Below are positions 1 to 64,000 of a DNA stretch of 64,000 nt, in pieces. The stretch lies in assembly GCA_029721435.1 (NCBI GenBank), contig CM056573.1, forward strand, positions 95,120,947-95,184,946. The letters run 5' to 3'. Numbering within the stretch: the first letter of the stretch is position 1; each line of letters opens with the position of its first letter. Position numbers and translations under genes: made by a program. A model generated the notes under the pieces. The model saw only the letters and a list, made by a program, of their open reading frames with translations. It had not been told where the DNA came from and made no database searches. Source of the DNA: Gymnothorax reevesii. Its lineage: Eukaryota; Chordata; Actinopteri; Anguilliformes; Muraenidae.

Positions 1-3000
1 TAAAATTAATGAAGGAAAATTGCTACTCGGTGAAAAACAGTGCTGATTAGATTACTGTATCTATGTCTTAAAGAGCGCATTACTGAAGAAGAAAAAAATG
101 AAGAGTTTGTTTCCAAAATGCTATATCTCCATTTGAATCATTTTGACTAAATCAGCCTTTTCTATGCTGGCGCCTATTGCATTTCATAGAAAAACACATG
201 AAAAATGAAAAAATGAAAAAAATTCTTATTGCATGAATTCCAAAAAGCAGATTTTTGCACCATGTGTAAGATGCACATATCGCCCTATGGTATTATCTCA
301 ATTTTCTTAATTTAGGCACTTACTGCTTTTTGGAAACAAACTCTTCAAATATGCTCAATATGAACATCTGGCATGTATCACAACCTCCAGAAAAGTTTTA
401 TACTGCAAACAGTCTCTCTAAAGTATCTCATTTTATTTTAACATTAATTACCAGGAAATCCTCAAGAGAAAAACTGAGCTAAAATGCACAAGACTAAGGG
501 GGCAGCTCCTTTTCAATGAAATTACAGGACAATACAGTGCATTGAACTGAAACACAATAACTAGGGGTCAGACAAAGATACAACAGAAATTCAAAAGAAT
601 TTCATTTATTGTATTTATCAGATTTAAACGGCGTATATATTTTTAAAATCACAAATCCGCCGAATTCTACAAGTGGCATAAGTTCATTCCAAAAAACGCC
701 AAAAAAGGACTTGAATGTTCAAGACTCTTTTGGATAGGAAATCCTATGGGACAAAGAGCAGACCAAACTCAAAATACACAGTCACAAGAACGACCGGCTT
801 CATGCTGGGAGAAGGCCCATCAGGTAAAAATTCCTGCTCTTGACTGTGCAGGAACCTACAATGCCAAGCTCAAGAACAAAGGGAGACTGGCACCCCTCCC
901 CCAACGCCCTATCACAAACCTACCCCACGGATCTTTGAAGATCTCCCACCCCCCTCTCGCCTGTCCACAGTGTGGCAGACTGACGGAGCCGATCCTTGGT
1001 CAGCCATTTGCATTTCCAATGCACCAGGCCAGCCCTCTTCTGTGCTCCCGAGTCAAAGATAAGTCAACTGATCTACACACTTAAGGTGTCTGCATTCACA
1101 AGGGTGAAGGCAGGGTCTAGTTATAGGGGGATGAGGGGTGGCAGGCTGGAATTAAAATTACTAACTTACATTACTCACATTTGTCTCACCAATTAATAAT
1201 TTTCCATTAGGATTAGTTGCACATTTTTTTCAACCCACCTTTCAACAATGCTACTTTGTCCCAAAAATATCTTTCAAATTTTCATGTTGTAAGGGCCTTT
1301 CTTCCTGCAAGGGTAGAATTCAGATATTTATTAACTGACCAACAAAATCTCTTGTCGAATAGATGATTCAATCAGTAAAGGACTTGCCAATTCATTTTTG
1401 GAACTGATTAATCAGAAGGAAAAAATATAGACTTTCAACATTACAGGGGGAATCAACCTCATGCTTAGTGCACTTCCAAGAAAATCCAGTTAGATTACAA
1501 GGATATATGCATAATTTCTGCATTTTTAACATCAATGGATGGATGCTCAGCAAAGAATAGAGATTATTTCCGGAGTTTACCTGCTGAACAATCAGTCTTC
1601 TAGATCCATTCTGAATGAAGTTGGATGGAGCTGCCAATAGTGCAGGGACTACAGTCTGAAATGCTTCCAAATAAAGATTTTATCAAAGACACATAAACAC
1701 TAGACCCGTAAGTTCAGCCAAAGTTCTTAGGATTGGAGGAACCCAGTTGGGCCCATAAAATAATGATTTGGCTGCAAAACGAACATGGGGATTTACTGCA
1801 CCATGAGCAAGACACTGATCATGTGTATTTGATGAGAGAGACAGAGAAGGGTGGTGGCATTTTCATGATATGCAGAAAGAGTAAATTTAACCATCTCAAT
1901 GTACAACTGTGAACAGTGAGACTGAGAGATTTCCACTGGCTGATTAAGGGGCTTGGCACCAAGTTGTCTATATGTCCAGCTGTGAGCAGCCCCCCCTCCC
2001 AGCTTGGACAGTTGGGGACAAATCCAGAGATACAAGTCTGGCGGAGCTGGTGTGGGGGGCAGGGTTTTGTATTGTGCAATGAGAGGCCAATGGGGGCAGG
2101 GGTGGTGAGACTACCAAGGGTGTGTATGTGTCAAGATGATCCCAAGAAAGCCTTTGATTTTGAACAGCCCGCAAAAGGTAGTGAGCTCAAAGGTGTTAGA
2201 AATAATACTCAGCACAGACAGCAAGATCAATGCCACTGTACCACACATCTCTCCACACCCTGTCTGGCCACAGCTGTGTAAATCGCATCCTCAAGCACCG
2301 AAAGTCACACGATATCAGAAAAAAATGAACCAGGCCAAGGTAACAAGATGGAAAAATATGCCTTAACTTCCTTGTTAAGATTGCTTTATTTCTTTATTAA
2401 TGGACTTAGGTATCACTCAGTGCTTAGAAATGTATTTATGAAGTGTCCATTAAATAGTCAATATAACTTGTACCCAAAGGAACCCATTTCTAAGAAAATA
2501 AAAAAAGAAAGAAAGATAGATAAAGGAATTAATGAGTAAATAACACTTCAAAATATTGTAATTTATCAGATCCAGAATAGTGTGTGAACAACACCGAGGG
2601 CAAGTGATTGGCGATTTTTTTTTTTTGCAATGGCAAAAGAGGTGTAGGGTCAGGTAATGTTAAAATAGATCTGTAACTTCAAAAACATCGCCAGTGACCT
2701 TATCACTTGAACTTAACAGGAGCTGCAAGATCGGTTGAAATATTTATTTGAAATAAATTCATGGCTACTCTTCAACACCATTAGAGTGAAATCATAGTGG
2801 ATTTATTTCAGATTCTTATACTGATTAACCCCATAATTTAGCAATGAATAATTAATCAATGTACAGTAGAATATAATTTGACATTAACCCATAAAATAAT
2901 TTTCATGACCATACCTGTCAAACCAGGATCATTTTCTGCAATTGCAAGATTTAAGAAATGCTCATATGAAGCAGTAGTTTCAAAATATCTAAAACTGCTG

Positions 3001-4334
3001 TCACAAGGACCTGAATGCCGTTGGGTTAAAACTCCTGAAACATAGAACTGTTCAACCGACTTGACCGATTCCTTCCCCCACCCCACCTGAAATGTGCCTC
3101 TTCACCAAAAGTTAGTCGGTATAGAAAGTAACAAAACTACTAAAATTTAATTTTAAACGAAAATCAAGATTTATTCAGGCAAATATAGGCATGAAATGCA
3201 CGAGCGTCTACCAAGACAAACCTTGCAGCATGTGGGAATGGTCAAAAATGTAAAGAACCGAGCAAATGTTGCTATTATTCAGTAAATTATCGCAAGGCTA
3301 AGAAAACTTGGACAGCCCTATCTGAACACAGCAAGCAAACCCCCTACCCGCTGCGCATCATATTCTGATACTGCAATACAATAACACTCAACTTATGGAA
3401 CCGGTCTTATTTATATTTATTTTTAAAATGCAGGCCTGTAAGTATTTACAAATTGTTATTAATATACTTCAAGCAAAAGTTCGGTAATGAATTGTAAATG
3501 CATACATTTTGTATTTATTCATTCATCTATCTTTCTTTCGTTTTAGAAACTTTGTTTATACAATTCACTGACTAATAAATTTTAGCGAATTCACACTTCA
3601 CATTGAAATTGACCCTGACGGTGGGCATTTCTTTTTTCTTTCCTCGCTAGCCACAAAATCTAACCTGCTGATTGACCATTTCCTGGAGGGAGGTACCATT
3701 GACATCATTTCAAATCTCCGAACTGTCCCGTTTGAACTCTCCTTAATTTACCTTGGCTTTTGACTTGTTCGGAAGCGCCACACACACAATGGATTTACAC
3801 TGAAAACTTGCAGGATTTGTAACTACCATCTTTCTGTCGAAGTTGTGCTCTAAGGCGAACTTCTCGAGGACTCCACAGATTTTGGTAAGGTTGACAGAGA
3901 TTGATTAATAAGTCAGCTGATCTGGAGTCTATCCAGAGTAGCTCAACTTAAGCGTTAAGCTTTGACAAAGCGAGACTGAAACAAGATTGGACTCGTTTAG
4001 CAAGAAACAATTCTGATAATACTGACGTGGGGGTACATCAACCCATTTTGTGAATTTGGTAAATGCAGGAAAATCTACATTTAAGCGCAGAAAGTAGTTA
4101 ACCAAACGCATGCCTTCCATTTTGGATTAGAACTTATTTTTTGTTAACATGTGTCTATATCAGTGTAAATTGGAGTTCATACATTGGGCGCTCGCAAATT
4201 CATTTGATTGATAATGTCATTTGGACAACCGTCGTTTAATGTAGGCCTACCGAATTGGAACTCAAAGCCTTTGGGCCAAACTGGGTAAAGTCAACCATTT
4301 GCAATGAAATTTATCTCAACCAAACCGCGCATGT
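1..4334. other. No gene recognised; AT-rich host sequence
   Basis: Both strands were read and only short open frames (at most 112 codons) without recognisable domains were seen. No tRNA, paired inverted repeat or known transposon end was identified. It may be flank or 5' intron of vrtn downstream, but no exon can be pointed to. Confidence 0.5.
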
Positions 4335-4470
4335 TTTTTTTAGCTCGCCGGGACGAATGTCCGGAGAGCTATTGTCGTACCCCCGGCGTCCGCGTCCGTC
4401 CGCGTGCAGAAAAACTTCAACCTTGCCCCCCGGCGAGCTTTGTTGTCTTTCTGACAACTCCTGTTAAAAC
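4335..4470 (+). repeat. Palindrome-headed, GTCC-rich dispersed repeat
   Basis: The block opens with an interrupted palindrome (CTCGCCGGGACGAATGTCCGG), here broken to its core CCGGGACGAATGTCCGG, and continues with a CG-rich tract built on GTCCG. Its CpG density is far above that of the flanks. Its architecture (palindromic head, then GTCC-type tract) resembles the block at 13250-13500. The family is not identified. Confidence 0.45.
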
Positions 4471-4933
4471 ATCAGAATTACTTGCCGGCTGTGCCTGTTG
4501 GGCTATTGCGACATTGCTTTCGAACTCAATACTTGGTCACCGATGCAGCTGCGTAGGCTTTCAGTTTAAAAGTATACATTTAAAAAATAAAAAAACTAAC
4601 AAAAAGAACAACAGTATACGTGGGCATACTCAAATTATAAACGACAGTGCTTGAACTGTTCCTATGAGGGCATGCGTAAGATACTCGTCAGTAATTATCT
4701 TACTGATCACGTGACTTAAATCGAACCACGAGAGCAAATTGCTACATTAAGGTTGAGTGAACTCACCGTTGTCTGTCTTTTTTTTTTTTTTCTCCAGTTA
4801 TTCTCAATAACTTTGATTCGGTCAACTTGGGGGGGTCACATAACTTGTGGATTGCCTTCAATTGGGATGAGTCAGCTATTAGGAACAGGTCTGTGGCTGC
4901 GGATAGGTGTTTCACACGTCTATCTTATCCAGT

Positions 4934-4975
<42 letters not shown>

Positions 4976-5866
4976 TTTGAATATGTGGAAAAGTGTCTGC
5001 TACTGGGTTGTTTCACCATGACTGGCATGGTGGCCTAAACAAGACAATACGCACTAAGTGACAACTTGTACAGCAATGTTCTACCTACAGATTTTTAACA
5101 CGTTTAACTGATTATTCTTTAGAAATAATAATTAATCTAATCTTTCTTGGAGTGTAAATGTATTGCATTGGGCCACTAACCTTAAACAAGTTGAGGGATC
5201 ACTTGCTTTATTGAGTGACTGCTTAGCCATAAATGAGCTATTTATTCCATGAAAATTAAATATCCATATAAATTTATTGAGACAGTGTGGCTTTTCAATT
5301 CAGTATCATTGTTTTGTTCTTTAATATTTCATTATCCACGTGTCCATAGTCTCCCGATGTATAAAAACAAGATTCAGCAGGTCTCTAATTTGATTTAGTT
5401 AAGACATGTTTACCTGTCTTTACTAGTAAACTACATATTGTGAGTATTGTGTTACACTAACTACATATTGTGAGTATGAATCTCCTCTCCTTCTTGGCAA
5501 GCCTAGTTATTTCTGATATAATGCGTCTCGACAAGGCAAATAATTCCACTAAACAAAGAAAATCACTATTCTGAAAAATGTGCAGCTGGGTTAAAATCTG
5601 GTGGTACAACTGTTTTTGGAAATGGAACCACATGTGCAGTAGTACCCTGGGATTTGTCCTACCGACCTTGACCAATAAATGAATATTTTCTGCAACACAT
5701 TTGCAAATAATTTACTGCAAGCAAGGTTGTCAGGGATTATGGAAAAAGAGAGTTTAATTTGACTTTCTAGAAACAATTTCAGTTCAAACTGTGTACACAC
5801 AATTTTAATGATCAGCTGAGTATGTTTTGTATTATATTTGATTTTGGGCCAAACCTATGAACACTT
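4471..5866. other. No gene recognised; contains poly-T tract
   Basis: No coding signal. It includes a 35-base T run at 4936-4970, which could be the tail of an undetected minus-strand retroposon, and a short direct duplication of CTACATATTGTGAGTAT near 5430 and 5461. Confidence 0.4.
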
Positions 5867-6060
5867 GTTTTTATCACCTCTGCCAAGGAGGTTGTGTCAT
5901 TGACTTCATTTGTTGGTTTGTTTGTTTGGTTGGTTGGTTAGCAAGATTACACAAAACCTAAATGACACATTTTCATGACCATTTTATCAGAGGTGGAGCT
6001 AGACCTGACTTGGGGATCATCAGGTTTTGGAAGTGATCTGGCTCCAAGATATTTTTGAAG
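5867..6060 (+). repeat. CCTCTGCCAAGGAGG-headed dispersed repeat, fragment
   Basis: A head of CCTCTGCCAAGGAGGTT is followed by TTTG/TTGG-rich sequence. This head-plus-tetranucleotide structure recurs in many animal genomes as an interspersed repeat. The outer end of what seems to be the same family appears at 13900-14000 (CATAACCTCTGC...GTGGAGGTAA). Superfamily not determined. Confidence 0.4.
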
Positions 6061-6441
6061 GATTGTCAGATTATTGCTAGCGAAGGCAAATGTTTACATT
6101 TTCACATCTTCACAAATGCATCATATTTGAAGTGAGAAAAATTGCCAGGCAATTATCTCAATGATATCAAGAAAAAGTCACAAAAGAATATACAACCCCA
6201 ATTCTGAAATAGTTGGGACAAAGTGTAAATTGTGAATAAAATCAAAATGCAATAACTTTCAAATCAACCAGCCAATATTTTTTTCATATTAGCACAAAAA
6301 TGACGTAGCAAATGTTGAAAATGAGAAATTTTACAATTTTATCCACAAAATGAGATCGTTTCAAATTTGATGGCTGCTACAGGTCTCAAAGGTGGAACAG
6401 GGACCTGTTTACCATGGTGTAGCATCCCCTCTTCTTTTTAA

Positions 6442-6626
6442 AGATAATTTTTTGAGGATTTTCTGATTTGATAGTCACTCAGTGGAGAGCGACAGGAAGG
6501 TTGGGGCGAAGAATGGGGAAGACGTGCGGCAAATGACCCAAGCCGGAATCGAACCGGGTCACCGCAGGAAGGCCACAGACTTTATGGTGCACGCACTTAG
6601 GCCAATGAGCTACCGGGGCGTCCCCG
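6442..6626 (-). mobile_element. tRNA-derived SINE with target duplication
   Basis: Read on the minus strand, the head has RNA polymerase III promoter boxes: TAGCTCATTGG (A-box type) and GGTTCGATTCC (B box). The body contains a fish-SINE-like TTTGCCGCACGTCTTCCCC stretch and an A/T-rich tail. Perfect 15-bp copies of CCCTCTTCTTTTTAA flank it at 6427-6441 and 6627-6641. Copy C of the host Tc1 has that sequence once, which confirms the empty site. Confidence 0.85.
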
Positions 6627-7207
6627 CCCTCTTCTTTTTAACACAGAGTGGAGGCATCTGGGCATTGAGAAGGCACGTTTCTTGAGTTTAGCCATTGGAA
6701 TTTGATCCCACTCTTGTTTAATACAGGCTTCCAGCTGCTGGAGAGTTTTGGGTCTCCTTTGATGGACTTTTCGTTTAATTATGCGCCAAATGTTCTCAAT
6801 CGGTGAAAGATCAGGACTGCAGGCAGGCCAGTTCAGCGCACGGACTCGTCTACTACGAAACCATGCTATTGTAATAGTTGCAGTATGTGGTTTTGCATTG
6901 TCCTTCTGAAATCCACTAGGCCTTCCCTGGAATAGATGTCATCTGGAGGGGAGTATATGTCGCTCTAAAACCTTTATATACCTTTCAGCATTCATGGTGC
7001 TTTTTAAAACAGGCAAGTGTCCCACACCATGTGCCCTAATGCATCCCCATACAATCAGAGATGCTGGCTTTTAAACTGAACGCTGACAACAGGAGGGGTG
7101 GTCTTTCTCCTCTTTAGCCCGGAGAACACGACACCCATGATATCCAACAAGAATGTCAAACTTGGACTCGTCTGACACACAGAGCACTTTGCCACTTTGC
7201 TACAGTA

Positions 7208-7808
7208 GGCTGCCAAGCTGTCACGGAATCACAGTCCCATTACATTTTGGGTTGTAACTCTACAACTAAAGAAGATTAAATCAAGTATGACATGTCATAT
7301 TGAAGGTATTAACTTGTTCTTTGATATTACTAAGTGAAAATATATTTTTTGAGAAATTTTCCTGGAAGAAACAAGCAAAAACTACTCCGTCACGGAATTA
7401 CACAAAATTGACGTGGTTTTTTTTAATGTTGTGTTTAACTATTCAGAAAGTAATGTTCCTATCATAGTTAAGTTATGAAACTTCAATATGTTCATAATTA
7501 AGGTGTTTTTTGTTAATACTGTAAGTTATAGAAACAAATATTGACTTAAACCCTGCTTTATGGGCAAGAAATTTCAAAAAGTCAATGTCACGGAATTACA
7601 AGAGGCAAATTGTCACGGAATGACAACAATAGTATTAATTAGTTTCAATGTATTTATTTCAATATATTATACATATATACATAATTATTAAATTTTTTTA
7701 CAGTTTAGCAACATATTACAATAAGTTTTCCACTTATAATGACCAATCATAATACATACTTCCAATTTTTTTTTAAATCTCCATGTCAACATTGGCTTGG
7801 CGGCCCCC
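7208..7808. mobile_element. 601-bp MITE inserted in Tc1 copy A
   Basis: Copies B and C of the Tc1 lack this block, so its limits are clear. TA flanks both sides (7206-7207 and 7809-7810). The ends share an imperfect inverted repeat, GGCTGCCAAGC against GGCCGCCAAGC read from the right end. Inside are four copies of GTCACGGAAT (starting near 7220, 7389, 7587 and 7612). It has no coding capacity. The TA duplication suggests the Tc1/mariner superfamily. Confidence 0.7.
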
Positions 7809-8609
7809 TACACTCCATTTTAAGTGAGCCTTGGTCCACAGAATGCGGCGGCGCTTCTGGATCATGCTCAACAATGGCTTCCTTTTTGCATAATAGAGTT
7901 TTAGGTGGCATCTGTGGATGGCATGGCAGACTGCGTTTACTGACAGTGGTTTCTTTAAGTATTCCTGGACCCATTTATTAATGTCAATAACAGAATCATG
8001 CCGGTGAGTGATGCAGTGGCGTCTGAGGGCCTGAAGATCACAGGCATCCAGTAAAGGTCTAAGGCCTTGTCCCTTAGGCACAGAGATATTTCCAGTTACT
8101 CTGAATCTTTTGATGATGCTATGCATTGTCAATGATGAGATCCTCAAAGCCTTTGCAATTTGACGTTGAGGAACATTGTTTTTAAAGTATTCCAAAGTTG
8201 TTTTTTTTTACGCAAGCCTTCACGGGTTGGAGAGCCTCTGGCCATCTTTACTTCTGAGAGAATCAGCCTCTCTAAGACATCCCTTTTCTAGCCATTCTTG
8301 CTACACACCTGATGCCAGTTTACTTAATTACTTGCTAAATGTTCTTTCAGCTAATTCTCTCAAATATCAATTGCTTTTTCAGCCCTTTTTTTTGCCTGTG
8401 TCCCAACTTCATTGAGACTTGTTGCAGCCAGAAAATTTTAAATAAGCTCATTTTGTGGATGAAAAAGGAAAATGTCTGTTTCATTATTTGAAATGTTAAC
8501 TATGTTCTATTGTAAATAACATAAATTGGCTCGTGATCTGAAATTCATTGCATTTTGATTTTATTCACGATTTACACTTTGTCCCATCTATTTCAGAATT
8601 GGGGTTGTA

Positions 8610-8995
8610 GATTTGGACACCTTTCTGAAGCAGGGACTCAGACTTTGGCTGCACACACTTGCATTGCAATTGTAAAGTGATTAAGGGACAAAGAGACTTC
8701 CAATTACCAACTGTGTGGCCAATTGAAATTTTCAGTTGGCCACACAGCTGTCTTTTAGGTAATTGCATGCCAGGTGGAAACGCACCTGGGCCATCATGGT
8801 CTTGGATTTTACTTTACCTTTGTCTATTTGTTTATTTTGGCCCAAATAATCGATATCTCTGATTTTTTCGCAAACTGCCCTCTGGTATTGGTTTTCTGGA
8901 CCTCTGAAGATTTTGCCTGTAGGGGGTGCTTTTCAAAACATGCTGCAGAAAAATCCTTATCTCCGGCCCTATTACTGATACAGGTCTGGGGTTTG
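8610..8995. other. Intergenic; contains a perfect-looking hairpin
   Basis: No gene. A stem of 15 bp (14 matches) is formed by CAACTGTGTGGCCAA at 8708-8722 and its complement at 8736-8750, with a further outer pairing of CAATTACC (8701) with GGTAATTG (ending 8765). Probably a small foldback or MITE core. Confidence 0.5.
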
Positions 8996-9515
8996 GATGG
9001 ATTTGTAATATGAGGCTTCCTCTAGCACCACCATCATTCGCAATGCTTGTATCTGTTCTTGTTTCCATGGAAATTATGTTCGAATTCGGGCAAATTTGAG
9101 ATTATTTTTTTTCACTTGTTGGACCCTTATTAATCACCAAGCGACAAAAGAAAATTAATTTCAGATAGATCTTTGACACTTAAACTATTATGTTCTGCTG
9201 TAATTTTATATCAGATTTACCCTTCCAAAGTTGCTTACAACAGAAACAGTCACAAGTTCAAGGGCTTTGTCCATCCCTGGGGAAAAGTTTCATCATTATC
9301 TTGAATTTGCGCCTGTTGCATGTCAGATGACCTGAACTATACTGGAAAACGCCATCGGTTCAGTATATAGGCTTTTTTCACCACAAAAAAGGGACACAAA
9401 AAGTGAAAAATCTCAAATTTGCCCAAATTCAAACAGTTTCCATGGAAACCAGAAAAGAAACAACCATTGTAAATGACGGTGGTGCTAGAGGAAGCCGCAT
9501 ATTACAAGTCTATCC
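8996..9515. repeat. Foldback element with about 125-bp inverted arms
   Basis: The left arm at 8996-9126 and right arm at 9388-9515 are reverse complements with scattered mismatches. Landmarks are GGCTTCCTCTAGCACCACC, TTTCCATGGAAA and GGGCAAATTTGAGAT. About 260 bp lie between them with no open frame. It could be a MITE or an inverted duplication; no target duplication was identified. Confidence 0.7.
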
Positions 9516-11634
9516 AACTGAGTTTCTGTAGCATCACATCAGTGGTTGCCATGGCAACGGCTGTTTTAATGAATATATAGATCCGCAGAGAAACACCGCT
9601 ATTGAGATGACTAAACAGTGTTTGGTTATAATTTCAGCTGTAATGTGAAGGAAAAACATCCCTAATGTCACTACAGAGCTTTTTTCCAGGTTTCTATGTT
9701 CTAGTATTGATTTTGACCCCCCCCTCCCAAATCAATTTTAGCCGGAAACGGCCCATTAAATATGCATATTTTGATTTACTCATACTCAGGGGTACACATT
9801 GCGAGAAGCTCTGTACCGACATAGATCATCACAAAATGAAGAAAACTAGCAAATATGAAGTTAATTGGATGTGCAGTTGCTGAGAAATCTGTATTTTCTT
9901 GTTGAAGATCCGTAATTTTCGAAAAATGTGATTTTAGTTCAGCAGTAATAATGTGATCGAAGTTTGACAGTAATGTTCTCAGGAGGAATACATTTATTTT
10001 GTTTTTAGTGGTTTTAGGATTTTTTTTTACCTCCTCATAAGTAACTCCCTCTTCGTCAATCTGTGTTCCCTAGTTACATGTTTTTTTTTTTACATGTTAT
10101 TTTTTATTTTTCAGCAATATCCAATTAAATCTGGTATACCCTTGCTTAAATTCAGGTCTTTGTACACAAAATATACTACAAACTGTACATGCTTATCCCT
10201 ACAGTTGAGTTCTGCTAAGTGTATTCTTGTTCCATGCATGGTTACGTAATGTTTTTTACCCCGATAGCTTGTACACTTTCTAGTAAAAATCAAATTCAAA
10301 TCCCACTATCGAAGTTGGTCCTGGAAGTGTAATCCCACTTGATTCAGTTTATTCAGAATTAATTTGCCAAACTGGGCAGACTGTTGAAATTTTTATCAAG
10401 TCACTGCAGCTGAGAGTCTCTTGCCTTGATGAGGATGATGTAAGTGATGGTGTGTCAATAACACACAGAATATCCATCTCAGGTAGCCAACAAATGTCAC
10501 GCCGTGATGGCCAGTGTTTTGATTTGTCTTGTAATACAAACAAACTGTAAACAATATTTATTGAAGGAAGGCATCCTGAATAAAATGAATATATACATAT
10601 ATTTACATTTTTAATGCTCTCAGTTGTTTACAAATACTAAAAATTGAAATTAAGAGCTGAAGTTCCTTTCTCTCACTTCTTAAGCATGCTGCGAATGACT
10701 AATTGTAGGGGACCGCCTCTTTCTAGGCCAGGGAGTCCCAGTGCATCGCTAATTGCACAAGAATTCTCAGAAATTGGCTGGACACATGAATTTTAATTTT
10801 GAATTACTCTAAAAATAATGTTTCTAAGGTTTTGATATGTTGTAGATACCCCATCAGGGTACTATTTGGCTTTAAAAAAAATCAAGGTCACGTGACCCTC
10901 AAGGTGAATTTTGAGGTCAAAATATTGGTCAATAATTCATCACACCCAGAGTTACCAGAATGGGTTTAAAAATAGCTGATATGGAATGCTTGTGTGATTT
11001 GGAGATGGTGAGCTTTAGCTCATTGGGTGATTTGACATGGAATGACCCTTATACTAAGTTCCATAAGAATGGAGGCAATTCCTCATGGCCATCATTGAAA
11101 GTCACCACACTTGTAGCTGTTCCAGCCTTGAAGACGGAGATCGTGACGAATGTTTCCTTCGGAATACGACTCCATATTACGGACTATTTGAAGGATCACT
11201 TCCTACCTCAACACTAAAATTTTGAACCAAAATTGGCATTTTGCTTGGCTATAGGTCCCCTTAATCTGATCGACTACTAAGTTTTCTTTCGATTTTTTTT
11301 TTTTGATGGAAATGACAAGAATCTCCCTAAAAGAAAAGGTTCCCGGCATCAGTTGATCACTCCCTCCAACTATTAGCGAGTAATTGGGATTGAAAATATT
11401 TTTGTGAACCCCAGCTTTGACCTTAATGTCCTTGGCATTCACCATTGATGCAAGCAACCTTTAAGATTGTCAGCATAGAGCAAGGTTCATGTCGAGGAGA
11501 AAGCCACCTTGCAGATCTGTATCTTTCATAGAATCAAAGATAAAGACTTTTTCAACAGCATGTTTTGAAAAGCACGCCCTACTGGCCATTTTTTCAGAGC
11601 CCCATAAAATCCGAGTACACTTTACTTGAAGGTA
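9516..11634. other. No gene recognised
   Basis: AT-rich sequence with T-runs near 10080 and no supported gene, RNA or transposon end. An 85-codon open frame at 10960-11217 has no recognisable domain and is not called. Confidence 0.4.
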
Positions 11635-11717
11635 CCGTCATAAGAGTGACATGACACTGTCATAATTGTTACATGTGTCATGGAACGGTTATGACGGTGT
11701 CATGTCACTCTTATGAC
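11635..11717. repeat. Hairpin repeat with GTCATAAGAGTGACATGACA arms
   Basis: The left arm at 11637-11665 and right arm at 11689-11717 are near-perfect reverse complements of about 29 bp with a 23-nt loop. The downstream sequence to about 11825 continues with TGACATTGAC-type motifs, so the hairpin is probably one end of a longer non-autonomous DNA element. Confidence 0.65.
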
Positions 11718-12151
11718 GAAGTTGTCATAATCAAGACAACCCAAACAATGTCAACTTCTCATCTCAAAAACCAAATGACACTTAATGTCAAAGTTTATGA
11801 CATTGACATAGAAAACATTGACAGAAAGGGCACCTTTGGTTCATTAAGTGAATGAGTGAAGGCTAAAATTTGGTAGATAGGCATATGTATGGGTGCAATA
11901 TTATCTTTAATGTTCTGATCGGTTTGTTTTCACTGCATTCCTGGTATGAAGGACTGTGGTTTCTAGCGAAAGTACTACCCGGCTGAGCCGGCGCATAAGA
12001 TACGTGATCGCTAAATGTTAGTGATTAGTTTATGGGTACACAGATGATTTTAAACTTCTGACAAGCGCTGACCCACCAGGAAGTAAACGCTTGTCAATGA
12101 CGACTACCCAGACTCCTTGTACGAAGCAAAGCGAAGTAACAGAGTCTGGTT
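11718..12151. other. No gene recognised
   Basis: It contains ATGACA/TGTCA-rich sequence contiguous with the preceding hairpin and then unique-looking sequence. No coding signal. Confidence 0.35.
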
Positions 12152-12470
12152 TTACCGGGCTAGGGTATGGTACCCAAATCCAGAACCGTTCCTCTATTGA
12201 CCCCTTCTGACGCAAGCTACAGCGATCCCTTTTTTGGGCCCTTATTGGTCGACTTAGCAAAATTGCTTTTTTCCTCCTCTCTAGTTCTGAACTTCAAAGG
12301 TGTCCCAGGTCAAAGTACAAGGTGTATTGAGAGTGAGTCTATAGGGAGAGTAGAGTTCCCTAATGTAGTTATTCACCTGGGCCATCCTTGATGTGTGCCA
12401 ACATGGGGTGCTCAAAATGCTCTGAGCCATTTTTTCCCCCAAAATGTATCTTGGTTCGTCTTGAAACTTA
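12152..12470 (+). repeat. Dispersed repeat R1, copy 1
   Basis: Shares the order of landmarks ATGGTACCCAAA, CCGTTCCTCT, ACAGCGA, TAGTTAT.CACCTGGG and GCGCTCAAAATGCTC-like with 13513-13760. The copies are strongly diverged, so this is an old family. Not classified. Confidence 0.55.
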
Positions 12471-13249
12471 AATGAAATCCCAAGACATTTTTTGTAGGGA
12501 TCTTTAAGTTGAAAGGTACTTAATTTAAATCCATTGTTATTTTGTTGGGACAACCTTGAAGTTAGGAGAAAAAAGGGCTCAAAAATGGTCACAGACTAAA
12601 TAAGGGGTCATTTTGGGACCCTTTTTCCCAACTTCAAAAGGGTAGTCAAAAAGTCTTAAGCACAAATGAGAGCCATAGACCTAGATATTAAAATGAAACA
12701 ACAAAACAGCTGGGATCTTGTCTGATGTGTTTATAATTAACAAAAATCAAATTTCTAAAAATAGCATTAAGGCGGCATAACTTCACCTCAATGTTCACCT
12801 ACATGTAGGGCTTAGATTTCTTCCTTCATCTCAATTCCAAAGCAGGATTTTTCTTTTTGTTTTTGTTGTGATTGAGCAAGGTCAGTCATGTCAGTGCCCT
12901 TTGGTAAACAAGCAGGTCACAGGATACAAATTATACTGGTACCTGTCATTGTCTTTGAACTTGGCTCATTTCACTGGAAGCAGTCAGTGACTGCAGGTCT
13001 TTCTTGTCCATTTCGATCGACAAAGGGGCAAGGTAAGTGTATTGTTCCCATTTACCCTATTCTGATGCATTTGTAGTTTACTTTTGCGTTTGCAGTTTCC
13101 TTTACCGAGCACTCTGAATGTCTTAGGATTTTCATTGTTTTATTCATCTATCTTTTGTATGGCTCAACAAAACTGACCCACTTCAACTTAATAGCCAATT
13201 TTTGAGAAGTGCAGGCAGTCAGAATTGTTGACCCCCCTAGATTTGGCTG
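12471..13249. other. No gene recognised
   Basis: No coding or RNA signal is supported. The 62-codon frame near 12888 is unremarkable. Confidence 0.35.
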
Positions 13250-13500
13250 ATATTTGTATCCCCCGAACGAAGTTCGAGGATACTATGGATTTGGCCTCGT
13301 CACGCATCTGCCGTGTCCGCAGAGATTTTCTTGTGAACGCTCTACAGCCCACATAAGTGCACCGATTCTTTTCAAATTTTGCAGGGACATGTATTATGGG
13401 AAGTTCACGACACCTATTGATTTTGGGTACTCTTGGACCATCTGGGCCCAACTGGGGGGCCTTCGGGGGATACATGTGCTCGGTTGCCGAGTACTCTAGT
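13250..13500 (+). repeat. Palindrome-headed dispersed repeat (CCGAACGAAGTTCG head)
   Basis: Begins GTATCCCCCGAACGAAGTTC followed by GAGGATAC, an interrupted palindrome, and then CpG-rich sequence. The architecture parallels 4335-4470. Open frames on both strands here (about 80-95 codons) follow from the base composition and are not genes. Confidence 0.5.
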
Positions 13501-13512
13501 TTATTTTTGAGA

Positions 13513-13760
13513 TCGGTATGGTACCCAAACCGTTCCTCTGACTCCCTCTGTCACGAGATACAGCGACCCCCTTTTTTTTGGCCCTTTTTGGCTAATTTAA
13601 CAAAAGTGCAAGTTCCCACCTCTCGAATTAAAAACTGAAAAGTTTTTTTTAAAGTGGGTCTAAAGGGGGGTAGATTACCAGAGTGTAGTTATCCACCTGG
13701 GGTACCCTTGAAGTTTGTCAATAGGGGGCGCTCAAAATGCTCAAAACCATTTTTTTTTCC
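13513..13760 (+). repeat. Dispersed repeat R1, copy 2
   Basis: Second copy of the family at 12152-12470 in the same orientation, about 1.36 kb downstream. GGGGGCGCTCAAAATGCTCA corresponds to GGGGTGCTCAAAATGCTCTG in copy 1. Confidence 0.55.
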
Positions 13761-13899
13761 TTAAGTTTGTCATGGATTTTTTCTAAACTTCAAAGGTATT
13801 CCAATTCTGATTTTGCCTGAATCTCTCAAAAATTTGCTCTTAATCAGTTGTTGTTTGGCCCATGAGCCACACTTCCACAAAATATTCTTGAAATGGATT

Positions 13900-14000
13900 G
13901 AGAAATTTGAGATGTATTATTAGATATTTGGCAAACAACCAAACAGACAGATAGACATGGGTGAATTCATAACCTCTGCTGAACTTTGCTAGTGGAGGTA
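13900..14000 (-). repeat. End of CCTCTGCC-type dispersed repeat
   Basis: AACCAAACAGACAGATAGAC followed by CATAACCTCTGC and GTGGAGGTAA resembles the opposite end of the family whose head is at 5867. Only a fragment is visible. Confidence 0.35.
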
Positions 14001-14824
14001 ATTGTTTTGATGGGAATCATATCAAATCTTTTTGATTGCCCCTGGTCTATTGATGTGATGTTAGTGAACATTTGACCTTCCCTGTGGCACCATCATAAGG
14101 CCAAACATTTCATTTTTGAAAATGCAAGAACTCAAATAGTTTTAATGGGAATCCTGTCAATTTTGCTGTCAGCATTGCTGGACCATAGAGAAGGAACCTT
14201 TTCAATTTTCAATTTTTTCGCTCTATTATTTTTACTGTAGTGCCACCATTGGGTGAAACTACATTTAATATATTCAATAAGTCAAATGCTTTTAATGGGA
14301 ATCAGATCAATCAGATTCACTTTGCTGTGAATATTGTGGTGTGTAAAAGAGCAATCCTGTTGTTCTGGTGGCACTATGACCATTCCTGTAGCAACACCCT
14401 CAGATCAAACTTAACAAATTTAACAAAAATGAGTCAAAATATTTTTATGGGAATTGTCCAACATTTGCTGTGAAGATTCCTGCAGCCTAGACTTGTTCTC
14501 CTGTAGATTTTTTTAGCCCCTATACCCTTTCCTGTGGGAACAGTTTTAAACCAAACTGAGTTTTGCCTATGAAGGGAATGGTTTTTGGAATGTACCCTGC
14601 TGTTGTCCATGGAAAGTATTTGTCTAGTTTTAAGCATGTCTGAAGTCTTGCTTGCTCATCTACATCAGGCAGTATTATTTTCAGCTTTGCTTAATTTGAT
14701 GCATCCAGAACTGTTAGTGTAAGATATTAAGACCTGAACTCAATAATCAATAAGCAATTGTGAGCCAAAATATTATCCCCCTTCTCGAACAAATGTTACC
14801 ATATAATCGTCTAATTGTGTTTTC
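14001..14824. other. Probable 3' part of vrtn upstream intron
   Basis: No coding signal. It contains three loosely similar TTTTAATGGGAAT blocks (near 14140, 14290 and 14445), a degenerate short repeat. It ends in the pyrimidine-rich tract of the vrtn splice acceptor. Confidence 0.5.
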
Positions 14825-14838
14825 TCTTGCTTTTGCAG
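14825..14838 (+). other. Splice acceptor (3' splice site) of vrtn coding exon
   Basis: A TCTTGCTTTTGCAG tract ends three bases... two bases (AC) before the ATG at 14841. The coding exon would begin at 14839. This matches the arrangement known for mammalian VRTN, where a non-coding first exon is followed by one exon holding the whole coding sequence. The first exon was not found in this window. Confidence 0.75.
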
Positions 14839-14840
14839 AC

Positions 14841-16889
14841 ATGATTCAGAGACAAGAAGTGGTGCGCTCTGTCCTTGCGGAGCTGCAGGATGCCACAGAA
14901 TGTGTGGGACTGGGGCCACTGGTTAGAGTGGCTTTGGAAGTGGAACAGGCTTTTGCATCTTTTCAACTCCCTGGGTCAATCTGCAGAGAGTTCCCAGTCA
15001 AGCTGGACATTGACCAGGTAGCGCACTGCCTCTACCCGGAAGATGCACCAGGTGACATGTTCCCTGCGGCCTGTAAAGGAGAAGGAAACCTTCTTTTTGA
15101 TGCTGCCAGCATACTGCTTGTGGGGAGCACTGATCTCAGCCTTGAGCTCCAAGTCAGGACAGTTGTGGAGATGCTGTTACGGAAGAATTACTACCTGAAC
15201 GGGATGATTGACTCCAAAGTGATGCTACAGGCTGCCCGGTTTTCCCTCTGCACTGAGGAATCAGCGGAGATGCTTCGTCTGCCCATGGCTGTACTGGAAG
15301 CCATTTTTGATGCAGATATCAAAGCCTCCTGTTTTCCTGGCTCCTATGCCAATATGTGGCATGTCTATGCTCTGGCCTCTGTTCTACAATGCAATATATA
15401 CTCCATCTATCCCATGTACAACCTGAAGATTCGGCCATACTTTAACCGTTTAATACGGCCGAGGACCTGGCCACATGACTCTGAGCCCATGACCCTTCAC
15501 ATCATGTGGTCAGGTGAGCTTGAATCCATGACTGTCTTTAAGCCGCACCATTTTGTGGCCTTAATCAAAGCCACTGATGTTCAGATGGGAGGTTACAATG
15601 ATGAACAGCAGGTTCTTCCACTACAAACCCTTGAATTGTTGAATCAGGATCCTCAACTTTCTTACTCCAGTCTCAAAGACCGGTACAACATCACAAAAAG
15701 CACATTCTACAGGTGGAAAAGGCAGACTCAAGAGCATCGGAAAAAGGCTGCTGCCAGGTATGAGGCCAAACATTTCCTACAGGCCTGCTACAATGAGGGA
15801 AAACTCTTGCCACTTCATCAATTTAAGGCATTCTTCCCCGAAATTTCCCGCTCAACATATTATGCTTGGAAGCATGAGTTGCAGTTCTCTAGTGGCAACT
15901 GCACAATGATGTCAAATGTAGATGAAACGGCATCCAGAGAGAGCTTTGAGCAGGATTGTTGGTCATCTCCGGAGAATGATCTCCAGCGTCACCATGACAG
16001 TGTTTCTAGTTTCCTTATGCCTAGCAATGAGAAACTGGGGGCAGAACGAGCCCAGAATTTTGCCTTCATGCAAGAAGCAAAGAAATGTTTACAGAGCTGT
16101 ATTGCAGCAAACACTTCTTTCCCATATAGGAATTTCAAGAGAAGATTTCCTGGTATCTCAAGGTCAACATACTACAACTGGAGGAGAGAGGCTATGTTGG
16201 CTAACCCAGGGTATAAAGACAATTTTGGGAGCAGTGAAGACAGCTCAGATGCAGACAAGATTCAGAGTCTTAGTGGTGAGTCCTCGCCAGTTCAACTTGA
16301 AGTTCATCGGCCGGGCCCCTGGGTAAAGTTTTATAGGCAGAAAAACAAAGGCTTCCAACTCTCATTCCTTCATAAACGGAAGCAGAGAGATGAAGCCAAG
16401 AGGCTCGTTCAGAAGTCCAAAATCTCCCTCTCAAAATTCAAGCTGAAGTACCCCTCGATCTCATCCTACTCCTACTGGTTTTGGAAGAGCGGCTTCAGTC
16501 AAAAGCAGATCAGAAGTTTGGAAGATATTAGACCAGAATGGTCGAAGAGGATAGAAGGTCCGAAAGAGTGCACTGCAGGAAGCCAGAATTTGCTTCCTTT
16601 CCAAACAAAAGTGAATCATTTTGACAATCAGACCCTGAATCCCTATGACATCACAATTTCTGGGTATGCAGTCCCCAAGAAACAGATGCATGAGCAAGTG
16701 TTTGTCATGGATGTTGTAGCCTTAGCCAATTTCAAAGCTAAAGCTAAATTGTTCCTCCAACAACGTTTTGAAGAGAAGTCTTTCCCCACCTACAAGGAGT
16801 TCAGGTCTTACTTCCCACTTACACCACGATCTACCTACTACATGTGGAAAAGGGCTTTGCATCATGGCCTACCGTTAGTTCATGGCTGA
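14841..16889 (+). CDS. vrtn: Vertnin, full-length coding exon
   Basis: Vertnin is a vertebrate nuclear DNA-binding regulator linked in pigs to thoracic vertebra number. The 682-residue product compares with about 700 in mammals. Family hallmarks are legible: a conserved N-terminal half (LYPEDAP, CKGEG, VRTVVEMLL, GMIDSKVMLQA, LEAIFDADIKASCFPGS, IYSIYP, LKIRPYFNR.IRP) and a C-terminal half with repeated STYY.W motifs at about residues 287-292, 338-343, 442-447, 544-548 (degenerate) and 664-669. The ATG at 14841 is chosen because a splice acceptor ends at 14838; the frame stays open 27 codons further upstream, but only to a GTG inside the intron. There are no frameshifts or stops, so the gene looks intact. 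The neighbours on both sides are transposon-rich and no adjacent host gene was identified. Confidence 0.95.
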   Translation: MIQRQEVVRSVLAELQDATECVGLGPLVRVALEVEQAFASFQLPGSICREFPVKLDIDQVAHCLYPEDAPGDMFPAACKGEGNLLFDAASILLVGSTDLSLELQVRTVVEMLLRKNYYLNGMIDSKVMLQAARFSLCTEESAEMLRLPMAVLEAIFDADIKASCFPGSYANMWHVYALASVLQCNIYSIYPMYNLKIRPYFNRLIRPRTWPHDSEPMTLHIMWSGELESMTVFKPHHFVALIKATDVQMGGYNDEQQVLPLQTLELLNQDPQLSYSSLKDRYNITKSTFYRWKRQTQEHRKKAAARYEAKHFLQACYNEGKLLPLHQFKAFFPEISRSTYYAWKHELQFSSGNCTMMSNVDETASRESFEQDCWSSPENDLQRHHDSVSSFLMPSNEKLGAERAQNFAFMQEAKKCLQSCIAANTSFPYRNFKRRFPGISRSTYYNWRREAMLANPGYKDNFGSSEDSSDADKIQSLSGESSPVQLEVHRPGPWVKFYRQKNKGFQLSFLHKRKQRDEAKRLVQKSKISLSKFKLKYPSISSYSYWFWKSGFSQKQIRSLEDIRPEWSKRIEGPKECTAGSQNLLPFQTKVNHFDNQTLNPYDITISGYAVPKKQMHEQVFVMDVVALANFKAKAKLFLQQRFEEKSFPTYKEFRSYFPLTPRSTYYMWKRALHHGLPLVHG

Positions 16890-16948
16890 TTTATTGATTT
16901 ATTCAAGCAGAGAAGGGCTTTTATAGCAAATGAAGTTGGCTGTTTTCA

Positions 16949-16954
16949 AATAAA
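16949..16954 (+). terminator. Candidate vrtn polyadenylation signal AATAAA
   Basis: The first AATAAA lies 60 bases after the stop codon and is followed by a T-rich run from 16971. It could give a very short 3' UTR. Later AATAAA motifs exist, so this may not be the main site. Confidence 0.45.
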
Positions 16955-18323
16955 TTTGAATCCATTTCTTTCTTTTTTTTTTTTTTTTTAATACTTCAAG
17001 TGGCATCAGAAAACAAGCTGAACTTTTCAGCAGAGGACTGTATGATCTTTTTCAGCATTCCAGTGAAGATTAAAATGAAAATTGCAACTATTGCATCTTA
17101 AGCATGTCATCTTTGCCTCCTCTTAAGCCTTGCTTTATTATGTGGACATTTGCATGAATTTGAATCAAGGCCATAAGCACCCCAATTCCACTGAATGGAT
17201 CCAAAGTCCCTCTGGGCAAAAGACAGTTTGCAATCCAAGACCTTTTGGAATGACTGTTGCACATCTAGTTTTTTTTTTTGTTTGTTTGTTTTGTTTGTTT
17301 ACTAATTCATTTTTCTTTTCAGGTATAAAGGTCAGTGTTTTTTTTTTAAAGACTCCCATTGGTTTCCTTGTTTCTTTGCACTAGTTTATTTCAATCAAAT
17401 GCTGCTTTTCTTTTGAAGATTATTATTCAAGTCTATTAAATTACTCCCTCCTTTGTATTTAACTCAAAAATACATGTTTGCATCACTGCAAATGAACATG
17501 TCTTGACACCTGAACTGCAATGCTTACTATTTCCAACTGTTTACCACCTGAGTATGTTGATCAGAATGAAGCTGCGAAAAAGCAGGTATACACTGAAGAT
17601 CCCATGTTAGTCATAGTTTGTTCCAGCTGGAAAGGCACTGGGCATTTCAGTGTTTGTTTTTTTTTTTGGTACATAGAGTAAATTGATTTCAAAGGGCACG
17701 TTAGTTTTTAAGGTGAATTTGCACAATTGAATTGAGTATCAAAGGAGCTATAGAAATTAGCATTGCCATTATATCACTGTAGTTATTGAGGCTACATGCA
17801 AACTGTCTGGATTTCACATGTTTGCCTGTATTTTTGCTTCATGAAGATGCGCACAGGAAGGGATCATATTTTTGTGCTTGTCCAAAAAAATATTCTGTTC
17901 AGCTTGTTTATATTCTCATGATTTTTTTTAATGCATCAATGATTTGAATTATATGGGGTTAAATTAATATAGATTAGTTTACAACTTATTCTAGAATATC
18001 TTTGCTTTATGGTGGCATTTTTTTACTTTTATTTTTACTGTTGTGCTATTTGTTTATTATTTATCTTGCCTTGCACCTTGATGAAGAGTTTGTTATTTTG
18101 CATTTGGATGAATCTAGTCTAGTAAACTGCAGTGTTTTGAGTTCATTTTATTTGTTCTATATCTGTATTCAGTTTGGTTGCTGAGCATAATTGGTTGCCT
18201 GCATCTGTCCAGTATAGTAGCAAGAAGGGTGTCTTCGCTTCGCAAATTGGCTCTTCTTGGTAGCCCTTTTATCATTCCTAAGCAATGTTTCACGTTTAAA
18301 TTGTTTTTGTCAGCTTGAGTATC
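16955..18323. other. Possible vrtn 3' UTR or downstream flank; no gene recognised
   Basis: AT-rich sequence with several T-runs and no supported open frame or repeat end. It may be an extended vrtn 3' UTR; the sequence alone does not settle this. Confidence 0.4.
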
Positions 18324-18878
18324 TACACTACTGGTCAAATGTCGTAGGACACCCCAATCTTCCCAGTTTTTTAATAGAAAATGATGCAATTTAATGTCTC
18401 ATTGTACTCTAGAATGAAAGCATAGACATGATAGAACAAATTAACAATCAAAGTTAAAAAATAAATCATGGAATCGATTAATAAACCAAAATGTATTCTA
18501 AACTTTTGACTCAAAGTAGCCACCTTTGGCAGATATAACGGCTGAACGCGCTCGTGGCATTCTTTCTACAATGGAAATCAAACATTCTTCAGAAAGTTCT
18601 TCCCAACGTGGTTGCAGAGGTTCCCATAAATGTGTGGCACTTGTGGTTGCTTTGCTTTCACTCTTCATGGTTTTAAACTCACCATCTTGTTTTTTTTCCT
18701 AAGGTAGTTCTGGCAGAGTTTGGACTAATGTTTTGGGGCATTAACTTGCTGTAGGACGACCCCTGACCAACTAGGCGCATACCAGAGGGTACTGCATGAC
18801 GCTGCAGAATGCTGTTAGCCATTTTGGATCGGGGTGCCTTTCACTCTTGGTGTCCTAAAACTTTTGACCAGTAGTGTG
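18324..18878. mobile_element. Tc1/mariner-type MITE
   Basis: Ends are CACTACTGGTCAAATGTCGT and, at the right, its near complement ending TTTTGACCAGTAGTG, with TA at the left edge and TGTG at the right. The interior carries transposase-like vestiges (on the minus strand, the region of AGCAAAGCAACCACAAGTGCC) but no usable frame. Non-autonomous and old. Confidence 0.75.
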
Positions 18879-21559
18879 TGTGTGGATATGTGTGTGTCAA
18901 TCAGGGTTAGTGTATGACTGTAAAGAGCAGATTACATGTATTCAGATAAATTGGAGAATGACTCTTGGCGAAGCAGCAAATCAATAAACCCATCTGCTCT
19001 TATTCTCTTGTGCTTTGACGTCTTCAATTAGACCGGTAAATCGTCACGCTTCATTTCCCAGAATAAATAAACAATTTGGACTTTTGCAGACTTCAAAATT
19101 GCTATTCAGTGCTGATCTACTTACTTTAAAAGAGTTCTACCCAGCAAATTCATCCCTATTTGAAATTGTTTCTCAAGATGTTCACTTATTAGCTGAGGAA
19201 TTGCTGTTCAACTCTTTCATTTTGATGTTGTACTTTTCAGACATACATGGGGAAAAACATGATTGGATACATTAGAACATTTCTAATAATGATTGTTTGA
19301 ATGGTAATAATGTGGCCAGTGAAATTTTTATTTCTTTTCAGCTGAGACTGCAGTTGAACTGTTCATTGTGAACGTATTTTGTGTGTGTTCTCCGTCACAG
19401 CTATTTTAATACTGTACATTTGCTGTAGGATGGAGCTACATGTCTTGTTAATGGGAATGAAATGTGTAGATACACTGTGGAAATGTCGCTGCTCAGTTGA
19501 GGTTGGGCTGCACATAAACTTAAGAGTCCTTTCTGTCCCCCGGAGACGCAGAAACTCGCGGGATGTTCAAAAAGATTATCAAAGTATCGATTATCTTGCC
19601 AACCAGAACCAGCAGTGCTGTTCATTAAAAGAGCTTCACGTTACCAGTGTTGGTAATGCGAAAATAACAAAAGAATCTAAGAAAAGAGAACTACTTGCCT
19701 ACCAAGAAATCGAAAGCCATTCAACTTACTTCCCTAACAGAACCAAGTGAAAACGAACCAAATGCTAAGTGATCAAATGGCTCCCAGGTAACTATCTCAG
19801 ATTTTGCTTAAAGTTGTCAAAATTATGCACCTTAGGGTGCATAATGAACTACTAAAAAATTTCAGGGTGCAACTTCCTCCGCTCCGGTTTGGATTTTATG
19901 GCCTTTCAAATTTGGGATGCGACGCTCACTTTTTAGAATGCAACTGTCTGAAGTGGTTTTTGGAGGTCAATATCTCCTCAATGGGCAGTACCAGAATGCT
20001 GAAAATTGGTAATCAAACCAATTCTGGTCCAGTCTTAAGGTATCTGTGCTTAGTTTTATCTTGCACCATTTAGCAGTTGTGGGTTCCCAAAGAGAGAACT
20101 ATTACAAGACGGACCATAGGGCCCTTGGGGGTTTTGAGGGACCCTGAGACCACATGTTGTGAAATAACATCCATCTCTTTGCAAGGAAATCAAATACAGA
20201 TCTATGAGTAAAAGGCTTATGAACCATCCCTGATAATGTGTTCATGGATTGGTGGAGGTCTAAAAAGGGTCTGCAATTGAAAATTGCCAGAAATGACTCC
20301 TCTAATGGGGGCCAAAAACCCATGTGGGACAGTGCCCAGCCTCACTAACTTTTTATCCCTGGTTATCCGTTTATAAGCTACATTATTGCAAGTGTCGAGC
20401 ATTGGTTCTCTCCTCCTGCCCTTCTTCCTTCAAGGTCAAAGTTTGCTGTTTTGGGGGTGAAAGGTAAAGTCCAATGTACATCTAATGTACATAAAATGTA
20501 CACTAACTATATACATGAATGATGAATCATAAAATGTCATATTTTGAAATGAAGAAGCTTTACAGCTAGGTACATTTCTTTGGAAAGCTGGGACCAGTCT
20601 GCTGTCCTAAAGTTCTTCAAAGGGAATCTTCAAACATGTAGCACTGGAGGCAATGGTGATGCTATTCCATTTGTATTGGACTGCTAAAGAAGTGTGAAGT
20701 GCCATCCAAAAAGTGTAGGATTTTATTTTAATTCAGTCCTATGATGCCTTACTCGATTTATTCATCCAAGATCATGATAAATACTTTGGAGAATGTGGTG
20801 TCAATGCTGGATTAAAAACAAAAAAACTTTTCCCTTCGCCAGCTCTTAAAGAATAATTTCAAATACCCTATAATGTGATGACTGCAATGGGTTACTACAT
20901 TTCATTTACACCAACACCTGCGAGTGGTGGCTAGATATTAGGAAAATGCAATAAGTCAATATCTCATTGCATTGGGAATCTCATTTTCATGCCCATTTGT
21001 AAGTTTAAGCTGTTTTTTTTTTTTTTAAACCTGAATTAACTGTTCTATTTCGTTCTGTAGTGTTATCATTCATTGCCTTGCCATATTGTCATTATTTCTG
21101 AGATTAAGTCATCAATTTAGCACAGAGTCTACAGCACCAAGACCAGATGTAAGGGTGGGTTTGATATTCCCTGCAATATTTGCTCCACACTAATATTTGT
21201 GAGAGTAATATTTCACCACTAGCTAGGACTTTCTCCCTTCTATAGCATTGAGTGGATTGACTTGGTGTGTTTACATTCTCAACCTGCTTTTCATTGGGAT
21301 TCAAATGATCAGTGAAAGTGTTACATTGGCCCTGCTCCCCATGGTCCTTGAAGGGAGACCTGCTGGTTTTCCACCCTCCAAAACTGAAAACAGTTTGTTA
21401 AAGCAGTCTGGCTAATCAGTAATGCTAAATGTCTAGTTAATTAACCAGGGGGAAAGAAAACAAGGGCTGAATTTAGATTCGAGGGTCAGATTTCAAGATT
21501 TATGAACTGGAGGGTTTCATGATTGCACAAAATGTTACTAGATTTGAGATTGTGTAAAC
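18879..21559. other. No gene recognised
   Basis: A 123-codon frame (19379-19750) and others lack recognisable domains. A short perfect hairpin, TTATGCACC with GGGTGCATAA, lies at about 19823-19844. No transposon ends were found. The segment may contain non-coding parts of a neighbouring gene. Confidence 0.35.
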
Positions 21560-22385
21560 TACACGGAACAAAAATATAAATGCTCCAAGTCAAATTTTTG
21601 AGTTTTTATTTACAAAAAATGGAACCGCAATTCGTCAGCGAACAGCACTGTTCTCCAGCGTGCCAAGGGCCATCGAACGTGCGTTTGCCCATGCGAGGCG
21701 GTTCCGACGCCAGACAGCGGTGAGATCCAGACCACGGTGAAAACGCCAAGCGTGCAAGTTGGCTTCTCGCAGGCGGTTACAGACTGTCTGTGGTGTGATG
21801 CGTCTGTAGTGCAGACCAATGATCTCATCCGCTGTGTGTCGCTGATCTGAGCCGATCCCGCAGGTGGATGAGCCGGATGTAGCGATCTTGGGCTGGTGTG
21901 GTCACACGTGGCCGACGTGGATGAGGTCGATTTTCAGTTCTGCCCGTCTGTCGGAAACAAACTCTAAAATGGCCCATCGTCTGATTGTTGACTATCAGCT
22001 GCACAACGACTGCTCTGGTGGACATCCCTGCATCCAGCATTCCGATGGCACGTTCCCGCATGGCCTGAGACATCTGAGGCATGATGACTTTCGACAAAAT
22101 TTGACATCTTGAGGTGGCCTTTTATTGTCCTCAGTATAAGGAATGTCTGGGTACTGCTCCATTCTGTCTGATCACCGACTGGAAATCCCACACCCATGTA
22201 CTGAGAGAAATCACTGCATCACTGAGCAAATGCTCACTGATGGAGAGATGGATTAAAAAATGGTACACAAATCAAGATAAATATCCCTATTGTTCAAGTA
22301 AAAGTCAGCATATGCTCACTTAGCGTTGTTAACTCCATGTGGCATCAATATTTGACATGAGGCGTTTATATTTTTGTTCAGTGTA
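21560..22385 (-). mobile_element. Tc1-like element, copy D (internally deleted, non-autonomous)
   Basis: The ends read TACACGGAACAAAAATATAA at the left and the complement ending ATATTTTTGTTCAGTGTA at the right. The 826-bp length is about half that of an autonomous Tc1. A second copy with the same internal deletion is split across 52131-52319 and 61823-62454. Confidence 0.85.
21620..22082 (-). pseudogene. Tc1-like transposase pseudogene, N-terminal half (copy D)
   Basis: From an ATG at 22082 the frame reads MPQMSQAMRERAIGMLDAGM, then the helix-turn-helix and the PRRPRVTTPAQDRYIRLIHL linker, i.e. the bipartite Tc1 DNA-binding region. It shifts frame after RDRLRSAT, continues as RRITPQTVCNRLREANLHA and reaches the VLFADE position of the first catalytic aspartate (degenerate). 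The rest of the catalytic domain is absent because the element is internally deleted. It could not catalyse transposition, although terminal-repeat binding cannot be excluded from an ancestral copy. Confidence 0.8.
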
Positions 22386-22897
22386 TATTGGAAAATGTAG
22401 GGTGACTGACTCTGTGAAGGCTTGATTTAGTATTGTTAAGTCCATTAAACAAAATGCTGGAAGATATTCAAATTATGCAGTCAATCCTGTATGTGTTCAT
22501 CTGGCTGCGAAGATGTAAATAAACTGTTAAATAAGTTCCAAACCTACAATGGTGTGTCATATGTTTTGGCATCATTAAGGTGACATGACTGTCTCAAGAT
22601 GCTGCCCATTCCTACATAAATCATTTTGAGCCCTTTAAGTGTCAGATACTGAAGCACTTGCTGGTGTTGTAACAATTTATGCTGCCTTGTCAAAAAATGG
22701 TACTGTAGCCATCAAATCGATAATGAAGTCTATTGATTTGCACTGCCCCATTGAAAAATGTCATCTCATGACTATCAATTTCCGGCAGAGTAAATTCCAA
22801 AAGGGTAATACTGTCACAGTATTACGGTATCTTTATTTATGTTTATCGGTAAACAGGGGTAAGTGTCCTGTATCAGTATGCGGGATATAGCTCGATA
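22386..22897. other. No gene recognised
   Basis: Short stretch between two Tc1 elements. It has an AATAAA at about 22518 and an 83-codon frame without recognisable features. Confidence 0.35.
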
Positions 22898-24341
22898 TAC
22901 AGTGCTGTGAAGAAGTATTTGCCCCCTTCCAGATTTCTTACTTTTTTGCATATTTTTCACGTTTGATGTACAGATCATCAAACAAATTTTAATATAAGAA
23001 AAAGATAACCCGAGTGAATACAAAATGCAGTTTTTATATGATGATTTTATTTATTAAGGGAATAAAGCTATCCAAACCTACCTGGCCGTATGTGAAAAAG
23101 TAATAGCCCCCCCCTTCATAAATCATGAATTAACTGTGATTAACCACTTTTATAAGTTCAATTTTACTAGCCACTCCCAGGCTTGATTACTGCCAGACCT
23201 GTTGAATCAAGAAATCACTTCAATTGAACCTGTTTGACAAAGTGAAGAAGGCTAAAAGATTTCAAAAAGCAACACGTCATTTCGCGAACTAAAGAAATTC
23301 AAGAACAGATGAGAAACAAACAAATCGACATCTATCGGTCTGGAAAGGGTTGCACAGCCATTACTAAGGTTTTGGGACTCCAGCGAACAACAGTGAGAGC
23401 CATTATCCACAAATGGAGAAAACTTGGAACAGTGGTGAACCTTCCCAGGAGTGGCCGGCCAACCAAAATTGCCCCAAGAGCGCATCGATGACTCATCCAG
23501 ATGGTCACAAAGGACCCAGAACAACATCTGAAGAACTGCAGGCCTCGCTTGCCGCAGTTAACCCCTTTCTGCAGAAGCGTCTACAGACCTGCAAATTTAA
23601 CGACGCTGTAACTGAACTCGATCACTAGATGGCACCCCCGGATCAGTTATTGAATGCTCACAAGCAAGCAGACCTCGAACGGTTTTGAATATGGTGAAGT
23701 TCACTCCACTCCCTGTTTTTCGAGAGTTGCACAAATTAAACGCCTCATCTAAGCCCGATGTGCAAACTGGTCAGTATCCTTGCCCATAGTGTCGATTCAG
23801 CAGTTTAAGAAAAAGATCTTTTGCGACAGAAAAAAGTCCTATGTAGCAACCACTTTAGCTACAGTGGCTAAAGGTGTTCCAATTAGTGGTTCAGAAAAAT
23901 CTGTTTTCTGAAGCATAAAAAATCGACATGGTATTGATTCTCTCACATTCGACTGTCAATTACAGTCATCACATGCAAAAAATGCGAAGTTCCCTACCGT
24001 GGATTTTCGTGCAGATTCCTTCATTGACAAATCCACCGCTTCCTTATATCCACCTGAGTACTGGTGTTGATAGCCAATCACTCAATCATACATTCAGGCT
24101 CTTCTGCATAACTGCGCAAGTACTGACTGCGGGCCGTGGGGCGGGGTCGGACAAAGAGGCGGGGACGGACATCCAATAGGTGTGGTCTATGGCAATAACA
24201 AGAACAGCACCATCTGATGGACGACTGCAAGAAGTACAAATACTCATCTGTACTCTTTGGAAATCGTAAATGTATTGAAGTTAACGCGTAAATATGTTAA
24301 AATAAAATAAAAAATTTACTTGATAAATATTTTATCCCTTT

Positions 24342-24343
<2 letters not shown>

Positions 24344-24372
<29 letters not shown>

Positions 24373-24374
24373 GT
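24344..24374. repeat. AT/GTAT microsatellite
   Basis: A (TA)n run is followed by (TGTA)n. Low-complexity sequence within the piggyBac-like element; it produces a spurious tail on the minus-strand open frame that crosses it. Confidence 0.8.
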
Positions 24375-24559
24375 AAGTAATATTTTAATCTAATTGCTCT
24401 GAAGGGGTTTTCCACAATAATGACCAACTCGCCGTACATTGCGGAGAACGGAACATAAAGTGCTTCACAATGACAACAACTATGATACCAAAGCAGCGCA
24501 GGAGTTGATAGGAGACACAAAAGAGAGCGGGACACAAAAGTAAAACCGTAAAAAGGCAT

Positions 24560-25330
24560 TAAAGCGCGAAGAGGACATGCAATGGCCCCGGAAGGACAGG
24601 GCCTCGACCCCGGCCCAGCGCGGGGCCCCAAGAGCTTGAGCGGGGGCGGGCTTAGCCCGGGGCACTGGAGAGGACTCCTGGGAACGACCAGGGAGCAGGC
24701 CCGGTCCCCCAGAGCTGCAATGGGCGAAAGGGGAAGGTGGCGGGCAAAAGTAATCAGACGGGGTGGGTTTGGGCCCTGCCGTGGCTGCGCCCCGGTCGAG
24801 CCGTGGCCCTGGTGAAAGTACACCATTCCAGCTTCGCCCCGCCACAAACCACATCTTGATAGCCGGCTGCAGGGCGGAGATACGGGTAATAATCCGACGG
24901 GGCACGGCCACCTTCCACGGGCTGCCCCGGGTCTCTGTGGGGCCGCAGCCTTCTTCGAGAGGCCTTCACCTGTCCAGCCCGGCCCCCCGGAGGTGACCTG
25001 CAGGCGATGACACGGGCCCTCCCATCCCAGGGAGGTCGGGGGCCGTAACACGTTCGCCCCCGCAGCGGCCGTCCGCCGCCGCACCCCGGGTTCAGCCGGG
25101 GCTCCTCTGAAAGGGCTCCCCCCCGCCTTTGCCACCTCCAAACCCCGTCTTGATAGCTTGCTGCAGTGCGAAGTTATTTGAAAAAAAAGCCTCCTTCCCA
25201 AGTTTCCCTGCCCCGCCCCGCGGCCCAGCGACCCCCCCAGGGCGCGCCTTTCTCTTCCAGGTGACTCCCCCCAAAAGGCCCCTGGAGGCCAGCCTTGGGG
25301 GTGGCAGGGAAAGGGGTGAATCGGTGTCAC
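24560..25330. other. CpG-rich block with a 294-bp internal duplication
   Basis: A GC-rich island stands out sharply from AT-rich flanks. Two related units are recognisable by TCTTGATAGC..GCTGCAG at about 24854 and 25148, a spacing of 294 bp. Open frames on both strands, up to 341 codons on the minus strand, are explained by high GC and rarity of stops; no domain is visible. It could be a captured CpG-island promoter, a GC-rich satellite fragment or an rDNA-spacer-like repeat. Confidence 0.6.
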
Positions 25331-25673
25331 CCTCTTCAGCTGGGTGGTTGTAATGTTCTGGAACAAGGAATCCGATTTTAAAAAGTAATGCGGTGATACC
25401 TCTAGCTTTCAGATTTTTGACTAAGTCCCGCGGTGGGTGACCAATTTGTCATTTACCTGTAATACGAGTCCCGGGCTGCAAACGGATAGTCAAAAAAAAT
25501 TACGTCCTATCCACAAAAACCTGACCACTTCTCTTTAACCTTTGTAGAAAAATGTCATAAGATAAAGGACAGGTGTAAAGGGGAATTCCAAACGACTTAG
25601 AAAGACAACCGCGCTAGAGAATCCAAATGCACTTACACTAAGAATCGTAGTCATCAGTCCCCTGCCAATCATA

Positions 25674-27256
25674 TACAACCCCAATTCCAAAATAGTTGGG
25701 ACAAAGTGTAAATTGTGAATAAAATCAAAATGCAATGACTTTCAGATCACATGAGCCAGTATGTTATTTACAATAGAAAATAGGTAACATTTGAAATGTT
25801 GAAACTGAGACATTTTACATTTTTATCCAAAAAATGAGCTTATTTCAAATTTTCTGGCTGCAACAGGTCTCAAAAAAGTTGGGACTCTGGCAAAAAAGAG
25901 CTGAAAAAGCAATTAATATATAAGAGAATCAGCTGAAAGAATATTTAGCATGTAATTAAGATAACTGGCATCATGTAACATGATTGGCTAAAAAAGGGAT
26001 GTCTTGGAGAGGCTGAGTCACTCAAAAGTAAAGATGGCCAGAGACTCTCCAACCTTCAAAGGCTTGTGTAAAAAAATTGTGGAATACTTTAAAAACAATG
26101 TTCCTCAACATCAAATTGCAAAGGCTTTGAAGGCCTCATCATCAACAGAGCATAACATCATCAAAAGATTCAGAGAAACTGGAAAAATCTTGGTGCGTAA
26201 AGGACAAGGCCGATGACCTTTACTGGATGCCCATGATCTTCGGGCCCTCAGACACCACTGCATCACTCACCAGCATGATTCTGTCATTAACATTACTAAA
26301 TGGGCCCAGGAATACTTCAAGAAACCACTGTCTGTTAACACAGTCCACCGTGCCATCCACAGACACCACCTAAACCTCTCTCGCAAAAAGGAAGGCATTG
26401 TTGCGCATGATCCAGAGGTGCTGCTGTGTTCTGAGTGCCAGGCCACTTTTAAAATGGACTGTAGCAAAGTGACAAAGTGTCCTGTGGTCAGACGAGTTCA
26501 AATTTGACATTGTTGTTGGAAATCATGGGCGTCGTGTCCTCTGGACTAAAAAGGAGAAAGACCACCCCTCCTGTTGTCAGCATTCAGTTCAAAAGCCAGC
26601 ATCTCTGATGGTATGGGGATGCATTCGTGCATATGGTGTGCGACACTTACATGTTTTAAAAAGCACCATGAATACTTAAAGGTATATAAAGGTTTAAGAC
26701 CAACATATGCTCCCCTCCAAACAGCAACTATTCCAGGGAAGGCCTTGTGTATTTCAGCAGGACAATGTAAAACCACATACTGCAGCTATTATAACAGTAT
26801 GGCTTCGTAGCAGAAGAGTCCGTGTGCTGAACTGGCCTGCCTGCAGTTCTGATCTTTCACCGATTGAGAACATTTGGCGCGAAATTAAACGATAAGTCCG
26901 TTAAAGGAGACCCAAAACTCTCCAGCAGCTGGAAGCCTGTATTTTACAAGAGTGGGATAAAATTCCAATGGCTAAACTCAAGAAACTTGTCTCCTCAATG
27001 CCCAGACGCCTCCACTCTGTGTTAAAAAGAAGAGGGGATGCTATACCATGGTAAACAAGCCCTTGTTCCAAGTTTTTTGAGAACTGTAGCAGCTATCAAA
27101 TTTGAAATGAGCTCATTTTTTGGATAAAATTGCAAAATTTCTCAGTTTCAACACTTGCTGTTATCTCTGTTTTACTGTGAATAAAATACTGGCTGGTGTG
27201 ATTTGATTTTATTCACAATTTCACTTTGTCCCAACTATTTCGGAATTGGGGTTGTA
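25674..27256 (+). mobile_element. Tc1-like DNA transposon, copy B (1.58 kb)
   Basis: Full-length copy of the family at 6191-8609, inserted inside the piggyBac-like element. The ends are TACAACCCCAATTCCAAAAT and GGAATTGGGGTTGTA, abutting TA. The long inverted repeat includes AAAGTGTAAATTGTGAATAA and its near complement. Confidence 0.92.
26034..27054 (+). pseudogene. Tc1-like transposase pseudogene (copy B)
   Basis: The start MARDSPTFKGLCKKIVEYFK leads into the N-terminal helix-turn-helix (NNVPQHQIAKALKASS) and the RKGQGR linker, where a TGA replaces the next codon. The frame continues PLLDAHDLRALRHH and then degenerates in the [14 protein letters not shown] region. The catalytic segments QQDNVKPHTAA and SDLSPIENIWR (second aspartate and glutamate of the DDE triad) are legible in a later frame, followed by VLKRRGDAIPW and a stop. 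One nonsense change and several frameshifts make it inactive. It is the most complete of the three family copies in length. Confidence 0.87.
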
Positions 27257-29079
27257 CTTTTCTTTGCGCAAATGGCCAGATGAATGGTCGTCGCTTTAAA
27301 TATTGCAGCCGCATTAACTTCAATACATTTATGAATTGTTTGATAGCATTATCTCCTTTCTTTTCGAAAAGGATGGTTCTGTGTACCCTATTGTAAAGGA
27401 GGTAAATTAGGAAGCACAGACACCTTTCCTAAACATTTAAAGAATTCGAATCCCCTTGTCATGGCTGCCACATAATTATTTCCGGATCATTCATCAGGAG
27501 TTAGGAACTTTCCTCGGCAAAAAAGATTATACGCACGTAGCCCCGGCCTTCAGAAATTCGGGATAAACTTAGGCCGTTTGACAACAACATTTAGGGTTAT
27601 TACCACCACCAAATGGTAGGGAATGTGCAGTGTTGGGACATCAGGGGGCGGGGCCGGACATCAGGAGGGCGGGGACTGATGTCCTGCACTCCGCAGCGAG
27701 GGCTCAATCTAACTGCATGGTTAGACTTCACGGCCTCGTAAAACTTCCGCGGTAACAACATATTGATTGGCTCGTTTCTTATCCAATTCCTGAGTATTTA
27801 AACGTTCTACAGTAAGCGAAACACATTGATTGGACAAACCCCGAGCATACAAGCCTATGCGTATCAGCAGGCTTGGTTGTATCCTGTTCACGTTGCGCGT
27901 ATTACGTGGCTGAAATAGAGGCTATACATAGAAACAAAGACCCGCAAAACTGGCCTTGAAGTGTTCAGTTATATTTAAATGATTTAAATAAGATAAGGAC
28001 ATGGTCAATGGGAATTATTTCGAATGAAACAGGACTGGAGGGTTCCTTCTACTTGATACATCGGTCTCTGGTAGAGGGATTTGTGAAAAAGGGTAGGCTG
28101 CTACTTTTGGTTTCTGTTTTGGAATGAATACCGTATTCAACAAAGTTGATTACCGACGTTTTTTCCTGTTTAAAAGTGAACTGCCCAAGCATTTAGGTGG
28201 ACCCCCTGGTACGGTCATTGCACCGTTCTGTTGACTTTAGGGAGGAATATATATTGTGTGATGTTCCCTGAAAGTGCAATGTCTGTTCTGTTAAAATAAG
28301 ATATATATTTCAGAACTCAGATATTACTGAGTTAGTGAGTTGTACTTGTTCCTTATAAGGGTTGAAATGAGGTCGTGAGGTTGGGAACTGGTAACTTCCA
28401 TTACAGAGTGAATGTTCTGACCGTTTAATCAGCAGTTTATATAATGCAATGCTTGTTTCTGCTGGCTTGGGGGACAAAACTCTGAACCTTATTATGGAGA
28501 AAAGGCATGTTTTGTGTTTGGAGAGGTTACTGGTGACCACTGATGTTCAACTGCACTGATATTGATAAATTAATGCTAAACTCAACCAGAAAATCATTAG
28601 TTTATATTAAATTTCATGCCTGAAAACTTTATTTGTGTTAAATACATAATCATTTTTTGATTTGACAGTGCAACATGTTGAGGGATCTCAGGCTTTGGGG
28701 AGACACTTGGATAGCTGTATAATTTGGCTAATAGCATTTAGGTAATCTAGAATGTAATGTTGAAGATGAATTCTACTTGAGGACAAGGAGTGTATGTTCC
28801 CAGAAATGTATAGATTTAAGCCCCAGCAGTTTTTCAATTCTCAGTATTATTTTTTTTACTATTTCAATGGTGAATTCTCATGAAGATTTTTTATGTTTGC
28901 AGCCAAATTTTCTACCAAAATCATGAAAATAAACTGAAATACAATGTAACTCTAAATGCTGAAAGTGCCTTTTCTGGGTTGAGCCTCATTTTTCCTCTTT
29001 ATGAAGCTTAAATCTTGAATTTTGAAGTATTAAATTGGGTAACCCATAAATAGCCAAATTTGGCTTCTGCGCAAAGGGG
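27257..29079. other. Right part of piggyBac-like element; no gene recognised
   Basis: It holds no transposase frame. A stretch near 27370 translates as FCVPYCKGG..TFPKH, faintly zinc-finger-like, but stops quickly. GGGCGGGG-containing sequence at 27645-27690 resembles that at 24135-24175 in the left part. CATTAACTTCAATACATTTATG at about 27314 is inversely repeated near 24266, which suggests internal rearrangement. Confidence 0.4.
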
Positions 29080-30034
29080 TTAAAGTCTGTGTTCATAATT
29101 CAACAATAAGAAAGAGACTGGGCAAAAATGGCTTCCATGGGAGAGTTCCAAGGTGAAAACCACAGCTGGTCAAAAAGAACACAAAGGCTCGTCTCACATT
29201 TGCCAAAATACATCTTGATGATCCCCAAGACTTTTAGGAAAATATTCTGTGGACTGAAAAGACAAAAGTTGAACTTTTTGGAAGGTGTGCGTCCCGTTAC
29301 ATCAGGCATAAAACTAACACAGCATTTCATAAGAAGAACATCATACCAAAACTGAAACGTGATGGTGGTAATGTGATGGTTTGGGGCTGGTTTGCTGCTT
29401 CTGGACCTGTACGACTTGTTGTAATTGGTGGAACTATGAATTCTGCTCTCCACCGGAAAGTCCCGAAGGAGAATTTCCAACCATCAGTTTGTGACCTCAA
29501 GCTCAAGTGCACTTGGGTTATGCCGCAGGACAATGATCTGAAACACACTAGCAAGTCCACCTCTGAATGGCTTTAAAAAAATGAAGATTTTGGAGTGGTC
29601 TAGTCAAAGTACGGACTTAAATCCGCTTGAGATGCAGAGGCATGACCCAAAATAGGCTGTTCATGCTCAAAAAATCTCCAATGTGGATGAATTAAAACAA
29701 TTCTGCAAAGAAGAGGGCTAAAATTTTTCCATGGCGATGTGAAGGAGTCATTGCCACTTATAGCAAACGTTTGATTGCAGTTGTTGTCCCCGAGGGAGGC
29801 ACAACCAGTTAGGATTTAGGGGGAAATTACTTTTTCACATAGGGCCATGTAGGTTTGGATAGCTTTTTCCCCTTAATAAATGAAATCATCATTTAAAAAT
29901 TGCATTTTGTATTTACTCGGGTTGTCTTTGTCTAATATTAAAATTTGTTTGATGATCTGAAACATTCAAGTGTGACAGATATGCAAAAAAATAAGAAATC
30001 AGGAAGGGGGCATATACTTTTTCACAGCACTGTA

Positions 30035-30780
30035 TATTACATCTTTATTCCAGGGGTTGCATATTTTGATAGACTGACACATCCCCATCATACAATGCTC
30101 CCACCACAGAGTTATTAAGAGCCATTCCATGAGAAAATGGCACTTTTTGAAGAAGCTGAGGAGTTGACCCCCCCTGGAATTGAATGAAACTTTGCACATA
30201 GGTAGATATGGTAGTCTCATGGGAAAAGCCTAATGTTTTGGTCCGTATCTCACTTAGTCTGCCGTAGGTGCCACCTGGAAGCTACTAAAGTGGCTCAGTT
30301 TTGCTTTTGACACCTCAATGTGCATCAATTATTATGACTTAAGGGTACACAGTACCAGATGTGTTACACTTTTATCATGACCTGTGACACTTCAAGTCTG
30401 GATAGACATCAGCATCTCATCAGCGCCAAACCGGGTAATTATGTTATTGAGCCAGAATTATTTGAGAAATCACAGTAAAAATTGAAAATGGGAATAAAAT
30501 AATATTCCAGACATATATTAATCAAGAATGCTTTTTTATGTGCATACTCACAACAAAATTATAATTTTCAGTTAATAGTCCCTTGGTATCTTGCCAGATT
30601 AGTGCAGTGGATGGCTGGAAAGATGGTCAAAATTGATTTTGGTGCATGTTTGCGGTATATTTTCTCAGTAACCCAGATATGCTTCATCGTGATAAATGCC
30701 GTTTTGAGAGAAGGATATTAGGCGCTCATGGGATAACAAAATCTTTAGGTTGAAAGAATAAATCTGGTGCTTTTGGAAAA
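30035..30780. other. No gene recognised
   Basis: AT-rich sequence between two transposons with no supported gene or element end. Confidence 0.35.
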
Positions 30781-30903
30781 GTGGGACGAGAGGACAACCA
30801 AAAATAGTAGGTCTTCCAGGCACTCAGAAAAATAGTAGGGTCCAAACGAAGCCTAAGATAATAGGCCTTTATTAAAACACGGTTGAAAGAAATTTAAAAA
30901 GCT

Positions 30904-30934
30904 GACATGTTTTGACCTACACGGTCTTCATCAG
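30904..30934 (-). ncRNA. Decayed hammerhead ribozyme core
   Basis: On the minus strand the order is CTGATGA (30928-30934), a stem GACC/GGTC closing a GTGTA loop, AAAA where the core needs GAAA, and a GTC cleavage triplet (30904-30906) after a very short stem III. Penelope-like elements are known to carry minimal hammerheads of this form. The core G is lost by a change that looks like CpG to TpG on the plus strand, so self-cleavage is expected to be abolished. Confidence 0.6.
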
Positions 30935-31456
30935 GGCGAAACAAGTCACATGAGTAAAGACTGACATATATCGACGGTACCAACCAATAAACAATCAGGC
31001 TAGTGTCACCTGATAAACTGCTAAAAGCAGAAGTACAAAAATATCACTGAAGTTTAAAAAAAAAAAAAAATTGAACAATAAAATAGAGAGGTGACTGAGA
31101 TAATATAGACAGGTGGTTGTAAAAACAATTAAATAGAGACGTGACAGATATACTATGAGTGTGGTTGTAAAAATACCAGTAACGACGAAGAAGACACATA
31201 CATAAGGAAATATTGAAAAATAAATGGCAAGAGGTATCAATATAAAACGGGTGCTGGAAGTATCAATATAAATACAGAAGGAGGTGAATAATCAAAATAA
31301 GTAGAAAAATCATTAAGGCCAGGATAATGAGGCAATACCGAAAAATAAATGACAAGAGGTATCAATATTGTGGGTGCAGGAAGTAACAATATAAAAACAA
31401 ATTCAAATGGGTACAAGAAATATCAACATAAACACTAAACACAGAAAAGAAGGGAA

Positions 31457-32120
31457 TTATAAAAATGATAAAAAGTCAAGATCCTTGCTAAGGCCAGGAT
31501 AATTAAGGGCATCAAAAGCATGGATCCAGAATGCTTCCCTCTGGCAAAGCTTGCGGAATCTGTTACCGCCTCTGATATGCGCTTGAACGTGTTCAATGCC
31601 TTCAATTCTGAGAGCGGAATCGTTACTATCTTGAGCCTCTGCAAAATGTCTTGCAATAGGATAAGTGAAATTCTGCTTGCGTATGGCACATTCGTGCTCG
31701 GATGGGCAATCGCGAAGACGTCTCTTAGTGCGGCCAGTATAAAAAATTCCGGGAGAGGGACATGAAAGTCGATAGACCACAGACTGTATTGCAATTAATG
31801 AAATCTGTGTGCATGTATTTTTTTTGCCAGTTTTAAAATCCGGAAAAGATTAGGTCTGAATGATATTCCCACAGTGATTGCAATTATGACATTTAAAAGT
31901 TCCAATGGGTTTACTATGCCAATTAGTTGTTTTTTCAGCAGGGAGATAACTTTCCATAAGTTTATCTCTTAGAGTGGGGGCACGTCGAAAAGAAAACATC
32001 CGTGGTTTGGGAAAAACCTTGCGGAGGTTGGGATCACTCTCAAAAACGGACCAATAGCGGCCTTGCCAGATTTGCGGTTCAGCTTTCTGCCGCTAGATGT
32101 CCTCACCTTCCTTCACGATA
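31457..32120 (-). pseudogene. Penelope-like polyprotein C-terminus (GIY-YIG endonuclease), pseudogene
   Basis: Penelope-like retroelements encode a reverse transcriptase followed by a GIY-YIG endonuclease that nicks the target. Here the frame starts within the linker (RYWSVFESDPNLRKVFPKPR, then PTLRDKLMESYLPAEK), runs through GTFKCHNCNHCGNI, a Cys-rich motif typical of the linker, and meets a stop. In a second segment it reads VVYRLSCPSPGIFYTGRTKR (GIF-YTG standing for GIY-YIG), ARHFAEAQD, and the conserved LCQREAFWIHAF with the catalytic-site glutamate. The upstream polymerase domain is absent. Nonsense and frame changes make it a dead copy. Confidence 0.82.
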
Positions 32121-32125
32121 TCCGG

Positions 32126-35100
32126 GGCGGTTGGCCGTCCAGCTCTTACGAACTTCCATTACATATCAAAGGGAGAAATTTTGTTGTTAGCTTCATCTAC
32201 TTCTCTATCATCGTTCGTGTGACAGAGACATCTGATAAGTGATGTATGCATGTATGTAGACTCCAGCTATCACCTTCTGGGCAGAAGAATGGACATTTTG
32301 GAGTATTAAATGCATTTCTCCGCTGATAAACACCCCCGTGCAGCCCAGGTGCTCTTCCTCTTGACCAAAATCACACCTGGGCATGCGTTAATTAACAGAG
32401 AGGTAAGATTCAAGAAACTTTATCGATCCTCGAGGGACAATTTTCAAGGCAAGCAGAGCAATTTAATGCGAAGATGTTTCTCCCGTGCATGCCCAGTTTG
32501 TTTGAGAAGATTATTGGATTCATGGAGAAAATCTGGATTTATTTGGTGAGTAAAGCAGGTAATCGTCTTGTGTAATTTGTTAGCTAATTACTAGTAGAGA
32601 TCGCAATTTCGAACCTTTGAAACAGTTTTGAAACCTCTGAAACGAAATGTTCCGAATTCAGATTTGTTTCAGTAGTGCGCAGCCTAGTGGCAAAAAGTTT
32701 TACTGCAGCTATTAAAATGTTTTGAAGTGAAACAAAACACATGGATCATTGCTGGGGAGGAGTAAGAAAAACGTCTCTAGTCACGTCAACAAAGTTTTGA
32801 AGAAGAGACATAAACCCGTGACAAACCCGGAAGTTTTGAACAGGTGTTCGAAACAGTTTGAATCTACGTGCTGAAACGTTTTTGTAGTCAGGTGTATACA
32901 GGAAGGCTCTATCACTTTCCTAAAAAGTTATCAGCTTATTTTTACCCACATCTTTCGTGGACTGTCATAATGACGAGTATTTTATTAATTTAAATCAACA
33001 TTATTCAAAATGACTCAAGGTATTGAGCGAAGAAAGTGGCACTGGGCAGTGAAATAGGCTATAAAAAGCATGCAGCTCAAGCTATTTGCACAGGTATGCA
33101 ATTTTGAATAACGTTGATTTAAATTCAGCAAATACGTGTCCAGATGAATGATTGTCGTCCTACCTAATCCAGGAGAACAAGCAGCACCTGTTGAGTGTGG
33201 AGTGCTCTCGGAGTGAACCTTTTGTTAATCATGAAAATGACTGAGAACAGGTCAGAACTAATAATTGTTTAAAATGGATGTTTTGTCCACACCATTCTCA
33301 GTTCTACGGAATTTACCCCATGATTTCATCGCTGTTAGATCACATATGGAGTGAAACCGTCTTCAGTTGCCAATTACGATAATAGGAAAATGAGTCAATA
33401 AAGGAAAATGACTGAGAACTAGCTAGGACTAATCGCTGTCAGAATGGGACGTGTTTTGGCACACCCGCTGGCTACGCCATTGCTATAGTTAATATCTATT
33501 TCAAACAAAGCGATAATATTTTCTGTCCAGGGTGGGATGCACCAAAAATCGGCGTGCTGAAAGTATTGTTTGGGCGGAGATGATCGCAAAATGTCCCTGA
33601 TTGACAGCTTTCGCCATGTGGGGACGTGGGAACTTCCAGCATTAAAACTGGGCATATAGATAAGAATCCTTCTGTTTTAAGTCACTTCACATTGACAGCT
33701 GTTATCTCTAATGTATACTTAGTGATCTTACCATGCTGTGCATTCAAAATTATACTAACAATCCAAGAAATCCTGGGAGGTTCGCTAATAGACACTGTTC
33801 CTCTATGTATCTGAATGGGATCCGGATAAACAACGATCTGCCGCACGAGTCCGAACCGCCCCATATACAGATTTGGCGCCATCTGGCGATCAAGGGTATT
33901 GCGTCTGGCAATACCCATTACCAATTACCCATGCAATTCATGACTACTGATATTCATCACAAGAAGGCACATGGGTAGCCTTTCTGGGGATATTTTTCTC
34001 AGGCAATGGGGAACTGCCGGATTCTTCTTTATGAGTTCATTTATGTTGCCTAACAAAACCTACACAAAAGAAAACGTTTAGCTTAACAGATAGATTTGCA
34101 AAGTCGACCGACATTGTTTGTGGTGGTCGTCCTCACGTTATCTATTATTGTTTGGGCTATAGCATTAAACTAGCTAATCAGGTGACCAGTCGGCTAAAAA
34201 ATGCTCAGTTGTTTGGTGCTGTATGAGCAGTGGCCTACCGTCAGATGCCAGGAAGGCCTTCAGTAACATCACCCTTTCCCGGATAATTGCTCTTAAACTG
34301 TTTGCGATCAGGTTTGACTGATTAACAATCAAATAGTTAATTAGCAGAATAGCCACCACCAATGCGTGACGCGTAATTATTAATAAATGCTAATTACAAA
34401 GCGATTGCCTGTTGGCTATGTTGATATAATTGATGTGAATCCGCAAGGATGACAATCTGCAAAAAATCCGAAACTTTCGCGGACTTCACAGCAATTAATT
34501 TCGTCTTCACTCAGCTGTGCTACTACGCACTTTGGCTGTCACATTCAGAGTATATAGAATGGATTCTCATGGCTAATTGCTCAATGAACGTCGCAAATTA
34601 ATTGACACAAATTCAGAAATTATAAAGACGTAGGCTATTGATATTTTTTCCGTAGCCATTGGTGTGCGGAAGTAAGTTAAACGCCGGATAATTTCGTAGT
34701 GCAATGTATAACACGGCTTTCAAAAACAAGTTAGATTCTCGTCGGGTCCTCCAATCAGTCTGAGCAACGGTTGCTAATCGGCGAGGTAAACTGCGAGAGG
34801 TGTCTGTCATTAAGAAGTGAAAGGTGAGGTTATTGCTGGCCCTGTGTTTCTGCCCGACGGACAGTCACTGTGTATGAGACATGCTACTGCACAACAAAAT
34901 GATTACAGGTTGGGCTTGGAGGGCAAACTGTACGATTTCACTTGATCTGTGTGTTACCTGGCTGGTGGGGCACAAGACCGTGGCTGCCAGTCGCTCAGCT
35001 GATATGCACTGCGCGCGTGTTCATGTGACAAAGGAAGAGAGGTCGGAAGTGCGTGAGGAGGCGGCCCATTTCGGGGCATTTTTTTCAGTAGTTTTTAATC

Positions 35101-35631
35101 ACACAGCTTTTCTAAAAGATCATTTCAACATTGGCCCCACTAAAGTGCTAATAATAATAATAATAATAATAATAAATATAATCATTAAAAAATAATGCCC
35201 GCTTTTTGTTTGGGTGTAACAGCGCGTATTTAAAGGAGAATACATTATAGGCTATTGATTAAGCATTGAACTCTGCATAAGTCGAACTGTGTTAATATTT
35301 TTTTGATGACATTGCTTCGGCTTGCTGGAAGCAAGTACGTGCAAATCTGCTGTTGAGCATTTCAGGTTCGATGTCCTGAGTAATAGCGCCGCGGAAATTT
35401 AAACTGGCCCGTCATTCTGCCGAAGAGTCATACTAAACTAGTTAATCGTCAGATTGCTAATCAACAAAAGGAGATGTTTGTGCCTCACCAAACCAACCTC
35501 CACCGCACGTCACTGGTGTACAGTATGAACACGACGGCATTCTACGATATCGATATCTGCAAACTCACCACAGTTTAACATTTTCGGCTTCCTTTTCTAA
35601 GTTAGGCATTGCGCGATGCTCTGACCCAACT
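32126..35631. other. No gene recognised
   Basis: A 3.5-kb stretch without a supported gene. Small features: AAAATGACTGAGAAC repeated near 33234 and 33405, a hairpin GGGTATTGC..GCAATACCC at 33895-33917, and an (AAT)n microsatellite at about 35149-35174. Parts may be host-unique intergenic sequence. Confidence 0.4.
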
Positions 35632-35715
35632 AGCAAGCACCTCCGCTACGGATCTGCCCCGGCTCCAGCTAATCCGGCTCAGAGCCGGGGCAGATCCAGT
35701 GCGGAGGAGCTTGCT
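35632..35715. repeat. 34-bp-arm hairpin, GC-rich
   Basis: Arms 35632-35665 and 35682-35715 are reverse complements at 30 of 34 positions with a 16-nt loop. Landmarks are GGATCTGCCCCGGCTC in the left arm and its complement in the right. The size would suit a pre-miRNA-like stem-loop or the core of a foldback transposon. No target duplication was seen. Confidence 0.65.
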
Positions 35716-36503
35716 ATCTTGGGAGCCTTCGAAAGTTGTTCGATGCTTTGGCATTGCCTGAAGATGATACGGCCAGTATGTAGAAGACGAAGGCCATCCA
35801 GTCACCAGATCTACGATTTGTCCTGGGTTATACAGTATATTTCGCAATTGAAAACACGGCGGTAACATTACATAGTTTTATTCGAATAAGCTGGCGGTAC
35901 AGCGTTTGGAAAATATATTGGTTTTGATACTGGTACGAAGGGAGGCACATGGCGGAAGCGAGTGCATTGGGGATTCTTATGCAGCTGGTCCAGCTGGCGT
36001 TTAGCGAATATGGCATAACGGTGGGAGGTATATCGAGAGATGACTTTATTTTCTTTCATGTCGAGAATACCTTCCAAATGTCACTCACGTAATGCGAGAA
36101 TCACCTGAACGCTTTTTATTTGAACGAAACGAAAACGTGGGTAACTGAGCGAATATAAAGGGTAAGACAATAATTCTTTAGCTTTGCCAAATAATGGAGC
36201 ATAAAAATTGTTGTTCAATCTCAATTCTTTCGTGTCATTTTTAAGTATGAAAAGATATAAAAAGAACACGGAAAAATGTCTCCACCCCCCTCAAAGGAGG
36301 GAAAAAAAAAAGTCTACTCTCACATTCAGCCTACTCTTTACATGTGTCACATCGGACATTTATACAGACCCAAGATGGCCGAGCTATTCTGCCGTCAGCG
36401 CTTTGGCCCAGCCCACGCGGCGTCCACTCTAGTTTTCTTATATCTCTGTGGGCGAAACAATTGTGCACGTTGGTACAGAAAGGGCGTTCCAAGAAATTAC
36501 GCG
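35716..36503. other. No gene recognised
   Basis: Flank between the hairpin and the left inverted repeat of the Mutator-like element. Short open frames only. Confidence 0.35.
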
Positions 36504-36573
36504 GGAAGGGTAATTTCTTTTCCTACGTTAGTTGAGTGTATATCCAAAAAGTGGGTGTGGCCTGCCTTATTTG
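36504..36573 (+). repeat. Left terminal inverted repeat of the MULE
   Basis: 70 bp, paired with 46424-46494. Outermost bases GGAAGGGTAATTTC. The first exon's ATG lies only 20 bp inside this repeat, so the promoter probably lies in or next to it. Confidence 0.72.
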
Positions 36574-37972
36574 GAATAAGGTAGCCGCTATAATGTCCTG
36601 GATCGAAGAACACATGACCTATGAACAGAAAACGTGCGATCAGCTCGTAAGTTAGGCTACGTAGGGTTCGATTTCATAGATTGAAGTCTAATATCGAGTG
36701 TTTCGGCAATATATACCTGAAATATTCCTACAGCATGGAGGAATATCCAGAAATAGCGGTAGGTTGAGTCATAATTTCAGTGAGCAGCAATGAATAATTG
36801 TTGTCAGTGTCCATTAACTAATTCCCTATGGAATACTTCATACAAAATTGTCGCGTTTGTATGGAATACTTTTCCCGAAAATTACACAATTTAAAGTATT
36901 GAAGTACAGGTGGCCCATGACTGCGATCGTCAACTGATTTTGTGTTTTCATCGGACTGCGAATGGCCATCCACGCCGATGAATGCTGAATGTCAATGACA
37001 TTGACAACGCGGTTTTATAGTCCAAATGTGTGTTACGTTTTTATCAGCATCATCATAGTAGCCTATTAGTAAATGATTAAAAAGTCAGATATCTTAAGTT
37101 CTAGGAATACGCGCAGGCTATTATAATGTAATCATATGACCATAATTAAATGCGACACAGGCACACATACACATGCATTCATGTGTAGATATGCCTAATA
37201 TGTGGCTATAGGCATAATCTAATATCTAGTGGCAGTGTATGTTAAGTATTTGATTGCTATATTACCTTATACGCAGTTGAGGTTTGTTCCAGCTGTGACA
37301 TGTGCACTATATGTTATTATTATCATATATCATTATTTAGATATTGTGATCTCAGTGTTTTTCACATAGATACGCTTCATAGCAGACGCCACTGCATGAT
37401 CATCATAGTGCAGTAGTTTTAGAAAATTTAGTTGTAAATGATGTAATGAACTATATTATACGCTTATATGAATAACTGTGTTATGTTATCTGAGAGATAG
37501 TTAAATCATATATAGATGTAGTAGACAAGTAGGGAATTGGGTGCGAAGTTGTGCATTTATTTGGTGTTTTGGTACGCTGTAATATGTGTAACAATATTGT
37601 GATGTGATGATGCTAGGAATCGTAGCATCATCATAGTATGGTGGTGGTTCTCTATGTACTATCGATTTCAACTATATTCTCTAAACACCCCATTCACCAC
37701 CTTTCATCCAAGTACTTCGGCTCAAGTCATCACTAGATGAAAATTTTTATCTCATATCAGAGAATATTTTCATCTAGTGGGCACTCGGGCGATATATTCT
37801 CTCGCATGATCATATTATATGAACGTATTATTAATGTATATTAAAGAAATTACGCTATCTCATCAAACATATAATTTCGCAGTCCAGTTTCTTAGCAAAA
37901 TGGACTTTATTGGCATCATTAGTTTCTTCCTGGGTTCACTAGGAATAACACATGAATATATATACACATTGT

Positions 37973-37975
<3 letters not shown>

Positions 37976-38025
<50 letters not shown>
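37976..38025. repeat. (TA)n microsatellite, about 50 bp
   Basis: An uninterrupted TA dinucleotide run lies directly left of the Tc1-F end; Tc1 elements insert at TA. Confidence 0.95.
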
Positions 38026-38026
<1 letters not shown>

Positions 38027-38747
38027 TGCATTTCAAATTATTATGCAAATGATAGTTTTCTCTGATTTTCCTAAATGGTCGATGCAACTGACAGTTAGTA
38101 TAATTTTCAAGTCATCAGCCATTAGAATATAATTCGAATTTCATTGAACAAACCTCCCAATGATAACAGTATTTTTTCAAAAATAATTTAAAAAAACACT
38201 CAAAATGCTCTGTTCCAAATTATAATGCACAACAGAGTTTTAAAACATTTTATTGGTTGTAAAGAACTGAAATGGTCATTTGTTGAATTTGCAGCATTAG
38301 GAGGCCATATTTATTGAAATTAAAAGCTATTTCAATCAAAAACATCTTAACAGGCCAAGTTACATGTTAACATAGGACTCCTTCTTTGACGTCACCTTCA
38401 CAATTCTTGCATCCATTGAACTAGTGAGTTTTTGGAGAGTTGCTGCTTGAATTTCTTTGCAGGATGTCAGAATAGCCCCCCAGAGCTGCTGTGCTGATGT
38501 GAACTGCCTCCCGCCCTCTCAGATCATTTGCTTGAGGCTCCAAAGGTTCTCAGTAGGGTTGAGGTCAGAGGAGGATGGGGGCCACACCATGAGTTTCTCT
38601 CCTTTTTTACCCATTGCAGCCAGTGATGCAGAGGTATTCCTTGCAGCATGAGATGGTGCATTGTCATGCATGAAGATGATTTTGCTACGGAAAGCACGGT
38701 TCTTCTTTTTGCACCATGGAAAAAAGTGGTCAGTCAGAAACTGTATA

Positions 38748-39030
38748 TACACTCAACAAAAATATAAACGCAACACTTTTGTTTTTGCTCCCATTTGTCA
38801 TGAGATGGACTCAAAGATCTAAAATTCATTCCAGATACACAATATTACCATTTTTCTCAAACATTGTTCACAAATCTGTCTAAATGTGTGATAGTGAGCA
38901 CTTTCGCTTTGCTGAGACAATCCATCCCACCTCACAGGTGTGCCACATCAAGATGCTCATCAGACACCATGATTAGTGCACAGGTGTACCTTATACTGCC
39001 CACAATAGAAGGCCACCCTGAAATGTGCAG
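38748..39030 (+). mobile_element. Tc1/mariner-type fragment nested in copy F
   Basis: Begins TACACTCAACAAAAATATAA and ACGCAACACTTTTG, a terminal sequence typical of fish Tc1/mariner elements and related to, but different from, the ends of copies D and D2. The interior contains CCACCTCACAGGTGTGCCAC. The right terminal repeat is missing and the junction is an ATCC microsatellite. Confidence 0.7.
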
Positions 39031-39056
39031 ATCCATCCATCCATCCATCCATCCCA
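39029..39056. repeat. (ATCC)n microsatellite
   Basis: About six ATCC units occupy the junction between the nested fragment and Tc1-F, and add WMDGWMDGW to a chance minus-strand reading frame. Confidence 0.9.
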
Positions 39057-40412
39057 GGGTTGCATGGCACTCTTCAGTAAACAAGACTGTTTGAAAATTA
39101 GTCTTCATGTATTTCTGGGCCCACTGGAGCCCTTTCTGCTTGTGAGCATTGGTTAGGGATGGCCGAATAGTAGGTTCATGTACAGCTGCAAGCCTCTGGA
39201 GGATCCTGCACCTTGAAATTTGCGGGACTCCAGAGGCACCAGCAGCTTCAAATACCTGTTTGCTGCTTTGTAATGCACCTGCTCTCTTAATCCAATGAAT
39301 TTGTCTGGCAGAAACCTTCCTCATTATGCCTTTATCTGGACGAACCCGTCTGTGCTCTGAATCAGCCCCAAATCTCTTCAAAGTACGATGATTACGCTTA
39401 GGTTTTCATGAAATATCTCATTTATTTCCTTGTCCAAGGCATTGCACTATTTGACACTATTTAACAGCAGAGAGATCCTTTTTTCTTTCCCATATTGCTT
39501 GAAACCTGTGGCCTGCTTACTAATCTGTAATATCCCTCTTCAGTAGTTTTCCTTTAATTGGGCTCACCTGGCAAACTAATTATCACTGGTGTCTGAGATT
39601 GATTTCAGTGATCCAAAGAGCCTTGAGACACAATGCCATCCATGAGTTTAATTGAAAAAACAAAAAATTAAATCTTTATGACACTTAAATCCAATTTGCA
39701 TAATAATTTGGAACTTAGGAAAGAAAGAAAATGTTATTTGATAATTGATTTCATCGGATTCTAATACACCGATTATATGTTTAAATCTATTCCTGGTTAT
39801 TGTACATATTTCAGGTTATCATGCCTGACAACCAGTACAGGGTCGAGGCTTTTGACATAGTTGAAGGGGGTTTTGAGGCCAAGGTGAGGCTTCCCATACA
39901 AAGTGAAGCAGAGTTTGAGAGGTGGCTGTCTGTTTGAAAACACCACCTTGACCACCTGGCGAGTGATGAGAACCTTCCCAAATGTGGGAACAAAGCTTGT
40001 CTACAAAACCGAACGCCGCTGCCACCATAACACCCTCCCAAAGAAATCTGCAGTTGGAGCCTACAGAGCTAAGCACACTGCGTGCAACAGCAGCCTTGCG
40101 TTATCAATCAAGTGCTCCTGTGACAATCGCAAGCAGAGTCGGTAAGCGGCTGTCTTCTTTTCCAGTCCTAATAGGGCTCACATGAGGTTTAACCAATACA
40201 GAGAAGGAACAAGCCGTGACCTTCCTATTATCAACTTTGCATTGGTATGAATTGCTCTATGTGTGCACTTACTTCGACTTCTTTCACAAACTATGATAGG
40301 CAAATAGTTAAGTGAATGCTAAGAACAAAGTAAAAAGAATTAATATGAATGCTCTATTCACTCTCAACTTGTAACGGTAGGGAATCTGAACTTCTATTCT
40401 GCCTGTGTGAAC

Positions 40413-41964
40413 TACAACCCCAGTTCCAGAATAGTTGGAACAAAGTGTAAATTGTGAATAAAATCAAAACGCAATGACTTTGAAATCACACCGGCCAGTA
40501 TTTTATTCACAATAGAATAGAGATAACATAGAAAATGTTGAAACTGAGAAATTTTTCAATTTTATCCACAAAATGAGCTCATTCCAAATTTGATGGCTGC
40601 TACAGGTCTCAGAAAAGTTGGGACATGGGCCTGTTTACCATGGTGTAGCATCCCCTCTTCTTTTTAACACAGAGTGGAGGCGTCTGGGCATTGAGGAGAC
40701 AAGTTTCTTGAGTTTATCCATCGAAATTTGATCCCACTCTTGTTTAATACAGACTTCCAGCTGCTGGAGAGTTTTGGGTCTCCTTTGACGGACCTTTTGT
40801 TTGATTATGCGCCAAATGTTCTCAATCGGTGAAAGATCAGGACTGCAGGCAGGCCAGTTCAGCACACGGACTCTTCTTCCACGAAGCCATGCTGTTGTAA
40901 TAGCTGCAGTATGTGGTTTTGCATTGTCCTGCTGAAATACACAGGCTTTCCCTGGAATAGATATCATCTGGAGGGGAGCATATGCTGCTCTAAAACCTTT
41001 ATATACCTTTCAGCATTCATGGTGCTTTTTAAAACATGCAAGTATCCCACACCTTATGCACTAATGCATCCCCATACCATCAGAGATACTTGCTTTTGAA
41101 CTGAACACTGATAACAGGAGGGGTGGTCTTTCTCCTCTTTAGCCCGGAGAACACGACACCCATGATTTCCCTCAAGAATGTTAAATTTGGACTCGTCTGA
41201 CCACAGGACACTTTGCCACTTTGCTACAGTCCATTTTAAATGAGCCTTGGCCCACAGACCACGGCGGCGCTTCTGGATCATGCTCTACAATGACTTCCTT
41301 CTTGCATGATAGAGTTTTAGGTGGCATCTGTGGATGGCCTGGCGGACTGTGTTTACAGACAGTGGTTTCTTGAAGTATCCCTGGGCCCATTTAGTAATGT
41401 CAATGACAAAATCATGCCGGTGAGTGATGTTGTGGCGTCTGAGGGCCCGAAATTCAAAGGCATCCAGTAAAGGTCTTTGGCCTTGTCCCTTATGCGCAGA
41501 GATTTTTCCAGTTTCTCTGAATCTTTCAATGATGTTATGCACTGTCGGTGATGAGACCCTCACAGGTTGTAGAGCCTCTGGCCATCTTACCTTCTGAGAG
41601 ACTCAGCTTCTCTAAGACATCCCTTTTATAGCTAATCATGTTACACACCTGATGCCAGTTAACTTAATTACTTGCTAAATGTGCTGAATGTTCTTTCAGC
41701 TGATTGTCTAATATAATAATTGCTTTTTCAGCCCTTTTTTGCCTGTTTGCCTGTGTCTCAATTTTTTTGAGACCTGTTGCAGCCAGAAAATTTGAAATTA
41801 GCTCATTTTGTGGATAAAAATGAAAAATGTCTGTGTCAACATTTGAAATGTTATCTATGTTCTTTTGTAAATAACATATTGCCTGATGTGATCTGAAAGT
41901 CATTGCATTTTGATTTTATTCACAATTTACACTTTGTCCCAACTATTTTGGAATTGGGTTTGTA
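40413..41964 (-). mobile_element. Tc1-like DNA transposon, copy C (1.55 kb)
   Basis: Third copy of the family at 6191 and 25674. Ends TACAACCCCAGTTCCAGAAT and, at the right, GGAATTGGGTTTGTA. It lies wholly inside the second intron of the MULE pseudogene, so it did not disrupt coding sequence when it inserted. Confidence 0.9.
40635..41585 (-). pseudogene. Tc1-like transposase pseudogene (copy C)
   Basis: From the ATG at 41585 it reads MARGSTTCEGLITDSA and stops; compared with copies A and B about 60 bases coding for EYFKNNVPQ.QIAKAL are deleted. The rest is well kept: [53 protein letters not shown] with the first catalytic aspartate, [22 protein letters not shown] with the second aspartate, SPDLSPIENIWR with the glutamate, and a regular VLKRRGDATPW end, although split over three frames. 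All three catalytic residues survive but the first helix-turn-helix and frame continuity do not. Confidence 0.87.
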
Positions 41965-42314
41965 TATTTTATATATATCCTAAGAGCATTAGCAATCATA
42001 TGCGGTGCATAGGCATGCCCATATGCAGTTATGCAGCATTTGATTAAGAATTGGTTTTTTCGCACTGCATTGAGGAATATTTCATTGTTCGCTTGTTTTA
42101 CAGATCAAAAGATCCCTATATCAAGCAGGGCTTTCCATCAGCCCTCCGCATAAAGTGGGTGCATAACCACCGAATAGATAGTGCTGATGCTGTGAAGCAC
42201 AGAGATGTTTCAGAAGAGATCAGGGCAGAAATACGACCTGCAGGTTGAAACTGATGATTACCCCAGGTTACCTGCAGACAGGTCAATTTGCCCTGATATT
42301 GGATTCTGCTATAG

Positions 42315-42837
42315 GTGGGAAATTAGAAGAAATACACCATGTATGTTTTACTAATGTTACAGTTTCCATTTTCCATGTTCCTTTTTTCAAGCTTCTTTTG
42401 GGATCATTCAAATATTCCGTATGGGGGGGCGTGTCAAGACCTATGTGTGTGCCTTTTCCCAAGGCAGCCCTTAACAAAGCAATTAAATGTCCAAAATGAC
42501 CTTCATCTTTGGAAAACACTTTTATATTTATAAAATATTTGATTAGGGCAAATATAAATTGTTTTTAATTACCAATTAAATGATAAATCCATTGCTATAG
42601 TTATTTTTCTGGAAATTATATCTCAAATTTATCAACTCAGACTTGTGCGTATGGCTTACAGGGCGGAGCGGGTATAGTGAGGCATGTATGCCATTTGTAC
42701 AGGGAGGAAAGTAGGGTTTTAAAAGGGGAAAATTTTGTGTACATACTAATTGAATGATCCTTTTACACATTGAGATCTCATGCAGTTGACACCCTGGCAT
42801 AGCTTATTTGAAAGGACGTACAATGGTGTGTTTGTTG
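42315..42837. other. MULE pseudogene interior; catalytic exon not found
   Basis: In this gene family the DDE catalytic region should lie between exon 3 and the SWIM exon. I see no open frame matching it here, so it appears deleted. Confidence 0.45.
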
Positions 42838-43115
42838 TGTTCTGTGTGTTCTGTTTTGTGTGTCTGGTTAGTCAATTTTAGGTTTTTATTATTTTGGTGA
42901 TGTCAGTTTTTTAGTCCATGTCTTAGTGTTCACATTTCATTCCTCTCCTGTGTAGTCCAGTCCACGTTTTAACCATGTACTGTCTTTGCTTCCTCCCCGG
43001 TCGCGTCTTTGTTTGTAGCAGTTTCTGTGTTAATTGATTGTGACACTGTTTCGGGTGATTCAATGGATTCTGGGTTTCAGCCTTCCTTCTGTTCTCGTTT
43101 GCTAGTTTCCCCTTG
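42838..43115 (-). repeat. Dispersed repeat K, fragment in reverse orientation
   Basis: CGGGTGATTCAATGGATTCTGG and the flanking stretch match, as reverse complement, the segment of repeat K around 50620-50660. It lies where the MULE catalytic exon is missing, so its insertion may be tied to that loss. Confidence 0.55.
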
Positions 43116-44382
43116 CTAAAGCCGATAGACCCCATCTCTTGAATCTTTTCAAGAGTATAGTGTATGCCAACACCGAAGCTGACCTGCAGGCTAGACTGAA
43201 GACAGCAACTGAAAGTGATTCAGTTGCCCTGAGATACCCTCAGTATACAACGCGAGTGAGGGAAATCTATCAAAGGAAAGCTTGCTGGGCAGTGTCGATG
43301 AGGCAAGCTTTGAGGATCCATGGTAAGAACACCACTGCCTATTGCGAGGCAACCATGCGCATCCTCAAAGATAAGATTTAGCATCGCCTGAAGGCATATA
43401 ACATCTGCCAGTTAGCAGACTTTATCTCCACGCGCTACGAGAACTATAACATCCAAAAGCTTGTAGATGTTTCTAACAATCACATGAGCAGTTTCATGCT
43501 GGCCTCCCGGTTCAATGCATCTGCGAAAGATGTAGACCCATCCAACATTTCCCAAAGTAGTGAGGTGGAATACGCTGTGAAAAAAAATGACTCCACTTCC
43601 TACGAAGTCAATATGGAAGTTGGGATGTGTTCTTGTGGGGTGGGTAAGACTGGTGCACCATGCAAGCACCAGGCTGCAGTAATGCAGACGTTTGGACTGG
43701 ATGCTAACAACTTTTTGCCAGTCCAATCTGCAGCTCTGCGACAAAACTATTACAGGCTGGCCACGGGATGCGAAGCCGATGACGATTGGTTTCAGCCGCT
43801 TCACAACACCAATGCGGTGGCTTTCGAACGTACCCATCAATCTGACAATGACCCAGACTCATCTGTGTCTGACGCACCAAGTGCTGGCCCGTCTGCAGCC
43901 GATGGTTTTGCTGGCGACACATCAAGTGCGTTTGCCCCCTCGCTGTTATCATCTGCGATGGAGGTTGCAGATCAGTTCCATGCCTATTTAGTATCAAAAT
44001 TGAACAGTGCTGATGAAGAAGACAGTAAAGCAGCACTATCATTTACAAAATCATTCAAAAACATGTCAACTGAGAGCCATAAATTGAGTGCTCTTCATTC
44101 TTTCGGTTGGTATAATGGAGCTGTACTTGCTGTGGGGCGAAAGCTGAAGGCCAAAGCACTCCTAACTTCGGCAAAAATTGGAGTGCAGCCTACAGCGGAC
44201 GTTTGACTGCTGGCCGTCCGGCAAAAGCCTCCTTTACATCGGAGCATGGCTACAGCAAACGGAAGGCAACGTCTGTTCTCATGCTGCAGCATTGGAAAAA
44301 GGCGCGAGTGACTGCACCACATTCGTTGTCAGAGTGCATTGCAAGGAACACCATGCTGGGTAGCAACCACAGTGCGAAATAA

Positions 44383-46423
44383 TGAAAAGAGTAGAATCAA
44401 AATTCAAAAGTTAAGGATATGCCATACATTATCAAAATATTTTGGATGAACCATCTTGTAAAATTTGGCATTCAATGCAGTCATTCATTGTTTCCTTTGT
44501 CTAAATTGGGCAAATTACTTATTTTGGCTTAGGCTAGGGGTATCAGGAGGGGGGTGACGCAGTAGTTGCTGACCACTTTATCCCTAGAAATTAGTCTTAA
44601 TTGGGCACATTACTTATTTTGGCTCAGGCTAGAATATTACTGACTCACACAAAAACTTCACACCAATATATCTGTGAATAGTTTCACCCTGCATGTTTGG
44701 AAGAGGGCGGATATAACTTTTACTTTTCAGGTTGATAAGTAAGCGTAAGTAAGTTTCACCTGGACCAGAGGTCTGGGGGAATCGCGAACATAAACACAAA
44801 CATACACCCACACCGAGTTAGGGATTGCACCCGCTCTGTAGGGATGGTGGCAGTCGGCTTTGGTAGATAGGGAATAGGAATAGTGTAAGTACATAGGTGA
44901 CATACAACATTTCTGTATCTGTAAATAGTTTCAAACTGTCTGTTTCGTATGGGAAGTTTGGGGGAAACTTAGTCAGACAGGGGACCATATTGCATTTTAG
45001 TTTTTTCCAATTTCTGGCGATGTATGTTATGTTTGTTGTAGGTTAGCGTAATTGATTACTGTAAATCTTTGCTGCATTACGTATTCCCAGAATCACAAAT
45101 GTAGTGGATTATTTTTAAATTTGATAACAAGCATAAAAAAATCAAGATAATCATGTAAAATTTTCAGTTTGTATTGTAATTGTAATTCCAAATATATTTG
45201 TAGTTGCAGCTATTATGTCATCTATCCAACTCTGCTGTGGTTCTCTGTGATTCAACTGTCTTGAGGTATATGGAAAAGAACACCATTCGTACCCTGTTCC
45301 AAATTTATGCATCTGTATTATACATCAGTTAGTTCATTTCACCTTGGATGCACGCTGTCATTTAGTACTGTAGTGTAGATACTGACAAAATTCCCTCTTC
45401 TGTAAGTGTTTAGGAGTCATACTCAGGCCCACATTTCATAGTAGCATACTGCAGTTATGTTCTCATTTGCATACACACTGCATAAGAGATAAGGCTGTTG
45501 GCCTGCACTCCAGGGGCACCGCACACACAATACAGCCCCTACTCTTTCCTATGTGCCACTGTGTATCACTATGAAAATCTAGTGGCCTTCAGAACTGGAA
45601 AGGGACAGACAGCAGCTACTTGTCCAGGTGATGCATCAACTGATCTTTGGGTCACCGGAGTTGGGGTTAGGAGGCCATAATACGAGGAGTCGCATTCAAA
45701 GGTTTCATGTTCCAATTCAACAGGGCTGCATGGTTGTAAAATTTTTATTGTGTTTCATTATTGATTTTTCCAATAATTAAATGTTGGAATCGGAAGTTGC
45801 AAATATTTCTGCAAAATAATCTGCTTAATCACATCTCTTGTAGGCCCTCAAAAAGGTGTATGTTATCATTCTAGTCTCCTTCAGAATATGTGATTGATTT
45901 TCCCAGTTAAAAATCAAGTGTGAACTTTTATCTAGGACCGTGCTAAATTTTCAAAGTTGGATGTGCATATGGCCAAGGTACAGGTGGGGGGAGGGGGGTA
46001 TAATGAGGTGCGTATGAAATACGTACTGGGGGGCAGTGTCCAAAAAAGCCAAAATTTTCCTTACGTACTGTATTAATGATAATTTTTAGTGCCGCGTAAT
46101 TTCTTGATATCAGTTATCGTATCATTCAGTTCGTATGTCCAGAAAGAGGGTGTGTGAGATTGCGCGTACTCTGCACGCAGCAGGGAGAGTTTTACGAACA
46201 TTCACTTAGCAAAAAATATCCTGATAAAAGCGAAAACAGTATACCTTTTTATACAACATTTTATTACAATAAACAATAGGCATGTTTGAAATGCTGAAAA
46301 TACCGACATACTCCTACAAAAGAACTTAACATCGAATCAAATGCAAATCGGCGTATGCAGCTCTCGCGGCGTATACAGGTTAGATTGGAACTCTCTCCAC
46401 TCTGGCGTCTCAGTCCTCATATA
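44383..46423. other. 3' non-coding part of the MULE; no gene recognised
   Basis: AT-rich sequence with no open frame of interest. A direct repeat of about 35 bp (TTACTTATTTTGGCT.AGGCTAG) occurs near 44515 and 44611. Confidence 0.4.
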
Positions 46424-46494
46424 CAAATAAGGCAGGCCACGCCCGCTTTTTTGGATATACGCTCAACTAACGTAGGAAAAGAAATTACGCTTCC
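46424..46494 (-). repeat. Right terminal inverted repeat of the MULE
   Basis: 71 bp, the inverted partner of 36504-36573. Just outside, 46500-46562 holds GGGTGCTGAGGGTGCTG and a short hairpin GTAAGGAGGGT with ACCCCCTTAC. Confidence 0.72.
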
Positions 46495-47668
46495 GGGAAT
46501 AGGGTGCTGAGGGTGCTGCACCACCCCCTACTGGGGTAAGGAGGGTACTGAGCACCCCCTTACTGAGCAGAAGAAAAAGTTTTTATCATTACTAATTCCA
46601 CCATCTGAACAATTTAAAAATATCACACAATGAAATTCAAAACGACTGATGTATTTAATTGAACGTGAGTAAAGCGGACCACCCCTTCAACGCCACAGCT
46701 TTTAATAAGAAAAGCCGACACAGTTAGTCTAGAAAATAGCAGCAGTATTATCTGTTATACGCAGAAAAAAAAGGTTCAGCTTGGGAGCTCCTCAGAAAAA
46801 AAGGAACAACAATACCCCAGTCTTGTGCGATAGCCCCAAAAGTGAGAAAGAAAGGCTTTCTCACCGACCAGTCACAGCATCTGCTCTCAAAACACCTCAA
46901 TATGAGAGTCAGCACTTTGTACCAGAGGATTAACAGTTGTGGGCTCCGCAGTATTTGGCTTCAGGTGCCCGAATTAGGGAGGAGGTGGGGCGCCAAGGAG
47001 TCATAAGTCAGATGCCTGTTAGCAAAAGCATGAGCTTATTTTTTCTTTCTGGTGTGAGGAATAGGATTCAGGTACACCAGCAGACTTTAATAATTGTACA
47101 TGTAATAAAGTGAGGATTTACACAAGCATTTATCCAGTGCGGTCCAATAAACTTGCAGGGATGGTATTAGAGAACTTGTTAAAGAACTGAAAGCTGAAAA
47201 AAAAAAAAAACTGTGATGTCCTTGGAAAGAGATCACACCATTCTAAAGGTTATTCCTTTAAGGAATCAGAACTATGACTTTCATTATATAAAAATTCAAA
47301 AAAATTAATTCCACACAATCATGCAGTTTGTTTGTTTATTGTTGGCAGACTTCTGAAGACCCACTTTTCCTGCGATATGGAGCAGCACATATTTTAATTA
47401 ATTCAGTTTTTAATGTATATTATTCCGTGACAACACACTGGGACTTCTTACAGCAGGCTCAAGGAGAGAGCTAGCGCGAATTTTATAGGACAATAAAAAA
47501 CAATAAATTACCAATAACTTTCAAAGAAAGACGTGCATTGGAAATTATAATGAGAACATGGCTCAGAATGCTTAAGCATGCAACTGCAGGCAGTGTGCAG
47601 CTCAGTACCATCCACCAGATAATTTCTGTTATTACTGAAATGAATGAATACATTGCTGTACTAGTCAA
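46495..47668. other. No gene recognised
   Basis: Flank between the MULE and the next Tc1 element. Short frames only; no RNA gene or repeat ends were identified. Confidence 0.4.
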
Positions 47669-48984
47669 TACACTGCCGTCCATAATTATTGGCTCCCCTG
47701 GTTAAGATGTCTTCTAATAAATTCAGTTTTTTTTCTAAATAATATAGGACCACAATAAAAAAAAGAGAAAAATCCAACCTTTAATTCAAGTACATTTATT
47801 CAGTGGGAAAAAAATCCCACATTAACAAAGAATTCTTTTACATCAAATCATGTGTGCCACAATTATTAGCACCCCTGATGTTAATACTTTGTACAACCCA
47901 TGAGAGGAGCTTGATTCTGTGTCTGGTGAACCATTTCTGAGTAGATTTGGCCACATTTTTAGGGTCATTATCTTACTGAAAGACCCAGTGACGACCCATC
48001 TTCAGCTTTCGGGCAGAGGCCACCAGATTTTGATTTAAAATGTCCTGGTATTTCAAAGCGTTCATGATGCCATGCACCCTAACAAGGTTCCCAGGGCCTC
48101 TGGAGGAGAAACAGGCCCACAGCATCACCGATCCTTCCCCATACTTCATAGTGAGCATGAGGTGCTTTTCTGAATACCCATCTTTTGTGTTCCGCCAGAC
48201 CCACTTAGAGTGTTTGTTGCCAAAAAGCTCTATTTTGGTCTCTTCTGACCAAAGCACATGGTCCCAGTTGAAGTCCCAGTACTGCTTAGCGAACTCCAGA
48301 CGTTTGCGTTTATGACTGTGAGTGAGAAAAGGTTTTTTCTGTGCATGCCTCCCAAACAGCTTGTTGGCATGTAGATAGCGCCTGATGATTGTTTTGGAGA
48401 CTTTATGACCCCAAGATGCTACCATTTGTTGCAATTCCTGACAGTGAGCTTTGGAGAACTTTTTTCTCTTACCATCCTCCTCACTGTGCATATTGGCAAA
48501 ATAACCTTGCGTCCTCGTCCAGGCTTGTTTACCACTGTTCCAGTTGTTTTAAACTTCTTCATGATTCCTCTGACAGTAGATTTGGGCAGGTGCAGGCGAG
48601 TGGCTATTTTCTTGTAGCCATTGCCTGACTTGTGAAGGTCGACACATCTGCCTTACTTGAATGGCGTGTTCCTTTGTCTTTCCCATGTTGAAGAGTGATG
48701 AGATAAATGGCCTCTGTGTCACATCATATTTATACCCCAGGGAAACAGGAAGTGATGGATTACTAATTAAATGTTCCTAGATACTCTGATCAACTTTGTA
48801 AACTACCGTAGAAATGACAGAAATGCTTCAATTACATTTATTTCCTATGACTTGTTAGGGGTGCAAATAATTGTGTAACAGGTGATTTTATGAAAAATAA
48901 TTGTTTCTTAGTCAGAATTGAATTTATTTTAAGGCTTTTAACACATCTTAACCAGGGGTGCCAATAATTTTGGAGGTCGCTGTA
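47669..48984 (-). mobile_element. Tc1-like element, copy G
   Basis: Ends CACTGCCGTCCATAATTATT with GGCTCCCCTGGTTAAGATGT, and at the right the complement (ACATCTTAACCAGGGGTGCC, then AATAATTTTGGAGG). TA flanks both ends. At 1.3 kb it is shorter than a full Tc1 because part of the catalytic domain is deleted near the left end. Confidence 0.88.
47890..48686 (-). pseudogene. Tc1-like transposase pseudogene (copy G)
   Basis: From the ATG at 48686 the start is MGKTKEHAIQ-like, followed in later frames by the DNA-binding region. The longest intact frame (48491 to 47973) reads NMHSEEDGKRKKFSKAHCQE, then RYLHANKLFGRHAQKKPFLT, HVLWSEETKIELFGNKH and MLWACFSSRGPG to MGRHWVFQ. A TAA stop replaces the codon before DNDPK. 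The first catalytic residue, normally Asp in the WSDETK motif, is Glu here (WSEETK). The region carrying the DDE glutamate is deleted. It is catalytically dead. Confidence 0.85.
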
Positions 48985-49805
48985 TCATGAAATAAATATT
49001 TCTCTTTAAAAATGTGTGCCGCATTTACTCAATCCCCTTTAGTTAATACTTTTTGCAGCTGCCCTTTGCCAGTATAAAAATGCCGAGACAACTTCTATTG
49101 TGTATAATGAGTTTGAAGACATGACAACGGGAGAGTTGTTATATTAATTATAGCATTTCAGCGCCTGTTTGTTTACAGTCAGATGCCTTCTTTTACGACA
49201 GAATTCATACATATTTTCTTGCAAAACTGTTGTCATAACGTCTAACCTCACCAGAATTGTCCCGGTATCATTATTCATTAAATTAGGAGCAGTTACAGTT
49301 GTTTTATTTGCAGGCTAACTTTGAGTACCTGTTTTGTCCCTACCGCTCTGCTGCTCTGCCAGAGAGGTGCTTGACTCACAAGCAGTGACAGCGGTAGGCA
49401 ACTGGAAGGGACGCGGTCCAAAGAAAATGATTGGTCAGACTTTTATCAGAAATACATGAGAATTGAATATTGATGAGTTTCAACACCTGGTGGATTTCTT
49501 TTACACTTTAGTGTGCCATATGCTTATTAGGAGCATATTAAAATTACAAAAGTGTAAAAATGCCAGAAAGGAAAGAATTGCTTTTAAGTTCTTTCAAAAA
49601 AATTTGATGTGTATTAATAAGATTAACAAAACACAAAATTGGTTTGACTCCTTCTCAATTGCTTGTAAAATAAATTTTTCACAATGTGCCAAATGGTTTT
49701 CACCAATTCGGAGTTGACAACGCCTTTCATTTGACTGGTTACATTTTATGCAGTTATTTCCAAAACAACGCAAAATGGGTATGGTATATTTCGGTTAACG
49801 AGGGT
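48985..49805. other. No gene recognised
   Basis: AT-rich spacer. An 84-codon frame at 49463-49717 has no recognisable domain. Confidence 0.4.
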
Positions 49806-51060
49806 TAAGATGTGAGGTTTTACGAAATGAACCAAGAGCAAACACCAGTAAAATGCAAAAAGGAGGCTTTATTTCTGAAGAGGGAAACCCCCCAACAGAG
49901 CTGGCAACAGCACAATGTCCGCAATCCAAAATCAGAATCCAAAGGGCGAAATCCAGAGTCATACACAGGGCACCAATCACAAAAAATCGTAGTCAGACAA
50001 AAGAGGTCAAAAAACAAGAATGCAGCAAAAGTACAGGGAATAGGCAAAGCTTGATATCAAGGACGGTCCAGTCAGAAAGATAAACACTGAGAAATCAAGG
50101 CGAGAAATGTGGCACGAGAAAACTAGGGAGAACGATCTGACAAGAGTGTGAACCAAACAGACATCTTATATACACACCCGGGGTAAACACATGACCAGGG
50201 AGAACAGGTGCAATCAATGGTAACAATGATCAGGGAGAGGCACATGAGGAATAAACTTGAATTGGCTGTAGCCAAAATGCAGACAGGGATCACAAGACAA
50301 ACCTAAGTACAAAACAACAGCTCCAGTTAAGGAGTGCTAAAGTGCCAAGATAAAAGAAAAGGAAAGCACAAAGTATAAGTGGAAATCCACAGAAACTTGC
50401 AGCAGAGATAATTAGGGATAGGCAAGGAGGCGGAGATTAGAATTGAGCGACTGCTGAGAGATCGTTAGTCAATTAGTATGTGCAGCTATACAATCCCGAG
50501 TGCATGTTAGAAAGTTAGTAAAAATATACAAGATTAGTGTGGTTAGTAATTAGCAAAAACTTGTTACTGTGTTAGTAAGACAGTAAAAGAGAGAGGAAGG
50601 AAGAACACGAGATAATGAAAGAAGATTGAAACCCAGAAACCAATAAATCACCCGAATGAGTGGCGCACAAGACAAGGGACCGTGAGCAAAGATACACACA
50701 TGACAAAACAGGGGAGACAAAGTGCAAAGCATGGAAATGAAAACATGGCATGGAAACTAAATGATCTACACATGATATATAAACAGGAAATCTAAATTAC
50801 CAAAACACAAAACACAATCCTAAGAATAGTCAGACATATGCAGTGGTCACTAAGCACAGAATCAAACAACATGGCATAGCCAGGCACAGAACTTAAACAT
50901 GAAAGGCAGAAAATCACAGATCACAACATAAGAGGGCAAACAACTGCTCTAAACATTAAATGCACTGACTTAAGACAAATTAAAAGCTTGTTAAAATCCT
51001 GTGATTACAATTGTGGCTGGAACAAAATCCAGCATACACAGAGGGCCCCCAGGTACAACG
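49806..51060 (+). repeat. Dispersed repeat K, long copy 1
   Basis: The sequence from ACGAAATGAACCAAGAGCAA through AAACCCCCCAACAGAGCTGG and GACGGTCCAGTCAGAAAGAT recurs in the same orientation at 63026-64000 and, as an inverted fragment, at 42838-43115. No convincing coding frame. It may be a long terminal repeat or a non-autonomous element; I could not identify ends. Confidence 0.65.
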
Positions 51061-51114
51061 TTGAATACCACTGATATAAACTATTTCTATTATAATTGAG
51101 TTGTATTTCACCCG

Positions 51115-51557
51115 ACACACTCAGGCATGATTACTGCCAGCCCTACTGAATCAAAACATCCCTCAAATAGAACCTATCTGGCAATGTAAAGTATGCAAAC
51201 AGCAGCCCATGATGCCACAATCAAAAGAAATTCAAGAACTGACAAGAAACAAATTTTTTGACATGCTTCAGTCTGGAAAGGGTTACAAAACCATTCTTAG
51301 GCTCAGGCACTCCAGCAAACCATGATGACAGTCATTGTGCACAAATGGAGAGAACAATGGTGAGCCTTCCCAGCTGTGGTCAGTCTACCAAAATGCATGG
51401 CTGGCACGAGATCTGTTGGCTATGATTAATTTGAGTACCTCAGAGAAGAACAGGCAATACTATGTACTCTTTTCAAAATGATTACGATGACCTGATCATA
51501 CAAATATGAGAAATCAGGATGGGAGCAGAAAGGTAATTCTACAGCACTGTACGTCCT
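51115..51557 (+). mobile_element. Tc1-like relic of the H family, internally deleted
   Basis: CAGGCATGATTACTGCCAGC, AAAGAAATTCAAGAACTGAC and TCTGGAAAGGGTTACAAAAC match copy H near 23180-23350 with about one change in six to eight bases. It ends in the family terminus ACAGCACTGTA. The catalytic half is deleted. Confidence 0.75.
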
Positions 51558-52130
51558 TCAAATTCCTAGGGCCACATTTAGGCACTCTCCTTTTAACCTC
51601 TTCCCACAGTTTTTCTATTGGATTTAGGTTAAGGGACTGAGAAGGCATAAGCAATCCTTGATTCTTTGGTTGTTGAACCAATTTTAATTTCAGTCTGATA
51701 CATGCTTTGGATTGTTGTCCTGTTGTGCAGATGGTGACTGATCATAGCTTTGGAGACTTTCAAACTCTAAGAAAAAAACAATGTCTGCTATTCTCCCATT
51801 TTGATACTTTAAGTCTCCTTTAGCCCTTCAGCCATTCTCTTCACAGTGCATGCGTTCAATCATGGGCTCTCATCCTCTTCAAAGTGGATTCTTAACATTG
51901 CCACATGCTGTAAGCTTCTTAATTATTGCCCTGACAGTTGAACAGGTTTTTTCAGCTTTTAAGCCATTTTCTCAAAGCTATTTTCACATTTGAGCTGCTC
52001 AGAAACTTTTTCACACATCATCCCTTTTACAAGTTTGTCTGAGCCTGCTGTTGGATGACTAGTGGAAATTGGCCTATGCATCAATTCATATTTATACTGC
52101 AGAGAAAAAGGAAGTCATGGATGACTGTTT
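51558..52130 (-). mobile_element. Old Tc1-like relic, probably continued at 62455-62640
   Basis: Minus-strand transposase vestiges are recognisable from the layout shared with copy G (for example CATATTTATACTGCAGAGAA, AGGAAGTCATGG near 52110). It breaks off exactly where copy D2 begins. The sequence right of D2 (TAATTATTGTGATATG, then ATAAATAAAATTGAGAC) could be its other end, but that join is weakly supported. Confidence 0.5.
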
Positions 52131-52343
52131 TACACTGAACAAAAATATAAATGCCCCACGTCAAATTTTTGAGTTTTTATTGTCAAAAAACTGGAACCGG
52201 GATTCGTTTGTGAATAGCACTCTTCTCCAGTGCGCCAAGGGCCATTGAACGTGTGCGTTTGCCCATGCGAGTCGGTTCCGACGCTGGACAGCAGTGAAAT
52301 CCAGACCACGGTGAGGACGCCCAGGTGAAAAAGTATTACACTT

Positions 52344-52358
52344 AATTATATTGAAAAT
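52344..52358 (+). repeat. Target-site duplication of the L1-like element, left copy
   Basis: AATTATATTGAAAAT, identical to 59585-59599. It starts directly after TT, fitting the TT/AAAA-type nick preference of L1 endonucleases. Confidence 0.9.
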
Positions 52359-52418
52359 TGAGGAGGATCGTCATGCTGGTGTGAATGCAACTCCTGCGAG
52401 ACTGTGCAGAGATTCAGT

Positions 52419-52426
52419 ATGGCGGC
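52419..52426 (+). promoter_or_regulatory. Possible YY1-type site in the L1 5' UTR
   Basis: ATGGCGGC stands about 60 bp from the 5' end. A YY1 site near the start positions transcription initiation in human L1. The match is eight bases only, so this is a suggestion. Confidence 0.35.
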
Positions 52427-52635
52427 TCTCAGCTGCTTGAGTAACACCTGAGTAGCAATCTAGCTAACTTGTAAACTAGCCTAAACGTTTTTTTATTTTC
52501 GTCTTTCCAACTCTTGTTTTCTTTTTCTATTCTTTTTGTCATCTACTTTTCATCGCCATTCAAACTGGAATACTATCAATCGACCTGGAAGCCCTATTGG
52601 ATTATTTCAATGAGTTATTTGACAGAATCGACAAT

Positions 52636-53463
52636 ATGAATAAGGAAATCAACATAGACCGCACTGAACCAGCGAAAGCCACCAGTTCATCCACACCTTT
52701 CAGTAAGAGACCCCGTCCAGATTCACTCGATAGTACAGGTACATCTCCATCCCCGAAGCCACCATGCTGCACAACCACCGAGGTAAGCGACATTCTCATT
52801 TCCATCGAAAATAAACTCACCGGACTGGACGCCAGAATCGCACTCATTGAAGTGCTACATAAGGAATTCCAGTCACGGCGCTACAGCCTTGAATACAGTC
52901 AAGAACAGATAGACACTCTCACTAAGGTAAACAAATCTCTGCAGCATTCCGTCAACACGCTGACCGACCAACTTGCATTTACCACCGCCGACAATAAAAC
53001 CATGAAAGAAACCATCCTCGATTTACAAGCACGCAGTATGAGAGACAATCTCGTTTTCTCCGGCATTCCCGAACAACCGACTGAAGACCCAGAATCATCT
53101 GTAAAGGAATTCATGTCTAAACAGCTCAAACTACCCGCAGAAACTGTCAACAATATCACATTCCACCGCGTTCATCGTCTCGGACCAAAAAACCATCTTA
53201 GCAATAGACCCCGGCCCATCATTGCGAAATTCGAGCATTTTAAACAAAAACAACTAGTACAGCGACAAGGCAGGCAGCTCAAAGGAACGGACTTCGGACT
53301 CAATGATCAATACCCTAAAGAAGTCATGCAAAGGCGCAAACAGTTATTCCCCATCCGAAAGAAGGCAATGGCTGAAGGAAAAAAAGCAATCATCTCACTT
53401 GACAAATTATACATAAATGGACAGTTATACCGAGATAAAGATGTAACCCCCTGGCTTTTCTGA
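52636..53463 (+). CDS. L1 ORF1 protein (RNA-binding chaperone)
   Basis: ORF1p coats L1 RNA and acts as a nucleic-acid chaperone in the retrotransposition particle. The ATG at 52636 is the first in frame and gives 275 residues; the frame is open further upstream, but only non-ATG codons are available. The order fits L1 ORF1p: a Ser/Pro-rich, probably disordered N-terminus (TSSSTPFSKRPRPDS), a heptad-rich coiled-coil region (about residues 65-140, ISIENKLTGLDARIALIEVL), then an RRM-like domain (RDNLVFSGIPE to HRVHRLGP) and a C-terminal domain (RPRPIIAKFEHFKQKQLV, FPIRKKAMAEGKKA). It has no stop or frameshift. Its partner ORF2 lies 878 bp downstream on the same transcript. Confidence 0.88.
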   Translation: MNKEINIDRTEPAKATSSSTPFSKRPRPDSLDSTGTSPSPKPPCCTTTEVSDILISIENKLTGLDARIALIEVLHKEFQSRRYSLEYSQEQIDTLTKVNKSLQHSVNTLTDQLAFTTADNKTMKETILDLQARSMRDNLVFSGIPEQPTEDPESSVKEFMSKQLKLPAETVNNITFHRVHRLGPKNHLSNRPRPIIAKFEHFKQKQLVQRQGRQLKGTDFGLNDQYPKEVMQRRKQLFPIRKKAMAEGKKAIISLDKLYINGQLYRDKDVTPWLF

Positions 53464-54341
53464 ACCATCCTACTATCACACATTCTCATACCCACTGTTC
53501 ACATAGCTACTCTCACATACAGATAAAATACTCTGTCATGCAGTGTCTATCTCCAAAATCCGAAGACACCACAAGTAAATATAAATATGTGTATATGTAA
53601 TGATTTAAATGATGTGAATATGATAATGGACTGTATAAACTATGATTGTTATAATTGTTTAGTATTGTACTTATGTATAGTATCATATTATTATACACAC
53701 TATCATATATCAATATTATATTATCATTATTATTATTATTATTATACTATTATTATTAACTATTGTATCTGTGCTATGTATCATATTCATATTCAGTATA
53801 TAACACAATCATATATACATCATCATATTATTATCATGATATACATCATGATATTATCTTATCATTTATTATACTAATTTTTTAAAGAATAAATATTGTA
53901 CTTATACCAGTATATACTGTAGCACTATACTACATATATCCACTGTATTGTTGATGTTGTTGTTATTATTATTATTATTATTATCAATGTTATTATTGTA
54001 ACAACTCCCATACATACATTATTGCACCTAGTCTCACTGTAGTCTACTTACTCTAATCCTTACCACTCTTTTGAATGTTGTTCTGTGTACTCGCTGTCTG
54101 TGTTTCTGTGGCAATATTTGTTTGTTTGTCTGTCTCAGGTTGGCGTTTTATGTTTTCAGGTCAAACTCACCAACACACTGATCTACAGACAAATTCATAT
54201 ACACTTGCACTCGCATACAAACAGGCGAGTGCAGACACACACACACAGACACACACACATGTATGTGTATATGTATGTATATTTGTATGTGTATGTGTAT
54301 ATATATGAGTATTAATGTTAGATATTTAGTATACCCTTAAA
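53464..54341 (+). other. L1 inter-ORF spacer, microsatellite-laden
   Basis: 878 bp of low-complexity DNA: ATT/ATA runs (53720-53760, 53955-53985), ATCATAT-type repeats, and a CA/TG tract with TATG repeats (54230-54305). No coding signal. The spacer in human L1 is only about 60 bp. Confidence 0.75.
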
Positions 54342-57300
54342 ATGTCATCATTAAAATTTCTATCTTGGAATATTTGTGGAATTGGCTCCCAGGCAAAAAA
54401 ATTACGAATATTCACCCAATTATCCAAACTTAAAGCAGACATATGTTTACTTCAAGAAACCCATCTCTCTGAATCAAACCACAACAAATTAATATCAGCA
54501 CATTACAGTCAAGTGTTTTCAGCTTATTACAACACTAAACAAAGAGGAGTTTCCATTCTTATTAGCAACAAAATCACATTTATCCACAATTCCACCATTA
54601 CAGATCCAGAAGGACGATTTATCATTATTAATATTTCAATCGACAATAAACCGGTCACAATTTGCAATATTTACGGCCCCAACACAGACGACCCATCTTT
54701 TTTTCAGACCTTTTTCTCTTCTATCTCAGCTAACTGCCCAATTATCATAGGAGGCGATTTCAATACAGTCATCAATCCACTAATTGACAAAAGCAATACT
54801 TCACATAACAGGCGCACCTGGCAGTCAACAGAAACAATAAAACAGTTCATGGGCGATTTTGGTCTTGGTGATAGTTGGCGGCTTCAACACCCTTCAGTAA
54901 GGCAATACTCTTTTTTCTCATCGGTTCATCAATCATACTCACGCATCGATTACTTCTTGACAAGCAACTCAATTATACCAAATATTTCAGATTCAAAGAT
55001 ACACTCAAAAATAATCAGTGACCATGCTCCAATAACATTCACATGGAATAGAACTCCTTCACATAAACATAACACCAGGTGGCGCTTTAATACATCACTC
55101 CTCACAGACCCTGATTCCAGTAACCTCATTAAAAAGGAGTGGGCATCCTTCCTAGAAATAAATGATTCCCCAGAGTCATCTCCGTCCATCGTTTGGGAAA
55201 CAGGAAAAGCAGTCTTAAGAGGAATCATCATTTCATACTCCACTTACAAAAAAAAGAAACAACAAGAGCAAGAATCCGATCTGGAACAAAAAATTCAACT
55301 CCTCGAAGGCATTAATGCAAATAACCCAACTGAAGACACACAGAATGAATTAAGAAAATATAAATCTCAACTGAACGAAATTACAAACAAGAAAATTCAA
55401 TTTTTAATTCATAGACTCCGTCAAGAACACTTCCACCATAATAATAAATCTGGTAAATACTTATCAAACCAAATTAAACACAACAAAGAAAAAGCAACCA
55501 TTTCTGTCATAAGGGACTCAACAGGGAAGCCATCACAATCACCTGAAGAAATAAACAGCATTTTCAAAGAATTCTATACCAACTTATATTCGTCTAAAAA
55601 GGACCCAGAACAGTTAGATATTGACTCATTTCTCAGCAGCATCAACCTACCACAGCTCACCCAAGATCAAATTACAACACTTGAATCACCAATAACGGAT
55701 AAGGAACTCGCTAGCGCCCTCAAACTTATGCCCAATAATAGAACACCGGGACCTGACGGCTTCCCTGCTGAGTTCTACAAACACTTCTGGTCCATTCTTG
55801 CCCCACTATTCCAAAGAGTAATAACCGAAATAAAACAGAACTCAAAATTACCAGCTAACATGAACATTGCCACAATATCGCTTCTTTTGAAACCAAACAA
55901 AGATCCATCACTTCCTACCAGCTATCGCCCCCTATCACTGCTCAATGTTGATCTGAAAATCATCACTAAAACACTCGCTCACAGAATGGAAAAAATAATC
56001 TCATCCATAATTCACCCTGATCAGACTGGCTTTATTAAAGGTAGACATTCATCCAGTAACACACGCAGACTTTTTAATATAATGGATCACTCAGCACAAA
56101 AGGACATACCAACCGTCATTATCTCTCTAGATGCAGAAAAAGCTTTTGACAGGGTTAACTGGTCATTTCTCAAATCAACAATGCAAAAATTTGGCTTTGG
56201 GGAGTCATTTATTAACTGGGTGAAAATTCTGTACACTGCACCCACAGCCACAGTCATCACTAATGGACTAACTTCACAACGATTCACATTACACAGGGGG
56301 ACTAGGCAAGGATGCCCACTTTCTCCATCTTTATTCACCATTTTCATTGAACCATTAGCAGCAGCCATCCGCCAAAACGTCAACATTCAAGGATTCAAAA
56401 CACAAAATGAACATCATAAAATCAGTCTCTATGCTGACGATATTTTGCTTTTCTTACAAAAAACCCCACTCATCACTACTAGAAACAATCAGAGTTTTTG
56501 ACACATTCTCTAAAATCTCCAATTATTCAATAAACTGGCATAAATCCTCAATCTTACCTCTGCAACCTAACAGTTGGGATGTGGCAGCATTCACCCCACC
56601 AATTCCTTTATGCACTACTCACATTACTTATCTAGGTATCAATATTTCTCCCAGGCTGTCAGAATTATTCAACCTTAATCACGCCCCCTTGCTTAAGACA
56701 ACAACTGACAACCTCCTCCGCTGGATGAATTTACCTCTCTCAATAACAGGCAGAATTGCCACAATAAAAATGACCATACTTCCCAGAATTAATTATTTAT
56801 TTTCTATGACTCCCACCCACCCTACTACTTCCTGGTTCAAATCATTAGATTCAATCATTATCAAATTTTACTGGAAAAACAAGACCCCAAGAATTAAATT
56901 AACAACCTTACAAAAACCCAAAGCACAGGGAGGACTTGCAGCACCAAATTTCTTTTACTACTACATTGCAAATCAGCTTCAGTACTTATTCAAATGGATT
57001 CATCCCCACCAATCAGATAATACATGGATGAATATAGAACAGACAAACTGCAAAAATATCCCCATTTCAGACTTACCATTTCTCAGTCAGTCCATCAAAC
57101 ATTACCCCTGCTTTAAGACATTCACAATATCAGCAACTCTGACGGCCTGGTGGAAATTCCACAAAATCACAAACTCCACGTTAACTTTTTCAAAATTCAC
57201 TCCGATTTGGAATAACCCCGATTTTCTTAGTAGTAAAAAACCATTACATGTCTTCACATGGTCAGAAAGAGGGATCACTCACTTATCACATACGACTCAA

Positions 57301-58107
57301 AATAATACACTTGTTTCATTCACTCATCTGGTCCGGGAGCACGGCATCAGGAGCAATCAGTTTCTAGAATACTTACAGCTGAAATCATCAATTCAAGCTA
57401 CCTGTAACATTAAATCCATCAACCTTGACTTACCTCCATCAGCCTCAGACCTAATCAACATTCATTCAACGAAAAAACTCCTCTCAAAAATATATAGAAT
57501 AATTTTAACATCAGATAAAACAATTTCTATACCAACAGGAAAATGGGAAAGAGATCTGCTGATTGCTCCTGATGCTGACTTCTGGAACCAAATCTGCCAA
57601 AATATTTATTTCATGACTAAAAATTCAAACTTACAGTTGATTCAATACAAAATACTTCACAGAACCCACTACACTGGCCAGAAAATGTTTAAAATGGGCT
57701 TCACATCAGAAACATGTTCTAACTGCACCCAAAACCAACCAGACACTTATATCCATGCTATTTGGCACTGTACACCAATTCAACAGTTTTGGGAAAAGGT
57801 CACAAATTCACTCTCTGATCTGTTTGGCTGTCACATCCCTCTGTCCCCCCCACTCTGCTTACTAGGTGACACAACAGTTATAAATTTGACAAGATCAAAA
57901 AAAAAAATTCTTCTAATAGCCCTAACTGTCGCCAAGAAAACAATCCTCATGAACTGGAAATCCAAAAGCAATACAAGCATCACACAATGGAAGAATTATC
58001 TGATGGATCACATTACTATGGAAAACACAAGATCTGACCCCACAGAACATGATATATCAGAATCCCCGTCCATCTGGACCCCTCTCATCAACTTCTTACA
58101 AACATAA
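54342..58107 (+). CDS. L1 ORF2: endonuclease and reverse transcriptase, one frameshift
   Basis: ORF2p nicks target DNA and reverse-transcribes the L1 RNA. From the ATG at 54342, an APE-type endonuclease occupies about residues 1-235 with its signature residues in place: N10 (SWNICG), E39 (LLQETHL), D139 and N141 (GGDFNTV), D227 and H228 (SDHAPI). The reverse transcriptase follows, with YRPLSLLN, SLDAEKAFDRV (D597), RQGCPLSPSLF and YADD (D699, D700). A stop at 56501 ends this frame; the +1 frame continues directly (LETIRVFDTFSK...). The shift maps to a six-A run near 56461-56467, one base too many. The continuation (to 58107) includes YLGINISP, the thumb region and a CCHC motif (CSNC..H....C) near residue 1125. 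Apart from this indel the ORF looks complete. Confidence 0.9.
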
Positions 58108-58352
58108 TCCGGCAAAGCAATATACCTCTTTTGCCTGGGAACCAATCTCAGATTACCTTAAGCACATTCATTTATTCAAAAATTCATTTATATACAAGTT
58201 TACATTCATGCGTACATACAAACAAACACAAAATACATTAAAAGCACACATACATACATTCAAGCTAATCATTACTTATATTACCTATCATTACTTATAA
58301 ATGATAATTTTATAACTTATAACTGATGGCGATGGCGGTAACGAGGGCAGCA

Positions 58353-58353
58353 A

Positions 58354-58394
<41 letters not shown>
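58353..58394. repeat. (ATT)n microsatellite in L1 3' UTR
   Basis: An ATT trinucleotide run of about 42 bp. Confidence 0.9.
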
Positions 58395-58396
<2 letters not shown>

Positions 58397-58853
58397 ATTA
58401 TTTAACAAGAAATTACAAATATACAGTTGCTGAATGACAATGATGAGTGTATGATTGATGTTCCCATTATTTGGTCAGGGGAGCGGCGTGGGCTCTGTGG
58501 CCTGCGCTTGCCTTCGCCCTCTCGGCCTTCTTCCAATCCCCACGCCTGGGCTAATGCCAGCTTTCATGCCTTTGCCACCCCCCCCCCCTTTTTTTTTTCT
58601 CCTCCCCTCTCTCTCTCTGTTATACACCATGTTCAGTGTGAAGATGATGGAGAGGGAGGAAGAAAGAGGAAGGGAAAGAACACACTCAAAGAGTAGGGCA
58701 AGTGGGGCTGGACGTAGGGGCTGCCTTTGGTTGGCTTCGCGTCACATTCCTCACTTTTTTAATGCACCACACCAGCTGAGTCACATCCCCCCCAAGAGAA
58801 GGGAAAGAGGATGAGGGAAGGAGAAGGGGCAGGCAGGGCGGTGAGCAGCGTCT

Positions 58854-58899
58854 GGGATGGGGTGGGGGGGTGGCCGGGGGGGCGGGGGGTGGTGGGGGT
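58854..58899 (+). other. G-rich tract, predicted G-quadruplex
   Basis: Runs of GGGG, GGGGGGG, GGGGGGG, GGGGGG and GGGGG with one- to five-base gaps on the sense strand of the L1 3' UTR. G-quadruplex-forming tracts are known at this place in mammalian L1 elements. Confidence 0.7.
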
Positions 58900-59136
58900 C
58901 ACAGGCCGTTTTCCTTCTTAAATTATTATTATTATTACTAATTGTTGTTGCTGTCGTCGTCTCTGCGCCGTCGTCATTAGTTCCACTTAAAAAAAAAAAA
59001 AAAAAACTGTTGCTCCCTTAACAATTCCTATCACAATAACTATTTTTGATATAATTATTATAACTATCAACTATAATATAAATATGTTACGACTACTATG
59101 AAGATATACCTGCGTACATGTACACATACACTCACA

Positions 59137-59139
<3 letters not shown>

Positions 59140-59179
<40 letters not shown>
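59140..59179. repeat. (CA)n microsatellite in L1 3' UTR
   Basis: About 20 uninterrupted CA units. Confidence 0.95.
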
Positions 59180-59183
<4 letters not shown>

Positions 59184-59565
59184 TTATCAACTTTTGTCCA
59201 TCATTTTATCTGTCTGTCTGTCTGTTTATGGGTCCTTTTATGTATGTGTTTAAGCCCGCGCCTCACACAATAAACATCCACTCATCTGCCATTGATACAC
59301 GCCTTTACCCCCCACGTGGTCCTATCTGTTACATACTTCATTCACCAATGTTTAATTTACATGCACTTATCTACTGGAATTCAAGTTGAGTTCTCTCTTC
59401 TGTTCTAATTATTATATTTTTTTCTTTCTTTTATATATATCTATATATTTTGTTCTTTTTTAATTTTTTTTTCTTACAAATCTCATTCTGCTGTCTAATT
59501 TGCATTTTCTCATCTGAAAATAAAAACAAAGTTGTCCTCCAAAGAGGGGGGGTGGTGGCGGGCTT

Positions 59566-59584
59566 AAAAAAAAAAAAAAAAAAA
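59566..59584 (+). other. L1 poly(A) tail
   Basis: About 20 A residues (up to 59586 if the duplication's first two A's are counted) immediately before the right target duplication, the expected product of target-primed reverse transcription. Confidence 0.85.
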
Positions 59585-59599
59585 AATTATATTGAAAAT
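59585..59599 (+). repeat. Target-site duplication of the L1-like element, right copy
   Basis: AATTATATTGAAAAT, identical to 52344-52358. Its first two A's cannot be told apart from the A-tail. Confidence 0.9.
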
Positions 59600-59769
59600 A
59601 TATTTGTTGCATACAAAAGTTATTACAACTATACTTTTACTTTTTGTGCTTAATTTGTAATATATTTAACATATACTTTTAGAATGTGTACTTGAAAATA
59701 TATGTGATTAATTTAATCTTCAATATACTAAAATTAAACATACTAATTATGCAATAATTAAAGTTGTAC

Positions 59770-60420
59770 TTGAGCTTACTTATTAGAAGTGTACCTTATT
59801 GTAAGTCTATTGTAAATTGTTCTAAAGTATACTTTTAAAAAGTATACTTTATTTCAAAGCACTTATAGTAGTAGATTAGTATTTTTATTAAAAGTGTACT
59901 TTTTTGAGTCATTTGTAATATATGGTTAATATACTTTATTAAAGTGCACTTAATTTGCACTTCTTTGGAAGTGAACTAAGATACACTTATTAAAAATATA
60001 CTTCACTGTAAGTCTGTTTTAAATTGTTTTAAAATATACTTTCAAAAAGATAAATTTATTTCAAAGCACTTAGACTAATAGATTAGTATTCTTATTAAAA
60101 TTATATTTATTTGTAATATATAGTTGGTATACTTTATTGAAGTGCACTTAAACTTCACTTAATTGGAAGTGGATTTATGTACTTATTTAAAAGTGCAATT
60201 TATTGTAAATCTATTTTGAATTTTTCAAAAGTATACTTTTGAAAAAGCATACTTTATTTCAAAGTACTTACATTAGTCAAATAGTATTCTGAAGAAAAGT
60301 ATCCTTATTTGAGTCATTTGTAATATACTGTTAGTACTTCATTAAAGAGCATTTTAATTTTACTTCTTTGGAAGTGAATTTAGCTTCACTTAAAAAAGTG
60401 CAAATGAAGTTGAATTTGTT
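59770..60420. repeat. About 200-bp tandem repeats, three units
   Basis: TTTATTTCAAAG.ACTTA recurs at about 59848, 60055 and 60253, with matching context (TGTAAGTCT.TTTTAAATTGTTT before it, GAGTCATTTGTAATAT and CTTCTTTGGAAGTGAA after it). The units have diverged. They form the core of the CCCAGGTG-ended element. Confidence 0.75.
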
Positions 60421-62454
60421 TTAAGCTGTACTGCTTCATAGTTCTAACAGTGGTAATTTAGTGTACTTATGAAAGGAGTGATTATTTAGCAATACACTTT
60501 CTTCATATTACATGTATGTGGTAGTACTTTTGTACATATGTTTTCATTTCATTTTCCAGTTATGTTAAAATGCACAAATACTTGATTGTCAGAAAGATAT
60601 AAGTTTATTTAGCCTATGGAAACACATTGTTACAGCACGTTATAGTCAATCTGAGCAGGGATTTTTTGTTCAGTACTGCTTGGTAGAACATATCTTCTTC
60701 TTAATCCTGACAAATATGTATTTCATCAGTATTACATTGCAACAGATTTTTAGTCTAATTCATTTACAGAGCAATAGGGAGGCCTTCTCCCTTGACTCAT
60801 ATAGAAATATGACACAGTTAAAAACATTCTAGTGTTAATGTTATAACAAGCGCAAATTCGCAATAGCTACAACCTCATACATGCATGCATTCATAAAATT
60901 TCCAAACATAGAGGTTGGCGACATCCGGGCAATGCTAAGAAGGAAATGCAATAACAAGAGCTATGTCAAAGTTAATCAGTAATTATTTTTATAGTAAATT
61001 TATGGCTGTTTTTGTTTTATTTTCTTACAAACTTACTAATGTTACTGGAACATTGTTTAAGTGCATGGATACCTCTTTTAAGAGGTTTTATGTTTTAATA
61101 AATAAATTTCATTTTGTTTTTTCAATAAATTGAAGTGGATGTCTTTCATTGAACTGATTAGCACACTTTTAGTGTACTAGTGGTACCATAAATTAAGTAG
61201 ATTGAAGTGAATGTGGTTACATTATGTATACTTCTGTACCACTAACACAGTGCACTATACAGTACTAATACTTGCACCACCTACTGCACTTCAAATACAC
61301 TTCTAAACCATACATCATAGTACAATGATATTATACTTGAAGAACAAACCTTTTGATGCTTTATTTGTGATATTACTTCACTATAAATGCATTTTTATTA
61401 ACATAGTGCACTTGAAAAGTAATACAAATAGTCAGAGAGTGCACTTGATCTAAACTTGAAGTATGATAAGTTTAATAATAAGCATTAAAAATACAATCCT
61501 ACACAACTATCAATTTAATTGTAAGACCTTTTAAGTATATTTTGAACATACTGGTGGTCTAATACAATTGTACTGCAAGTGTATTTCAAATCAGGTGACA
61601 GTGTACTTGCGGTGGTATACTTTAGTACACTTAAAGTTTGTAAAAAGTTGTTCCAATTTAACATACTATTTACACTTCAAGTGTACTGAAGTGGTACACA
61701 AGTAGTACTCAATGACTGCTTGAGCACACTTAATTACACATAAAGGGGGTGAAAAAAAGCATACACTATACTTAGTACAGTCTGTAAAAGTATAATTCAA
61801 GTATAGTATTTTTTCACCTGGGCGCTGAGCGTGCAAGTTGGCTTCTCGCTGGGGGTTATGGACTGTCTGTGGTGTGATGCGTCTGTTGTGCAGACCAATA
61901 GTCTCATCCGCTGTGCGTGTCGCTGATCTGAGCCGATCCCGCAGGTGGACGAGCCGGATGTAGCGATCTTGGGGTGGTGTGGTCACACGTGACGACGTGG
62001 ATGAGGTCGATTTTCAGTACTGCCCGTCTTTCGGAAACAAACTCTCAAATGGCCTATCGTCTGATAGTTAACATTCAGCTGCACAGCGACCGCTCTGGCA
62101 GACATCCCTGCATCCTGCATGCTACGTTCGCGCATGACCTGAGACATCTGAGGCATGATGACTTTCGACAAAATTTGACATTTTGGGATGCCTTTCATTG
62201 TCCCCAGTATAAGGAATGTCTGGGTACTGCTCATTCTGTCTGATCACCGACTGGAAATGCCACACCCATTTACTGAGGAAAATCACTGCTTCACTGAGCA
62301 AATAATCACTGACAGAGAGATGGATTCAAAAATGGTACACAAATCAAGAGAAATCCCTATTGTACGAGTAAAAGTCAGCACATGCTCACTTAGAGTTGTT
62401 AACTCCATGTGGCATCAATATTTGACATGGGGCATTTATATTTTTGTTCAGTGT

Positions 62455-62640
62455 GGTTTTCCTTATCATGGTGGGAACAAAAAATACCTCTGAAGTATTT
62501 TTTCTTTGAAGGATTTGAAAGGGTAATTATTGTGATATGCTCAGGCCTTACTTGCCTCATGTGTATGTTGTTGGGGAAAAAAAATAAATAAAATTGAGAC
62601 AATATTGTTTTCTTTAGTAATTTTCTTTAAATTCGCAGTT
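62455..62640. mobile_element. Possible right end of the outer Tc1 relic
   Basis: It begins at the D2 edge. AT-rich sequence with AATTATTGTG and ATAAATAAAATTGAG resembles terminal regions of the copy-G type. Weak evidence. Confidence 0.3.
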
Positions 62641-63025
62641 AAATTTTTGTTCATCTTGTGAATCAGAGATTGGGAGGATTAACAGCAGCCACATCTTTAC
62701 GTGGCCTTTTAAACTAAGATTTACCAATTGTGCAAATATTACTTAAGGCTACCATTGGTTTCACTTTAATACGGTTTTGCTGAGTGCTTTGTGGTGGAAG
62801 CAACGCCAAATAAAATATGATTTATAAATTTCAAGTCAGTCAATGCTGCTTGCTGATCCACATGACCAATGGATTAATTCCAGCAGCCCTTATTGAAAAC
62901 CGTCGATGACAGAGCCTGTGAGACCTTGGTTGTGTTTATTTTCTCTTTCATGGCTTTGCTCATGAAATTCATGTTGCAGACTGCCCTATAAGTTGTGTGA
63001 TTATGTGTGTCTGTGCGTGTGCTTG
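62641..63025. other. No gene recognised
   Basis: Spacer between the nested block and repeat K copy 2. It ends in a GTGTGTCTGTGCGTGTG microsatellite-like stretch near 63005. Confidence 0.4.
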
Positions 63026-64000
63026 TGAGGACTTACAAAATGAACCAATAGCGACAACCAGTAAAATACAAAAAGGAGACTATTTCTGAAGGAGGAAACC
63101 CCCCAAACAGAGCTGGCGAAAGTACAAAGTCCGCAATCCAAAATCCAAGGGGCGAAATCCAGAATCATAAACAGGGCACCAATCACAAAAATTGTAATCA
63201 GACAAAAATGGGTCAAGTAACACGATTGCAGCAAAATATGGGGAAAAGGCAAAGCTTGATGTCTAGGACGGTCCAGTCAGAAAGATGTATCATTGTGATT
63301 TAAGGCGAGAAGCGTGGCACAGGTAGCCAAAACAGACAGGGATCACAAGACAAACCAATAAATTAGCAGCTCCAGTCACGGAGTACTAAAAGTGCATAGA
63401 TTAGAGAAAGGAAAGCATGAAGCAGTGTGGAGACCCACAGAAAGTGCAGAGATAATTAGGGAAAGCCAGAGGCGGAGACTAGAATAGGGCAAATGCTGAG
63501 AGATCGTTAGGCAATTAGTAAGTGCAGCTATACAATCCGGAGTGCTTGTTAGTAAGTTTGTCAAAATATACAAGGTTAGTAATTAAAAATTTTTATATAA
63601 ATTATTTTTAATTTTTTTTTTTAATGTAAAACTGCAAAAGAGGAAGAACGCGAAATAAAGATTGAAAGCCAGACAGCAATAAATCACCCAAATGAGTGGC
63701 ATGCTAGACAAGGGACAATGAGCAAAATACACTCAAGACGGGGGGAGGAACGAGGTGCAATGCATGGAAATGAAACATGGCATGATAACTATGAATAAAC
63801 TAAAATATGGGGGAGGAGGAAAGCACGGAATTCCCCTCAGCCAGATGTCGAAAGTTTTTGGAGACGCCCGCCCGCTCAAAGAATAGCAATACCCCCGTCA
63901 GCCTTAAGGGCTGAGGGGTAATAAACATGGAAATCTGAATATCAAAACAATACATAATCAAAGGATGGTTAGACATAAGCAGAGGTCACTAAACACATGG
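63026..64000 (+). repeat. Dispersed repeat K, long copy 2 (runs off the window)
   Basis: Direct-orientation match to 49806-51060 starting at AAAATGAACCAATAGCGACA, with AAACCCCCCAAACAGAGCTGG-type and GGACGGTCCAGTCAGAAAGA landmarks. An insertion at about 63810-63925 has no counterpart in copy 1. The copy continues past the window end. Confidence 0.65.

Follow-up and report, generated by a model that had tools for sequence, protein, structure and literature searches.

The window, by which we mean the whole stretch of 64,000 nucleotides analysed here, contains at 36-47 kb what we read as a Mutator-like element (MULE) with inverted ends, a broken transposase gene and nested Tc1-like DNA, while one gene of the window we take to be vertnin. 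The features of the element are as follows.

36487-36490 and 36503-36507: left target duplication (TTCC/GGGAA), split by an insert at 36491-36502
36508..46490, plus strand: the window's Mutator-like element in full (9,983 bp), ends from alignment with other genomic copies
36508..36574, plus strand: left terminal inverted repeat, about 67 bp
37844..37855, plus strand: terminal 12-mer repeated inside the element, in inverted orientation to the nearer end
38031..39713, minus strand: second Tc1-like element, upstream of exon 1, with 20-bp ends
39821..40141, plus strand: predicted coding exon 1 (E1), frameshift near 39933, donor CG/GTAAGC
40410..41969, minus strand: Tc1-like element inside intron 1 (PF13358, DDE_3)
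42104..42314, plus strand: predicted coding exon 2 (E2), about 56 bp lost near 42227, acceptor TTTTACAG, donor TATAG/GTGGGA
42315..43117, plus strand: remnant of intron 2 up to a deletion junction, 2.7 kb lost
about 43113..44382, plus strand: remainder of predicted coding exon 3 (E3), without about its first 187 codons
43622..43690, plus strand: SWIM zinc finger (PF04434), residues 81-103 of the ORF 43382-44206
46094..46105, minus strand: another inner repeat of the terminal 12-mer, likewise inverted with respect to its nearer end
46424..46490, minus strand: right terminal inverted repeat, about 67 bp
46491..46499: right 9-bp target duplication, TTCCGGGAA

An earlier note on this DNA had placed the ends of the element at 36504..46494, on the strength of inverted repeats 10 kb apart. 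The repeats are borne out, as arms 36504-36550/46448-46494 (47 nt, 96% identity) and 36546-36573/46424-46451 (28 nt, 93% identity). Apart from these arms, the inverted pairs at 36-47 kb belong to Tc1-like ends or TA runs, except for two that are short and weak (28 nt at 79% and 21 nt at 81%). The boundaries themselves need trimming: comparison of copies puts the element at 36508-46490, the outermost bases of the proposed span being flanking DNA, and its terminal inverted repeats are about 93% alike, as befits a MULE. A search of the host assembly with the ends, suggested in that note and run in slightly changed form, showed that the left end matches at least 40 places and that this same left end also matches the right end. 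Rfam at gathering thresholds gave no match in the window.

Seven copies have two ends, and we found that their direct 9-bp flanks agree at 9/9, 8/9, 8/9, 7/9, 6/9, 2/9 and 3/9 positions, the last three values belonging to the window copy (6/9), C9 (2/9) and L040 (3/9, the one value read by eye). The first four are the target duplications at other copies that had been anticipated, their 9 bp lying within the 8-11 bp range of MULEs, and the window flanks themselves become 9/9 when the 12-bp insert in the left duplication is set aside. Part of this flank matching is expected because the copies share a target core. In 20 of 22 insertions the middle of the 9-bp target reads C-N-G, against an expected 5%, and the strong bias of the family's insertion sites to a C-N-G centre is a new observation. 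Median CpG observed/expected was 0.75 near the insertions (29 flanks) and 0.55 far from them (27 flanks), a difference that does not establish CpG enrichment beside insertions (paired P 0.065).

The insert at 36491-36502 matches the outermost 12 bases of the element and is probably an excision scar, likewise a new finding. Chance origin is negligible because no match to the terminal 12-mer within one mismatch occurs in the 53,850 bases outside the element. A parallel comes from Muta1 and Muta5, the MULEs of the mosquito Aedes aegypti: in excerpts of their description (PMC5225508) Muta1 excision was assayed, and in yeast it at times left behind as many as 13 bases of the element's end, similar to the 12 bases seen here. 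Alternatively, repair of a break could have copied the 12 bases in as filler from the right end of the element; the 12-mer occurs there as well as internally and was therefore available as a repair template, and the same excerpts describe Muta1 excision as mostly precise with duplications present (PMC5225508). Both the end fragments left in yeast and the negligible role of chance speak against filler, which we regard as possible but rather doubtful. Read as a scar, the insert favours movement by excision (cut-and-paste) over copy-out, the latter being known for IS256-type elements. The internal 12-mers, reminiscent of the 12-bp subterminal repeats described for Muta1 in the excerpts (PMC5225508), also suggested a composite transposon of two small elements, which we rejected because the DNA beside them has no target core and they resemble the end over 12-13 bases only.

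Between the ends lies a plus-strand gene with a SWIM finger (PF04434, E 6.4e-5), as previously recognised. The earlier claim of at least four exons did not hold, since comparison of copies predicts three coding exons (noncoding exons being outside this comparison). Nor do all of the splice sites match as claimed: the apparent acceptor of the third exon, just before 43118, was rejected as a true acceptor in the window copy because it marks a deletion, with 5-bp microhomology at the junction, and exon 3 of the sister copies C9 and C4 starts after a TTTTTTCACAG acceptor. The window gene is dead, broken in five places and with most of its catalytic core removed by the microhomology deletion. What remains of exon 3 has a TAG at 43379-43381 and a frameshift near 44200, and keeps the SWIM finger and the third putative catalytic residue, E.

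Searched separately, the pieces of the window gene gave the SWIM match but, with most of the core gone, no MULE match. The recommended profile search succeeded in the sister copy L037, whose 621-codon exon passes the Pfam cut-offs for both MULE (PF10551; 33.2 bits, cut-off 27.6) and SWIM (22.0 bits, cut-off 19.6), and Pfam MULE is likewise above its cut-off in 39/41 relatives. Across the 41 relatives D211, D279/D280, C300..H303 and E397 (P0006 numbering) are conserved at 90% or more, and these likely represent the catalytic DDE residues and CxxH motif of a predicted RNase H fold. The predicted fold of one relative best matches the bacterial transposase ISCth4 (PDB 6xgx, 6xg8), an IS256-group element, a likeness of fold with 14% identity over the aligned part. 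A sequence search of solved structures returned epiregulin entries only, which we take as chance. SWIM fingers also occur outside MULEs, and the window copy by itself shows only the SWIM finger, as would fit another superfamily with such a finger (e.g. fish Zisupton or other KDZ elements) whose Mutator likeness was superficial. Zisupton is a fish element, and KDZ/Zisupton elements have their own transposase type and an Ulp1 protease domain. The MULE match of the sister exon and of the relatives, the ISCth4 fold and the 9-bp duplications make this reading very improbable.

Pieces of the transposase exon lie at eight loci of the host genome, with signs of purifying selection between gene copies, and no examined copy is intact throughout. 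C4 has a full exon and one recognisable end only within 19.7 kb; C9, gene-bearing and with both ends, has no duplication, and L040 likewise lacks one. Two deletion derivatives of 7.24 kb, 98.9% identical, lie on different contigs with a 9-bp duplication each of their own. L031, L032, L033 and L034 are derivatives without a working gene that have the same ends as the window element. The earlier note held that repeats without the gene would tell against a MULE; such copies do exist, but they arose from the same element by internal deletion and are therefore ordinary, so that the MULE reading stands. At three other host MULE loci (L054-L056) we found no convincing inverted ends with 9-bp duplications, L056 having one apparent end pair inside what reads as an exon and L055 one weak pair; as this test required a perfect duplication and, of its controls, found L032 and missed L031 (8/9), the search was not exhaustive. 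ZSWIM1/3 are considered host genes domesticated from a MULE. A host gene of such origin, set by chance between unrelated inverted repeats, would agree with the weak PF21056 ZSWIM1/3 match (E 0.0053, below its cut-off) and the signs of purifying selection, yet the same ends flank other copies, among them some with duplications, deletion derivatives have inserted separately, and the window gene is broken while several gene copies exist, which leaves this reading next to no credence.

The Mutator-like identity originally proposed is thus supported by the sister exon, the shared ends and the 9-bp duplications, and the window element is almost certainly a dead copy of a once-autonomous vertebrate (probably fish) Mutator-like DNA transposon family. 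Its three-coding-exon gene would have encoded a transposase about 800 residues long, in which a DDE core of RNase H fold was combined with a SWIM zinc finger. This protein presumably bound to the inverted ends of ~67 bp (GCGTAATTTC...) and linked the element to target DNA cut in a staggered way, which would give the 9-bp duplications at C-N-G-centred sites, and it was likely supplied in trans to the derivatives, which may have moved in this way.

A new result is that the family groups with echinoderm Mutators rather than with the largest fish group. Among its nearest relatives are the echinoderm MULE proteins P0005 and P0007 (Holothuria), P0006 (Antedon) and P0018 (Apostichopus), 49-61% identical to the sister exon, a likeness seen here at the level of proteins. 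Eighteen genera among the relatives we take to be ray-finned fish. Similar to the window family, Muta1/Muta5 have a DDE transposase, inverted ends and derivatives without the gene, with duplications of 8-9 bp (9 bp here) and, in Muta5, a gene of three exons, according to the excerpts (PMC5225508). They differ in their mosquito rather than vertebrate host, in the 3,496 bp of Muta5 against about 10 kb with nested Tc1-like DNA, and in that Muta1 is described there as having no apparent target preference, in contrast to the strong C-N-G centre of the window family (PMC5225508). Duplications of 9 bp and SWIM fingers are both common in the table of MULE groups of Dupeyron et al. 2019, such as Phantom and Curupira, in the sections drawn on here (PMC6446971).

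Those sections of the 2019 survey report limited chordate MULE evidence, judge vertebrate Repbase reports misidentified, and leave true absence from vertebrate genomes as an open question (PMC6446971). Among the titles and abstract openings found, which covered few subscription journals, none described a fish MULE. Here one vertebrate genome combines a MULE-matching transposase, shared ends, 9-bp duplications and inserted derivatives, and the window family is direct evidence against the absence of MULEs from vertebrates. With relatives in 18 ray-finned fish genera the vertebrate question is therefore directly testable, and the sharp target preference offers a handle on Mutator site choice. A bolder possibility, less likely than not, is that several vertebrate lineages hold true Mutators, that the window family, akin to echinoderm MULEs, came into an ancestor of its host from a related lineage of marine invertebrates, and that, unlike Muta1, it targets palindrome-like C-S-G cores favouring CpG-rich, promoter-like DNA.

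The first reading of this locus overlooked both that the window copy is dead and that nested Tc1-like DNA makes up about 3.2 kb, or about one third, of its 10 kb. Tc1-like elements of this type are known from fish, and they form, together with the vertnin gene, the grounds for taking the host to be a fish. The second of the two, assigned by a weak match (E 0.058) plus reading, contains a further repeat of about 280 bp and is at least partly common to L031, L032 and C9. The element inside intron 1 is common to C4 and C9, both of which match 39715-42227 contiguously.

Alignment of copies of the Mutator-like element (MULE) places its limits at a GC dinucleotide just before GTAATTTC, with GG in place of GC at the window's left end, and a repeat search of the window bore out the inverted pair described in the earlier note. 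When the 2.17-Gb host genome (421 contigs, with the window at 95,120,947-95,184,946 of contig C1) was searched with the element's end, as that note had proposed, the left end matched at least 40 places, a lower bound since 40 of 80 left-end candidates were scored. Five end copies (L013, L023, L028, L029 and L030) have in common an outer flank of some 25 bp (GAGCTGCAGCCC...), and L039 and L040 have another in common; such end copies lie inside, or have been extended into, other repeats.

Features of the element and related repeats (window coordinates)
36508-46490, whole element, window copy (ends from aligned copies)
37844-37855 and 46094-46105, internal copies of the terminal 12-mer, in inverted orientation
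39821-40141, exon 1 of the transposase gene (structure from sister copies)
42104-42314, exon 2 (structure from sister copies)
6187-8613, 25671-27188 and 40410-41969, three Tc1-like elements related to one another, whose aligned pieces are mostly 86-93% alike

The target preference is a strong C-N-G core inside a G+C-rich, loosely symmetric nonamer. Position -6 from the element end is C in 32/34 flanks read and position -4 is G in 28/34, and C-N-G at these positions is found in 26 of 29 flank groups against 5.0% in surrounding DNA, with no other offset tested within 40 bases before the end at 8/29 or above. These groups merge flanks where neighbouring sequence is shared and still include both ends of some copies; with one flank kept per insertion (dropping second ends L004, L010, L015, L016, L019 and L020, as well as both L039 and the second end of L040, and also L023 and L028-L030, whose flanks are common with L013), the core is present in 20/22 insertions. 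We call the nonamer loose because its full consensus, NYSCSGSRN, was matched in only 7/22, and because exact self-complementarity is clear for the C-G pair only (20/22, then 8, 9 and 6 of 22 for successive outward pairs). The core lies at the centre of the nonamer, which is independently consistent with a 9-bp stagger. Target duplications, which the earlier note had suggested looking for, were evident in four of the seven two-ended copies compared and not in C9 or L040; in the window copy the left one is interrupted.

Matches between the nine flanking bases at the two ends
L018/L020, 9/9
L015/L002, 8/9
L008/L019, 8/9
L016/L003, 7/9
window, 6/9
C9 (gene-bearing sister copy), 2/9
L040, 3/9 (by eye)

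The window element's right flank is TTCCGGGAA and its left flank consists of TTCC, AAGAAATTACGC and GGGAA, in that order; the middle 12 bases are identical to the last 12 of the element's right end, and the duplication is perfect once they are set aside. That 12-mer, allowing one mismatch, is absent from the 53,850 window bases outside the element region. For Muta1, a mosquito MULE (Aedes aegypti), it is reported that in yeast about 90% of excisions were precise with duplications present, and that from a donor site without duplications up to 13 end bases were occasionally left behind (PMC5225508). We take these 12 bases to be a scar, left when a second copy inserted into the left duplication and then departed; they may instead be filler copied during repair.

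The intron between exons 1 and 2 is GT-AG, splice sites here being predicted from sequence reading, and one of the three related Tc1-like elements sits in it. Window 39715-42227 is a contiguous match (~94%) to sister copies C4 and C9, both of which have this intron and its Tc1-like DNA, and the family has thus multiplied together with this passenger. Exon 2 ends in TATAG followed by GTGGGA, and TTTTTTCACAG precedes the start of exon 3 in C9 and C4 alike, where the C4 exon is a single open frame of 621 codons. A 2.7-kb deletion, with a 5-bp microhomology (TTGCT) at its junction, has taken a portion of intron 2 from the window copy together with roughly the first 187 codons of exon 3; it removed both aspartate motifs and left the glutamate and the SWIM finger in place. 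The window copy also carries frameshifts in exons 1 and 3, a loss of ~56 bp in exon 2 and a TAG in exon 3 at 43379. C9 has both ends, but ~6.5 kb is inserted in its SWIM region and the frame changes just upstream of it. In C4 a single end can be recognised within 19.7 kb, and exon 2 is frameshifted; no wholly intact copy was found among those examined, which covered the C8, C11, C13, C17 and C21 loci in part. Against C4 exon 3, dN/dS is 0.29 for C9, 0.42 for L050 (on C13), 0.59 for L052 (C11), 0.63 for L049 (C17) and 1.54 for the window (421 codons), values built on few changes (18 in C9, 37 in the window), of which the contrast alone is usable as a sign of past function.

Two 7.24-kb copies, L031 (C4) and L032 (C5), have part of exon 1 fused straight onto the last stretch of exon 3. 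Across 7,269 aligned columns their identity is 98.9%, yet their target duplications are separate and differ, so that a gene-depleted derivative must have inserted at least twice. The earlier note had held that ends lying elsewhere without the gene would speak against a MULE; this does not apply to L031 and L032, derivatives of the same element, because such a derivative has inserted repeatedly, and the simplest source of the transposase would be another copy. Six other copies read (L031-L034, C4, C9) retain the internal terminal 12-mer at one of its two positions or at both, and these are possibly extra transposase binding sites.

Exon 3 matches at 82% identity or more at eight host loci (on C4, C9, C1 (the window), C17, C13, C11, C21 and, as a 60-residue piece, C8). 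Further places are 26-58% identical, some with open frames of more than 600 residues, and show that the host has other MULE lineages; no convincing element ends were found around the following three in the stretches read.

Other host MULE lineages (open frames of 620-668 residues)
C7:23285746
C1:18479825
C3:159333549

In a protein tree of 42 rows (the C4 exon, three other host loci and 38 hand-picked database proteins), the window family groups with crinoid and sea-cucumber proteins, among others that may include fish, in nine rows (support 100/99), separate from a ten-row fish group; remaining fish rows fall elsewhere. Forcing the family into the fish group, which was defined after tree inspection, was rejected (p-AU 7e-28). 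Placement next to Antedon inside the nine rows is weaker (94/89), and the C3 lineage pairs with the ribbon worm Lineus (100/100). Horizontal entry would be one reading of this tree, and old lineages with losses another; since the closest protein is only 61% identical across two thirds of the exon, recent transfer is not supported. One annotated fish protein, P0012 of Myripristis murdjan, combines a MULE transposase with a BTB/POZ domain (BTB E 4e-19) and is possibly a host fusion gene.

A 2019 MULE survey describes limited evidence in chordates, reports zebrafish and mammalian Repbase 'MuDR' entries that could not be matched to MULE transposases, and raises the question of whether vertebrates truly lack MULEs (PMC6446971). 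We found no description of a fish MULE in the open-licence literature, judged on passages and search listings. Labels such as 'MULE transposase domain-containing' are already attached to some of the related proteins in databases, and therefore parts of the finding were already visible to databases; the value of the window family is its host.

Elsewhere in the window, a 711-residue ORF (14754-16889, +) is what we take to be the vertebrate gene vertnin, in keeping with a host that is a vertebrate. An interspersed repeat pair (21744-22384 and 61823-62454) has pieces 88-96% alike, and 52480-58107 (+) holds LINE-type ORFs, by eye an endonuclease and a reverse transcriptase, the second ORF in two overlapping frames.
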